From contig JAAYMA010000036.1 in the NCBI GenBank assembly GCA_012521615.1, forward strand, positions 1 to 50,240: 50,240 nt of DNA, given 5' to 3'. Shown one piece after another: positions 1-50,240 of the stretch. The notes under the pieces were generated by a model, which did not search any database, was not told the DNA's origin, and worked only from the letters and a program-made list of their open reading frames with translations. The DNA is from Clostridiaceae bacterium (GTDB taxonomy: Bacteria > Bacillota > Clostridia > DSM-8532). Position 1 is the stretch's first letter. Each line of letters begins with the position of its first letter. The translations under genes were made by a program, and so were the position numbers.

Positions 1-168
1 TATGAATAATTATTGTCAAAAATATACTTATTTAAGCATATAATATCATATTCTTGGAAATAATATTATTGAACGATGATACTTTGATAACATTTTGCCC
101 AAAATCATTAACCAGAAATGAGTTAAATTTCTTTTCGTACACAAAAATTTTTACACTACCTCTCGTAA

Positions 169-3153
169 TTACTCGTCACTGTCTGTAAATCTCATTCTCA
201 CGCAATTTGTATAACCCGGCTTAAGATGTATTTCAGGATATGTATAATTACCCAGGTACCCATCACCTGTTTTATTAGGATTAGATCCGTTGCCCAGATC
301 ATAGTATATCAGGTTGTTCATGTTAAATTTAATGCCTTCAGGAAGATCCGGATCTTCATCCTTTGCAACTCCTGCCCTGGCGGTGACAGATTTCCCGTCA
401 GCTTCTGCACGTACACGGTTTTCAGAATTCGCCATTACAGCAGAAGCAAACCAAATATTTTCCCTGGAGCTTCTAAAATCATTTGTTCCATGTCCTCCCT
501 TATCACTTCCGCCATAATACACAAAATCTGCTTCATCAAATGCCCAATCCCATTCAGGTTTAACCCTGTACGTGTCCTTTCCGTATCCCCTGTATCTGTA
601 TGCCGTTCCTCTCGGTCTTCCTATATGATTTTCAGGATACCAGGAGTAAAGAGCCTCTCTTTCCCATGTCAGACGGTCAATTTCATCTGACAATACATAT
701 GCAACTCCAACTTCAGTCAGGTAATGAACAGGTGGATTTTGTATTGTATATTTTGTGGTTAGCAATCCTGCGCCGTCAATTCTGACCTCAAAATCAACCT
801 TTATCTCATCATAACTGAACTCAAAGCCCCATACATCCTTTTTCGAATCACCGGGATAGGTTCCACTGATATAGATTACAACCTCGTTGCCCTGAATTTC
901 TGCATGTATGGAGCTCTTCTTCCATCCTGAGAACTTTAATCCGAATTCTCCCTGTCTGTCTTTCGAAAAATCGGAAGGCTTATAATACATGCCGTAAAGG
1001 TTGAGATAAGGCCCGCTTTTTATTATATCGCTGCCATTGTAATGTCCTTTTGTAATAAGCCCGGTCTCTTTACTGAAAATAACATGATAATCCTTACCTG
1101 AAACTTTTATCTCTGAATCATCTTGCAGTAGGTCAGGAGCCGGTCCCATAACCTCTGGAAAACTTCTTGTGTTTCTGCTGTCACCAATTGTCAGTTCATA
1201 TTTGTCAACCAACATGCCTTCTTTGTCCTTGACAGTCAATTCGAGCACTTCCCCGTCAACCCATTTTCTTGCGGGTATAACCAGCTCCCCGGAATTCCAC
1301 GGTTCAATATCAGGCCCGGTAAGAGTTCCTTCTTCTGCTCCCACACGCCAGTGGAATGTCAATTGGCTGAGATTTGTATTGTTATACCAGTTTTTCATTG
1401 GAATATTAAGTGGATTACCTTCACCAGGATTATCAACTCTTTTGTCTTTTATGCGTACGGGCGAGTACGCCTTTTTGGCAAGCCACAGTTCAGGTCTTTC
1501 CCTGTACCAGCAATCCAAAAGTCCCCATTGCCCGAAAGATCTTGCAAAAACATCTCCATCCGGTCTCATAATTGTGTAGTCGCCAAGGGCAAATATGGCG
1601 CTGCCTACAAAACCATCGGCAGGGCACAGCACTTCCCATCCCTTATGCAGCGATAATCCCCACGCATTCCTTATAGCCGGGTCACGGGTCATGGTATTTA
1701 AGGCATGTGCAGCGAGATGAACAAACTCATCATAAATCGCCGCATTACTAAACACTTCATTGTATTCGGGGTAATGCCATGAAGCAAGACTGGTTTTCGT
1801 ATTATCCCATGTTCCTGCAGTAAGCCTGTAAGGATCTTCATATTCCAAATAATCCAGCTGTGTCTGGAAATTGACACCCCAGTCCGATTCATTTGCATAT
1901 TCCCATATAATAATCGAGGGATGTGATTTATAAGCCTCTATCATTTCAGCAAACTGATTCATATATTCAGCCTTATAGTGAGGTATATCACTGGATTGTC
2001 TTTTGACCTGATCCTTCTGACTGTCCCATGCACCGCGCTGGAAATTCACCGGAGCACATACTTCAACATATACTCCATAAATATCGCAGTATTCGTACAG
2101 TTTTTCTCTTTCAGGATAAGAGGCCGACCTGATATAGTTCATGTTTGCATATTTCGTCATTTTAACTTCAAGTTCAAGCTGTTCGTCAGAAAAAGTCTTT
2201 CCAAGTATAGGCTCCTGGGAATACCTTGCTGCTCCTCTCAATTTCGTCAATTTACCATTTACATAAAGATTATTCCCTTTTCTTTCTATTTTTCTGAAAC
2301 CCACTCTTTTTGAAAAAGTCTGCAGGACTTTTCCGTCAACCTCAAAAGAAGCTTCCAGCCTGTACAGGTTAGGGTGCTCGGCATCCCATTTTAATGGAGA
2401 TTTAACCGGTATATCCACCTCAATTTTGGTATTTTCTTTACTCAGTAAGACTTTTGAAGGCTGAATCGTTACCGGTTCCCCGTTTTTATCAAACAAACTG
2501 AAGTGTACATTTGCATAATCTGTACTATTTAATTCGGCACAAACGGTTACTTTAAGAATCGCATCATCATAGTTCTCATCAAGATCAGTTGCATAATGAA
2601 AACTATAAATATGGTTCTTGGGGACACTTAAAATACCAATGTTATCAATCAGCCCTGCATATCCGGGCGAATCTTCAGTTCCCACCCAATCACACAGGGC
2701 ATCAGTTCTGTGCATGCACATTACGGTAATCCAGGCATCCTCCCCCGGTGTAACGTAATCAGTAATATCGCAGTCAAAGGGTGTAAAAGCACCACCATGG
2801 TCACGTATGAAATTTCCGTTCACCCAGACCTTTGAATACTCGTAGGCCATTCCTATCTTGAGAATTATTTTCCTACCCTTCATTTCTTCAGGAATTTTTA
2901 TACATTTCTTGTAAACAAACTCCTTGTTTCTTCTCACATCATATCCAAGAGCAAAAAGTTCTGCAGGAACAGTCACCTCATCCCATTGGGACACATCTAC
3001 AGTATTGCTCCAATATTCCCCGGAAGGGTTCTCGACTAATTTCCATTTTCCATTCAATGAAATATAAGGGGTCGATACTTCTGAATCTCTTTCTGGAATG
3101 GGTACAATAACCGGCCTGGGCCAAACCGGGTTATCCATGAGTTTTCTAACCAT
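169..3153 (-). CDS. Glycoside hydrolase family 2 protein (beta-galactosidase/glucuronidase-like)
   Basis: A 994-residue GH2-type enzyme that should hydrolyse a terminal beta-linked sugar; the exact substrate cannot be read from the sequence. The N-terminal jelly-roll domain (about residues 30-190) includes the sugar-binding signature around VWVNG. An Ig-like domain (about 195-290) and a TIM barrel (about 290-600) follow, then an unusually long beta-rich C-terminal part. The likely acid/base is the Glu of WEYANES near residue 421, replacing the usual WSxGNE form. The nucleophile is less obvious; the Glu of YDEFVHLA near residue 475 is my best candidate. No signal peptide is visible, so it is probably cytoplasmic. 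It is the last gene of a MATE / URO-D-like / GH2 run on this strand, 92 bp after the URO-D-like gene. GH2 membership is firm; the name beta-galactosidase is not. Confidence 0.85.
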   Translation of the reverse strand: MVRKLMDNPVWPRPVIVPIPERDSEVSTPYISLNGKWKLVENPSGEYWSNTVDVSQWDEVTVPAELFALGYDVRRNKEFVYKKCIKIPEEMKGRKIILKIGMAYEYSKVWVNGNFIRDHGGAFTPFDCDITDYVTPGEDAWITVMCMHRTDALCDWVGTEDSPGYAGLIDNIGILSVPKNHIYSFHYATDLDENYDDAILKVTVCAELNSTDYANVHFSLFDKNGEPVTIQPSKVLLSKENTKIEVDIPVKSPLKWDAEHPNLYRLEASFEVDGKVLQTFSKRVGFRKIERKGNNLYVNGKLTKLRGAARYSQEPILGKTFSDEQLELEVKMTKYANMNYIRSASYPEREKLYEYCDIYGVYVEVCAPVNFQRGAWDSQKDQVKRQSSDIPHYKAEYMNQFAEMIEAYKSHPSIIIWEYANESDWGVNFQTQLDYLEYEDPYRLTAGTWDNTKTSLASWHYPEYNEVFSNAAIYDEFVHLAAHALNTMTRDPAIRNAWGLSLHKGWEVLCPADGFVGSAIFALGDYTIMRPDGDVFARSFGQWGLLDCWYRERPELWLAKKAYSPVRIKDKRVDNPGEGNPLNIPMKNWYNNTNLSQLTFHWRVGAEEGTLTGPDIEPWNSGELVIPARKWVDGEVLELTVKDKEGMLVDKYELTIGDSRNTRSFPEVMGPAPDLLQDDSEIKVSGKDYHVIFSKETGLITKGHYNGSDIIKSGPYLNLYGMYYKPSDFSKDRQGEFGLKFSGWKKSSIHAEIQGNEVVIYISGTYPGDSKKDVWGFEFSYDEIKVDFEVRIDGAGLLTTKYTIQNPPVHYLTEVGVAYVLSDEIDRLTWEREALYSWYPENHIGRPRGTAYRYRGYGKDTYRVKPEWDWAFDEADFVYYGGSDKGGHGTNDFRSSRENIWFASAVMANSENRVRAEADGKSVTARAGVAKDEDPDLPEGIKFNMNNLIYYDLGNGSNPNKTGDGYLGNYTYPEIHLKPGYTNCVRMRFTDSDE

Positions 3154-3245
3154 GCAATCAACTCCTGTTAATTATTATTTGGGTTTATATTTATAGGGCA
3201 CACTGCTGCAAAGGCAAAAATAGTCAATTCCGGTCTATGACAGGT

Positions 3246-4505
3246 TTATTGCCAGTATTCTTCAATTAATTCCCTGATAATTTTTACCGCTTTACGAGGT
3301 CTCTCAAGGTCTCCTTTCAATGAGTAAACATCTCTCTGGGATATTTCAAGGTTACATCCCCTGGCTGCTTTTAGAGTTTTGATGATGTGCTGCCGCCAGC
3401 CTTCCTCATCAAACACTTCATCCACACCAATAAAGTTTGGTGAAGGTTTACGATGATAAATCACTTTGGTACCCCTGAGTTTTTCTCCCATTAACTCTTC
3501 ATTACACCAGGGCGAAATAGAAACTTTCCGCAGATTTTCGCATTTGCTAAGGCAATTGTCCCATATTGGATCAACCGGTTCGCAGCATCCATAGGAAAAA
3601 AGTCCGAACAAGTCAGATACTCTCTTGTAGTAAGGGAAAATAAACTCCTCATACATTGCAGGTGATATACCGACTGTTTCCTGGGAATCCATAAACCCCC
3701 ACAAATCCTTTGTTGTAAGTTTTCCACCCGCTGGTACCTCTTGTGGAAGTTCATGAGTGAAACAGAATGAACCCTGACCAAGCATTTCATAGGATGCGGT
3801 CGGAAGCAGCAGACCTTCACTTTCAAGCCATTTGAAATATCCTATGTAATCATCAGATATCCGTTTCATGAAAGCATGGAATGTGTCGGGATAATCATAC
3901 ATGGCAAAGAGCATATTTTCCATACCCATCAAATGGATTACCTCCTGTGTAGGAACGGCACCCAAACAGTTATTGGTGATTTTTACAGGCAAGATATCAC
4001 CAAATATGTTTTCCAAAAATTCCTTCCATGCAAGCGTCTTTTCTTTGTCTGCACCATATTCAGTCGGGCCGAGTTTTGGAAAATCCTCTTCAAGGTCATT
4101 TATTATATACTTGAACCTGTGCCCCACATTCTGGCCTGTAGAATTTACAGCATGTTCCTTTTCGATTGTAACACCGAATAATTTGAAATAAGTGTCCCAT
4201 TGAATTGGTAAATATGGTGGTACAATTCTGTCGTCATCAATCTTTTCATAATTGGTAAAATTGCGGTAGAGCTCCAGTTCAATTGCACGACCGGTCTCAG
4301 TCTCATATTTGAACTCCGGAAGAATGTCATGCTCGAATGTCCATATTTCCACATGTATCATCGGTCTTACGCTGTTGCCTTCGTTATGCTTATACCAAAG
4401 CTGTTTACGTTCCTCCATTATTGGCAGCTGTGAATATTCAAGCTGCTTTTTTGCCAGCTCACGCAGACATTTACGTTCTTCAGGAGTAACATAAAAATTA
4501 TACAT
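3246..4505 (-). CDS. Uroporphyrinogen decarboxylase (URO-D) family protein
   Basis: A 419-residue protein of the URO-D/MtaA superfamily. Members that sit outside haem loci are usually corrinoid- or zinc-dependent methyltransferase-like proteins rather than true HemE. A typical motif, YGCCEPVD, lies near residue 310 where this superfamily places a cysteine-rich metal or substrate site, and the chain is longer than HemE (about 350 residues). The start is supported by an AGGGGG ribosome binding site. It lies between a MATE exporter and a GH2 glycosidase on the same strand with no haem or corrinoid-protein gene nearby, so the context points to sugar or glycoside metabolism. A role in demethylating a methylated substrate is only an inference. 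It is soluble and presumably cytoplasmic. Confidence 0.82.
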   Translation of the reverse strand: MYNFYVTPEERKCLRELAKKQLEYSQLPIMEERKQLWYKHNEGNSVRPMIHVEIWTFEHDILPEFKYETETGRAIELELYRNFTNYEKIDDDRIVPPYLPIQWDTYFKLFGVTIEKEHAVNSTGQNVGHRFKYIINDLEEDFPKLGPTEYGADKEKTLAWKEFLENIFGDILPVKITNNCLGAVPTQEVIHLMGMENMLFAMYDYPDTFHAFMKRISDDYIGYFKWLESEGLLLPTASYEMLGQGSFCFTHELPQEVPAGGKLTTKDLWGFMDSQETVGISPAMYEEFIFPYYKRVSDLFGLFSYGCCEPVDPIWDNCLSKCENLRKVSISPWCNEELMGEKLRGTKVIYHRKPSPNFIGVDEVFDEEGWRQHIIKTLKAARGCNLEISQRDVYSLKGDLERPRKAVKIIRELIEEYWQ

Positions 4506-4612
4506 ATACCTGACCCCCTATAATTACCTGGCATTCAACAAATATTGCAAAAATCTTACCGTCTCATGCAATCTCGCAATAGTAGTATGATATTTACAAA
4601 ACATATTGTCAT

Positions 4613-5959
4613 CTAAGCCTGACCGCCTATTCTTACTAAAACTTTGGACTGCCATACGCGTGATTTCCAGCGTTTAAGAAGAGTGAGCCCCCTGACAGAT
4701 TCATCTATGGCAAATGCAATCCACACACCTGTTAAACCCAGACCACAAGCTACTCCAAGAATATAACAAAGTGTCACACTTACTCCCCAGAAAGACAGGG
4801 AAGATATTATCATGGGAAACCTTACATCTCCTGCAGCCCTCAAAGAGTTTCCGATTACATGATTGAAAGGTCTTATTACTTGTGCGGCAAAATCAATGAA
4901 AAACAAATTTTCACATAGTCTCAATATCTCAACATCATTTGTATATAGCATCAAAAACTGCATCCTAAAAAGGATCAATACTATCGAAGCGATACTGTTT
5001 GCCAATGCTCCCATCTTTACACTTCTTATACATGTTTCATAGGCTTCATCCATTTTTCCGGCACCGGTTAAATGGCTGACTGCAATTTGCGTTCCCTGTC
5101 CCAGCGAACCTCCCAAAATAGACACAAAATATGTTAAATTCATTACATAAACCATTCCGGTAATGGCATTCGGTCCTATCATAGTTACAATAGCGGTGGT
5201 CGCCAGTTGCGAAAATGTATAAGCCATTGATTCTCCGGCAGCCGGTGTCCCTATTTTTATTATCAGTTTAAAAATATCCTTGGGAAAAGGCTTGAAGTAT
5301 GAAAACCTGAATTCAACACCCACTTGTTTATATAGGAAATGACCCATAACCAGAACACCTATTGCCTGGCTTATGGCAGTTGAAAATGCCACACCTTTAA
5401 TTCCCAGAACCGGAATACCAAATGGCTGAAACAGCGATATACCATTTCCTGCTATGTTTAATAAATTCATTCCCAAAGCTATAAACATGGGAAACTTTGT
5501 CTGCCCATAGCTGCGGGATATAGCTGACATCGCACTCATAAGCGCCTGATTAAATGAAGCTCCGCCCACTATTACTATGTAGGTATACGCAAATCCTGAC
5601 AGCTCAGCAGGTATATTCATAAGTTTAAGAACTAACCTTGCAGAAACCACCACGCCCATACTTAATGCCAAGCCGAACAGAAAATTCAGAACAAGCGCCA
5701 CATTTGCAACTTTAGATGCCATATCATAATTGCCTGCTCCTTTATGCTGTCCCACAGCTATTGCAGAACCCAGACTTACAATTCCGTAAACAACTACCAG
5801 CATACTGATGACCTGGTTCGCAACGCCTATAGCACCGACAGCATTTTCAGAATATCTGCTGATCATGAGCACATTTATGTTTCCCATCAGAATGCGAAGA
5901 AGTGATTCAATAAAAATAGGCAATGTCAGCTTTAGCAACATAGTCCGCTTGTAGTTCAC
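4613..5959 (-). CDS. MATE family efflux transporter
   Basis: A 448-residue integral membrane protein with about twelve hydrophobic segments and the pseudo-duplicated layout of MATE (multidrug and toxic compound extrusion) antiporters. The N-terminal half has the typical pattern of a membrane segment near MISRYSENAVGAIG followed by a VGQHKGAG loop. The second half repeats this around AISQAIGV and SLGQGTQIAVSHLTGAG. The length matches the family norm of about 450. MATE proteins exchange Na+ or H+ for organic solutes. The substrate is unknown. It is the first gene of the run leading to the URO-D-like and GH2 genes and is divergent from an AraC regulator, suggesting shared control. A role in exporting a sugar-derived product or a glycoside aglycone would be speculation. 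Confidence 0.9.
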   Translation of the reverse strand: MNYKRTMLLKLTLPIFIESLLRILMGNINVLMISRYSENAVGAIGVANQVISMLVVVYGIVSLGSAIAVGQHKGAGNYDMASKVANVALVLNFLFGLALSMGVVVSARLVLKLMNIPAELSGFAYTYIVIVGGASFNQALMSAMSAISRSYGQTKFPMFIALGMNLLNIAGNGISLFQPFGIPVLGIKGVAFSTAISQAIGVLVMGHFLYKQVGVEFRFSYFKPFPKDIFKLIIKIGTPAAGESMAYTFSQLATTAIVTMIGPNAITGMVYVMNLTYFVSILGGSLGQGTQIAVSHLTGAGKMDEAYETCIRSVKMGALANSIASIVLILFRMQFLMLYTNDVEILRLCENLFFIDFAAQVIRPFNHVIGNSLRAAGDVRFPMIISSLSFWGVSVTLCYILGVACGLGLTGVWIAFAIDESVRGLTLLKRWKSRVWQSKVLVRIGGQA

Positions 5960-6132
5960 AGAACTCTCTCCATTGTTTACACCGAATTATGAAAAATTTG
6001 ATTTCATAATATTAATTTATGATTTTGATTTTTATACCGTTTGACATGAATTATAAGCCATAAACAGAAATTAATAAATTAATTATCCTTTCATAAAAAT
6101 ATAATATTTTGCTTTTTAATTAATGCAATTGC

Positions 6133-6141
6133 TGCTATAAT
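6133..6141 (+). promoter_or_regulatory. Extended -10 promoter for the AraC regulator at 6182
   Basis: The sequence TGCTATAAT is a full extended -10 element (TG, one base, TATAAT) about 40 bp before the start codon. No good -35 lies at the usual spacing, which is normal for extended -10 promoters. The divergent MATE gene must start transcription from the same 220-bp intergenic region, but I could not pick its promoter with confidence. Confidence 0.45.
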
Positions 6142-6181
6142 ATTATTTAAGATCTTAAATAAGTGTGCTGGGGAATTCATT

Positions 6182-7060
6182 ATGCATGAAAACAAATCTG
6201 AAACTTTTAATTTTATTAAAAAATCCATCCATATACCTAAAGATATAATCGTAAAAGAATCAGCCAATGAACTTTTGAAAGGTCTGATTGTCTCAAAAAC
6301 AGGTTTATATGAAAAAGCACATGGACACAGAGTTATCGGCAGAGTTAGCCATGAATATGTATTGGTATACTGTCTGGATGGAAAAGGATGTCTGGAATTA
6401 TCCGGACAAAAATGGGACATATACAAAGGAGATCTGTTCATTTGCGATATTGATCTTCCTCATTCGTATTTATCCGATGACACAGAGCCATGGACTATTT
6501 TATGGGCACATTTCATGGGCAAAAACGCTCAAAGTTTTTTAAATTTATTAAATCTTTCACCTGATACTCCTGTTATTAATATCGGGTATCATCAAAAATT
6601 AACATATATGTTCAATGAAATATTTACAGCATTGGAAAATGGCTATAATACCGCCAATCTGATTTATTCATCAACATGCTTGCAGAACATTTTCGGATAT
6701 CTTATCAAGGTCAAAATATCGTCAGGTCATAGTAACCTGAGTTTTGACGTAGACAAAGTTATAGAATTCATGCGTGCTAATTTAAACAAATCTTTCCATC
6801 TTGAACACTTTTCAGACTATCTGAAAATATCCCCATCCCATTTTTGCAGGGTATTTAAAAAAATAACCGGTTATTCTCCAATTGATTATTTTATTCGTCT
6901 GAAAATGCAAAAAGCATGTGAGCTTCTTGATCTCAGTGACATGAGAATTAAAGAAATAAGCCGCTGCCTGGGTTATGAAAATCAATACTATTTTTCATCA
7001 GTCTTCAAAAAAATTGTAGGTTATTCGCCCAAAGAGTACAGAAAGCTTCAAAAGGGGTAA
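6182..7060 (+). CDS. AraC family transcriptional regulator (module 1)
   Basis: A 292-residue AraC/XylS-type regulator. The N-terminal half (about residues 40-140) reads as a cupin-like effector-binding domain. The C-terminal 100 residues carry two helix-turn-helix motifs, the second around IKEISRCLGYENQYYFSSVF followed by the canonical FKKIVGYSPKEYR ending. The start has a GGGG ribosome binding site nine bases upstream. It is divergent from the MATE/URO-D/GH2 run, so it most likely activates those genes in response to a sugar. The effector cannot be read from the sequence. It converges with araA downstream, with a 142-bp gap that holds only a weak hairpin. Confidence 0.93.
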   Translation: MHENKSETFNFIKKSIHIPKDIIVKESANELLKGLIVSKTGLYEKAHGHRVIGRVSHEYVLVYCLDGKGCLELSGQKWDIYKGDLFICDIDLPHSYLSDDTEPWTILWAHFMGKNAQSFLNLLNLSPDTPVINIGYHQKLTYMFNEIFTALENGYNTANLIYSSTCLQNIFGYLIKVKISSGHSNLSFDVDKVIEFMRANLNKSFHLEHFSDYLKISPSHFCRVFKKITGYSPIDYFIRLKMQKACELLDLSDMRIKEISRCLGYENQYYFSSVFKKIVGYSPKEYRKLQKG

Positions 7061-7202
7061 TCTACAATATTTACTCAGGACTGCCGCCAAATAGTATGCA
7101 AAAGAAGACATACTAATTCCAGATAATATCATTAGCATGCCTTCATATTGGATATAAATTCACTCAACTTTCTTTTCCAAGATTATAAACCGGTATCAAG
7201 AC

Positions 7203-8699
7203 TTAACGGAAACGCCAGATAACATCGTTTAGTCTTAGGTTGTTTTTAAAATCCAATAAGTTTGTGTCATCATTAATAAGCACAAACTCGATATTTGCCA
7301 TATCAGCCCAGTCCATCATATTTTCAGCAGTCAAATCATACGAAAACGACGTATGATGTGCTCCGCCTGCCAAAATCCATGCTTCGGCAGCCTCATGAAG
7401 TGACGGCTGCGGCTTCCAAAGCACACGTGCCACAGGCAGCTTAGACATATCTTTTTCTATGGTCACTGCTTCAACAGCATTAACAAGCAGACGGAAGCGA
7501 TCTCCCATATCAATTAACGACGCTGCTATAGCCTTTCCGGACTTTCCGTTGAACACCATCCGTGCAGGATCGGATTTTCCTCCAATACCGAGTGGATGTA
7601 CCTCAATTCTCGGACGGGATGCGGCAACAGTAGGACATACCTCCAGCATATGCGCACCAAGTATCATGCTGTTACCTGGCTCAAAGTGATATGTATAATC
7701 TTCCATAAATGAAGTGCCTCCATCTAAGCCTGCAGACATCAACTTCATAATTCTGACCAGACCGGCAGTTTTCCAGTCCCCTTCCGCGCCAAAACCATAT
7801 CCTGCTTCCATTAATCTTTGAACGGCGAGACCGGGCAATTGTTTTAAACCATATAGATTTTCAAAAGTGGTTGTAAACGCTCCAAATCCACCATCCGCCA
7901 GGAAAGTCTTAAATGCAATTTCCAATTTGGCCTGATATCTGATAGCATCTCTTATTGGTCCCTCTGTCAGTCCTTCAGGAACTATATCATACTTTTCTTC
8001 ATATTCTTTCAGGAGTTTATTTGCACTCTCATCAGTAACTTCATCGAGCACTTTGACAAGGTCACCAAGTCCATATCCATTTACAGACCAACCAAATTTT
8101 ATCTGAGCTTCTACCTTATCTCCTTCGGTCACTGCTACTTCCCTCATATTATCGCCGAAACGGGCGATCTTGAGATTTTTGCCTTCAACACAGCCGACAG
8201 CAGCCCGCATCCAGCCGGCAATCCTGAGGGATACTTCCGGGTCTTCCCAATGACCTGCAATAACCTTGCGTGAAATCCTCATGCGTGCACCTATAAATCC
8301 ATACTCACGGTCACCATGAGCAGCCTGGTTCAGGTTCATAAAGTCCATATCAATACTGTCCCAGGGAATATCACGATTGAACTGGGTATGTAAATGCAAA
8401 AGAGGTTTTTGAAGCATTGAAAGACCTGTTATCCACATTTTTGCCGGTGAAAATGTATGCATCCAGGTTATGATGCCGCTGCATTCAGGATCAGCATTTG
8501 CCTCCTCAATGACTTTTCTTATTTCATCAGGAGTTGTCACAACTGCCTTGAAAACAACTTTACAGGGAATAGCAACATTGCTGTTAAGTGAATTTGCAAT
8601 TGTTTTAGCGTTTTTTTCCACCTGTCTGACAGCTTCAGTTCCGTAAAGATGCTGGCTTCCGGTAATAAACCAGAATACGTATTTTTTAAGATCCGACAT
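7203..8699 (-). CDS. araA: L-arabinose isomerase
   Basis: A 498-residue L-arabinose isomerase (the E. coli enzyme has 500) converting L-arabinose to L-ribulose in the cytoplasm, Mn2+-dependent. The family start ([12 protein letters not shown]) and the metal/catalytic residues are present: the Glu of [12 protein letters not shown], the Glu of [13 protein letters not shown], the His of [11 protein letters not shown] and the His pair of [14 protein letters not shown]. An AGGAGG ribosome binding site precedes the ATG. It is the last gene of the six-gene run, 53 bp after araD, so arabinose released from arabinogalactan can be used directly. Nothing looks truncated. Confidence 0.98.
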
Positions 8700-8752
8700 T
8701 TTGCTACCTCCTGGGCTTTATACCTTCAAATTTTGTTAAAAATATTTTTACT

Positions 8753-9442
8753 TCATTTCTGACCATAATAAGCTCCGGGTCCGTGTTTCCTCAAAAAATG
8801 CTTATTCAGTAAATTCTGTGGCATAGTTCCCAAACCCGGTTTTAAGAGAAGACTGTAAATCGCCATCATCGCAAGTTGTTCCAGTACAACTGAATTATGT
8901 ACCGCTTCTTCCGGGGATTTGCCCCAGGTAAACGGAGCATGATTTTTTACAAGAACAGCAGGAATATCATTTGGGTTCAAATCTTTGAAGGTTTCAATTA
9001 TTACAGCTCCGGTATTAGTTTCATAATCGGACCGGATTTCTTCTTCTGTCATGTCTCTTGTACAGGGTATTTCTCCATAGAAATAATCGGCGTGTGTCGT
9101 TCCATAGACAGGTATGGCCATACCGGCCTGTGCCCATGCTGTAGCATAAGGTGAATGGGTGTGGCATATTCCCCCGATATCAGGAAATGCATTGTATAAT
9201 GCCACATGTGTAGGTGTATCTGAGGAGGGGTTGAGCCTGCCTTCCAGAACTTTTCCGGATAAATCCAGCAACACAATGTCCTCCTCCCGCAGAGACTCAT
9301 ATTCAACTCCACTGGGCTTTATGGCTATAATTCCTTTCTCCCGGTCTATTCCACTGACATTGCCCCAGGTATAGATCACCAAATCTCTTTTGGGAAGTTC
9401 CAGGTTTGCCTTGAGCACAGCACGCTTTAAATCCCCTGACAT
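8753..9442 (-). CDS. araD: L-ribulose-5-phosphate 4-epimerase
   Basis: A 229-residue class II aldolase/epimerase, converting L-ribulose 5-phosphate to D-xylulose 5-phosphate, the entry to the pentose phosphate pathway. Zinc ligands are visible in HTHSPYATAWAQ and in the later KNHAPFTWG motif, and the TTHADYFYG segment is typical of AraD. The length equals that of the E. coli enzyme (231). The start has an AAGGAGG ribosome binding site. It lies 29 bp after the kinase gene and 53 bp before araA, so the three arabinose genes are in pathway order kinase-epimerase-isomerase and almost certainly co-transcribed. Confidence 0.97.
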   Translation of the reverse strand: MSGDLKRAVLKANLELPKRDLVIYTWGNVSGIDREKGIIAIKPSGVEYESLREEDIVLLDLSGKVLEGRLNPSSDTPTHVALYNAFPDIGGICHTHSPYATAWAQAGMAIPVYGTTHADYFYGEIPCTRDMTEEEIRSDYETNTGAVIIETFKDLNPNDIPAVLVKNHAPFTWGKSPEEAVHNSVVLEQLAMMAIYSLLLKPGLGTMPQNLLNKHFLRKHGPGAYYGQK

Positions 9443-9471
9443 TATTCCCCTCCTTAATGTTCAACCCTGCT

Positions 9472-11079
9472 TTATTTAAAATTGTCAACCGCTGATCTCT
9501 CTATGACCAAGCCTTTTATGTACCGGTCCATAAATACGTCAAAGTCAGCAACATCATCAGAAACAGGCTGGACAGTTATTTTCCGGTTAACCTTAAACAC
9601 ATTGCTGTTAAGGAAATATTCCAATGTTTCTTTTTCAGATTTGTTTGCCATATATGAAGCAAGAATAGCAATTCCCCATGCCCCTCCTTCACCTGCTGTC
9701 TCCATAACACTTACAGGTACTCGTGTCGCTGCTGCCATTATTCTTTGTCCTGCCTCCCTGGTTTTGAAAAAACCGCCATGTCCTAATATTTCATCCACTT
9801 TTACCGACTCTTTCTCAAAAAGAATATTAAGTCCAATACGCAGAGCAGCTAACGAGGCGAATAAATGTGTCCTGAAAAAGTTAGCAAGGTTAAAATTGCT
9901 GTCCGGTTTCCGGATAAACATGGGACGACCCTCTTCAAAATTGGTAATATGCTCACCTGATATGTAGCCGTAAGATAACAGACCTCCGCAGTCCCGGTCA
10001 CCTTCCAGCGCCTTGCTCAGAAATGTATCATAGAGCTTTGCTTTGCTTACCTCAAATCCCAAAGCCTTTACTGCTTCACCGAACAAGCCTATCCATGCAT
10101 CATAATCTGAAGTGCAGTTATTGGAATGCACCATTGCCACCAGTTTTCCTGTGGGAGTAGTAACCAGATCAATTTCGGGATATGCTCCTGATAATTCCTT
10201 GTCAAGCACAATCATGGCAAAAACCGATGTACCCGCCGATACATTTCCGGTACGCTCCGCAATGCAATTTGTAGCTACCATACCGGTCCCCGCATCACCT
10301 TCGGGCGGGCACATGAAAATTCCTGGCTCAAGACGACCAGTTACATCCAAAAGCCGTACTCCTTCTGTAGTGAGTTCTCCTGCTTTTTCACCGGCTTCAA
10401 GAACTTCAGGCAGGATATCTTCCAGATTCCAGGGAATATTTTTATCACGAAGTATTTCATTGAATTGTTTCAGCATTTTTTTATTATAATTTTTATTATT
10501 TATATCTATAGGAAATACACCCGACGCATCATTAATGCCAAGGACTTTTTTACCTGTCAGTTTCCAATGTACATAGCCTGCCAAAGTAGTCATAAAGCTG
10601 ATTTCGGAGATATGCTCTTCATTTTTGAGAATGGCCTGATATAGATGTGCTATACTCCATCTTTGGGGTATGGGATAATTGAACAGTTCAGTCAGCTTCC
10701 CCGACGCCTCACCGGTAATGTTATTGCGCCATGTCCGGAATGGTGTCAGCAGTTTCCCATTTTTGTCGAAGACCATGTATCCATGCATCATGGCACTTAC
10801 GCCTATGGCTTTTGTGGTTTTAAGAACTACCCCGTATTCTTTTTCCACAGCATCGGCCATGTTCTTATAACTGTCCTGTACCCCTTTCCAAATATCCTCC
10901 AGGCTGTAGGTCCAGATTCCGTCAATATTCTCGTTTTCCCATTCATGGCTGCCCGAAGCTAATATTTCATGTTCGGGACCCACCAGAACTGTTTTAATTC
11001 GGGTTGACCCCAGTTCAATACCGATAGTTGTGTTGCCGTTAAGAATAGAATTTCTGACTGTATTAAGCTTGGTACACAC
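9472..11079 (-). CDS. FGGY-family carbohydrate kinase, probable ribulokinase
   Basis: A 535-residue FGGY kinase, expected to phosphorylate L-ribulose with ATP because it sits directly before araD and araA. The N-terminal ATP-binding signature [13 protein letters not shown] and the second-domain segment [20 protein letters not shown] are clear. This longer type differs from E. coli AraB and is the form common in Clostridia, where members are often labelled only FGGY kinase. I chose the GTG at 11079 because it lies just after a GGGGAGAGGGGA purine tract and begins close to the conserved domain. An in-frame extension to 11154 exists but adds a non-conserved tail. Xylulokinase is the main alternative, and context argues against it. 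Confidence 0.9.
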
Positions 11080-11246
11080 TCCCCTCTCCCCTCTGCTCAA
11101 GTTTTTCCTTGCACGATCTCTTATGATTGATTCAGGAACTATTATTTCATGCACGGATTTTCTGGATAATCATTATCCTTGCATCTCTGATCTCAGTATG
11201 AAACGCGGTGAAATTATAGTGTGAGCTTTCTTGAAATGAACACACC

Positions 11247-12749
11247 TTATGGCATGGGTTTATTTTTTATCGATGGCATGTTGGGGGCATGCATCCTGAA
11301 TACGTCCAAGGACCATAAGGCATGTCCATTGAAGTCAAACAATGTCTGATCATCCCATTCGCTGCCTTCGCCATACTTCCAGCCTGCCCCTTCGACAGGT
11401 ATAAAAGCAGGTTCCCAGTAGAAAAAGCCTAATCCCTTTCCATTGGGAATTTTTTTCACAACAGAAGCGACAGCCTGAAGATTATTTGCCTGCCCCTGAA
11501 TGGTCGGAGGATACTCCGGAAGCAGTCTGGTGTAGGGTGTTGAAGTGGAATTAGGAGTGTCGTCCCCGTTTTCTTCAGTGTACGGATAGGCGGTTTCAAC
11601 AATTAATATGTCTTTATCATAGCGCTTGGCAAGGTCAAAGACATTATGACTGAAAACTGAGACAGGCCCATGCCAGATAGAATAATATGAAAGACCGATT
11701 ACATCAAATTCAACATTACGTTTTGTAAGATTATCAAAGAAGTAAACGCTTGCGGCATTGTCACCGCTGCGCTCTATATGGATAACTGTTCTTATGGAAC
11801 TTTTAACATCCTTTACAGCGCGCATACCACTTTTCAGCAGAATGCAAAACTTATCCCACTGACTGTCTGTATTAAACTCATCTGATATCTTTGCCACATC
11901 CCAAAGCATTCCGTTGCTAATCTCATTGCCAACCTGAACCATATCGGGAGTGGTGCCCTGATCTGCAAGTGATTTCACCACATCATAAGTAAAATCATAC
12001 AGTGCTTTTTCCAGTTCAGGAAAATCCAGACCCTCCCAGTCTTTGGGCATAGTCTGCTTTCCGGGGTCTGCCCACCAGTCGCTGTAATGAAAATCCAGCA
12101 GCAGTTTAAATCCCATCTCTTTAACGCGTCTGGCCATTTCCATCACATGAGCCTTATCGTTATAACCTGCCGGATCACTTAATGGAAGTCCGGGTTTGTT
12201 CCACAGTTTTAGGCGGATGTAATTAACACCGTGATCCTTTAAAATCTGAAGACAATCCTGTTCCCTGCCCTGTCTGTCATAAAATTTCCCGCCAAAATCC
12301 TCAATTTGCAGAAGATGGGATACATCCGCCCCGCAAATAAATTCAGCAGGCTGACCCTGAAAAATAGTTACATTGCTGATACCGCTTTGCTGTCCTTGAG
12401 GCAAGCCATCAACGAGAGTTATTCTGACATATCTGGCTCTGGAGTTGATGATGTGCCTGATATTATTGTCCTCGATGGCATATTCCAGAATATCGGATGC
12501 ATTAATCCAGTTCCTGTCATCAAACGACAGCTCCAGCTTATAACGGACTTTGTCTGCTCTGACCCATGTAACCAAAATCTCATTGATATATATTTCACTG
12601 CCTAAATCGATCTTCCACCAATGTCCCGGTGCATTGTCGGCGGGAGTCCAGTATGTATCAGGCCTCCCGTCAATGACGTTGTCAGGCATATGGCCAGGAT
12701 ACGATGAATCAGAACTTGTTGTTTTACCTATTGCAACATTATTATTCAT
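11247..12749 (-). CDS. Arabinogalactan endo-beta-1,4-galactanase (GH53) with N-terminal F5/8 type C domain
   Basis: A 500-residue enzyme with two domains. Residues about 5-140 form an F5/8 type C (discoidin-like) carbohydrate-binding module (NVAIGKTTSSD, then VIDGRPDTYWTP). From about 148 the GH53 barrel begins with CGADVSHLLQIEDFGGKFYD. The acid/base is the Glu of VQVGNEISNGM (near 276) and the nucleophile the Glu of LIVETAYPYT (near 384). It cuts beta-1,4-galactan. I chose the ATG at 12749 because AAGGTG lies six bases upstream; an upstream TTG start overlapping the previous gene is possible. Unlike most GH53 enzymes, no signal peptide or hydrophobic N-terminus is present, so it looks cytoplasmic and would act on imported galacto-oligosaccharides. 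Confidence 0.93.
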   Translation of the reverse strand: MNNNVAIGKTTSSDSSYPGHMPDNVIDGRPDTYWTPADNAPGHWWKIDLGSEIYINEILVTWVRADKVRYKLELSFDDRNWINASDILEYAIEDNNIRHIINSRARYVRITLVDGLPQGQQSGISNVTIFQGQPAEFICGADVSHLLQIEDFGGKFYDRQGREQDCLQILKDHGVNYIRLKLWNKPGLPLSDPAGYNDKAHVMEMARRVKEMGFKLLLDFHYSDWWADPGKQTMPKDWEGLDFPELEKALYDFTYDVVKSLADQGTTPDMVQVGNEISNGMLWDVAKISDEFNTDSQWDKFCILLKSGMRAVKDVKSSIRTVIHIERSGDNAASVYFFDNLTKRNVEFDVIGLSYYSIWHGPVSVFSHNVFDLAKRYDKDILIVETAYPYTEENGDDTPNSTSTPYTRLLPEYPPTIQGQANNLQAVASVVKKIPNGKGLGFFYWEPAFIPVEGAGWKYGEGSEWDDQTLFDFNGHALWSLDVFRMHAPNMPSIKNKPMP

Positions 12750-12772
12750 ACAGTCACCTTTTTCATGAATAG

Positions 12773-12985
12773 TCAATCAAAATCAGTTATTCTTTCCATC
12801 ATTGCCTTATACCTGAATTTGGCCATTTCATTGAGTTTCAACACTTCTTCCTCAGTGCCTGTAAATGGACATCTGAGACAGTAGTATTCCTTTTTTTCCT
12901 TGTCGTAGAACATATCAATGTCCAATTCTCTGATAAAGCAGGCAGGACATCTGTAGTTTAATCTACCTTTTCCAGCTTGAGGCAT
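12773..12985 (-). CDS. Small Cys4 (zinc-ribbon-like) protein of unknown function
   Basis: A 70-residue soluble protein with two CxxC pairs, YRCPACF near residue 12 and YYCLRCPF near residue 35. That is the spacing of a zinc ribbon. The remaining C-terminal third is charged and probably helical. A GGAG ribosome binding site eight bases before its ATG and a 28-bp overlap with the end of the 611-residue gene suggest translational coupling to it. Its own stop is only 24 bp before the GH53 start. I do not recognise the family. The tight linkage suggests a partner or accessory of the preceding enzyme, but this is inference. Possible roles are metal delivery or nucleic-acid binding. Confidence 0.72.
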   Translation of the reverse strand: MPQAGKGRLNYRCPACFIRELDIDMFYDKEKKEYYCLRCPFTGTEEEVLKLNEMAKFRYKAMMERITDFD

Positions 12986-14793
12986 GTAATCATCTCCTCG
13001 TTATTTGATAGTTCAGTGTTCAGACCAAGGGTAAACATGGGTGAAAATGCGTAACCCTCCCTGAAATAACCTTCGAATGTTCCTTTTACAGGATATACTG
13101 TCATCTTAGTTTTAACCTGGGGTACCACTGCTTCAACAGCAGCCGCGTCCTTGACAGATTCCTCACGGCATTTATATGCATACACTATTTCTTTTTCCTC
13201 TTCTTTGCCCCTGCATCTTAAAACAATGCCATTCATGTCTTCAGGGTATTCAGTGGTGCCATAGCATGCCGTAATATATTCATTTATATGTACCTTGGCA
13301 TCCGGATTGCTCATATCTGTGATTATCCTTGAAATTTTAATCTCACTTGAACCTTCGCTGAATATAAACCTGGTGGTCACTTTGAAGGTAAGATCACTGA
13401 ATTCAATATCAACAGGATCCAAAGTCAATATTCTGTCATTTCCTTCTTCGGAGAATTTGGCTTTGGTACGGCAAAGACAAAGATCAGCCTCTTCTCCCTT
13501 ATAACTTACCTTACAGCTCTTTATACTGCCTTCTCCTGCATAGTGAGTGAAATAGCCGGCTCTGTACATGGATTGTACAAGGAATGGATATGATGCATCA
13601 TGAACATTTCCGGTTCCTATGCCCACAGGAATCTCCAGCTTGGCTGCATATGGTCTCAGATCCACAATGGCACCGCCCTGATTCATGTCCACGCAGGTAC
13701 GGTAATATGGATCGCAATACCAGAACAGCTGTTTTTCTGAACCATACAGGATATCCTTCCACAGAGCACATTCAGGCTGGGTGTAGGTTTTATTGGCTCT
13801 GTACCAGTCAGCAAATTCTGCCATGGTCATATCGACAAGTTCACCTTTATCCCTGAGTTCAGCATAATATGCCATACAGTCTCTGTAACTCTGAACAAGA
13901 AGTTCATAAGGTGCTTCCCAGCGACCGGCCTTGTTCATCCAGCCCGGTCCGACAAACATCATATTGTAGGCATAGCCCCGATTGTATTTCGCAAGATGTC
14001 TGTACTGATCAATAAGATTGTAAAGATAAGGATATTTTCCGTCCTTGTAAATCATTCCCCTCAGCACATTCTGCGGATGTGTACCGAAATTGGAACCATT
14101 ACCGTCAAAACATGCAAGAAGATCACGGGAAAGATGAGGTATTGCAACAATACCGCTGTCTTCCTCTTCGTTTGTTGCAGGAGCATGTGAATTGGCTTTT
14201 GATGGAATCCATGGATTCCAGGGACCTCCATCCATGAATGTATACCATGAATTGTTGCATGTTCTGTAGGCCTTCGGTCCTTCCTCCCAACAGGTTGCCA
14301 CTGCACATTTAACTGATGGATATTCTTGCTTGATAAAATTAATCAGTTCGGCATCCATATAGTAGGAACCTGTTGATTGGGGATAAAATCCGAAAATGTC
14401 GTGGAATTTTTCGAATACGTCCCTGACAATGGCTTTCTTGTCCTCCATTGAGAACATCCAGATACAAAAATCCTTTGTCTTGTACTTTTCTCTGAACTCT
14501 TTGCAGGGAAGCCCCAGAAGTGTAAGAGATATTTCGTCGCCGTATTTTTCATGATGTTCCTTGGCAAGACTGATAGCTTCATCATTGAAAAGACTTGAAT
14601 AAGTCATCTGAATTGTGGTTTTTAACCCGTGCTGGTGTGCGATTTCCTGCTGCAGCTTGAAAATGTCAAGAGATTCAGTCAAAAGTTCTTTTCTTCCGAT
14701 GTCTTCTTTTTTGCCCTGGCCCGTTACTTTCTCGGCATACTCCGGAACCATTTCAGGCCGGTGAAGAATGTTCAGAATAAATGTATCCTTCAT
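12958..14793 (-). CDS. Uncharacterised large protein, possible carbohydrate-active enzyme
   Basis: A 611-residue soluble protein I do not recognise with confidence. The N-terminal half (about 1-330) begins FILNILHRPEMVPEY and alternates helix and strand in the manner of GH57/GH38 or polysaccharide-deacetylase barrels, with conserved-looking acidic and aromatic patches (YYMDAELI, ATCWEEGP, FMDGGPWNPW, FVGPGWMN). The C-terminal part (about 380-611) is beta-rich and resembles a mutarotase-like sandwich. DUF3863/DUF3864 is one family to compare. The ATG at 14793 has an AAAGGAGG ribosome binding site, so the 14-codon upstream extension is unlikely. It opens the galactan/arabinose run and is divergent from an AraC regulator, which implies a role in arabinogalactan use. 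The function is not known. Confidence 0.8.
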   Translation of the reverse strand: MKDTFILNILHRPEMVPEYAEKVTGQGKKEDIGRKELLTESLDIFKLQQEIAHQHGLKTTIQMTYSSLFNDEAISLAKEHHEKYGDEISLTLLGLPCKEFREKYKTKDFCIWMFSMEDKKAIVRDVFEKFHDIFGFYPQSTGSYYMDAELINFIKQEYPSVKCAVATCWEEGPKAYRTCNNSWYTFMDGGPWNPWIPSKANSHAPATNEEEDSGIVAIPHLSRDLLACFDGNGSNFGTHPQNVLRGMIYKDGKYPYLYNLIDQYRHLAKYNRGYAYNMMFVGPGWMNKAGRWEAPYELLVQSYRDCMAYYAELRDKGELVDMTMAEFADWYRANKTYTQPECALWKDILYGSEKQLFWYCDPYYRTCVDMNQGGAIVDLRPYAAKLEIPVGIGTGNVHDASYPFLVQSMYRAGYFTHYAGEGSIKSCKVSYKGEEADLCLCRTKAKFSEEGNDRILTLDPVDIEFSDLTFKVTTRFIFSEGSSEIKISRIITDMSNPDAKVHINEYITACYGTTEYPEDMNGIVLRCRGKEEEKEIVYAYKCREESVKDAAAVEAVVPQVKTKMTVYPVKGTFEGYFREGYAFSPMFTLGLNTELSNNEEMITCLKLEKVD

Positions 14794-14941
14794 CTTATCC
14801 TCCTTTGACAGTGTTTTATTTTCAGAATCAATCAATCTGATGTGTGGTCTGTACAGTGATGTTATTTAATCATTTTAAACAATATCGACTTTTCTCTGAT
14901 CAATAATTTGAAACTCCTGATAATTACATTATACATATCTC

Positions 14942-14970
14942 TTGAAAATGATTCCATAATATTATATTAT
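14942..14970 (+). promoter_or_regulatory. Sigma-A-type promoter for the AraC regulator at 15003
   Basis: TTGAAA at 14942-14947 and TATTAT at 14965-14970 are separated by exactly 17 bases, a near-consensus housekeeping promoter about 30 bp before the start codon. The opposite-strand promoter for the 611-residue protein must lie in the same 208-bp gap but is not clear. Confidence 0.5.
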
Positions 14971-15002
14971 ACTTTATATAAATATTTTAAACTGGTGATA
15001 CT

Positions 15003-15836
15003 ATGAACAATTATCTCTTTCCGGTAATAACCTACGAAAACACCCTGCCATTTTATGTCAAAGGAGTAGGAGGTCTGGAGAATCAGGAACACATTATACG
15101 CCCCAATGGTTATCATGACTTTCAATGGCTTCATTGTGTAAAAGGAAAGGGAAAACTCATTATTAACAATAAGGAATTTTTTATTCCAAGAAATTCAGGT
15201 TTTTTCATGTACCCTGGTGTTCCCCATCAGTATTTTGCAGTGGAAGAACCATGGGAAACCCATTGGGTTGTGTTTGGTGGTTATGGAGTTGTGCCTCTGC
15301 TAAATGCACTGGGTTTTTCACAATACAATGTATTCAGGTTAAATGATATAAGGCCTTTGGACAATCTCATCAATGATATTTATATCCTGTCTCAGTCTAA
15401 AAATCTGCTTTCCGGTTATCGTTGCTCCGCCAAACTTTATAATCTTCTGATTGAATTGAAAGTCCAGACACAAGAAAGTCTGGATACGGCAAATGTATCC
15501 AGGTATAACAAACTGCGTCCCGTACTTGATTATATAGATAACAACTATATGAATAACCCCACGATGGATGAGCTTGCATCGCTCATCAATGTCTCCCCTC
15601 AATATTTTTGCAGAATTTTCAATAACGTACTTGGGATACGTCCGTTTACCTATCTGAATCTGATAAAGCTGCGGAATGCCAAAGAACTCCTTATCAAACA
15701 TCCTGAAATGCAGATAAAAGAAGTAGCCAGTAAGGTTGGCTACAACGACGTAAGCTACTTTTGTGCGGTATTTAAAAAACATGAGGGCGTTACTCCCATG
15801 GAATTCAAAATTAACTCTGCATTCCATATTACTTGA
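15003..15836 (+). CDS. AraC family transcriptional regulator (module 2)
   Basis: A 277-residue AraC-type regulator. Residues about 25-110 form a cupin domain (HDFQWLHCVKGKGKLIINN, then YPGVPHQYFAVEEPWETHW). Residues about 175-277 carry the double helix-turn-helix, including MDELASLINVSPQYFCRIF and IKEVASKVGYNDVSYFCAVF. It is divergent from the six-gene galactan/arabinose run and likely activates it in response to a sugar such as arabinose or a galacto-oligosaccharide; the effector is inferred. It converges with the downstream GH2 gene, separated by 55 bp with no clear terminator. Confidence 0.93.
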   Translation: MNNYLFPVITYENTLPFYVKGVGGLENQEHIIRPNGYHDFQWLHCVKGKGKLIINNKEFFIPRNSGFFMYPGVPHQYFAVEEPWETHWVVFGGYGVVPLLNALGFSQYNVFRLNDIRPLDNLINDIYILSQSKNLLSGYRCSAKLYNLLIELKVQTQESLDTANVSRYNKLRPVLDYIDNNYMNNPTMDELASLINVSPQYFCRIFNNVLGIRPFTYLNLIKLRNAKELLIKHPEMQIKEVASKVGYNDVSYFCAVFKKHEGVTPMEFKINSAFHIT

Positions 15837-15891
15837 CCGGGATTATCAACACTTGACTCAATATATTAATATGATCCGATTCTCAAAACGA

Positions 15892-18276
15892 CTATTCTGC
15901 CCTGAGGCTAACAACTGCTTCCTTCATACCTTCAGAAGAAAGCGTTACTCTTATGTCACCCTTACCTTCAGCCTTAATCATTGCCAAAAGTCTTCCGGCA
16001 AGCATTTTACGGGAAGGTGAGCTGTACAGCGCATGATCAAACAGATCTCCTGAATCCATTCCAACAAGGCGGGCAGGTCCTTCCACCTCACAGTGCACAA
16101 CCGGACCTGCATCAGGAACAAACAGCCCGCTTTGGTCTACAGCCATAATCTCTATATGGGAAACCCCGTCCACTCTGATTACCCCTCTGTCGGCTTCTGT
16201 CTTTAAAGCTACCGGCTTACCGGTTGTTGTGACTACAGTTTCAGCAACAATCTTCCTGTCTATATAGCCGACTGCTTTAAGTTCACCCGGTTCATAGGGA
16301 ACATCCCATACAAGATGCAGATCATGGGTTGTATAGTTCCGCCTCTTTCTGTCGTTCCAGACATGTCTGCTACCATAATTGGGACATTGATAACCCCTGG
16401 TCCCGACCAGACGACCGTTGATATAAAGCTCTACCTCTTCACAGTTGGTATAGGCCACGACCTGTTTGAACACCCCCTCATCTCCTTCCCAGTTCCAGTG
16501 TGGCATAAGATGTAGGGTTATTTCGTCCTGGTTCCAGATACTCTTGAAGTAATAATATGTATCTTTAGGAAAACCTGCGGTGTCTATCGGTCCGGTCAAT
16601 GCGCCCCGGCTGGGCCACATAGCCTCACCCAAATAATCTATGCCGGTCCACAGATAATCTCCAGCTACGAAATCACGGCTTACAGTGTACCGCCAGAGCC
16701 ACTCATGACTTAGGGTCGCAGCAATATAATTTCTTTCAGGACGATAATCTCCGCGGAATGAACTCCAGGCCGAAGGATTTTCTGATCCGCAGAAGCGGCG
16801 CTCCGGAAACAGATTCCTGTCTTCTTCATACAAAGTTTCAGCCCTTTCACGCCAGCGGGCGACATAATTATAGCCCACCACATCCAGTTCATTTTCAAAC
16901 TCACGATATGCCTCAGCAGTAGTGCCTGATGCGATATTATCACATCCGCAGGTGACCATGCGGCTCGGATCCTCACGGCGGCATATATTTCGAAGAAGTT
17001 TCAATATTTCAATGCCGCTTTTGGACGACTGCTCAGGTATTTCATTACCGATGCTCCAAAGAATGACCGAAGGATGATTGCGATCGCGGCGTACCATTGA
17101 GATTAAGTCTTTCTCCGCATCCTGACTGAAGAACTGGGAATAGCCATATGCAAATTCTTCAGTGTAATAATTTCGCAGTTTATGCTTAGTCAAAAGCCAT
17201 TCGTCAAAAGCTTCATCCATTACAAGAAAACCTAACTCGTCGCAGAGATCCAAAAATTCCGGCGAAGGCGGGTTATGGGCACAGCGGATACCGTTGCAAC
17301 CCATGTTCTTTAAAGCACGCAGTCTTCTTTCCCACGTCTCTTTATAGCCCACGGCGCCTGTCAGACCGCAGTCATGATGAAGACACATGCCTTTGATTTT
17401 TACAGGCTTGCCGTTTAGAAGAAAACCTTTGTCACAGTCAAATGTGGCAGTGCGGATTCCTATGCTTGTTGACAGGGTATCTACAGGCTTTCCGTCCACA
17501 ACAACAGTGCTTTCGAGAGTATACATATATGGATCGGAATCGGTCCAAAGACGAGGGCTTTGTATTGTGGGAGTTACCATTGCAATTCCTTTGCTTCCCG
17601 GTTTCAATGACAACGGAGCTCCCGAATAACTTACCTGTTTTCCCTCATGATCATAAATCCGATGTATGACCCCTGCATTAACAGGTACATCGCTCTCATT
17701 TACTACTTCGGCACGAATTTCGAGAAGAGCGCTGTCAAGATTCTCATGAAGCCGGCTGGTAAAGCAAAAAACACCCCACTGTTCAAAATGAACCTTTTCA
17801 TATATATCAAGCCAGACATTGCGGTAAATGCCCGAACCTGAATACCAGCGGGAATTAGGCTGCAAAGAATTGTTAACTCTGACAGCAATGACATTGTCAC
17901 CCTCTTGAAGGTGTTCGGTCATGTCAACTGAGAAAGAAGTATAGCCATACCCGCATCCTCCTATTAATTTACCGTTAAGATAAACAGAGGAATCCATATA
18001 AATACCGTCAAACATCAGTGATACTTGTTTATCTTTCATTTCTTCAGTATAGCTGAAATGTTTCCGATACCAGCCAATACCTGTCAGAACATAACCACCG
18101 CCCCTGCCGGATGGATGATTTTCGTCAACGGGGTGCTCAATGCTCCAGTCATGTGGAACATCAAGCCGGCGCCATTGTCGATCGTCCAGTTCCGGTTTAC
18201 TATATTCGGGATGATCTCCATGCAGAAACAGCCAGTCATAATTAAAACAAATGCGTTTTCGTAAATAATTTCCCAT
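15892..18276 (-). CDS. GH2 beta-galactosidase, short DUF4982-type
   Basis: A 794-residue GH2 enzyme. It begins with the family pattern FNYDWLFLHGD and VPHDWSIEHPV, followed by a jelly-roll sugar-binding domain, an Ig-like domain, and a TIM barrel with KGMCLHHDCG. The acid/base is the Glu of WSIGNEIPEQ near residue 410 and the nucleophile the Glu of FCGSENPS near 497. The C-terminus (HLMPHWNWEGDEG onward) matches the DUF4982 and Ig-like ending common in bacterial GH2 beta-galactosidases. The ATG at 18276 has a GGGGG ribosome binding site seven bases upstream; the 11-codon in-frame extension has none. No signal peptide is seen. It lies 48 bp after the GH35 gene and is probably co-transcribed with it. 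The substrate is probably beta-galactosides. Confidence 0.92.
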   Translation of the reverse strand: MGNYLRKRICFNYDWLFLHGDHPEYSKPELDDRQWRRLDVPHDWSIEHPVDENHPSGRGGGYVLTGIGWYRKHFSYTEEMKDKQVSLMFDGIYMDSSVYLNGKLIGGCGYGYTSFSVDMTEHLQEGDNVIAVRVNNSLQPNSRWYSGSGIYRNVWLDIYEKVHFEQWGVFCFTSRLHENLDSALLEIRAEVVNESDVPVNAGVIHRIYDHEGKQVSYSGAPLSLKPGSKGIAMVTPTIQSPRLWTDSDPYMYTLESTVVVDGKPVDTLSTSIGIRTATFDCDKGFLLNGKPVKIKGMCLHHDCGLTGAVGYKETWERRLRALKNMGCNGIRCAHNPPSPEFLDLCDELGFLVMDEAFDEWLLTKHKLRNYYTEEFAYGYSQFFSQDAEKDLISMVRRDRNHPSVILWSIGNEIPEQSSKSGIEILKLLRNICRREDPSRMVTCGCDNIASGTTAEAYREFENELDVVGYNYVARWRERAETLYEEDRNLFPERRFCGSENPSAWSSFRGDYRPERNYIAATLSHEWLWRYTVSRDFVAGDYLWTGIDYLGEAMWPSRGALTGPIDTAGFPKDTYYYFKSIWNQDEITLHLMPHWNWEGDEGVFKQVVAYTNCEEVELYINGRLVGTRGYQCPNYGSRHVWNDRKRRNYTTHDLHLVWDVPYEPGELKAVGYIDRKIVAETVVTTTGKPVALKTEADRGVIRVDGVSHIEIMAVDQSGLFVPDAGPVVHCEVEGPARLVGMDSGDLFDHALYSSPSRKMLAGRLLAMIKAEGKGDIRVTLSSEGMKEAVVSLRAE

Positions 18277-18324
18277 AATATACCCCCGTCCTAATAAATA
18301 ACAGTTCAAGTTTTTTCCGATTCC

Positions 18325-20673
18325 CTATCCTATAACAAGCTTATATTCAGGTACTGCTTCAACGGAATATATTTTAGCTGTTGAATCCTCTGTAAAGTCA
18401 TGTCTGAATTTGATGTCCTTATCAAAGAACACACTGCTGCCTTTGTTATAGGGAATGATGTGAAAATACATGCCTTTGACAAAAATTTCAGGGCAGAAGC
18501 GTTTAAGACCAATCTCCCAAATGTCACCATTGCAGAAATTGTCACTTATCAGCACACCGTCAGAAAAAGCATTACCGACATTTCCGAGATAATCCACCTG
18601 GAGGTACACCTCATTGATATTTTCAAAATCGAAAGGCTTGATGTTTACTGCGGCTTTGCCGGCAGCAACTTTATTAACCTGTATATCTATTCTCAGGTCA
18701 GGCATCGATTTGCAGAAACCGGTAAATAACCCCGCATTTTCTCCATTCATAAGACCCATGGATGATCCTAATTTATTCTGTGAATAAGGATATATATAAA
18801 GTTCAATATGTTTGTCTCTTGTTGTTGCCTCCAACATACCATTTCTAACTATGAGTCCCGCATTTGAAATAACTGCCCGCTCCTTACCCCAGAGGTTCAT
18901 TTTCCAGAAATTAAGGGACTGCTCACGGGTAAGTGTACACAGTTTTAGTTTCTGTCCGTTCTCAGCTGTAATAGCAATAATGGAATTCATTCCCGGACAT
19001 ACCTTTACAAATGTATATTCTTCTGTTTTTTTCATCTCTGCTTTCTCAAAAGTCAGTTGGTCAATCTCTTTATTTGAAAAGCAATACTCGCTTTCCATAC
19101 CATCAGGTGCAAAGAAGAAATAAGTTCTTTCGTTGTCACCGTCTATATATGTAATAAGTTGTGTGGTCGAATATTTGAGCTTTATACCGCATAAATCCAG
19201 ATTGAAAGGCAGTATGACAGAGTTGTTCTTTTTGAGTGTAAAACCTTTGGTAAGGTGAGAATCTATCCCGGGTATAGTTATGGTTTCGCCCGGAAGCTGC
19301 AATTCTATGCAAATATCTTTCTGATCAAGCATTTCAAAATGATCCTGATAGTTGATTATAAAGACAAAACCTGCCTCATCCTTCTGCCTGACAGCATAAC
19401 GTAAAGTTTTGTTATCCTCGGGCACCAAATCTTTAACTTCTTCGGGAAGAACCGTACCCATGGGACATAGCTGTTCCTGAAAATCAGTCAGGAAGTAAAA
19501 CAAAGGCTTCAGAAACCTGTAGGAATCCCTGAGCTGTCCGAACTGACCAATGGGCGCCTGAAACTCGTAAGATATTTTTGGCACGGTATGCTCGTTTAAA
19601 TAGCAGTGTTTTCCTATTGGATTGGATCCGTCATGGAACATATAATAACCTATGAAATTGCATCCCCCGGCTATTTGCACAATTGTAGCCGCTTCCACGC
19701 TTTCCGGCTCAACTTTGAACCTGTAGGCATATGAACAGACCATTCCGCCTCCAAGCTCACTGCTGACATATGGATACTTTTCGGGTTCATAAGGCGGATC
19801 AAACTCGGGATATCTTAAGTTGTTGCTATGAAAATTCCGGATAAGATACTGGGTTGTTGGCGGATGACTGCCGGGCTTCTGACCGCTGTACACGAACAGC
19901 CATGGCTGAAAAGCATATCCGCTGTATGTAGGCAGTGTCTCGTCTTCTATGAATGAGGCACCACCCCACGCTGTGCATGTATATATCGGAGCGTTCATGC
20001 CTGCTTCCTGTGCCATCTTTTTAAGAACTTTTATATGTTCATCCCCATCCCTGCCTGAGCCAACCCACTCAAATTCGTCGGTGATGAGAAATTCCCATGC
20101 AGGTGATGCATGCATATGCTCATTTTCAAGCTGTATACCAATTACGGGCCCGCCGTTCCCGTACATATATTCCCTTACCTGTTCTCCAATTTCTTCAAAC
20201 CAGCGTCTGACATAGAGCAAATAACCTTCATCATTGGATCTTACTGTAAATGGGCGTCCATACAACCAGTCAGGGAGCCCGCCGTTTCTGACTTCACCAT
20301 GATTAAAGGGTCCAATTCTGAGTATTACATACACTCCATGCTTTTCACAGAGGGAAACAAAGTATTTCAAATCCAAATTCCCATCCCATACAAACACACC
20401 TTGGTCTTCTTCGTGGTGTATCCAGAATATATAGGTAGAGATTATATTAATCCCTGCTGCCTTCATCTTAAGAAGTTCATCTTCCCAAAATTCTTTTGGA
20501 TACCTGGAAAAATGAAATTCACCTGATATTCCGAAAAACGGTTTTCTGTTCAGTTCAATAAAGTAATTTGTGAAATTTATATGATGACCTTTGGGATTTG
20601 AGCCGCCAAGTTTAAGGTGTCCCGAATAAATTCTCTTAGTCTCCTGGGTGATTTTAATTGTATGCTTGCCCAT
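18325..20673 (-). CDS. GH35 beta-galactosidase
   Basis: A 782-residue family 35 glycosidase that removes terminal beta-galactose. The barrel starts at FFGISGEFHFSRYPKEFW, followed by INIISTYIFWIHHE. The acid/base is the Glu of IGIQLENEH near residue 182 and the nucleophile the Glu of VSSELGGGM near 305. Beta-sandwich domains follow. A strong AGGGGGAAGCT ribosome binding site precedes the ATG. No signal peptide is present, so it likely acts in the cytoplasm. It follows the AraC regulator (101-bp gap) and precedes the GH2 gene (48-bp gap) on the same strand. With GH2 and LacZ it gives three different beta-galactosidase folds in one module, presumably for different linkages. Confidence 0.94.
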   Translation of the reverse strand: MGKHTIKITQETKRIYSGHLKLGGSNPKGHHINFTNYFIELNRKPFFGISGEFHFSRYPKEFWEDELLKMKAAGINIISTYIFWIHHEEDQGVFVWDGNLDLKYFVSLCEKHGVYVILRIGPFNHGEVRNGGLPDWLYGRPFTVRSNDEGYLLYVRRWFEEIGEQVREYMYGNGGPVIGIQLENEHMHASPAWEFLITDEFEWVGSGRDGDEHIKVLKKMAQEAGMNAPIYTCTAWGGASFIEDETLPTYSGYAFQPWLFVYSGQKPGSHPPTTQYLIRNFHSNNLRYPEFDPPYEPEKYPYVSSELGGGMVCSYAYRFKVEPESVEAATIVQIAGGCNFIGYYMFHDGSNPIGKHCYLNEHTVPKISYEFQAPIGQFGQLRDSYRFLKPLFYFLTDFQEQLCPMGTVLPEEVKDLVPEDNKTLRYAVRQKDEAGFVFIINYQDHFEMLDQKDICIELQLPGETITIPGIDSHLTKGFTLKKNNSVILPFNLDLCGIKLKYSTTQLITYIDGDNERTYFFFAPDGMESEYCFSNKEIDQLTFEKAEMKKTEEYTFVKVCPGMNSIIAITAENGQKLKLCTLTREQSLNFWKMNLWGKERAVISNAGLIVRNGMLEATTRDKHIELYIYPYSQNKLGSSMGLMNGENAGLFTGFCKSMPDLRIDIQVNKVAAGKAAVNIKPFDFENINEVYLQVDYLGNVGNAFSDGVLISDNFCNGDIWEIGLKRFCPEIFVKGMYFHIIPYNKGSSVFFDKDIKFRHDFTEDSTAKIYSVEAVPEYKLVIG

Positions 20674-20774
20674 AGCTTCCCCCTATTTCACTATTATATA
20701 ACTATTTTAAACTCTATACAGATAAATTACTATGCTAAAATATTATACATTATATTAATATTTGAAACCTTCAT

Positions 20775-21623
20775 TTAATTGTTAATGCGGAATTGGGACG
20801 GGCTGATACCTGCCACTTTTTTAAACTGTTTGGAGAAAGCAAATGAATCGCAATATCCGAGTTCCAGTGCAATTTCACCAATTGCTTTTCCCTGAAGCAG
20901 CATTGTCTTTGCAGTATCAATACGCTTCCTGACTATATACTCGTGGGGAGGGACTCCTTTCTTTGCTTTAAAAAGCTTTCTGAAGGTTTCATAAGAAACA
21001 TTGAGCCTGCGGGCTATTTCCTTCGCTGTAATATTGTCCCTTACATGATGTTCAATCAGCTTACAGGCATGTTCTATTAATGAGAGCGCCTTTTCACCCG
21101 AATTTTTTGCATCCAGTTCATGGGCAAGAAAAATAATCTTCTGTACACGTATAAGATAGTCGTTAATCCGTGAAAATGTAGGACTTTTTTGTTCATCAAA
21201 TAATTTAGCAAAATGCTCCAGCAGAAGGCTATCCAGCCCGGTATACAGAACCGGTTTATCCTGTTTTATCAGACCGATTTGAGCAAGAGCCTCATATAGC
21301 CCTTTCCCCAAACAAAGAAAAGCTTCAAGCCATTTTCCGTCCATATTGACCAACGTACTGTGTTTGCGGCCGGGAATGCGCTGTATAAAGCATCCAGGGT
21401 ACAGTGCGACCGAAGTTCCATCCTCATCAATATACCTGCCAGAACCCTCGATAATCAACACACCGCTGTAATATGAAAAAACACTGTCAATATTGTTTTG
21501 CTGCCAGGAATTCTTTCTCAGAAAGCCGCATCCGATAATACCATTATCCCGATCATTCCCGATAGTATCATAAATAGCAGTTGTTTCAGAAAAACGTGCT
21601 TTGATGTATGTTACGATATCCAT
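20775..21623 (-). CDS. AraC family transcriptional regulator (module 3)
   Basis: A 282-residue AraC-type regulator. The N-terminal part resembles an AraC ligand-binding cupin (LIIEGSGRYIDEDGTS, then FIQRIPGRKHSTLV). The C-terminal double helix-turn-helix includes TAKEIARRLNVSYETFRKLF and IGEIALELGYCDSFAFSKQF, with a KKVAGISPSQFR ending. It is divergent from lacZ, with 167 bp between them, and precedes the GH35/GH2 pair on its own strand. It is therefore placed to control both arms. The effector is probably galactose-related, by inference from the neighbours. Confidence 0.93.
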   Translation of the reverse strand: MDIVTYIKARFSETTAIYDTIGNDRDNGIIGCGFLRKNSWQQNNIDSVFSYYSGVLIIEGSGRYIDEDGTSVALYPGCFIQRIPGRKHSTLVNMDGKWLEAFLCLGKGLYEALAQIGLIKQDKPVLYTGLDSLLLEHFAKLFDEQKSPTFSRINDYLIRVQKIIFLAHELDAKNSGEKALSLIEHACKLIEHHVRDNITAKEIARRLNVSYETFRKLFKAKKGVPPHEYIVRKRIDTAKTMLLQGKAIGEIALELGYCDSFAFSKQFKKVAGISPSQFRINN

Positions 21624-21693
21624 AACCTTTCTGCCTTTCTCTGAAGATTACATTAATATCCCAAATATTACATACAAAAAACCAAAGAATACA

Positions 21694-21722
21694 TGGAAAC
21701 ACCTTATTTATTATCATATAAT
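21694..21722 (+). promoter_or_regulatory. Possible activator-dependent promoter of lacZ
   Basis: A perfect TATAAT at 21717-21722 is preceded, after 17 bases, by TGGAAA, a poor -35. A good -10 with a weak -35 is what an AraC-activated promoter would show. It lies about 70 bp before the lacZ start in the divergent region. Confidence 0.3.
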
Positions 21723-21757
21723 TAGGATGAATCTATATTAAATTTTATACCAAATGA

Positions 21758-24850
<3,093 letters not shown>

Positions 24851-24873
24851 CAGCTGTCTGTAATAAATGATTC

Positions 24874-24904
24874 AAAAGAGGTTCCTGGAAAGGAACCTCT
24901 TTCT
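24874..24904. terminator. Bidirectional intrinsic terminator between lacZ and the chemoreceptor
   Basis: A 12-bp perfect stem (AAAGAGGTTCCT / AGGAACCTCTTT) with a GGAA loop lies 24 bp after the lacZ stop and 27 bp before the end of the converging chemoreceptor gene. T-rich tails occur on both sides, so it can serve both genes. Confidence 0.85.
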
Positions 24905-24930
24905 GGTATGTATATTGAGAATGTTATTAA

Positions 24931-27111
24931 TCAATTAACCTTAAATGTGTTAATAGATGCATTTAGATTATTTGCTGTTTCATCCAGCTGTTTGGCATAT
25001 GAAGTAAGTTCTTCGATTGCACTTAACTGTTCCTGGGTGGAAGCAGACACTTCCTCAGTTGATGCAGCAATTTGCTGTGAAACTGCGGAAATATTGTACA
25101 TTGCCGAAAGGGTGCTTTCCTTGTATTTTTCCATTTCCTCCACACCCGCTGTAATTTCACTTACCTTGTTAGCCAGTTCGGTCATAGCTTCTGATATTTT
25201 TTTAAACACCGAAGAAGTATTTTCCACCGCAATATTATGTAATTTAAGAATATTCTCTGATGCCTCGGCGCTTTCGACAACCCGTGCAGTCTGGTTCTGA
25301 GTATTCTTGATTATTTCGGTAATTTCTCTGGTAGCGGTTGCCGACTGCTCAGCCAATTTTCTGATTTCATCTGATACAACAGCAAATCCTCTTCCTGCAT
25401 CTCCCGCTCTTGCAGCTTCTATAGCGGCATTGAGCGCCAATAAATTAGTTTGTTCTGCAATGTCGCTTATTACTTTTACAATATTTCCAATTGACTTTGA
25501 ATGGACATTCAGTTCCTGCGCATCTGCTATTATGGTTCTTGTAATACCTGTAGTCTCCTTTGCTTTGCTCTCCAAATCCTCAACAGATTTCAGTCCTTCT
25601 TCGGTCAGACTGATAGTTTCACTGGAATAAGTTTCAATTGCCTTTGCATAATCGGAAACAGCATTAATTTTTAGAGCAAGCTCCTTCATTTTGAATACGC
25701 CCTGCTCAGAATCTACAGCCTGTGCAGAAGCGCCTTCTGCTATTTCCTGAACTGTCTTTGTGACCTCCTGGGATACGGTTGAAATCTGACCTGTAGTCGA
25801 AGCAACTGTACGGGCAGATTCTATAACGGTAAAAGCAGTATTTGCTGCATTTGAAATCAAAGAGCGCATACTCTCGAGCATTGAGTTTATACTGCCAGCA
25901 AGAACACCAAGCTCATCCTTGCTGATGGTGTCCAGCTTAACTGTTAAATCACCCGAAGCTACCTTTTTCATAAGATTTAATATTCTGTTGATGGCTTTGG
26001 ATATTCCTATTGTCAAAAAGAATCCTATTACCAGAGCAATAACTATGGCCACCACTGTAAACAAAGCTGTTGCAGTAAAAATACTGCTGGCTTCCGCCCT
26101 GAAATTTGATGTGGGAACAAGACCTACAAGAGTATAGCCTGTATCTCCGATTTTATTATATATAATCATATGCTCCTGGCCATTATAGCTGTCAAATAGA
26201 AATCCTTCCTTTTCAGATATATTCAAATAAAAATCCATATCAGTAATGAGGATTTCAGCTTCGCTTATGTTAATACGGTTACTTTCTCCATTAACCATTT
26301 GAAAAGCGATATCAATATTATCGGAACTTATGAGATGAAGTTCACTGTTGTCGCCCAGATTTATTTTCTCCAGTATAGTTTCAATAAGTTCTGCATTAAA
26401 ATCAATAATCAGCAGGCTTCCTTCTTCGCCAATTCTTGGAGGTTTCAATTTCCGAACTAATGATAAACCATAATCTAAATCCGTGGTTCGTAATTCATCA
26501 AGTTCCTCATGTCTGCCTAACCAAAATACTCTGCTGGATGTTTCATCTGCCTTGGCCATCAGTTCGCTCCCGGCTAAGGCTTCGTAGGGATCTGCTGTAA
26601 AATTGGTTGATGTATTAATGGTCTTATCATTCTGTGCAATCAGAGTAATGTTAGAAATCTGTGAATTTAAGTACACGTAATTTTTTAAAAGAGTTAATGC
26701 ATCCTGAACAGTTTGCATATATTCTGTAGTCATTTCGGATGAATCAGCCAACAAATATTGCTGAATACTGTTATCAAACTCTATTTGATTTGATAACTCT
26801 TCATAGTAGTTCAGGTTTATTTCAATATTGCTTCCTACCTGTTTCAGAGTTTCAAAAGAAGCCCTTGTAGCCGTATCTTTAATTGAATTAAAAGCACTGT
26901 TATATGAGATATAGCCTAATAATACAATTGGAATTGAAGTGATTAAAAACCCGGAAATTAGTTTTGTACGAATGCTGTGGAAGAAACCTGATCTATCAAT
27001 TCTTTCTCTCTTATTTTTCAATGATTTCCTGTCCAGTTTCGATGTCCTTTCCGGTGTCCTATTAATCTCGGATTCTGAAACTGACATGTTTTTATTCTTG
27101 AAAATTTTCAT
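24931..27111 (-). CDS. Methyl-accepting chemotaxis protein
   Basis: A 726-residue transmembrane chemoreceptor. Its unusual 50-residue charged cytoplasmic N-terminus precedes the first membrane segment ([20 protein letters not shown]). A periplasmic-type sensor of about 280 residues, probably dCache, follows, then a second membrane segment (about 342-368) and a HAMP domain (around [20 protein letters not shown]). The signalling coiled coil carries the highly conserved tip [20 protein letters not shown]. It reports ligand to CheA/CheW. The ligand is not evident; its position beside lacZ makes a sugar possible but this is a weak argument. An AGGAGG ribosome binding site supports the start. Confidence 0.95.
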
Positions 27112-27214
27112 ACAGAATTCCTCCTATGCAGCAGTCAAATGGAATATTTTATTTCCCGACAATACTGCAAATCAAAAACACCTGCAATTTTCTAACCCCT
27201 TCTGTTCTGCGCAT

Positions 27215-27223
27215 ATTATAACA
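27215..27223 (-). promoter_or_regulatory. Extended -10 promoter of the chemoreceptor gene
   Basis: Read on the minus strand the sequence is TGTTATAAT, an extended -10 element about 104 bp upstream of the chemoreceptor start. No good -35 is at standard spacing. The rest of the 291-bp gap (27112-27402) is AT-rich, and I see no other element in it. Confidence 0.4.
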
Positions 27224-27402
27224 TAAAAGAAATTGACTATACTTCTGTAGACACAAAGACAGTCATTTTTTACTAATAAACATTAATTTAAGACTATTTT
27301 CTCAGCCTAAAATCTTACATTTAAATACATCACTGTTCAAATATCGATAAAAATTGCCTTATAAATACACTTGATACGAATATTCCAACAGCGATAAACA
27401 AT

Positions 27403-28350
27403 TCATCCGGACTTTATCAAATCATCAAGAGGCACATCGAGGAAATAAAGCAACTCCATGGATAAAGTGAATATTTCATTGTTATCGGCCAGTTTCGCAT
27501 AAATTTCGTATCCCTTTACTTTTTCACTGCCTAAAAGAAGCCTTTGTATACTCTGTTCGGTTTCGAATTCAATTGCATAAGCCGGATCTTCCAACCCGTA
27601 TTTTCCAATATCCGAAGGCATTTCTTCTATAAAATTAAAAACAGCAAGATTTGAAACAAAAAATACCATAGATTCTATTTCTGACGAATCAGCGACTGCC
27701 TGGTGAACAGGTCTTATTATTTCCCAATTACCATTCTCTGTCCTTTTTGCGACAAAAACTGTTTTACCACCGCGTTCAAGTGAAAATCCATGAATTTCTT
27801 CCGGCAGGACATCAAATAGTATTCTCTGTCTGATGTTTTCTTTTTTGGATTTGAACTGGTCTCCGATATATCCACCAATAGTAAATATCCTGCTGTCTCC
27901 TTTTACTTTTGCATAATAATTGTCATTTGTGGGTGTAAGATCGCCGATTTCAAGAGTTTTCTCCGTTCCATCATCTAATCTGACCGTTATTGTGGAAGGG
28001 TCGTCAAGACCATATAGTTTGACGTTCTCTTCATTATCTTTAACAATTTTCAATGCAGTTAAATTCGAGAAATATTCGGCAATCATATCAATAGTGTAGT
28101 CATTTACTCTCATACCTTCAGGGAATATTGACGTCCATTTGCCCTCTTTCCTTTCAAGTTCAAATCTGCTATCACTGTTTACTATGGTAATATGCGTTAT
28201 GCTGTCAGCATCAAAATCAAATATAGCAATTGTATTATCAACATTTTCCGGTTTCATTTCAACCTTAGTTCTTTTTCCTGTTGATCCCCATACAAGTACC
28301 AGCGCAATAATCATAAATGCGAGTATAACAATATTCCGGTACAGTTTCAT
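27403..28350 (-). CDS. DUF4340 domain-containing protein
   Basis: A 315-residue protein with one N-terminal membrane segment (IVILAFMIIALVLVWG) and an extracytoplasmic beta-rich domain of DUF4340 type. Phrases such as NVKLYGLDDPSTITVRL and DIGKYGLEDPAYAIEFET show the internal repeat usual for the family. DUF4340 proteins regularly follow GldG-type proteins in ABC export clusters. That is the case here, where the start overlaps the gldG-like stop by 4 bp (ATGA), so translation is coupled. The molecular role of the family is not established. Confidence 0.88.
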   Translation of the reverse strand: MKLYRNIVILAFMIIALVLVWGSTGKRTKVEMKPENVDNTIAIFDFDADSITHITIVNSDSRFELERKEGKWTSIFPEGMRVNDYTIDMIAEYFSNLTALKIVKDNEENVKLYGLDDPSTITVRLDDGTEKTLEIGDLTPTNDNYYAKVKGDSRIFTIGGYIGDQFKSKKENIRQRILFDVLPEEIHGFSLERGGKTVFVAKRTENGNWEIIRPVHQAVADSSEIESMVFFVSNLAVFNFIEEMPSDIGKYGLEDPAYAIEFETEQSIQRLLLGSEKVKGYEIYAKLADNNEIFTLSMELLYFLDVPLDDLIKSG

Positions 28351-29786
28351 AAATGTCTCCTCCTTAAGTAGACAGTTAAACCTGAAGCGAAAATAATAAT
28401 GGGAAGTACTATAACAAATAGCAGCGCCAGAGTCATAGCCTGTTCTTCTGTTATCATTATTCTTTGAGCCTTGTATGTCTTAGGAATTATTAAAGTGTCA
28501 TTACTATTGTCAAGCATCCAATTCAATGCGGTAAGGAAAAAGTATATACCGTTCTGAAAATAAATATCATTATATAATTCTGCTGTGTCGCTAATAAATG
28601 AGGCATTACCTATTACGAGCAATTTTGATGTTTGTGAGTTACCTGTTTTTTCAACAGCCACTGCAAGGTCAAGAGGACCCGGAATATTGTTTCCTCTGTT
28701 TGTGTCAATCTGTTCCCCTGTAGCATGGGTACCTGTTTTTATAAGAGATATAACCTTCGTGTTTTTTTTGTTGGATTTAAGTATATTTATACTTCTTGAA
28801 TCTTCCAGAAGTACGTTGAAACTTTCGCTGAACAACTCATTTTGCTGCACATCACTGAGAATTACATAAGGATCGCCTGGAATATGCCTGCTGTTATCGT
28901 TTTCTTTTACTTTATCATAGTTGAGCGAAATGTTATAATATTCCAGAAGTTCATTAAATCTTGAAAAATCCGGATCGGTTTCAAGCGAATCGAAAAGCAT
29001 AATGGCTTTTCCTCCGTTTTTCAAATAAACACTTATCTTTTCCTGTTCCGAGAAACTAATGTCTTTCTGTGGAGAGGCAATGACCAGAAGCTCCGAGTCA
29101 TCAGGAACTCTTTCCACTGTCAGCAAATTTATTGTTTTGACATCATAATTGTTGTTTTCGAGATAATATTTAAAAGAACTGTAATCCTCAAACAGAGAGT
29201 TTTCATCATGCCCTTCGGTAAAATATATTACGGGTGTATTGTCGGAAGAGACATATTTTATAGCACCGGTGATTTTTTGTTCCGCCGTGGCTGGGATTTC
29301 CAGGTCTGCATATAATTCATCAAGAGGGACATATGTACTTAACATGTCATAATAATCGATACTTTTTATTTTTTCCCCGCAGACAAACACAAAATCCCCT
29401 CTGCTTATCTGTAATCTGTTGTCAGGATCAAGTTTTTTGATGAATCCGGGATTCATGTCAGGATCGACATATTCTACCTTGATACGGGGATAAATTTCAT
29501 ATTGATCCAGAAGCTCGATTATTTCTATGTAATAATTCTTAGCCCCTATTTTTCCATCGTCGAAGATACCATATATGGTAACATCCCTATCCAGACTTTC
29601 AAGTAAGCTTTTAGTAGTTTCTCCAAGTGAAAACAGCTTGCTCGGTGTCAAGTCAAATTTCAGGGAAAGATTTTCAACAAGTAAATTGGCCAGTATTATG
29701 GCGAGAAGCGTTATACACACCAATACAACAGAGTTTGCGCCATATTTAAGTCTTCTGCTTCTTAAATATTTGAGTATCTTATCCAT
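28347..29786 (-). CDS. GldG-family ABC-type transport auxiliary protein
   Basis: A 479-residue protein with an N-terminal membrane segment (about 18-40), a large extracytoplasmic domain of the GldG/ABC-2 auxiliary type (DVTIYGIFDDGK, KVEYVDPDMNPG, PVIYFTEGHDENS), and a C-terminal membrane helix (about 450-473) ending in RRRH. Such proteins work with an ABC-2 permease and an ATPase in gliding or uncharacterised export systems. It starts 14 bp after the permease and overlaps DUF4340. The expected ATPase gene of this cluster is missing here, so whether the system still works is doubtful unless an ATPase is supplied from elsewhere. Confidence 0.9.
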   Translation of the reverse strand: MDKILKYLRSRRLKYGANSVVLVCITLLAIILANLLVENLSLKFDLTPSKLFSLGETTKSLLESLDRDVTIYGIFDDGKIGAKNYYIEIIELLDQYEIYPRIKVEYVDPDMNPGFIKKLDPDNRLQISRGDFVFVCGEKIKSIDYYDMLSTYVPLDELYADLEIPATAEQKITGAIKYVSSDNTPVIYFTEGHDENSLFEDYSSFKYYLENNNYDVKTINLLTVERVPDDSELLVIASPQKDISFSEQEKISVYLKNGGKAIMLFDSLETDPDFSRFNELLEYYNISLNYDKVKENDNSRHIPGDPYVILSDVQQNELFSESFNVLLEDSRSINILKSNKKNTKVISLIKTGTHATGEQIDTNRGNNIPGPLDLAVAVEKTGNSQTSKLLVIGNASFISDTAELYNDIYFQNGIYFFLTALNWMLDNSNDTLIIPKTYKAQRIMITEEQAMTLALLFVIVLPIIIFASGLTVYLRRRHL

Positions 29787-29800
29787 TACTCTTACCCCTC

Positions 29801-30700
29801 CTAACTCCAGCGCCTTTTTTCTATAACCATAACCGTAAGGGTAATAAACAAAATGATAAAACTGAGATAATATACCAAATGTTCAATTTTAAAAAGTCCA
29901 AGATTGAAAGATTCATATCTTGAAATCAATGATAGCCATTTAAGAATTCTTGACACGCCTCCTCCCACTACATTTGCAAAGCTGCTACTAATCCAGATAA
30001 TAAGCAAAATCACAAAAGACAGGCATGCAGATATAATCTGATTTTTAGTGAGTGATGAGGCAAAAACTCCGATTGATATATATGCAGCGCCAAGAAATAT
30101 GAATCCTGCATACCCTCCTAAAAGCTGCGCCGTAATTTTTCCGCCAAAAGCAAGTAATGAAAGAGGAAATATGAATGAAATAATGGTGAATATCAGGAAA
30201 ACCGTAAGAGCAGCCAGATATTTGCCTACTACTATACTTGCCAAACTTATGGGAGATGTGAGCAGTAGTGCCTCTGTACCGTTTTTCCTTTCTTCAGAAA
30301 GAATACGCATTGTGAGAACGGGGATTATAAATATCAGAACTACACCCATTGATGCAAGAGTATTGTTAAAGTTAGAACTTTCCATGAAAAGATTGTTTAT
30401 ACAAAACAATATTGCTGATACAAGCAGAAACAAACCGCTGAAGATACATGCAACTGGTGAAGAGTAATATGATTTGATCTCTTTCAGATATACCGTAAAC
30501 ATGTTTGTCATCCAACCTCCCTCGTGAATATATCCACATACGGTACAACGCCATCTGGCCGATTTTTGAGATTGATTTGAAGTCGAAGATTCCTCCATTA
30601 ATATAAATTGACTTTTTTCAGCCTTGCATACAGGACATTCTTCGGGTGGTTCATTTCCGGTATGAACAAAATTGCAAACTTTACATCTCCACTTTTTCAT
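29801..30700 (-). CDS. ABC-2 permease (GldF-like) joined in frame to a rubredoxin-domain N-terminus
   Basis: An open frame of 299 residues. Residues 1-33 are a rubredoxin-like zinc/iron knuckle (WRCKVCNFVHTG, then CPVCKAEK). Residues 49-61 begin a second copy (RWRCTVCGYIHEG) that stops abruptly. From Met64 (30511) the sequence is a complete GldF-type ABC-2 permease of 236 residues with about six membrane helices and the usual LSEERKNGTEALLLTSP motif. GAGGGAGG lies just before Met64, so the permease can also be translated alone, and I think that is the functional product. In comparable clusters an ATPase gene precedes the permease; here none does. The fusion therefore looks like a deletion scar. 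Confidence 0.85.
   Translation of the reverse strand: MKKWRCKVCNFVHTGNEPPEECPVCKAEKSQFILMEESSTSNQSQKSARWRCTVCGYIHEGGWMTNMFTVYLKEIKSYYSSPVACIFSGLFLLVSAILFCINNLFMESSNFNNTLASMGVVLIFIIPVLTMRILSEERKNGTEALLLTSPISLASIVVGKYLAALTVFLIFTIISFIFPLSLLAFGGKITAQLLGGYAGFIFLGAAYISIGVFASSLTKNQIISACLSFVILLIIWISSSFANVVGGGVSRILKWLSLISRYESFNLGLFKIEHLVYYLSFIILFITLTVMVIEKRRWS
30512..30700 (-). pseudogene. Truncated tandem rubredoxin-domain gene (5' fragment)
   Basis: This stretch encodes one complete rubredoxin-like domain and the first eight residues or so of a second (CTVCGYIHEG), after which homology ends at the permease ribosome binding site. A normal second domain would continue with an acidic-Pro segment and another CxxC. 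The shared GAGGGA at the junction could have guided a microhomology deletion that removed the rest of this gene together with the ABC ATPase gene. Whether it is expressed as part of the fusion is unknown. Confidence 0.6.
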
Positions 30701-31078
30701 TTACGACCCTCTCCTGTTTAATTTAAAAATTGACTTGTAAACTCATCAATAGTTTTACCATTGAATATACCTGTTATATGTCCTGTTATATTTTGCCTAA
30801 TAAATTATACTTTATACTCAAATATGACATAGAGATTTTTGTGCTATAAACCTAAGGGCTTAAGCCTTCAATGAAATATATCAATTTTTATGATTATATT
30901 GTTTCTGATCAGGTGGTCTGTTTCTGAAGTTCAAAAAAAGGGAATTCCCTATTTGGAATTCCCTTTTCTAAATCAAATTTTCAGGCTTTTTTAAAACAAT
31001 CTCACAAGAAGACAGCAGGAAGTATTTCAGCTTCAATGCTTCAATATAAAAATTCTTTACTATGAATAACTTTTACTT
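30701..31078. other. Intergenic region between the rubredoxin/permease frame and hypB
   Basis: These 378 bp contain no supported gene. They hold the terminator of the hyp operon near the right end, several A+T-rich stretches that could include the promoter of the rubredoxin/permease frame (TATAAT on the minus strand near 30808), and a short palindrome GGCTTAAGCC near 30857. I found no RNA gene or riboswitch. Confidence 0.5.
30933..30968. terminator. Intrinsic terminator downstream of hypB
   Basis: A GGGAATTCC / GGAATTCCC stem with a six-base loop is flanked by seven A on the left and TTTT on the right, so on the minus strand it is a stem followed by seven T. It lies 110 bp past the hypB stop and would end the GntR-FeS-hypA-hypB transcript. 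Confidence 0.8.
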
Positions 31079-31750
31079 CTAAGCCTGATTCCACTCGTTT
31101 ACCTGCTGCCTGAGCCAATCTGTCCAGGCATCAATGCCCTCGCCCGTCTTAGCTGAAACGGGGAATATCTTAAGCCTGGGGTTGCGCATATATGCATATT
31201 CCCTGACCTTGTCAAGATCAAAATCAAAATAGGGCATCACATCGATTTTATTGATAATCAGCACATCACACACGGTAAATATCAAAGGATATTTCAAAGG
31301 TTTGTCATGGCCCTCCGGAACTGAGAGAATCATGGCATTTTTGACCGCTCCGGTATCAAACTCGGCAGGGCACACCAGATTGCCCACATTTTCCAGTATA
31401 ACCAGATCCAAATCTTCTGTGCCCAGCTCCTTTAGCCCCTGTTCAGTCATTCCGGCATCAAGATGACACATTCCGCCGGTATGGAGCTGGATGGATTTGA
31501 CACCGGTGGAAGCTATTTTTTCCGCATCCACAGCAGAGTCAATGTCTGCTTCCATCACACCTATTCTGAACTCATCCCTGAGTGCTTCTATAGTACGCAT
31601 CAGCACAGTGGTTTTCCCGCTTCCGGGAGAGGACATCAAATTGAGCAGAAAAGTTTTCTCCTCCTTAAGTCTTGTACGAAGAAGTTCGGCTTCCTTGTTG
31701 TTATCCGCAAAAATACTTTCCTTTACTTCTATAATTTTGACTTTATCCAT
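31079..31750 (-). CDS. hypB: Hydrogenase nickel incorporation GTPase HypB
   Basis: A 223-residue SIMIBI-class GTPase that loads nickel into [NiFe]-hydrogenase precursors together with HypA. The P-loop SSPGSGKTT (near residue 40), the metal-binding segment GGMCHLDAGM, the switch region ENVGNLVCPAEFD and the NKID guanine motif are all present. It lacks the His-rich N-terminal stretch of some homologs. It begins 12 bp after hypA and closes the operon. No hydrogenase structural gene is in the window, so its client is encoded elsewhere or is a different nickel enzyme. Confidence 0.97.
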   Translation of the reverse strand: MDKVKIIEVKESIFADNNKEAELLRTRLKEEKTFLLNLMSSPGSGKTTVLMRTIEALRDEFRIGVMEADIDSAVDAEKIASTGVKSIQLHTGGMCHLDAGMTEQGLKELGTEDLDLVILENVGNLVCPAEFDTGAVKNAMILSVPEGHDKPLKYPLIFTVCDVLIINKIDVMPYFDFDLDKVREYAYMRNPRLKIFPVSAKTGEGIDAWTDWLRQQVNEWNQA

Positions 31751-31762
31751 ATTACCCCTCCG

Positions 31763-32107
31763 TTAAAAGGCCTTAATCTCCTTCAAGTTGATTTCATTGC
31801 CCTGTATAAGATAGGTTTGCCCGCTACTGCAATAAGGGCAAATTCGTCCATGTGGTACGGTTTCATAGGTCTTCCGGCAGCTTTCGCAAAGGGTTAAAGC
31901 TTGTATTGTTTCAATGATTAGCTCTGCATCATTCATGATATCGGTTTTCTTGACTGCCCATTTCCAGCAGTCAGCAAGCTCCTTATGTATTACACCCGAC
32001 ACTTCTCCCAATTCCAGGGATACTTGCGATATTTTTGTGAGCGAATTTTCCTCAGCAACCCGATTGACGACTTTGATGATATGAAAAACTATTCCCAGTT
32101 CATGCAT
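31763..32107 (-). CDS. hypA: Hydrogenase maturation nickel metallochaperone HypA
   Basis: A 114-residue HypA. I place the start at the ATG giving MHELGIV because the His after Met is the nickel ligand that must be near the N-terminus; eight upstream in-frame codons are not part of the protein. The structural zinc site is visible as CESC and CPYC in the C-terminal third. It lies directly after the stop of the FeS flavoprotein (one base apart) and 12 bp before hypB, so the three are co-translated. It passes nickel to HypB or a hydrogenase large subunit. Confidence 0.96.
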   Translation of the reverse strand: MHELGIVFHIIKVVNRVAEENSLTKISQVSLELGEVSGVIHKELADCWKWAVKKTDIMNDAELIIETIQALTLCESCRKTYETVPHGRICPYCSSGQTYLIQGNEINLKEIKAF

Positions 32108-32108
32108 T

Positions 32109-34889
32109 TTATTTGCCTTTCTTTCTGCCAAACTTAATCTTTATTGCACGCTTTATCATATATGGAAGAATAGCTTTCATCTTGTCCTCAGTGCGAACCA
32201 TTTTGCTGCACTCCGGACGCTCACGGTGAAGATGAATGGCATCGAAAGCACACTTGGTTGTACATACCCCACAGCCGATACACTTGTTAGGATCAACCAC
32301 CGACACACCGCAATCAAGGCAGCGGGCAGTTTCTTTTTTAACCTGCTCCTCTGTAAAGCCAATACGATTGTCACGGAAGGTCTTGGTTAAAGCTTCGTTA
32401 TAACCTATCTGCTGTCTGGGTGAGTTGTCAAAGTTTGTTTCATCAATGACAATATTATTTTTATCCAACTCGATAAACTGCCTGAGATTTCTGCCGATTG
32501 TCAGGCTGGTATTTGGCTGCACAAAACGATGCAGCGAAACAGCGCCTTCCCTGCCGGCAGCAATAGCATCAATGGCGAATTTCGGACCGGTGTAGGCATC
32601 GCCTCCAACGAAAATATCAGGCTCAGCGGTCTGAAAGGTCACAGGATCGGCTTTGATGGTGCCGTTGGGATTTAACTCTACCTTTGTACCCTCAAAAAGC
32701 TGTTTCCAATCGGCCTTCTGACCAATGCAGTATAGAACTATATCGCACTCAACAGTTTCTGTGATGCTTTCATCAAAGGAAGGTGCAAAACGTCCCTGTT
32801 TGTCTTTTACTGATACACACTTTTTAAAAGTAATACCGGTAGTTTTGCCATTGTTTGATATAATCTCCACAGGGCCCCAGCCAGTATGGATATTAATGCC
32901 CTCTTTTTCACATTCGGTTCGCTCTTCCACACCGCAGGGCATCTCATCATATGCCTCAAGACAATACATGCTGACACTCTCGGCGCCACAGCGAACAGCA
33001 GTCCTGGCAACGTCGCAGGCAACATTGCCACCCCCTATTACAACTACTTTTCCGTTTAGCTTGACCTCACCTGTAAGGTTGACCTTTCTTAAAAAGTCTA
33101 TACCGGAAGTTACACCCTCGCTGTCTTCACCGGGAATATTCAGTTTAGTACCGCTTTGAAGGCCTACAGCTATATAGAAACCTTTATAGCCCTGATTGCG
33201 AAGTTCAGGAATCGTAATATCCTTACCCACCTCAACGCCGCATTTAAACTCAACTCCCAACTCACGCAGGATGTCTATTTCAGCTTCAACTACATCTTTC
33301 TCCAGTCGGAAGCTTGGAATTCCATTCATAAGCATGCCGCCAGGTCTTGCCTCTTTCTCGAAAACTGTAGGCTTATAACCTTTCAAAGCGAGGAAGTATG
33401 CACAGCTCATACCGGCAGGACCGCCTCCGATTATGGCGATTTTTTCTTCAAACCCGCCGCCAATCTTGGGAATAACCGGCTCAGGAATATATCTGGTCTC
33501 TGCATCCAGATCCTGCTGAGCAATAAATCTCTTTACTTCATCAATTGCAACAGCCTGATCAATTGTGCCGCGGGTACATGCATCCTCACAGCGGCGGTTG
33601 CATATACGTCCACAGACTGCAGGAAAAGGATTATCCTGTTTAATCAGTTTAAGTGCTTCGCGATATCTGCCCTGTGCTGCCAATTTCAGATAGCCCTGAA
33701 CCGAGATATGGGCAGGACATTCTGTTTTACAGGGTGATGTACCTGTATCATGACAATTGATGCGGTTTTTATCACGATAGTCTATGCTCCACTTCTCAGG
33801 TCCCCACGGAGTATCATCGGGAAGTTCAATACGGGGATATTCTATTGGCCCATCCTTTGTGCAGTGTTTCTGACCAAGTTTCACTGCTCCAGCTGGACAA
33901 TGCTCCACGCACCGGCCACAAGCCACACATTTCTCGTTCTCTATTTTCGCAACATAAGCACTGCGGCTTAGGTTCGGAGTATTGAACAGCTGAGAAGTCC
34001 GGAGAGCATAACAGACATTAACATTACAGTTACATATGGCGAAAATTTTATCTTCACCATCAATATTGGTAATCTGATGGACAAACCCGTTGTCTTCGGC
34101 CTGCTTTAAAATATCGAGCACTTCATCATAGGTTATGTACTCGCCACGATCTGTCTCAACTACATAATCTGCCATATCACCTATTGCGATACACCAGCTT
34201 TCAGGATCATCCCCACATCCTTCTCCAAGCTTAGCACGGCTGAGGCGGCATGAGCACATGCTTTTTGCGTATTTTCCCTCATATTTCTTCAGCCAGTAAG
34301 AGATGTGTTCTATGTCTAATGACTGGTTTTCAGTCTCAATTGCCTTTTCAACAGGTATGACGTGCATTCCTATACCTGCGCCACCCGGTGGAACCATGGG
34401 CGTAACCCTCTCCAGAGGAAGAAAGGTCATACGTTCGAAAAAGGCGGCAACTTCAGGATGCTCATCAATCTGAGATCTTCTCATATTAAAAAACTCAGCA
34501 CTACCAGGAACAAACCGTGGCAATACATACTGCTTTTCACGCCTCGGGTTTTCCCAGTTATACTCGATAAGGCCAATATAGGCCATTTCATTTAATATTT
34601 TTTCTAAATATTCTTCATCCTTACCTGTCAGTTTTACCAGCTCAGGCAGGGTCTTGGGTTTCCGAACCCCCATCTTTAGAGCAATATCAGCCATCTCGTC
34701 GGTAACCAAACCGGCAAGACCCCAGTATTCCGGATCATTGCCCGTAACACCCTTCAGCTTCGCAGGAAGACGATCGGTAATCATCCTGCCGAGCTTTATA
34801 ATCTTCTCGCGCGGCTCTTCTGTGCGAGGAATCTCAAAAGACAGATTACTCTCATCCAATGGCATATTGGACCTGGTCTGCTTGCTCAT
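32109..34889 (-). CDS. Multidomain FeS/FAD/NAD(P)-binding oxidoreductase (GltD-like) with N-terminal winged-helix and ferredoxin modules
   Basis: A 926-residue soluble redox protein. In order: a winged-helix-like segment (about 45-100, KTLPELVKLTGKDEEYLEKI); a Cys-rich module (SMCSCRLS, CNCNVNVC); a 4Fe-4S ferredoxin (CVACGRCVEHCPAGA, near 320); a GltD/DPD domain I cluster (CKTECPAH, CGRICNRRCEDAC); an FAD site (IIGGGPAGMSCAYFL) with ARPGGMLMNGIP; an NAD(P) site (VIGGGNVACDVAR); and a C-terminal ferredoxin (CIGCGVCTTKCAFDA). It should move electrons between NAD(P)H and ferredoxin-type partners. The start at 34889 has AAGGA upstream. It is cotranscribed with hypA and hypB. The physiological partner is unknown. 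Confidence 0.9.
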   Translation of the reverse strand: MSKQTRSNMPLDESNLSFEIPRTEEPREKIIKLGRMITDRLPAKLKGVTGNDPEYWGLAGLVTDEMADIALKMGVRKPKTLPELVKLTGKDEEYLEKILNEMAYIGLIEYNWENPRREKQYVLPRFVPGSAEFFNMRRSQIDEHPEVAAFFERMTFLPLERVTPMVPPGGAGIGMHVIPVEKAIETENQSLDIEHISYWLKKYEGKYAKSMCSCRLSRAKLGEGCGDDPESWCIAIGDMADYVVETDRGEYITYDEVLDILKQAEDNGFVHQITNIDGEDKIFAICNCNVNVCYALRTSQLFNTPNLSRSAYVAKIENEKCVACGRCVEHCPAGAVKLGQKHCTKDGPIEYPRIELPDDTPWGPEKWSIDYRDKNRINCHDTGTSPCKTECPAHISVQGYLKLAAQGRYREALKLIKQDNPFPAVCGRICNRRCEDACTRGTIDQAVAIDEVKRFIAQQDLDAETRYIPEPVIPKIGGGFEEKIAIIGGGPAGMSCAYFLALKGYKPTVFEKEARPGGMLMNGIPSFRLEKDVVEAEIDILRELGVEFKCGVEVGKDITIPELRNQGYKGFYIAVGLQSGTKLNIPGEDSEGVTSGIDFLRKVNLTGEVKLNGKVVVIGGGNVACDVARTAVRCGAESVSMYCLEAYDEMPCGVEERTECEKEGINIHTGWGPVEIISNNGKTTGITFKKCVSVKDKQGRFAPSFDESITETVECDIVLYCIGQKADWKQLFEGTKVELNPNGTIKADPVTFQTAEPDIFVGGDAYTGPKFAIDAIAAGREGAVSLHRFVQPNTSLTIGRNLRQFIELDKNNIVIDETNFDNSPRQQIGYNEALTKTFRDNRIGFTEEQVKKETARCLDCGVSVVDPNKCIGCGVCTTKCAFDAIHLHRERPECSKMVRTEDKMKAILPYMIKRAIKIKFGRKKGK

Positions 34890-34926
34890 ATTTGTCAATC
34901 CTTTCACAAAGTATTTGATATTTATA

Positions 34927-34942
34927 GACGCATTGATGCGTC
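34927..34942. repeat. Perfect inverted repeat between the GntR gene and the FeS flavoprotein gene
   Basis: GACGCATTGATGCGTC is a 16-bp inverted repeat (7-bp arms) overlapping the GntR stop codon. It has no T-run, so it is not an intrinsic terminator. It could shape the messenger RNA or bind a protein, or be chance. Confidence 0.35.
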
Positions 34943-35657
34943 AGGATCCAGCATTACTGTCGAGACGGGCAAGATAGTCGGCTATTCCTGACGCCAGCAG
35001 GTTATATGCACCTTCCCCGTCACGGGCTTCTATCAAATCTGTAAACTGTTCCAACCGGTCTATAGCAAATGAAGCACCATACATCCTGAGATAATTAGCC
35101 CAGAAAGCAATAGAAACATCGTGTGTGGTGTTCATAAACAGCGTAAGAACACTTTTACCGCTTAAAATACAGATCTCACGGTGCCAGATAAAAAAATGTT
35201 CGGCCAATTCTTCCACTCCGATGTTATCAGCAATATCACGAATATCTTTGGTAATAGAACGCAGATGAACGATATTTTCTGTACTTCGGCAAAGACATAA
35301 TGTTCGCAGTGCCTCTCCCTCAATAGCAAGACGCAAATCCAGGATAGCTTTGACAACGTCCCTGCCCAATTCGTTTCCGTTAAGCTGAACAATAGCATTA
35401 AGGGTTTCAATATTCCCGATTTTCATATAGTCCGCTACAAAGGTGCCAGATTTAGGTTTGATATGAACTAACCCCATGGTTGCAAGCTGTTCAAAACCGG
35501 AATGAACCACTGTTTTTCCAATCCCCATTTCGGCTGCCAATTCACGTTCTGAGGGCAGCCTGTCACCCGGTTTCCATTTTCCTGAAAGGATTTCTTTAGT
35601 AATTCTTCTGACAAATGCTTCTTTATTTGTAAGTGAAGTCTTCTTGTCCGAGATCAT
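34941..35657 (-). CDS. GntR family transcriptional regulator, FadR subfamily
   Basis: A 238-residue regulator with an N-terminal winged helix (DRLPSERELAAEMGIGKTVV, then LVHIKPKSGTFV) and a C-terminal all-helical FCD effector domain (about 90-235). The ATG at 35657 has a GAGGAAA ribosome binding site. A 24-codon in-frame extension is possible in principle, but it would run through the promoter's transcribed leader and operator, so I reject it. It is the first gene of the operon with the FeS flavoprotein and hypAB and is very likely autoregulatory. FCD domains usually bind small organic acids; the effector here is unknown. Confidence 0.93.
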   Translation of the reverse strand: MISDKKTSLTNKEAFVRRITKEILSGKWKPGDRLPSERELAAEMGIGKTVVHSGFEQLATMGLVHIKPKSGTFVADYMKIGNIETLNAIVQLNGNELGRDVVKAILDLRLAIEGEALRTLCLCRSTENIVHLRSITKDIRDIADNIGVEELAEHFFIWHREICILSGKSVLTLFMNTTHDVSIAFWANYLRMYGASFAIDRLEQFTDLIEARDGEGAYNLLASGIADYLARLDSNAGS

Positions 35658-35711
35658 AAAAAATTTCCTCTGAACCTTACTATTTAGGAACGGCTGGTAC
35701 TCAGCAACCAT

Positions 35712-35724
35712 CTGGTCCGACCAG
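35712..35724. promoter_or_regulatory. Candidate FadR-type GntR operator
   Basis: CTGGTCCGACCAG is a 13-bp perfect palindrome around one central base and fits the TNGTNNNACNA consensus of FadR-subfamily regulators. It lies just downstream of the -10 element and about 55 bp before the regulator's start, where binding would block transcription. Confidence 0.7.
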
Positions 35725-35733
35725 TTCAATTTT

Positions 35734-35763
35734 ATATTAACAATTTTAGATTTGATATGTCAA
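35734..35763 (-). promoter_or_regulatory. Promoter of the GntR-FeS-hypAB operon
   Basis: On the minus strand a perfect TTGACA (35758-35763) is followed by TTAATA after 17 bases or TAATAT after 18. The predicted start of transcription falls next to the palindromic operator. Confidence 0.65.
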
Positions 35764-35779
35764 CAATAATTACTCACTT

Positions 35780-36547
35780 TCATGAATAAGCAATAAAGAA
35801 GAGCCTTGGAAACTTAAAGATAATATTCCCGTTTTTTTGCCTGGGGTATCTTTGTATTAAGTTTTCCATTATTTCATTTTCGAATTCGTCTTTCTTATCC
35901 GCAGGTAAAACATTAAGGTAAGGGCGAAGACCAGTGCCGCGATACCATTCCAGAATGTCGTTATGAGATCTCATTACATGATAATATACAGCCTCCCAAA
36001 TATAAAATTCTTCAGATAACTCGGATAATATATCAAAATACTCGCTTGGAGTGAGAGTATGAGAAAAACGTGTGCCTGCAAAATAATCCTTCCATTTTTC
36101 AGAAGACGTAAGCTCGGCAATGATTTTATGTACCGGCGCATTGTAATTCATGGGGACTTGAACTGCCAGAACACCATTTTTATTTAATTAGTTCAACATA
36201 TTTTCTATAAGTTTTCTATGATCCGTTACCCAATGGATGCAAGCATTTGAGAAAACAATATCAAAATCGCTGTCCAATTGTGGAAGTTCACTACTTACAT
36301 CACATATTCTGAAGTTCAGGTCCGGATAATTCTTTTTTGCTGCATTGATCATATCTTCAGATTTATCAACTCCAAGGATATAAGCATTAGGGAATTTATC
36401 TGACAAAACCTGTGTACTGTTTCCCGGTCCACAACCTATATCCAGAATTTTATCAGGTGAAACCAGATTGATACGGTTTACCAAATCAATAGCAGGTTGT
36501 GTACGTTCAGTTTTAAACTTTAAATATTGTTTTGAATTCCAATCCAT
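35780..36547 (-). pseudogene. tam: Trans-aconitate 2-methyltransferase-like gene interrupted by an in-frame stop
   Basis: A SAM-dependent methyltransferase of Tam type, read as two halves in the same frame: 36188-36547 (MDWNSKQYLKFKTERTQPAI, SAM motif ILDIGCGPGNST, then FSNACIHWVTDHRKLIENML) and 35780-36187 (NGVLAVQVPMNYNAP to the end). They are separated only by TAA at 36188-36190, with no length change. Removing the stop gives about 254 residues, the family length (E. coli Tam has 252). A single base change from CAA, AAA or GAA would explain it. The downstream half also has an ATG at 36151 but would lack the SAM site. Tam methylates trans-aconitate, the inhibitor of aconitase. Confidence 0.85.
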
Positions 36548-36624
36548 AATATCACACTCCAATGAAACAGCTCTGCTATCAAATTCACTCTTAAATCAGC
36601 CGGATTAATTGCATCTATGTTGTC

Positions 36625-37266
36625 TTATTGAAGCATCTTCCATCCACTGCCTATGAAATACAGTGAAAAAGCTATTATGAATATACCCAAAAATAATATA
36701 AGCCAGCGATATACTGTATCACTAAACAGTTTCTTTCCTTTGGAAAATGCTATAGAAACAGCAGAATACCATGTAAAATCCGATAAAATATGCCCGCTAA
36801 AAAACGCCAATACTCCAATTAATCCTAAAGCATGGGACTGGCGGATTGACTCCATCCCTGTAGATGCCCACCAAAGTATGAAATAAGGGTTGGTAATACT
36901 TACGAGTGCACCAGCAAGTACCAGATTTTTAATTCCGCCACTATTCCCGGTACTTTGATTTTCTAAAGAGACAGATTTATTGATGCTGGATTTTATCATT
37001 CCATATCCCATCCATGCAAGAAAAACACCGCCACAAAGTCCGATCAATCCAGCAACTGTTGTATTGGAAAAAAAGTCTTTAAGACCTGAGATCATGGCAA
37101 TAACCAGCATCAGTTCCAGTATTCCATGACCCAATACCACCAGTGGCCCTGCGATCCACCCTCGTTTAAGACTTCCGCTGATTGTAACCCCCAACATAGG
37201 TCCAGGCATCATTGCCCCTGAAAATCCAATCAAAAATGAGCTGAAGAAAATACCCCACAAAACCAT
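36625..37266 (-). CDS. LysE/RhtB family amino-acid exporter
   Basis: A 213-residue membrane protein with six hydrophobic segments and the hallmark MPGPM near residue 20. The loop at NPYFILWWASTG matches the second conserved motif of LysE-family translocators. The length is typical (about 205-215). It should export an amino acid or related metabolite using the proton gradient; the substrate cannot be told. It lies 77 bp upstream of the broken methyltransferase gene on the same strand. The 358 bp between its start and the GyrI-like coding region's upstream neighbour are AT-rich with no supported gene. Confidence 0.9.
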   Translation of the reverse strand: MVLWGIFFSSFLIGFSGAMMPGPMLGVTISGSLKRGWIAGPLVVLGHGILELMLVIAMISGLKDFFSNTTVAGLIGLCGGVFLAWMGYGMIKSSINKSVSLENQSTGNSGGIKNLVLAGALVSITNPYFILWWASTGMESIRQSHALGLIGVLAFFSGHILSDFTWYSAVSIAFSKGKKLFSDTVYRWLILFLGIFIIAFSLYFIGSGWKMLQ

Positions 37267-37541
37267 AGAATGACTCCTTGAGCAACATACTTTATATCAA
37301 GTACTGATCCGCTCTTTCTCTTATTGTGATTTATACAAATTCCCAGGTTGTTTATCATTTTTTGCGGATATCTTTTTTTAACTCCTATATTAACAGTGCG
37401 TCCCACTCAAGGTTGCATGTACTTTTACCCTGCCTTCTCAAAAACTCAGCCTTTATATCATAAGGAAAAAACATATGCAGGCGTCCATGTGCGGGGCTTT
37501 ATGGATTATCGCATCAAATTCGTATGTTTACCTCTCCATAA

Positions 37542-38183
37542 TTAAACCTTCACAATTGGATGCCGGATTACTGTTTTTAACTTCTCAGGTGCAGTCCTTC
37601 TCGGATCACTGATATATATTTCATGATGTTGCCGCATTCCGGACATCTCTGTGCGGTAGCCCTGCGATTCAATATACTCTTCTAATACCGCAACGGTAGG
37701 TCCCTCATCGTCGTATGGACCAATATGCATTACCTGAGCACATAAACCCTCTGTAAAATCTTCAAGTCTTGCCCTTGATATATCAAGGCCCGGTTTTTTC
37801 TTTGACAAAACCTCTTTGGCGGTTTCAAAAACCTCTTGAGTAACAAACTCAGGCTGACGTATCATCATTATCCATACAAATTCGTCTTTTCTGTCAATGA
37901 CATTGCCATCAAAATAGTCATCCTCAAACCACCACAGCCCTTCCAGCGACGGAACCACATAATCAAAATATCCTTCGGGCTGATTGCCGCTCTTTTTGCT
38001 CATTTTAATGCTGTAGGACAATCCATACAAAATTTCTACAGCTTCTTTATATGACTCAGAGGTATTTGGATTACCCTTACCATCGACCATAATAAAACGC
38101 ATTTTGGGTACATCGATAATATAAGGTTTACTCCCGGGTAGATATAATTCTTTATATTCCTTTTTAAAATCAAATACTGCCAT
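37542..38183 (-). CDS. GyrI-like small-molecule-binding domain protein
   Basis: A 213-residue soluble protein of the GyrI-like/SOUL-type superfamily used for binding small hydrophobic or cationic molecules. Typical features are the opening FDFKKEYKELYLPG, the VPKMRFIMVDGKGNPN segment and the ending HHEIYISDPRRTAPEKLKT. I place the start at 38183, which has a GGGGGA ribosome binding site; a 20-codon upstream extension lacks one. It has no DNA-binding domain. Its role is unknown; relatives are often annotated as hypothetical or transcription activator effector-binding. Confidence 0.88.
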   Translation of the reverse strand: MAVFDFKKEYKELYLPGSKPYIIDVPKMRFIMVDGKGNPNTSESYKEAVEILYGLSYSIKMSKKSGNQPEGYFDYVVPSLEGLWWFEDDYFDGNVIDRKDEFVWIMMIRQPEFVTQEVFETAKEVLSKKKPGLDISRARLEDFTEGLCAQVMHIGPYDDEGPTVAVLEEYIESQGYRTEMSGMRQHHEIYISDPRRTAPEKLKTVIRHPIVKV

Positions 38184-38301
38184 ATTAATCCCCCACATAA
38201 AATCTCTAATTTCCATATTATCATTCCAATTTTTAGTTGGCAATCAGGTTTCCTTGGCATAACCGCCATGCAAACACCAGACTTTATTGTGATACTGCTT
38301 A

Positions 38302-38330
38302 TTTATATGATATTCTTTAAATAATATAAT
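38302..38330 (+). promoter_or_regulatory. Possible promoter of the Type III restriction-modification operon
   Basis: TTTATA at 38302-38307 and TATAAT at 38325-38330 are 17 bases apart, giving an untranslated leader of about 107 bases before mod. Confidence 0.4.
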
Positions 38331-38443
38331 CAAGATAAATGTTGTGATCATAGTCTGACGTTATTAATGAGCATAAAGCAGTCAAAACTGTGCTTAGTAT
38401 TACCCGATTTCAATCTTTTTTAGCTCAGTAAAGGAGAATGGGC

Positions 38444-40213
38444 ATGGATAAACTAAAAATGCATTCTTTAAACAAAGTAAATGAAAACATCAAAAAAATG
38501 GCTGAATTATTTCCAAATACTCTGACCGAAGTCATCAAAGGCTATCGTAAAGACGGAAAGCCTATCATCGGATATGCCATCGACTTCGACATACTTAGGC
38601 AGGAGCTGTCTGACATTATTGTAGAAGGCCCTGAGGAGCGTTACCAGTTTACATGGCCGGACAAAAAGAAGTCGATACTGCTCGCAAACGCTCCCATTGC
38701 CAAGACACTACGCCCCTGCCGTGAAGAAAGTGTAAATTTTGATACAACCGAGAACCTCTATATTGAAGGGGACAACCTGGAAGCACTTAAGCTTTTACAG
38801 GAAACTTATCTTGGAAAGGTTAAACTGATTTACATTGATCCCCCTTACAATACAGGCAATGATTTTGTATATGAGGATAATTTCATCCAAAGCTCAGATG
38901 AATATTTAGCCAACAGCGGACAATTTGATGAAGAAGGAAACCGCCTGGTACAGAATCTTGAGAGCAACGGCCGGTTCCACACAGACTGGCTTAACATGAT
39001 GTATCCAAGGTTGAAGCTGGCTAAAGATCTACTGGCAGAAGATGGTGCAATCTTTGTCAGTATAGACTTTAATGAAGTAGAAAATCTCAAAAAAATAATG
39101 GATGAAATATTTGGAAGAGAAAATTTCCAGCGTGAAATTATCTGGCGTATAGGTTGGCTTTCCGGTTATAAAACCACCGCCCCAAACTTTATCCGGAATC
39201 ATGACACAATCCTGTTTTATTCGAAAAATCACACCAAGCTTAATTTTATAAAGAAATATATTGAAAATAAGGATTTTAAGCCACTCGTGAAAAAAGAACC
39301 CAAATTGGTCAGCAAACTGAAAGAATTGGGCTTGACCACTGAACAGCAAAACGACCTGATTAATTTTATAAACCATGAAAACCGTCCTGACCACTACCCC
39401 ATTGAAGATACATGGAATTGTAACGAATATGATGATCTTAACAGCATTGCCATAGTATCATTTTCAGGTGAAAAAATTTCAAAAATATTAGGCATTGATC
39501 AGGATTTCAAGGGGCAAAAGTCAATCAAAATGTTAAAGCGTATACTGGAAGCCATAACTACAGGCGATGACATTGTTTTGGACTTTTTCAGCGGCACTGC
39601 CTCTACCGCCCATGCAGTCATGCAGCTTAACGCCGAAGACGGCGGAAACCGCAGGTTTATCATGATACAGCTTCCTGAACCCTGCGACGAAGATTCCGGA
39701 GCCTATAAAGCCGGATACAAAACAATTTCAGATATCGGAAAAGAGAGAATCCGCCGGGCAGGGAAAAAGATACTGGAAGATTATGGGGAGTCGGCAGAAC
39801 GGTTAGATATCGGTTTCCGGGTCCTCAAGGTAGATACCAGCAATATGGAGGATGTCTACTACAAACCTGAAGAATATACGCAGAAACTGCTTTTCTCTCT
39901 GACAGACAATATCAAGCCTGACCGAACTCCTCAGGATTTACTTTTTCAGGTCATGCTGGATTTGGGCGTGCTGCTTTCCAGCAAAATTGAAGAAATAATC
40001 ATTGGCGGCAAAAAGGTGTTTAATGTAGCTGACGGATACCTGATAGCCTGCTTTGATAATGACGTGACAGATGAAGTCGTCAAAGAAATTGCCAAAATGC
40101 AGCCCTATTACGCTGTTTTCCGTGACAGTGGCATGGCCAGTGACAGCGTTGCGGCTAATTTCGAGCAAATTTTTGAAGCCTACAGCCCGTCAACTATCAG
40201 GAAGGTTCTGTAA
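38444..40213 (+). CDS. mod: Type III restriction-modification DNA methyltransferase (Mod)
   Basis: A 589-residue adenine-N6 methyltransferase of the beta class. The catalytic motif IDPPYNTGNDF lies near residue 132. The SAM-binding motif VLDFFSGTASTAHAV follows near 381, the order expected for Type III Mod. The stretch between (about 225-365) is the probable target recognition domain. The ATG at 38444 has GGAG seven bases upstream; the ATG six bases earlier is too close to it. The stop is 14 bp before res. No simple-sequence repeat that would allow phase variation is seen. It methylates one strand of the recognition site and also guides Res. The recognition sequence cannot be predicted here. 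Confidence 0.96.
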   Translation: MDKLKMHSLNKVNENIKKMAELFPNTLTEVIKGYRKDGKPIIGYAIDFDILRQELSDIIVEGPEERYQFTWPDKKKSILLANAPIAKTLRPCREESVNFDTTENLYIEGDNLEALKLLQETYLGKVKLIYIDPPYNTGNDFVYEDNFIQSSDEYLANSGQFDEEGNRLVQNLESNGRFHTDWLNMMYPRLKLAKDLLAEDGAIFVSIDFNEVENLKKIMDEIFGRENFQREIIWRIGWLSGYKTTAPNFIRNHDTILFYSKNHTKLNFIKKYIENKDFKPLVKKEPKLVSKLKELGLTTEQQNDLINFINHENRPDHYPIEDTWNCNEYDDLNSIAIVSFSGEKISKILGIDQDFKGQKSIKMLKRILEAITTGDDIVLDFFSGTASTAHAVMQLNAEDGGNRRFIMIQLPEPCDEDSGAYKAGYKTISDIGKERIRRAGKKILEDYGESAERLDIGFRVLKVDTSNMEDVYYKPEEYTQKLLFSLTDNIKPDRTPQDLLFQVMLDLGVLLSSKIEEIIIGGKKVFNVADGYLIACFDNDVTDEVVKEIAKMQPYYAVFRDSGMASDSVAANFEQIFEAYSPSTIRKVL

Positions 40214-40227
40214 AAGGAGGTACCGAA

Positions 40228-43200
40228 GTGAAGTTTCAGTTTAAGATACAGCAATACCAGACCGATGCCGTCAATAGTGTAGTCGATGTTTTTACCGGAC
40301 AACCCTTTTCTGATAGTGTAAGTTATGAACGTGATCTGGGTATTACCCGAAAAAACCAGTATACTCAAATTTCCATGTTCACTGATGCCGATGTTCAGGA
40401 CGATGCAACCGGCTATAAAAATGCGCCCCTTGCACTTCCACCGGATCAGCTTCTTCAAAACATCCGAAATATTCAGACACGAAACAATATTAAGCTGTCT
40501 GAATCTTTGGTTGATCACTTGGGTGCATGTAGCCTGGATGTGGAAATGGAGACAGGTACAGGCAAAACCTATGTATATATAAAGACTATTTTCGAACTGA
40601 ATAAACGGTATGGCTGGAGTAAATTCATTGTTGTGGTTCCATCCATTGCCATCCGCGAAGGGGTATATAAGACTTTTCAGATTACCCAGGATCACTTCAT
40701 GGAACATTATAAGAAAAAAGCCCGCTTTTTTATCTACAACAGCAGGAATTTGTCCGAGCTGGACAATTTCAGTGCCGGCAGCGGGATAAATGTAATGATT
40801 ATCAATATCCAGGCCTTTAATACCTCTTTAAAAAAAGGCGGCCGCAGCAAAGAAGCGCGCCGCATTTACGAAAAGCTTGACGAATTCGGAAGCAGAAGGC
40901 CTATTGATGTCATCAAGGCTACCCGCCCCATACTGATTTTGGACGAACCGCAGAAAATGGGCGGAGACAAGACTCAAAAAGCGCTGACTAATTTTAATCC
41001 CCTGTTCTGCCTGAACTATTCGGCCACTCATGTACAGCATCATAACCTTGTCTATGTGCTTGATGCAGTTGATGCCTACAATAAACGCCTTGTCAAGAAA
41101 ATTGAAGTCAAAGGTTTTGAAATCAAGAACCTTAGAGGTACAGACAGATATTTATATCTTGAAAATATCATTATATCTCCCGATAAGCCGCCCATGGCAA
41201 AAATTGAACTGGAAATAAAATACCAGAAAGCCATCAAGAGAGTAAGCCGTATTCTTGGCACAGGCGACAATCTTTATAATGTATCCAACCAAATGGAACA
41301 GTATAAGGGGTATGTTATAAAGGAAATTGATCCAATCAGTGTCAGTGTATCCTTTACCAACGGTGTTGTATTGTCCCGCGGAGAAATTGTCGGTGATATT
41401 TCTGAAAAAGACATCCGCCGGATTCAGATTCGGGAGACCATTGTTTCTCATTTTGAAAAGGAAAAACATCTTTTTGAACTGGGAATCAAGACCCTTTCCC
41501 TGTTCTTTATAGACGAGGTTGCCAGGTACCGCAAATATAATGAAGCTGGCGAAGAAATAAACTCGGAATACGGAGAAATTTTCGAGCAGGAGTATATCAG
41601 TGTACTGAACGAATATATTACTTCTGAAGATACTCCTTATACCCGCTATTTAAAAAGCATTGATCCATCTAAAACACACTCCGGATATTTCAGCATTGAC
41701 AGACATGGTCGCAAAGTAGACAGCCCCACAAAACGGGGAAGCGATGAAAGTGATGATATCTCTGCCTATGACCTGATTCTCAGAGATAAAGAACGACTTT
41801 TAAGTTTCGATGAACCGGTACGCTTTATTTTCTCCCACTCTGCGCTGAGAGAAGGCTGGGACAATCCAAATGTTTTCCAGATATGCACTCTGAAACACGG
41901 TGGTTCAAGCCCTGCACAAAAGCGTCAGGAGGTTGGAAGGGGTCTGCGTTTGTGTGTAAACCAAAGAGGGGAACGTATGGATGAGGAAAGGTGCGGCGAA
42001 TCCGTTCACTCCATCAACCTATTGACAGTCATAGCCAGTGAAGGATACAGGGATTTTGTTGCAGATTTACAAACCGGCATTAAAGAAGCCTTGTATGAAA
42101 GACCAACAAAAGCAACAGTGGAATACTTTGCAGGAAAGACAATTCTGGCAGGAGACCAAATGCATGTGGTCAGTCAGCAGGAGGCCAAAGAAATATACCA
42201 TTACCTTGTGAGAAATTATTATATTGATACAAATGACGCTATTACCGAAAACTATCGGTCAGACATGGAAAACAATAGTTTGGCTCCACTTCCTCAAGTT
42301 CTGGCTAACCTTGAGGAAGGTGTGCATACCCTCATTCAGAGCGTATTTGACGAAAGCGTTCTGAACAGAATGATAGAAAACGGTAACAGGACTAAAATTA
42401 CCGAAAACCCTCTTAATGAAAACTTTTATAAAAAAGAATTCCAGACTCTCTGGAATTATATCAACCATCAGTATGCATACACTGTTGAATTTGACAGCAA
42501 AGAGCTGATTGAAAAAGCCATTAAGCATATAAACGAAAACATGTTTGTTTCCCAGCTGCAATATACGGTTACTTCCGGCAGGCAATCAGCTAACCTGGAC
42601 GGAAAGGATATTGCCCATGGCAACAGTTTTGTGCGGGAAAGGAGCCGGACTGAGACCCTGAAGCTTGCTGCTGCAAGCCAGATAGAATATGATCTGATAG
42701 GCAAAATTGCCGAAGGTACCACACTTACCCGGCGGACAGTAACAGCCATACTGACTGGCATTGAAAAGTCCGTATTTGAATGTTTTAAGCAAAATCCCGA
42801 AGAATTTATTTCCAAGGCAATACGTTTAATAAACGAACAGAAAGCTACTATGATTGTAGAGCATATTACTTACGACCAGATAGAAAAACGGTATGACAGC
42901 AGTATATTCACCGCCCAGGGTGCGTCAGGTGATTTAACAAAAGCTTTCCGCTCAAGGAAAAATATTCAGGATTATGTGTTTACAGATGGAATAGCTGAAA
43001 AAAGCGTAGAACGCTGTTTTGCAGAAGACATGGACAATGCCGATGAAGTTTGTGTCTATGCCAAGCTGCCGAAAGGCTTTACCATTCCTACACCAGTTGG
43101 CAACTACTCACCGGACTGGGCAATTGCATTTTATGAAGGAACTGTAAAACACATCTACTTCATAGCAGAGACAAAAGGAACAATGGAAAGCCTGAACCTG

Positions 43201-43326
43201 CGTCCTATCGAGCAGGCTAAAATAAAATGTGCCAAAAAACTCTTTAATCAGATATCCACCAGCAAAGTAAAATACCATGATGTTGACAGTTATCAAACCC
43301 TTCTGAATATTATGGGCAAACTGTAA
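40228..43326 (+). CDS. res: Type III restriction endonuclease subunit (Res)
   Basis: A 1032-residue superfamily 2 helicase/nuclease. Walker A METGTGKTYVY lies near residue 110, DEPQ (motif II) near 239, the SATH motif III shortly after, and motif VI QEVGRGLRLC near 570. The C-terminal PD-(D/E)xK nuclease shows YSPDWAIAF (near 961) and FIAETKGT (near 980). All key motifs are intact, so the system should be active with Mod. The GTG start has an AAAGGAGG ribosome binding site and sits 14 bp after mod. It cleaves DNA bearing two unmethylated sites in inverted orientation using ATP. Confidence 0.96.
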   Translation: MKFQFKIQQYQTDAVNSVVDVFTGQPFSDSVSYERDLGITRKNQYTQISMFTDADVQDDATGYKNAPLALPPDQLLQNIRNIQTRNNIKLSESLVDHLGACSLDVEMETGTGKTYVYIKTIFELNKRYGWSKFIVVVPSIAIREGVYKTFQITQDHFMEHYKKKARFFIYNSRNLSELDNFSAGSGINVMIINIQAFNTSLKKGGRSKEARRIYEKLDEFGSRRPIDVIKATRPILILDEPQKMGGDKTQKALTNFNPLFCLNYSATHVQHHNLVYVLDAVDAYNKRLVKKIEVKGFEIKNLRGTDRYLYLENIIISPDKPPMAKIELEIKYQKAIKRVSRILGTGDNLYNVSNQMEQYKGYVIKEIDPISVSVSFTNGVVLSRGEIVGDISEKDIRRIQIRETIVSHFEKEKHLFELGIKTLSLFFIDEVARYRKYNEAGEEINSEYGEIFEQEYISVLNEYITSEDTPYTRYLKSIDPSKTHSGYFSIDRHGRKVDSPTKRGSDESDDISAYDLILRDKERLLSFDEPVRFIFSHSALREGWDNPNVFQICTLKHGGSSPAQKRQEVGRGLRLCVNQRGERMDEERCGESVHSINLLTVIASEGYRDFVADLQTGIKEALYERPTKATVEYFAGKTILAGDQMHVVSQQEAKEIYHYLVRNYYIDTNDAITENYRSDMENNSLAPLPQVLANLEEGVHTLIQSVFDESVLNRMIENGNRTKITENPLNENFYKKEFQTLWNYINHQYAYTVEFDSKELIEKAIKHINENMFVSQLQYTVTSGRQSANLDGKDIAHGNSFVRERSRTETLKLAAASQIEYDLIGKIAEGTTLTRRTVTAILTGIEKSVFECFKQNPEEFISKAIRLINEQKATMIVEHITYDQIEKRYDSSIFTAQGASGDLTKAFRSRKNIQDYVFTDGIAEKSVERCFAEDMDNADEVCVYAKLPKGFTIPTPVGNYSPDWAIAFYEGTVKHIYFIAETKGTMESLNLRPIEQAKIKCAKKLFNQISTSKVKYHDVDSYQTLLNIMGKL

Positions 43327-43339
43327 AAAGCAGTTTGCC
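43315..43339 (+). terminator. Stem-loop at the end of res
   Basis: GGCAAACTG / CAGTTTGCC form a 9-bp stem with a seven-base loop that includes the res stop codon. The following sequence is only moderately T-rich, so it may be a weak terminator or an mRNA-protecting hairpin. Confidence 0.5.
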
Positions 43340-43369
43340 TTCAATTCTTAGTTTACTTTATCATATTTC

Positions 43370-43397
43370 ACTTTTTATTGTCGAGTACCATATTATA
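43370..43397 (+). promoter_or_regulatory. Possible sigma-K-like or sigma-A promoter for the DUF4183 gene
   Basis: CATATTATA at 43389-43397 fits the CATANNNTA -10 of mother-cell sigma K, with AC 17 bases upstream. The same area can be read as TTGTCG, 17 bases, TATAAG for the housekeeping factor, so the assignment is uncertain. Confidence 0.35.
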
Positions 43398-43434
43398 AAG
43401 TATAAGAATTGTTTGCAAAGGAGGTTAAATCATC

Positions 43435-43803
43435 ATGGCCACTCTTTTTAAACTTGCCATTACTGCAGAAACAACGACAAATGTCCTGACCAAACCGGAT
43501 GTAAAAAGATATTTTTATACTTTAGACCCGCAGCATATTGATCAGGGAATTTTAACCATTCCGGCAGATGCTTTCGTGGATGATCAGGGAAATCCTGTAG
43601 ATAATATAACTTTAGCAGATCCTGATAATGGTTACTATTTGCTGTTTATAAATGGTGTTTTACAGCAAGATTCCCTATTTACAGTCTCAGCAGAAAACGT
43701 ACAGGTTGAGGAAGCAGACCAAATTGAAGAAGAAGCACCAATTACCTTGATAGTTACTAATTTTGCACCGGAAGCAGACTCACAGACCACAGTAAATACA
43801 TGA
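43435..43803 (+). CDS. DUF4183 domain-containing protein
   Basis: A 122-residue acidic protein with a single DUF4183-like domain. After a short lead (LFKLAITAETTTNV) come RYFYTLDPQHIDQGI, DPDNGYYLLFINGVLQQDS and an acidic tail. The LFINGVLQ core is shared with the three repeats of the next gene. It has no signal peptide or membrane segment. A GGAGG ribosome binding site and a following terminator make it a single-gene transcript. The function of DUF4183 is not established; members are frequent in spore-forming Bacillota, so a spore-surface role is possible but unproven. Confidence 0.85.
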   Translation: MATLFKLAITAETTTNVLTKPDVKRYFYTLDPQHIDQGILTIPADAFVDDQGNPVDNITLADPDNGYYLLFINGVLQQDSLFTVSAENVQVEEADQIEEEAPITLIVTNFAPEADSQTTVNT

Positions 43804-43813
43804 TTAAATCGAA

Positions 43814-43846
43814 GGGTGGGTTATATGGCCCACCCTATCTTTATTT
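43814..43846 (+). terminator. Intrinsic terminator after the DUF4183 gene
   Basis: GGGTGGG / CCCACCC form a 7-bp GC stem with an eight-base loop, followed by TATCTTTATTT. It starts 11 bp after the stop codon. Confidence 0.8.
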
Positions 43847-43924
43847 AACCGACATTATTCAAATGTAACTTTGCCTTTTATAACGGAATAAAATAATAAT
43901 GATTTACCGCAGGATTTAATTGGA

Positions 43925-45325
43925 GTGTCTGAGTTGCCCAGCTCTGAATTTTCGAAAATTCATTGTTTCCTGACCGATAAAAACGGAAACATTCTGGATC
44001 CATATAAGCCTGGTTCTATCAGTTATATCAATGTAACACCAGTTAACTGTGCAAACCAAAAACAGAAGCACTTGCATTCAGAAAAAGTTTCAGATAAGAA
44101 AGATTTTATAAATGAGTTCATAATAAAAATTGAAGGTTATATTACTCTTTTTAAAAAAGAAAATCGCATATCAGAACCCATACATTTTGAGACGTATGAA
44201 AAATTTTATCTTTATGCACCAACGGGAACTGATTTATTCTTCAGGGTTCGTAATTTTAAATGCTGTATAGATGCTGAATGTACTGAAAATAATTCACTTA
44301 TTATAAAAATTAAAGTGAAACTGGATAGCATTGTCCGTTCTGTGGCTAAAGTAAATTTAATTGTTCCGGCTGTAGAGAAGTCAACAGAAAACATAAATTT
44401 TTTCAATGACAATGAAGTATGTATAAACGTTACCAGGGTTTTCGATAAATATTTTTTTACAAATGAATTTACTATTACATATAAAGTCCCTGAAGAAGAA
44501 ATTGTTACAGCTGAACTTTACCTATATAATACCTTATCTGATGGAAAAAAGAAAACCTATACCAATGCGGACGAATTAACCGAATACGGCAACCTGGGAA
44601 TTCTTGACCCTCAAGGAGTATCTTATTTTACACTGTATATTAACGGAGTAGTGCAGTCAAGTATAAATTATGATATTGAAAAGGGATTGCTTACATTAAA
44701 GACCGAAGATGTACCTATAAAAAACACCCCTGTTACAATCTTGTTTGTTACTTTTAAAAATAAAAATGGGGATGTTTTACCTGCAGAAGTATATCATTAT
44801 AATACTATTTCCGATGGTGTGAAAAAAAAGTTTACCAACGAAGATGAAATAAAATTATATGGAAACAAAGGGATACTTGATCCAAGCCAAGTATCCCTCA
44901 CGAATTTATACATCAATGGAGTTTTGCAACCAGCAGTCAACTATAAAGCAGAAAAAGGTCTGTTGACACTGCTTACCTCAGACATACCTAAAAAAGGAAC
45001 TCCAATTACTTTGGAGTTCATAACCATTAAAGGGATTGACGGTCACCTTCTTAAAGGCAGGACTTACACATATAATGCTTCTGCACATGAAAAAAGTACT
45101 TACACCAATAAAGACGAACTAAGAATGTATGGAAACAAAGGTATCCCTGACCCTGCAACTGCCTCCTATTACAATCTTTTTATAAATGCCGTCATTCAGC
45201 CCCCTGTCAATTATTCTGTACAGGAGGGATTACTGACTTTAAATACCAAAGTTCTTCCTGTTAAAGGTTCACCCGTATCTCTGCAAATTGTCACTATTTA
45301 TTATAATTCAACAGAACATCATTAA
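43925..45325 (+). CDS. Repeat protein with three DUF4183-like repeats
   Basis: A 466-residue protein. Residues about 1-190 form a separate beta-rich domain containing [18 protein letters not shown], with a pattern reminiscent of SPOCS-type spore-coat domains. Three repeats of about 91 residues follow, starting near 195, 286 and 377. Each contains a Y-Y/H-YN opening, a GN-x-GI-x-DP turn, an INGVxQ or INAVIQ core and a GLLTL strand. No signal peptide or membrane segment is present. The start is uncertain: GTG at 43925 follows AGGA by ten bases, while TTG at 43934 follows GGAG by eight. The repeats relate it to the upstream 122-residue protein. The function is unknown; a structural spore-surface protein is my guess. 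Confidence 0.8.
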
Positions 45326-45436
45326 AATAAATAAAACAGTGCCTGCAGAAAGTTTGCAATGACAAGCACTATTTATATGGCTTTATTCACCACATTCATT
45401 ATGATGTTTATGTTTAACCACTATACCTTTGTATAC

Positions 45437-46285
45437 TCACTTGTTAACATCCTCAATTCTTCTTTCAAGTATTTCTGCTACAGGATCGAGCCAATCACCT
45501 TCATAAAGTTCTATCATTCCCTTATCACATGCAGCTGGTATTTTAGGATCAATTGGCAATTTAGCCAGAACTTTTAAATTATATTTATTGGCTATTTCTT
45601 CAATGTGGCTATCGCCAAAAATTTTGTGTTCCTTACTACATTCCGTGCATTTAAAATAAGACATATTTTCTACCAGGCCAAGGATTGGGATATTCATCAT
45701 TTCAGCCATCTTGACTGCTTTTGATACAATCATGGATACCAATTCCTGTGGTGAGGTAACAACAATAATCCCATCAACTTTTATGGATTGAAATACCGTC
45801 AGAGGAACATCTCCCGTTCCTGGTGGCATATCAATGAACATAAAATCAACGTCGCTCCAAATAACATCGGTCCAGAATTGCTTGACTACACCAGCAATAA
45901 TGGGACCTCTCCATACAACCGGATCAGTATCGTTTTCTAATAGTAAATTAACAGACATTATGTCAATTCCGGTTTTGGTTTTAACAGGCAACAGGCCGAA
46001 TTCATTACCTGTAGCTTTTTCTTTTATACCGAATGCTTTAGGTATAGAAGGTCCGGTAATGTCCGCATCTAAAACAGCGGTGTGGTAGCCCTTTCTGTTC
46101 ATGGTAACTGCAAGCATTGATGTTACAAGTGATTTGCCAACTCCCCCTTTTCCGCTGACAATACCGATAACCTTTTTAATGCTGCTCATTTCATGTGGTT
46201 TCTCGGAAAAATCATTTTTATTTTCCTTTCTTTCTGAACAGTTCTCCGAACAACTGCTGCAACTCATATTACATTTTTCGCTCAT
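45437..46285 (-). CDS. Mrp/NBP35 family Fe-S cluster carrier ATPase
   Basis: A 282-residue P-loop ATPase of the Mrp/ApbC/NBP35 group. Its deviant Walker A is GKGGVGKS (near residue 45), followed by the LDADITGPSIPKAFGI segment and the MPPGTGDVPLTVFQS switch. The CxxC FKCTECSK, near residue 215, is the bridging cluster site at the dimer interface. It adds an N-terminal Cys cluster (C-x3-C-x2-C-x3-C within the first 16 residues) like eukaryotic Nbp35, suggesting a second Fe-S site. It is 16 bp after the MBL-fold gene. It should carry Fe-S clusters to apoproteins in the cytoplasm. Confidence 0.94.
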   Translation of the reverse strand: MSEKCNMSCSSCSENCSERKENKNDFSEKPHEMSSIKKVIGIVSGKGGVGKSLVTSMLAVTMNRKGYHTAVLDADITGPSIPKAFGIKEKATGNEFGLLPVKTKTGIDIMSVNLLLENDTDPVVWRGPIIAGVVKQFWTDVIWSDVDFMFIDMPPGTGDVPLTVFQSIKVDGIIVVTSPQELVSMIVSKAVKMAEMMNIPILGLVENMSYFKCTECSKEHKIFGDSHIEEIANKYNLKVLAKLPIDPKIPAACDKGMIELYEGDWLDPVAEILERRIEDVNK

Positions 46286-46301
46286 AATACTTGCTCCTTT
46301 A

Positions 46302-47126
46302 TTAGATTTTAATAATACTACCTGCAGATAAATAATCTATACTTTCTCCCATAACAGCTTTTAACCTGTTATAGGGCTGTATACCTGTGCAATGACAAGT
46401 GTAATATTTTGCATTTGTTTTCATCAAATACTCACTTATCTTATCTATGTTCTCAAGTTTCTCATAGAGCCCCGATGAACCTCTTGAAAGATGAAATCCA
46501 CCTACTACATAATCAGGCATGCATCCTTTTACATAATAAAAATATTTAAGAATATTTACAATACCATTATGAGCACAGCCAGTTAGCAAAAGCGTCTTAC
46601 CATCTTCCTCTATTATAAGATTTTGTTCGTGGACAAAGGTATCCTGTACTTTTTTCCCATCCTGCTCCATAAACAAACCCTTGTTTGATGTCGGAAGAGT
46701 ATCTCTGTGAATGACATTTGAAAAGACTTGTATACCCTTGCTTATGAAAAATTGCTCAGATGTAAAAATAATTTGACTATTTTCCCGTAATTCTTCGTCA
46801 AGACCGATATATTCAAAATCACCATTTAAACGTAAGGCATGGTATTTTTCAAAAGCAAGAGGATGCAAAAATACTTTGGCTTTTGTGTTTTCTTTTAAGA
46901 ATGCTTTTAGTCCACCGCCATGATCATAATGTCCATGCGATATTATCAAATAATCAACATCAGAAATATCTACATCCATTTTCCTGGCATTTCTGATAAA
47001 CAGGTTGCTGGCTCCAACGTCAAATAGAATTTTCTGAGCATTCACTTCAATATAAAGGCTAAGACCGTGTTCGCTGTCCAAATTATCCGACAGCGAAGTG
47101 TTTTCCACCAATGTTTTAATAATCAT
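46302..47126 (-). CDS. MBL-fold metallo-hydrolase
   Basis: A 274-residue metallo-beta-lactamase-fold protein with the metal motif SHGHYDHGGG near residue 70 and a later LTGCAHNGIVNI that supplies another ligand. This subgroup is often annotated as 7,8-dihydropterin-6-methyl-4-(beta-D-ribofuranosyl)aminobenzene-phosphate synthase-like, but its bacterial substrate is not known. I place the start at 47126 because the upstream eight codons overlap the stop of the decayed ATPase gene, and GAGGG sits eight bases before this ATG. Close spacing suggests it was once translationally coupled to that ATPase. Mrp follows after 16 bp. Confidence 0.92.
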   Translation of the reverse strand: MIIKTLVENTSLSDNLDSEHGLSLYIEVNAQKILFDVGASNLFIRNARKMDVDISDVDYLIISHGHYDHGGGLKAFLKENTKAKVFLHPLAFEKYHALRLNGDFEYIGLDEELRENSQIIFTSEQFFISKGIQVFSNVIHRDTLPTSNKGLFMEQDGKKVQDTFVHEQNLIIEEDGKTLLLTGCAHNGIVNILKYFYYVKGCMPDYVVGGFHLSRGSSGLYEKLENIDKISEYLMKTNAKYYTCHCTGIQPYNRLKAVMGESIDYLSAGSIIKI

Positions 47127-47130
47127 GACC

Positions 47131-47399
47131 TTAGCCCTCACTTTCTTCAAAAAGCAATTTCATTGTTCTATTATATACTTCTTTCACGACTCTGCCTGAC
47201 ACGGAGTCTATATCCACAATGGTCATTTCATTATTAATGGCTTTTACTGCATCAGGATCAAAGGAATCCTGCCCACAAAATCCACCCTCGTTTTTGCAGA
47301 ATCTCTCTATATTTTCTGTATTTTCATGTTGGTGTCAAATTTATCTATACATACCGCTGCCTTAATTCCTGATTTTGTTGCAGTTTTTACGACACGGTT
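47131..47399 (-). pseudogene. 3' fragment of a MinD-superfamily P-loop ATPase
   Basis: Two reading-frame segments match the C-terminal third of ferredoxin-containing MinD-type ATPases. The first is RVVKTATKSGIKAAVCIDKF ending at a stop; the second, after a one-base frameshift near 47340, is ENTENIERFCKNEGG through QDSFDPDAVKAINNE to VVKEVYNRTMKLLFEE. The P-loop and ferredoxin parts are gone. Its stop lies four bases before the MBL start. Intact genes of this type commonly neighbour MBL-fold, Mrp and DUF5320 genes, so this is a remnant of a fuller cluster. The identification is by motif recall, not a search. Confidence 0.7.
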
Positions 47400-47501
47400 T
47401 TAAACCACTCATACCCGATATAGAAAGTTCTGTTACTATCCAAACGTTTTTCCAATATTTCTTTTTTCTTTTGCAAAAATTCTTGATTCTTATTCGAAAT
47501 G

Positions 47502-47530
47502 TAAAAAATGGGCAGACAAAATACCTGCCC
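47502..47530 (-). terminator. Intrinsic terminator after the DUF5320 gene
   Basis: On the minus strand GGGCAG, a nine-base loop and CTGCCC are followed by ATTTTTT, 22 bp after the DUF5320 stop. It should end the DtxR-DUF5320 transcript before the ATPase remnant, so the MBL and Mrp genes may depend on readthrough or an unrecognised promoter. Confidence 0.75.
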
Positions 47531-47552
47531 AGCCTTTTGTATTTTGACAGAA

Positions 47553-47870
47553 CTATTCTTCTATTTCTTCAAGGCGCTTTTTTATATTGTCAAGCTGGTT
47601 CTCAAGAAATTCAGCCTGCCTCTTTAAAAACTCTTTTTCGTCGCCTGCTGCTGCAAAATATGCTCCGCTTACATTTTGTCCGCCATAACGAAGCCAGCAC
47701 GGCAGACCGGTTGCATAAAACATCCTTCTGAAGCCTCGTCCTCTCCCAAAACTACATCCAAAACCTGCAGATTTTGCATAACCTGCAGCAGCATAGCCAG
47801 CACAGTAGCCTGCGCCTCGCCCTGTCATTGGCCCCATACCCATTGGTTCTGTTCGGTCTCCTCTTGACAT
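47553..47870 (-). CDS. DUF5320 domain-containing protein
   Basis: A 105-residue protein with the family opening MSRGDRTEP and GPMTGRGAGYCAGY. A Gly/Arg/Phe-rich middle follows (GCSFGRGRGFRRMFYAT), then a C-terminal coiled coil rich in Glu and Leu (EFLKRQAEFLENQLDNIKKR). DUF5320 proteins accompany Mrp/NifX-like and MinD-type ATPase genes in anaerobes; the function is unknown. An AGGGGTGA ribosome binding site lies upstream. It follows the DtxR-like regulator by 55 bp on the same strand and is probably co-transcribed. Confidence 0.88.
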   Translation of the reverse strand: MSRGDRTEPMGMGPMTGRGAGYCAGYAAAGYAKSAGFGCSFGRGRGFRRMFYATGLPCWLRYGGQNVSGAYFAAAGDEKEFLKRQAEFLENQLDNIKKRLEEIEE

Positions 47871-47925
47871 AATGATATCACCCCTTCTTTTAAAACCTTA
47901 TTTTTCTGAATCATAATTTAATTCC

Positions 47926-48327
47926 TCATCTTTTTCTTAAATGTTTCCTTATTTGATTATTCAACTTTTCTGCTGTTTCCTGACTTAACGCATGTTCAAT
48001 TTTACAAGCATCTATTTTGGCAACTTTTTTATTCACTCCTAATACATCAACCAAAAATGACATGATAAGTTCATATCTGTCTTTTATTTGTTCAGCAAGC
48101 TTATATCCCTCATTTGTCAAACTGATGCTTCCGTATTTTTCTTTGTCAATCAGCCCCGTTTTTTTCAGTTCAGACATCATACTGCTTACACTTGCCCTGG
48201 TAATCCCGAGCATTTCTGCAACATCCGACGTAAGTATATTCTTCTTTGTTTTCGACAGCTCATAGATTATGCGTAAATAATCTTCCTTTGAACGAGTAAT
48301 TGATTTTGACAGACTTCCCTGTTCCAT
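47926..48327 (-). CDS. DtxR/MntR family metal-dependent transcriptional regulator
   Basis: A 133-residue regulator with an N-terminal winged helix (VAEMLGITRASVSSMMSELK) and a metal-binding dimerisation domain (IEHALSQETAEKLN). It lacks the SH3-like third domain of classical DtxR, as in MntR. The start is uncertain. The only clear ribosome binding site, GAGAGG (48347-48352), is 19 bases before the ATG at 48327 but seven before an in-frame CTG at 48339 and next to an out-of-frame ATG at 48343. A one-base change in the A6 run would put that ATG in frame. Its promoter carries two palindromic operators, so autoregulation by iron or manganese is likely. Confidence 0.9.
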   Translation of the reverse strand: MEQGSLSKSITRSKEDYLRIIYELSKTKKNILTSDVAEMLGITRASVSSMMSELKKTGLIDKEKYGSISLTNEGYKLAEQIKDRYELIMSFLVDVLGVNKKVAKIDACKIEHALSQETAEKLNNQIRKHLRKR

Positions 48328-48361
48328 TTTTTCGGTCAGTCATTCACCTCTCAATAGTTAC

Positions 48362-48373
48362 TGACATATGTCA
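48362..48373. promoter_or_regulatory. Candidate DtxR/MntR operator 1
   Basis: TGACATATGTCA is a perfect 12-bp palindrome lying just downstream of the promoter's predicted start of transcription, where a bound repressor would block RNA polymerase. Confidence 0.6.
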
Positions 48374-48384
48374 TTTATATTTAT

Positions 48385-48412
48385 ATTATACTCCATTTAT
48401 AACATATGTCAA
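48385..48412 (-). promoter_or_regulatory. Promoter of the DtxR-like regulator
   Basis: On the minus strand a perfect TTGACA (48407-48412) and a perfect TATAAT (48385-48390) are 16 bases apart. This is the strongest promoter match in the window. Confidence 0.75.
48400..48411. promoter_or_regulatory. Candidate DtxR/MntR operator 2, overlapping the -35
   Basis: TAACATATGTCA differs from operator 1 at one base and overlaps the -35 element. The two sites are 38 bp apart centre to centre and flank the promoter core. Confidence 0.55.
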
Positions 48413-48498
48413 TAATGTTTTCATAGCCGTAATCTTGACAAAAAAGTGAGCAAAGTATGGTATTGAGATAATACAGTTTTAAAAATAATAGTTGTTAC

Positions 48499-48532
48499 GT
48501 AAAAACAAAAATTGCGCCTGAATTGGCGCAAT
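48499..48532 (-). terminator. Intrinsic terminator after the half-permease pair
   Basis: On the minus strand AATTGCGCC / GGCGCAATT form a 9-bp stem with a five-base loop, followed by TTTGTTTTT. It lies about 78 bp past the last permease stop. Confidence 0.85.
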
Positions 48533-48610
48533 TACAAGAACCAGGCTCCACATCCAGAATTTCAGTCAGGACAGAAGTATACCTGAAAGGCTATAGCTGG
48601 AATATTCATT

Positions 48611-49102
48611 CTACATCAGAACTATTTCAATGATATGAGCCAATATTCCGGCTGCCAGACAGAAAGGGATACTGGCAATTAATTTATATATGAAAAATTT
48701 AACCCCATAAAAAGCTGTCTCGAAAGGTGCTTTACTCAGTCCAAGCAGGCACCAGCCTGTAATAAGGGATACAACTGTTCCCAGACCTGCCCCTGAAACC
48801 ATTATTGCAGCAATAATAGGAAAAGCAGCGTATGGACCTGCCGCCAGTAACATTCCGCCAAAGGAACCCAGAAAAATTCCTTTCATTCCTGCTTCTTTAG
48901 ACAGCCAGTTTTGGACAAATTCCACCGGAATGAGAACTTCTATCATGCCTGACAATATGAAAGCACAAAGTATAAGAGGGAGTGACTGTAAAAGCAGTCT
49001 CATACCTGATTTCAAACCTTCGTAATGTTTCCCTGTTTTCTTTGCATTAACGATTATTAGTATAATAGCAATTACGCTAAGAACTATTGTTGTCGGCAGC
49101 AT
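48611..49102 (-). CDS. Permease, C-terminal half (ArsP/DUF318-like)
   Basis: A 163-residue membrane protein with about four hydrophobic segments and the motif GGMLLAAGPYAAFPI, the second-half counterpart of the GGPY motif in the upstream gene. I place the start at the ATG at 49102, with GAGGG eight bases upstream; a GTG at 49111 is in frame but too close to the ribosome binding site. It overlaps the end of the upstream half by 26 bp, so the two are translationally coupled and probably form one heterodimeric permease. Full-length relatives combine both halves in one chain. The substrate is unknown. Confidence 0.8.
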   Translation of the reverse strand: MLPTTIVLSVIAIILIIVNAKKTGKHYEGLKSGMRLLLQSLPLILCAFILSGMIEVLIPVEFVQNWLSKEAGMKGIFLGSFGGMLLAAGPYAAFPIIAAIMVSGAGLGTVVSLITGWCLLGLSKAPFETAFYGVKFFIYKLIASIPFCLAAGILAHIIEIVLM

Positions 49103-49631
49103 GCTTTTCACCCTCTTTCATAAGAATACTCTCTATTGTCCTGTTTTTATAAAATCGTCTTGCAATTAATCCAGCTATAATTGGAACCGGGAGAGTTATC
49201 AGGTTTCTGATAAGCGTGATATTGGGACCAATTAAGCTTGCTTCCATTGGAATACGGGTAAAATCATAGACATTTTTTCCGAATATGAAAGTTATGAAAA
49301 TATAAAATGGCATTCCTTTATTATTGAAACTCTGAATAAAAGGAAAATATATATAGGGACCGCCCGGGAACAAACCACCGGCAATAGCGCCGATGATAAT
49401 TCCTTTTAACCCACTCAGTTTCTGCAGCAATCTCTCAAGCACTTCCTTTGTTATGAGAATTTGTAGCTGCCCTATCAACACAAATGAGACAAATAGCATA
49501 AGCGCAGTTCGGAGAGCCGTGTTCATTGAAATGGTAAAACCCTTCATCACAAGACCGCTTCCACCTGCTACAAATGCTATAACGGTCAAAATAACTGCAG
49601 GAACAAAGATGCTAATCAGCGATTTTTTCAT
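49077..49631 (-). CDS. Permease, N-terminal half (ArsP/DUF318-like)
   Basis: A 184-residue membrane protein with about five hydrophobic segments, the motif GGLFPGGPYIYFPF, and a charged tail. It shares the GG-x-x-x-x-GPY-x-x-FP pattern with the following gene, indicating an old duplication. An AGGAGG ribosome binding site four bases before the ATG supports the start. The pair is followed by a strong terminator and so forms a two-gene unit. The family fit to permease/ArsP-type transporters is by motif pattern only. Confidence 0.8.
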   Translation of the reverse strand: MKKSLISIFVPAVILTVIAFVAGGSGLVMKGFTISMNTALRTALMLFVSFVLIGQLQILITKEVLERLLQKLSGLKGIIIGAIAGGLFPGGPYIYFPFIQSFNNKGMPFYIFITFIFGKNVYDFTRIPMEASLIGPNITLIRNLITLPVPIIAGLIARRFYKNRTIESILMKEGEKHAADNNSS

Positions 49632-49775
49632 ACTGCCTCCTGAATTGAAATAGATATGATAGTAACGTTAAAATTGCTTACCCTAATAATACCATGTTTA
49701 TTAAAGGATTATTTAAAGAATTGCTTAAACGTTTGCACAGACTGCCAAAAATATTTTTCACTACCCGGAAAAAAC

Positions 49776-49811
49776 AAAAAATCGTACACCCCGTAATAGC
49801 TCAGGGTGTAC
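49776..49811 (-). terminator. Intrinsic terminator after the GH130 gene
   Basis: On the minus strand GTACACCC / GGGTGTAC with a 12-base loop is followed by GATTTTTTG and more T. It begins about 28 bp after the GH130 stop. Confidence 0.85.
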
Positions 49812-49839
49812 AAGCTTCTAGATTCGAAAATCATATTTT

Positions 49840-50240
49840 TTAATAATCATCCTTAGGTTCGGGGCACCTTTTGATGTATTCAAGCAAGTCTGTCAAGTTG
49901 GTAGTCGCCATAGCTATACAGGTATCAGCAGCTCCATAATACATTTTTATTTCTCCTGTCTTCTCATCAAGGATCCATCCGCAAGGGAACACTACATCAT
50001 GTACATCCCCTTCCCTTTCATAGATCTCCTGTGGTCCAAATATCCACTCATCACTTCTTCGCAGAACTTTACGTGGATTCTCAAGATCCAAAAGAGCAAG
50101 ACCAAGCCTGTAAAGAGCCCCGGCAGCAGTTTGTCTGACACCGTGATAAAGGACCAGCCAGCCTTCTTCAGTTTCGAGAGGCGGAGTATTTATTCCCACC
50201 TTATTGGCATCCCACCATCCTCCCTTTCTGGCATTGATCA
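49840..50240 (-). CDS. GH130 beta-mannoside phosphorylase or related enzyme, 3' part (runs off the right edge)
   Basis: The last 133 codons of a five-bladed-propeller enzyme of family GH130. Recognisable pieces are NARKGGWWDANKVG (read through the window edge), TEEGWLVLYHGVR, the YRLGLALLDLENP segment, VVFPCGWILDE and MYYGAADTCIAMATT, all in the family order. GH130 enzymes phosphorolyse or hydrolyse beta-1,2- or beta-1,4-mannosides. The missing N-terminal part holds the catalytic Asp, so the subtype cannot be told. The frame stays open to 50240. Relation to the galactan locus, over 25 kb away, is not implied. Confidence 0.88.
   Translation of the reverse strand, partial: INARKGGWWDANKVGINTPPLETEEGWLVLYHGVRQTAAGALYRLGLALLDLENPRKVLRRSDEWIFGPQEIYEREGDVHDVVFPCGWILDEKTGEIKMYYGAADTCIAMATTNLTDLLEYIKRCPEPKDDY

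Follow-up and report, generated by a model that had tools for sequence, protein, structure and literature searches.

A conserved pair of overlapping genes in galactan-type loci, encoding a predicted barrel and beta-sandwich protein and a zinc-ribbon-like partner, as a candidate two-subunit carbohydrate-active enzyme

In the DNA stretch analysed here (the window, 50,240 nucleotides of contig JAAYMA010000036.1 from a Clostridiaceae bacterium), a gene for a 611-residue protein (BIG) overlaps a gene for a 70-residue Cys4 protein (SMALL), and the same pair recurs in hundreds of Clostridia from the gut and the environment, mostly in galactan-type loci. We give even chances to the reading that BIG and SMALL, as its two subunits, form a single intracellular carbohydrate-active enzyme, which would act on imported galactosides. 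The sequence family with its obligate zinc-ribbon partner is what we rate as new, the GH57/GH38-like fold being already known. The larger claim, that of a new glycoside hydrolase family with a catalytic subunit completed by a separate zinc-ribbon subunit, an obligate two-gene enzyme across gut Lachnospiraceae, is put forward tentatively and with some doubt.

The overlapping genes and the small partner

The first-pass annotation had described a 28-bp overlap of genes for a 611- and a 70-residue (CxxC/CxxC) protein, with GH53 and arabinose genes downstream, and the reading frames and Pfam agree with this (Table 1). The ATG at 14793 is taken as the BIG start in preference to the TTG at 14835, because of the sequence AAAGGAGG at 14799-14806; the GH53 gene probably starts with the ATG at 12749. 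Over approximately 80 genomes BIG is conserved at 73-83% and SMALL at 64-80%, with the four Cys invariant, so that both frames are beyond chance. Promoter and terminator scans stayed at chance level.

Table 1. Positions of the gene pair, its signals, conserved codons and neighbouring genes in the window
Feature	Position	Strand	Remarks
BIG, 611 aa	12958..14793	-	open frame from ATG; no signal peptide
SMALL, 70-aa Cys4 zinc-ribbon-like protein	12773..12985	-	open frame; CPAC...CLRC
BIG/SMALL overlap, 28 bp	12958..12985	-	SMALL in -1 frame of BIG
BIG ribosome-binding sequence AAAGGAGG	14799..14806	-	sequence
SMALL ribosome-binding sequence GAGGAG	12994..12999	-	inside BIG coding sequence
Asp147 codon, after barrel strand 4	14353..14355	-	17/18 in superfamily alignment; candidate nucleophile
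Glu170-Glu171 codons, C-x-E-E-G motif after strand 5	14281..14286	-	invariant in BIG relatives
His220-Leu-Ser-Arg-Asp224 codons, after strand 6	14122..14136	-	Asp224 invariant in whole superfamily
GH53 endo-beta-1,4-galactanase, N-terminal F5/8 type C domain	11247..12776	-	Pfam E 2.7e-123; no signal peptide
FGGY kinase	9472-11154	-	downstream of GH53
Class II aldolase	8753-9442	-	downstream, same strand as BIG
L-arabinose isomerase	7203-8699	-	downstream, same strand as BIG
AraC-type regulator, divergent from BIG	15003..15836	+	upstream side
GH2, beta-galactosidase-type family	15892-18309	-	beyond AraC-type gene
GH35, beta-galactosidase-type family	18325-20673	-	beyond GH2

A scan of genome contigs found BIG relatives at no fewer than 573 loci, and the set compared here consists of the best 80 of these at least 573 BIG-encoding stretches, mostly from Lachnospiraceae with some from Clostridium. 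SMALL follows BIG with an overlap of exactly 28 bp in 79 of 79 loci (L006-L085); in the 80th (L053) the contig ends 4 bases past BIG, and this is the only checked locus without SMALL after BIG. A Shine-Dalgarno-like motif stands ahead of SMALL in 80 of 80 loci. Relatives of BIG with 35% identity still have SMALL, with four invariant Cys, the same relative frame and overlaps of 19-67 bp, the value of 67 bp depending on the ATG chosen for SMALL. Since SMALL invariably uses the -1 frame, and 66 of the 80 overlaps contain AAAAG or an A-run, a programmed -1 frameshift producing a BIG-SMALL fusion was weighed as well; it was rejected, because SMALL has its own ATG and Shine-Dalgarno sequence in the close loci, which makes coupled re-initiation the simpler explanation.

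Whether the small protein always accompanies the large one had been raised by the first-pass annotation, for which absence of co-occurrence in other genomes would have counted against the proposal; the outcome is strict co-occurrence. In 150 Lachnospiraceae genomes SMALL and full BIG are found in the same 20, and SMALL in none of the 130 others. Class-wide (391 genomes), full-length BIG is present at 17 loci in 16 genomes, down to approximately 35% identity, and the 17 SMALL matches with E <1e-17 fall in the same 16 genomes, at all 17 loci, including both paralogues of one genome; the remaining class-wide SMALL matches (E 1e-5 to 1e-3) are probably unrelated ribbons. Seven further genomes of the class have remote BIG matches alone, and no BIG was found in the remaining genomes of the phylum sample. 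Beside the remote group of BIG relatives (A3), SMALL was not found. Within the genus of the window (G000-G013) BIG occurs in 4 of 14 genomes, and such a patchy presence, though BIG is 73-83% identical across families, suggests gain and loss. One genome carries a broken BIG with four in-frame stops (G775:C43:322-962; L102, L113), and SMALL was not found in that genome.

SMALL has two invariant CxxC knuckles approximately 20 residues apart, as expected of a zinc ribbon, and all checked copies keep the CPxC...CxxC pattern, the most divergent having 26% identity. Its closest ribbons are TFIIE-alpha (E 0.011), TFIIB and DnaG primase, all weak; the initial suggestion of a metal-binding accessory is supported as far as a resemblance to generic zinc ribbons goes. 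The model of SMALL has a long C-terminal helix (45-65) of modest confidence, which is conserved, and Foldseek with this model gave nothing below E 2.

Given these closest ribbons, one could think of the pair as a non-catalytic sugar sensor or regulator, in which BIG binds an oligosaccharide and the ribbon acts on transcription or translation; this seems improbable, since LacI or AraC regulators are already present in the loci, and the conserved acids after several barrel strands and the tight spacing to glycoside hydrolase genes suit an enzyme better. It is rather unlikely, too, that SMALL is an assembly factor or metal chaperone released after folding, with BIG alone as the enzyme. The small size, the Cys4 ribbon, the Shine-Dalgarno sequence inside BIG and the one-to-one presence would all agree with a chaperone; however, the long conserved helix of SMALL speaks at least as well for a stable interface, and any metal site in BIG would be hypothetical.

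Gene neighbourhoods

Clustering of the genes around BIG gave GH53, ABC permeases and a binding protein, LacI, GH42, GH2 and the Leloir genes (galKTE) as recurrent neighbours, where the cluster names, unless Pfam-scanned, come from sequence resemblance to scanned proteins and reading by eye. The galactan-locus setting proposed from the window alone extends to the relatives, as among the 59 loci that span 15 kb or more GH53 is found in 47, an ABC permease in 45, GH42 or GH2 in 32 and LacI in 31. The 150 Lachnospiraceae genomes comprise 20 with BIG, of which 16 have GH53, and 130 without it, of which 14 do (Fisher 3e-10); the 4 BIG genomes that lack GH53 count against the proposed reading. Judged by hydrophobicity and not by a trained predictor, 42 of 43 GH53 proteins adjoining BIG have no signal-peptide-like stretch, and therefore this GH53 is probably cytosolic, like BIG.

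The substrate suggested at first, arabinogalactan, turned out to be too narrow. Arabinose genes do not recur around BIG in the related loci, and nine loci without GH53, GH42 or GH2 hold melibiase-like proteins, GH20C, GH36 and a secreted GH42-like protein. One relative with 35% identity adjoins altronate dehydratase and tagaturonate reductase, genes of galacturonate use, and another adjoins GH31, GH78 and GH42 (the genes of both were identified by reading). The shared theme of BIG loci is galactose-containing glycans, not arabinogalactan alone.

Some further genes of these loci deserve mention. In three Clostridium loci (L010:6050-7972, L013 and L043), a 640-residue protein of no Pfam family is encoded directly upstream of BIG, possibly a further unnamed carbohydrate protein. 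Distant melibiase relatives of 584 residues lie next to or near BIG in loci without GH53 (L014:10019-11773, L125:2920-4674). The window itself has a 419-residue open frame with no Pfam match at 3246-4505 (-), with genes for a GH2 protein and a MatE transporter next to it, a Type III restriction-modification pair at 38438-43326 (+), consisting of an N6_N4 methylase and a ResIII/RE_endonuc protein, and a 466-residue protein with three DUF4183 domains at 43925-45325 (+).

Predicted fold and conserved residues of BIG

Sequence searches with BIG in Pfam, NCBIfam and PDB gave no match, and SMALL had none at the Pfam or NCBIfam cut-off, so the pair still has no named family, as was stated at first. 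The AF2 model of BIG (48 sequences, mean pLDDT 76, pTM 0.82) predicts a (beta/alpha) barrel at approximately 1-335 and a mutarotase-like beta-sandwich at approximately 340-611, the two halves that had been recognised by eye. As its best structural match, Foldseek ranks first the 4-alpha-glucanotransferase from Thermococcus litoralis, a GH57 enzyme (1k1x, E 8.5e-14), with an alignment that extends across both domains, and the GH57 trait of a (beta/alpha)7 barrel followed by a beta-sandwich is seen in the predicted model. Further matches are mutarotases, GH38 alpha-mannosidases (E ~1e-6) and polysaccharide deacetylases, and all of these are one fold superfamily. The global TM-scores to the best matches are approximately 0.3, and therefore the model supports a class of fold more than any one family.

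Unlike the fold, the sequence does not point to GH57 or GH38, since Pfam and hhalign gave no match to these or to any CAZy-linked family. PF03065 (GH57) does not match BIG, a single divergent relative misses the cut-off with E 0.084, and local hhalign against tiny sets of GH57 (two) and GH38 proteins gave no signal. BIG is 8% identical to 1k1x and is found in galactan, not alpha-glucan, loci. From GH38 it differs in size (approximately half to two thirds).

A link to DUF3863, which the first-pass annotation had proposed checking, exists as a distant, profile-level relationship of the barrel. PF12979 (DUF3863) does not match BIG, one member of the remote group reaches E 0.02, and a search of 60 relatives gave no match, but the controls were silent too. 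The remote group A3 is related to the BIG alignment (A2) in hhalign (99.7%, E 1.7e-26), and a profile of both barrels (A5) matches the DUF3863 structure 3lm3 with E 1.3e-6 over 200 positions; bridged by A3 in this way, the barrels have a common ancestry. The structure 3SGG (BT_2193) was rejected as a DUF3863 protein, as it belongs to the GxGYxYP family. Members of A3 have 500-840 residues, and some of them also carry Fn3-associated and F5/8 C domains; in two loci they have GH38- and GH20-like neighbours. Two remote relatives with Fn3_assoc and F5/8 C domains (L133:7071-9515, L137:7180-9696) adjoin such GH38-/GH20-like genes, and no Pfam family covers their barrel.

The residues Asp147, Glu170-Glu171, His220 and Asp224 would form a plausible acidic active site in the model. 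Position 170 is always acidic across the superfamily, the remote group included; a Ser takes the place of Asp147 in relative L127 and in 3lm3, which counts against the proposed reading, and His220 is likewise not kept in 3lm3. BIG resembles GH57 enzymes in the His that ends strand 1 and in having an acid that follows strand 4. Where GH57 has its catalytic Glu after strand 4, BIG has Asp147; right after strand 7, the place of the catalytic GH57 Asp, no invariant acid was seen (VGPGW) in this comparison made without superposition. The GH38 nucleophile is an Asp after strand 4, the place of Asp147; however, the GH38 zinc ligands H-x-D after strand 1 are absent from the BIG alignment, where His11-Arg-Pro is found.

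Given that deacetylases are among the Foldseek matches and are the targets covered best (3qbu, TMt 0.65), BIG could instead be a NodB-type carbohydrate deacetylase or esterase on acetylated pectin side-chain oligosaccharides. We find this very improbable, because strand 1 ends in N-I-[IL]-H-R and not in TFDD, HxxxH after strand 3 is absent as well from alignment A2 (both being NodB/CE4 motifs), Pfam NodB matches 0 of 18 members, and a beta-sandwich domain is atypical of NodB enzymes.

Conservation is among the highest, and model confidence among the lowest, in the loops that follow strands 5 and 6, and low-confidence loops, at 100 of 611 positions (16% of the length), contain 16 of the 54 invariant residues (p 0.008). 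This would fit an ordering of the loops by a partner or ligand, with the shallow alignment as the alternative. Taking together the acidic residues, the conserved loops and the ribbon-like SMALL, a two-subunit glycoside-active enzyme is therefore favoured.

Proposed function and meaning

To hypothesize, BIG may found a glycoside-hydrolase-like family that has not been described before, with GH57 and GH38 as its fold kin and DUF3863 as its distant sequence kin. The neighbouring ABC transporter would import galactan and related galactosides, and BIG would act on the imported oligosaccharides beside the cytosolic GH53 and GH42/GH2. Its putative active site would be located at the C-terminal face of the barrel, under the beta-sandwich, while SMALL, presumably a Cys4 zinc ribbon, would be made in a fixed ratio to BIG through translational coupling and may be needed as a structural subunit to fold or cap it.

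In Bacillus subtilis, the gan operon codes for an ABC importer together with GH42 and GH53. It has five genes (ganSPQAB) for plant galactan utilization (PMC5472308). None of the five is known to be a counterpart of BIG or SMALL. The operon also differs from the present loci in that the GH53 adjoining BIG has no signal peptide. In Roseburia hominis and R. faecis, an arabinogalactan gpPUL contains three GH53 genes, two of them with CBM61 and a signal peptide, and the passages on it that were available make no mention of BIG or SMALL and draw hypothetical genes as white boxes (PMC5320581). In our Roseburia hominis locus (L052), BIG and SMALL stand directly before GH53. In the main text of open-access papers, searched for the two genes, for DUF3863 and for loci of galactan use, no description of the pair came up.

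The galactan that forms side chains on pectin is common as a dietary fibre, and Lachnospiraceae belong to the main groups that ferment it in the gut. A protein such as BIG, in hundreds of galactan-type loci and unnamed by family libraries, would be a missing step in fibre use, one that CAZyme counts from known families would overlook. A glycoside-active enzyme that is never without its zinc-ribbon partner would, if true, be an unusual design.

Follow-up and report, generated by a model that had tools for sequence, protein, structure and literature searches.

An in-frame junction between a tandem-rubredoxin gene start and a Gld-type permease, probably the scar of a rearrangement that truncated a second Gld-like operon at both ends

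Does an open reading frame that leads from a rubredoxin-like domain straight into an ABC permease encode a new kind of transporter, or does it record an accident of rearrangement? The frame lies in a window of 50,240 nucleotides (the whole stretch of DNA analysed here, from contig JAAYMA010000036.1 of the Clostridiaceae bacterium assembly GCA_012521615.1), and by inspection of the open reading frames it runs on the minus strand from 30700 to 29801, giving 299 codons. The start codon at 30700 is preceded by a Shine-Dalgarno-like AGGAG. The encoded protein consists of a whole rubredoxin-like domain, half of a second one and a whole ABC-2 permease, in that order. Pfam searches of the fused protein gave 65.5 bits for RUBY_RBDX (cut-off 26.5) in two stretches, the best of which covers residues 4-32, together with 41.4 bits for ABC2_membrane_2 (cut-off 27.2) and 41.5 bits for ABC2_membrane_3 (cut-off 31.6), and the hydropathy profile showed hydrophobic segments as expected.

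The first rubredoxin-like domain (residues 1-37, positions 30590..30700, minus strand) is complete, matching positions 1-29 of the 30 in the profile PF21349 with 55.8 bits, above the cut-off, and carrying the four cysteines C6, C9, C22 and C25. The second (residues 48-61, 30518..30559, minus strand) is truncated, and its profile match of 23.8 bits to positions 1-12 of 30 falls below the cut-off and includes the first CxxC only (C52 and C55). It stops at E60-G61, where the word GAGGGA overlaps the likely ribosome-binding site of the permease. The permease itself (29801..30511, minus strand), which continues the frame of the rubredoxin part, has its start at M64 or M67 (30511 or 30502) and is complete by Pfam and by alignment. 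The 299-codon frame, the Pfam matches and the permease alignment described below bear out the initial annotation, which had read the locus as a frame broken in its second CxxC domain at the ribosome-binding site of an intact GldF-type permease and nevertheless still open. If the rubredoxin domain is translated, the usual topology of ABC-2 permeases would place it in the cytoplasm, ahead of the permease N-terminus.

Two further genes follow on the same strand. The first encodes a GldG-like protein of 479 residues (ABC_transp_aux and DUF7088; 28347..29786, minus strand), which is full length compared with its relatives and scores 85.7 bits for ABC_transp_aux against a cut-off of 34.7, and the second encodes a DUF4340 protein of 315 residues whose C-terminus is cut (27403..28350, minus strand; Pfam and alignments). 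The order of permease, GldG-like protein and DUF4340 protein is that of the Gld-type operons (PF12679/PF12698, PF09822, PF14238) found on contig C80 of the same genome and in the genomes G397 and G330. The G397 permease was the best match outside the own genome among the matches listed in the class search; it aligns with the window permease from M67 to the end at 56% identity, and the GldG-like and DUF4340 proteins of its operon are 50% and 40% identical to those of the window. In contrast to these three operons, the one in the window has lost its ATPase gene except for the likely last codons, its DUF4340 gene is cut, and a rubredoxin part is fused to its permease. The GldA/GldF/GldG transporter has a role in the gliding motility of Bacteroidota. 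The corresponding families TIGR03522, TIGR03518 and TIGR03521 were the best NCBIfam matches of a relative's ATPase, the window permease and the GldG-like protein, respectively, but all three proteins scored below the NCBIfam cut-offs; the permease reached 131.6 bits for TIGR03518 against 288.5, and it is GldF-like, short of the GldF equivalog.

To judge the missing ATPase we inspected loci of relatives. An ABC ATPase gene lies upstream of the permease on the same strand in all 45 loci taken outside the own genome from the neighbour and class searches, at most 150 nt from the permease alignment in 44 of them and at 239 nt in one, and likewise upstream in five of five further loci from the phylum search; all 50 are the best-scoring loci, not all matches. 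These loci agree with the expectation that GldF/GldG/DUF4340 clusters normally begin with an ABC ATPase, and the missing ATPase of the window is a real departure from the layout of Gld-type operons. A PF00005 search of the own genome listed 55 places, none of which is on the contig of the window. The orphan GldA-type ATPase that the initial annotation had proposed to look for elsewhere in the genome was not found; the only close one (C80:28301-29236, 67% identical, 465.5 bits, the next match having 163.8) belongs to the intact C80 operon, where it sits with a permease, a GldG-like protein and a full-length DUF4340 protein.

A trace of the lost gene is probably legible at the junction. At 30508..30522 on the minus strand, one frame off the fusion, AGG GAG GTT GGA TGA reads as REVG-stop, and the comparison with relatives points to this as the likely 3' remnant of the ATPase gene; the same DNA carries the likely ribosome-binding site of the permease. 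The ATPase C-termini of relatives are similar (for example KEVN, KEVI and REVN, and KEVG in G397), and their codons overlie the same ribosome-binding site. Of 46 relative loci (the 45 loci and C80), 32 have the ATPase stop at precisely the spacing found in the window, 5 nt after GGAGG; in the other 14 GGAGG is absent there or the spacing is different. Throughout the whole window a stop stands 5 nt after GGAGG at two of 62 GGAGG sites, and the junction is one of the two. The distance from GGAGG to the start codon is 4 or 13 nt here, depending on which of the two possible starts is used, compared with 8-10 nt in the relatives inspected. GGAGG would be conserved for its role in ribosome binding in any case, which leaves the position of the stop and a few codons to carry the test. 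The ATPase remnant is supported by these comparisons but not proven; the break was probably in the last codons of the ATPase gene, with the junction at about 30518-30523, for which the evidence is good, though not conclusive.

The other end of the operon is also damaged. The DUF4340 protein of the window has 315 residues, compared with 461 to about 500 in ten copies from nine other genomes and C80, and it ends where the ten aligned copies run on, the similarity stopping near 27409-27414. Against a query of 475 residues it covers 1-321, whereas the C80 copy covers 1-468. The DUF4340 domain itself was detected by Pfam with 139.5 bits, and the protein falls short of full length. We searched the genome for the missing tail and found no match outside the C80 copy. 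Together with the missing ATPase, this leaves an operon fragment that is cut at both ends.

We also considered where the rubredoxin part came from. Residues 1-61 of the fusion are 54% identical to tandem-rubredoxin proteins on two Negativicutes-type contigs (L039 and L040), 48% identical to a protein of G482 (L199), and 44% identical to a triple-rubredoxin protein (L159) of G022, a genome of the same family as that of the window. From their sequences we take the first three to be tandem-rubredoxin flavin reductases and L159 to be a triple-rubredoxin FAD/NAD oxidoreductase. The fusion shares with these enzymes two rubredoxin domains at a similar spacing, but only half of its second domain is present, and the permease stands in place of the enzyme part. 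A search of the genome with the part of the L039 protein beyond residue 61 gave no match to a flavin-reductase remainder, and a motif search of the window revealed no convincing candidate for what is missing from the rubredoxin gene. Contig C105 of the own genome encodes a distant FAD oxidoreductase (34%).

The explanation that we favour, with a probability of about 0.7, is that the locus is a rearrangement scar, in which part of a second Gld-like operon, having lost both its ends, has come to follow the 5' part of a tandem-rubredoxin gene. A piece of about 3.1 kb (27.41-30.52 kb) from a second ABC operon of the GldA-GldF-GldG-DUF4340 type would have been broken off in the last codons of the ATPase gene on one side and, on the other, after roughly two thirds of the DUF4340 gene. 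Its ATPase end would have been joined to the 5' end of the rubredoxin gene, the reading frame being kept by chance, with odds of 1 in 3. The rubredoxin promoter would now transcribe the fragment, and translation of the permease may begin at the rubredoxin start, giving a fusion with a cytoplasmic rubredoxin-like domain, or at the ribosome-binding site that the permease has kept. Lacking its own ATPase, it would be inactive or would borrow that of C80, and the fragment is probably decaying. Counting against a scar, the permease, the GldG-like gene and the shortened DUF4340 frame contain no stop and no frameshift, so the fragment would have to be young or still in use. The base composition gave no signal of foreign origin, the GC content being 0.36 in the fragment and 0.36-0.38 in the C80 operon. 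Read as a scar, the locus offers a readable case of accidental gene fusion in which the likely remnant of the lost neighbour is legible at the junction, and a warning that a single genome is too little to declare a rubredoxin-ABC permease a new domain architecture.

The initial annotation had proposed a simpler history, in which a complete operon followed a rubredoxin gene and a single local deletion took out both the remainder of the rubredoxin gene and almost the whole ATPase gene. The loss of the ATPase stands, and the probable break in its last codons fits this proposal as well, as does GAGGGA, which could have been common to both parents; the single local deletion in an array of rubredoxin gene and operon gained no support in that form. 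A tblastn search with fusion residues 1-60 (E 0.01) found no rubredoxin near the operon in any of 20 regions, of which C80 contributed one and other genomes 19; 17 of the 19 reach at least 4.7 kb upstream beyond the permease, and the other two reach 2.5 and 1.0 kb. Moreover, the truncation of DUF4340 at the opposite end of the operon would require a second event. In the window hypB adjoins the rubredoxin start. It has matches in six of 14 genus genomes, own included; in the two whose hypB is most similar (G013 and G004) the genes that come next encode a membrane protein and a small regulator. We therefore regard the local deletion as unlikely, although it is the strongest of the alternatives. 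Compared with ten genus loci, the DNA similarity on the hypB side begins at about 31085 and that on the other side ends within the gene of a methyl-accepting chemotaxis protein (MCP), and the span in between has no counterpart in the ten. The MCP neighbourhood gave no relative against which to place the 3' break, as the similarity to the genus loci ends within that gene.

An assembly error that joined two unrelated sequences near 30520 appears somewhat less probable again. The assembly comprises 133 contigs, and the own genome is the only one in which the join was seen; both would agree with such an error. Against this, any sequence common to the two sides of the junction would span about 6 nt, much too short to mislead an assembler, and both flanks have close genus relatives (hypB 91%, MCP 68%). 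In addition, an operon ATPase, a flavin-reductase remainder and a DUF4340 tail were not found on the other contigs except for the intact C80 operon, in a genome whose completeness is given as 99.94%.

We searched for fused relatives in four overlapping genome sets, each of which includes the own genome: 61 genomes near it, 32 of the family, 391 of the class and 398 of the phylum. Matches were found in 349 of the 391 class genomes (E 0.001) and 73 of the 398 phylum genomes (E 1e-12), counting the own genome and rubredoxin-only matches. Among the matches listed from the four sets there was no relative in which rubredoxin and permease are fused, so that the conserved fused protein that would have spoken against a recent deletion did not turn up; the nearest permeases are only 56-57% identical, and no permease match listed begins before query residue 15. 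The early-starting matches in G539 (residue 15), G402 (23) and G050 (30) were rejected as fusions, their reading passing through stops, and those in G014 and G016 were rejected for stops inside. Two kinds of stop-free match start at the rubredoxin end and run past the junction. A match of G452 to residues 1-160 is a protein with rubredoxin, flavin-reductase and rubrerythrin-like parts, and the Treponema matches L042-L045 and L047 to residues 1-95 combine rubredoxin with a ferritin-like part; neither has a permease in frame. A scan of genome contigs gave 33 loci, 32 of which match the rubredoxin end and one of which (Catonella) matches part of the permease at 26%. The literature searches made here, judged by titles, yielded no rubredoxin-ABC permease fusion. 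The potential redox-domain/transporter fusion of the initial annotation has only the open frame and the intact domains in its favour.

A working permease that is redox-gated or redox-anchored, with a cytoplasmic rubredoxin-like domain that senses or passes electrons and a putatively borrowed C80 ATPase, is thus very improbable, for although no stop interrupts the frame at the junction, the four cysteines of the first domain are kept, the permease is complete and a close GldA-type ATPase exists on C80, no fused homologue occurs among the matches listed, the second domain is halved with two of its four cysteines, the permease retains its own ribosome-binding site, and no ATPase lies alongside. 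That the chimera actually works as a permease with a cytoplasmic one-iron redox domain, putatively powered by the C80 ATPase and redox-responsive in its transport, we hold to be slightly more improbable still; were it produced and used by the cell, redox state and transport would be coupled in a new manner.

Some minor observations were made in and around the locus. Direct repeats that flank the fragment (27348/30724 and 27224/30599, spacing about 3376) were considered as the scar of a duplication or insertion and rejected: the best alignment of the two fragment flanks was equalled in 5 of 300 plain shuffles, and the DNA is AT-rich. Between hypB and the rubredoxin start, at 30935-30972, an inverted repeat around GGGAATTCC was recognized by eye, possibly the terminator of hypB; it is listed as direct repeat D11 and is absent from the terminator scan. 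The G452 protein with rubredoxin, flavin-reductase-like and rubrerythrin-like parts (L198, on G452:C9) adjoins another rubredoxin-like gene. In seven of the regions from relatives (L139, L140, L143, L149, L151, L153 and L155) a P-type-ATPase-like protein of about 900 residues is encoded upstream of the Gld-like operon, and in six of the seven an MgtC-like protein is present; both labels are presumptive, having been read off the sequence starts only. Elsewhere in the window, at 35780-36562 on the minus strand, the adjacent frames 36562-36188 (Methyltransf_25) and 36151-35780 (no Pfam family) resemble two halves of one methyltransferase gene split by a stop or frameshift, the latter frame presumably being its second half.
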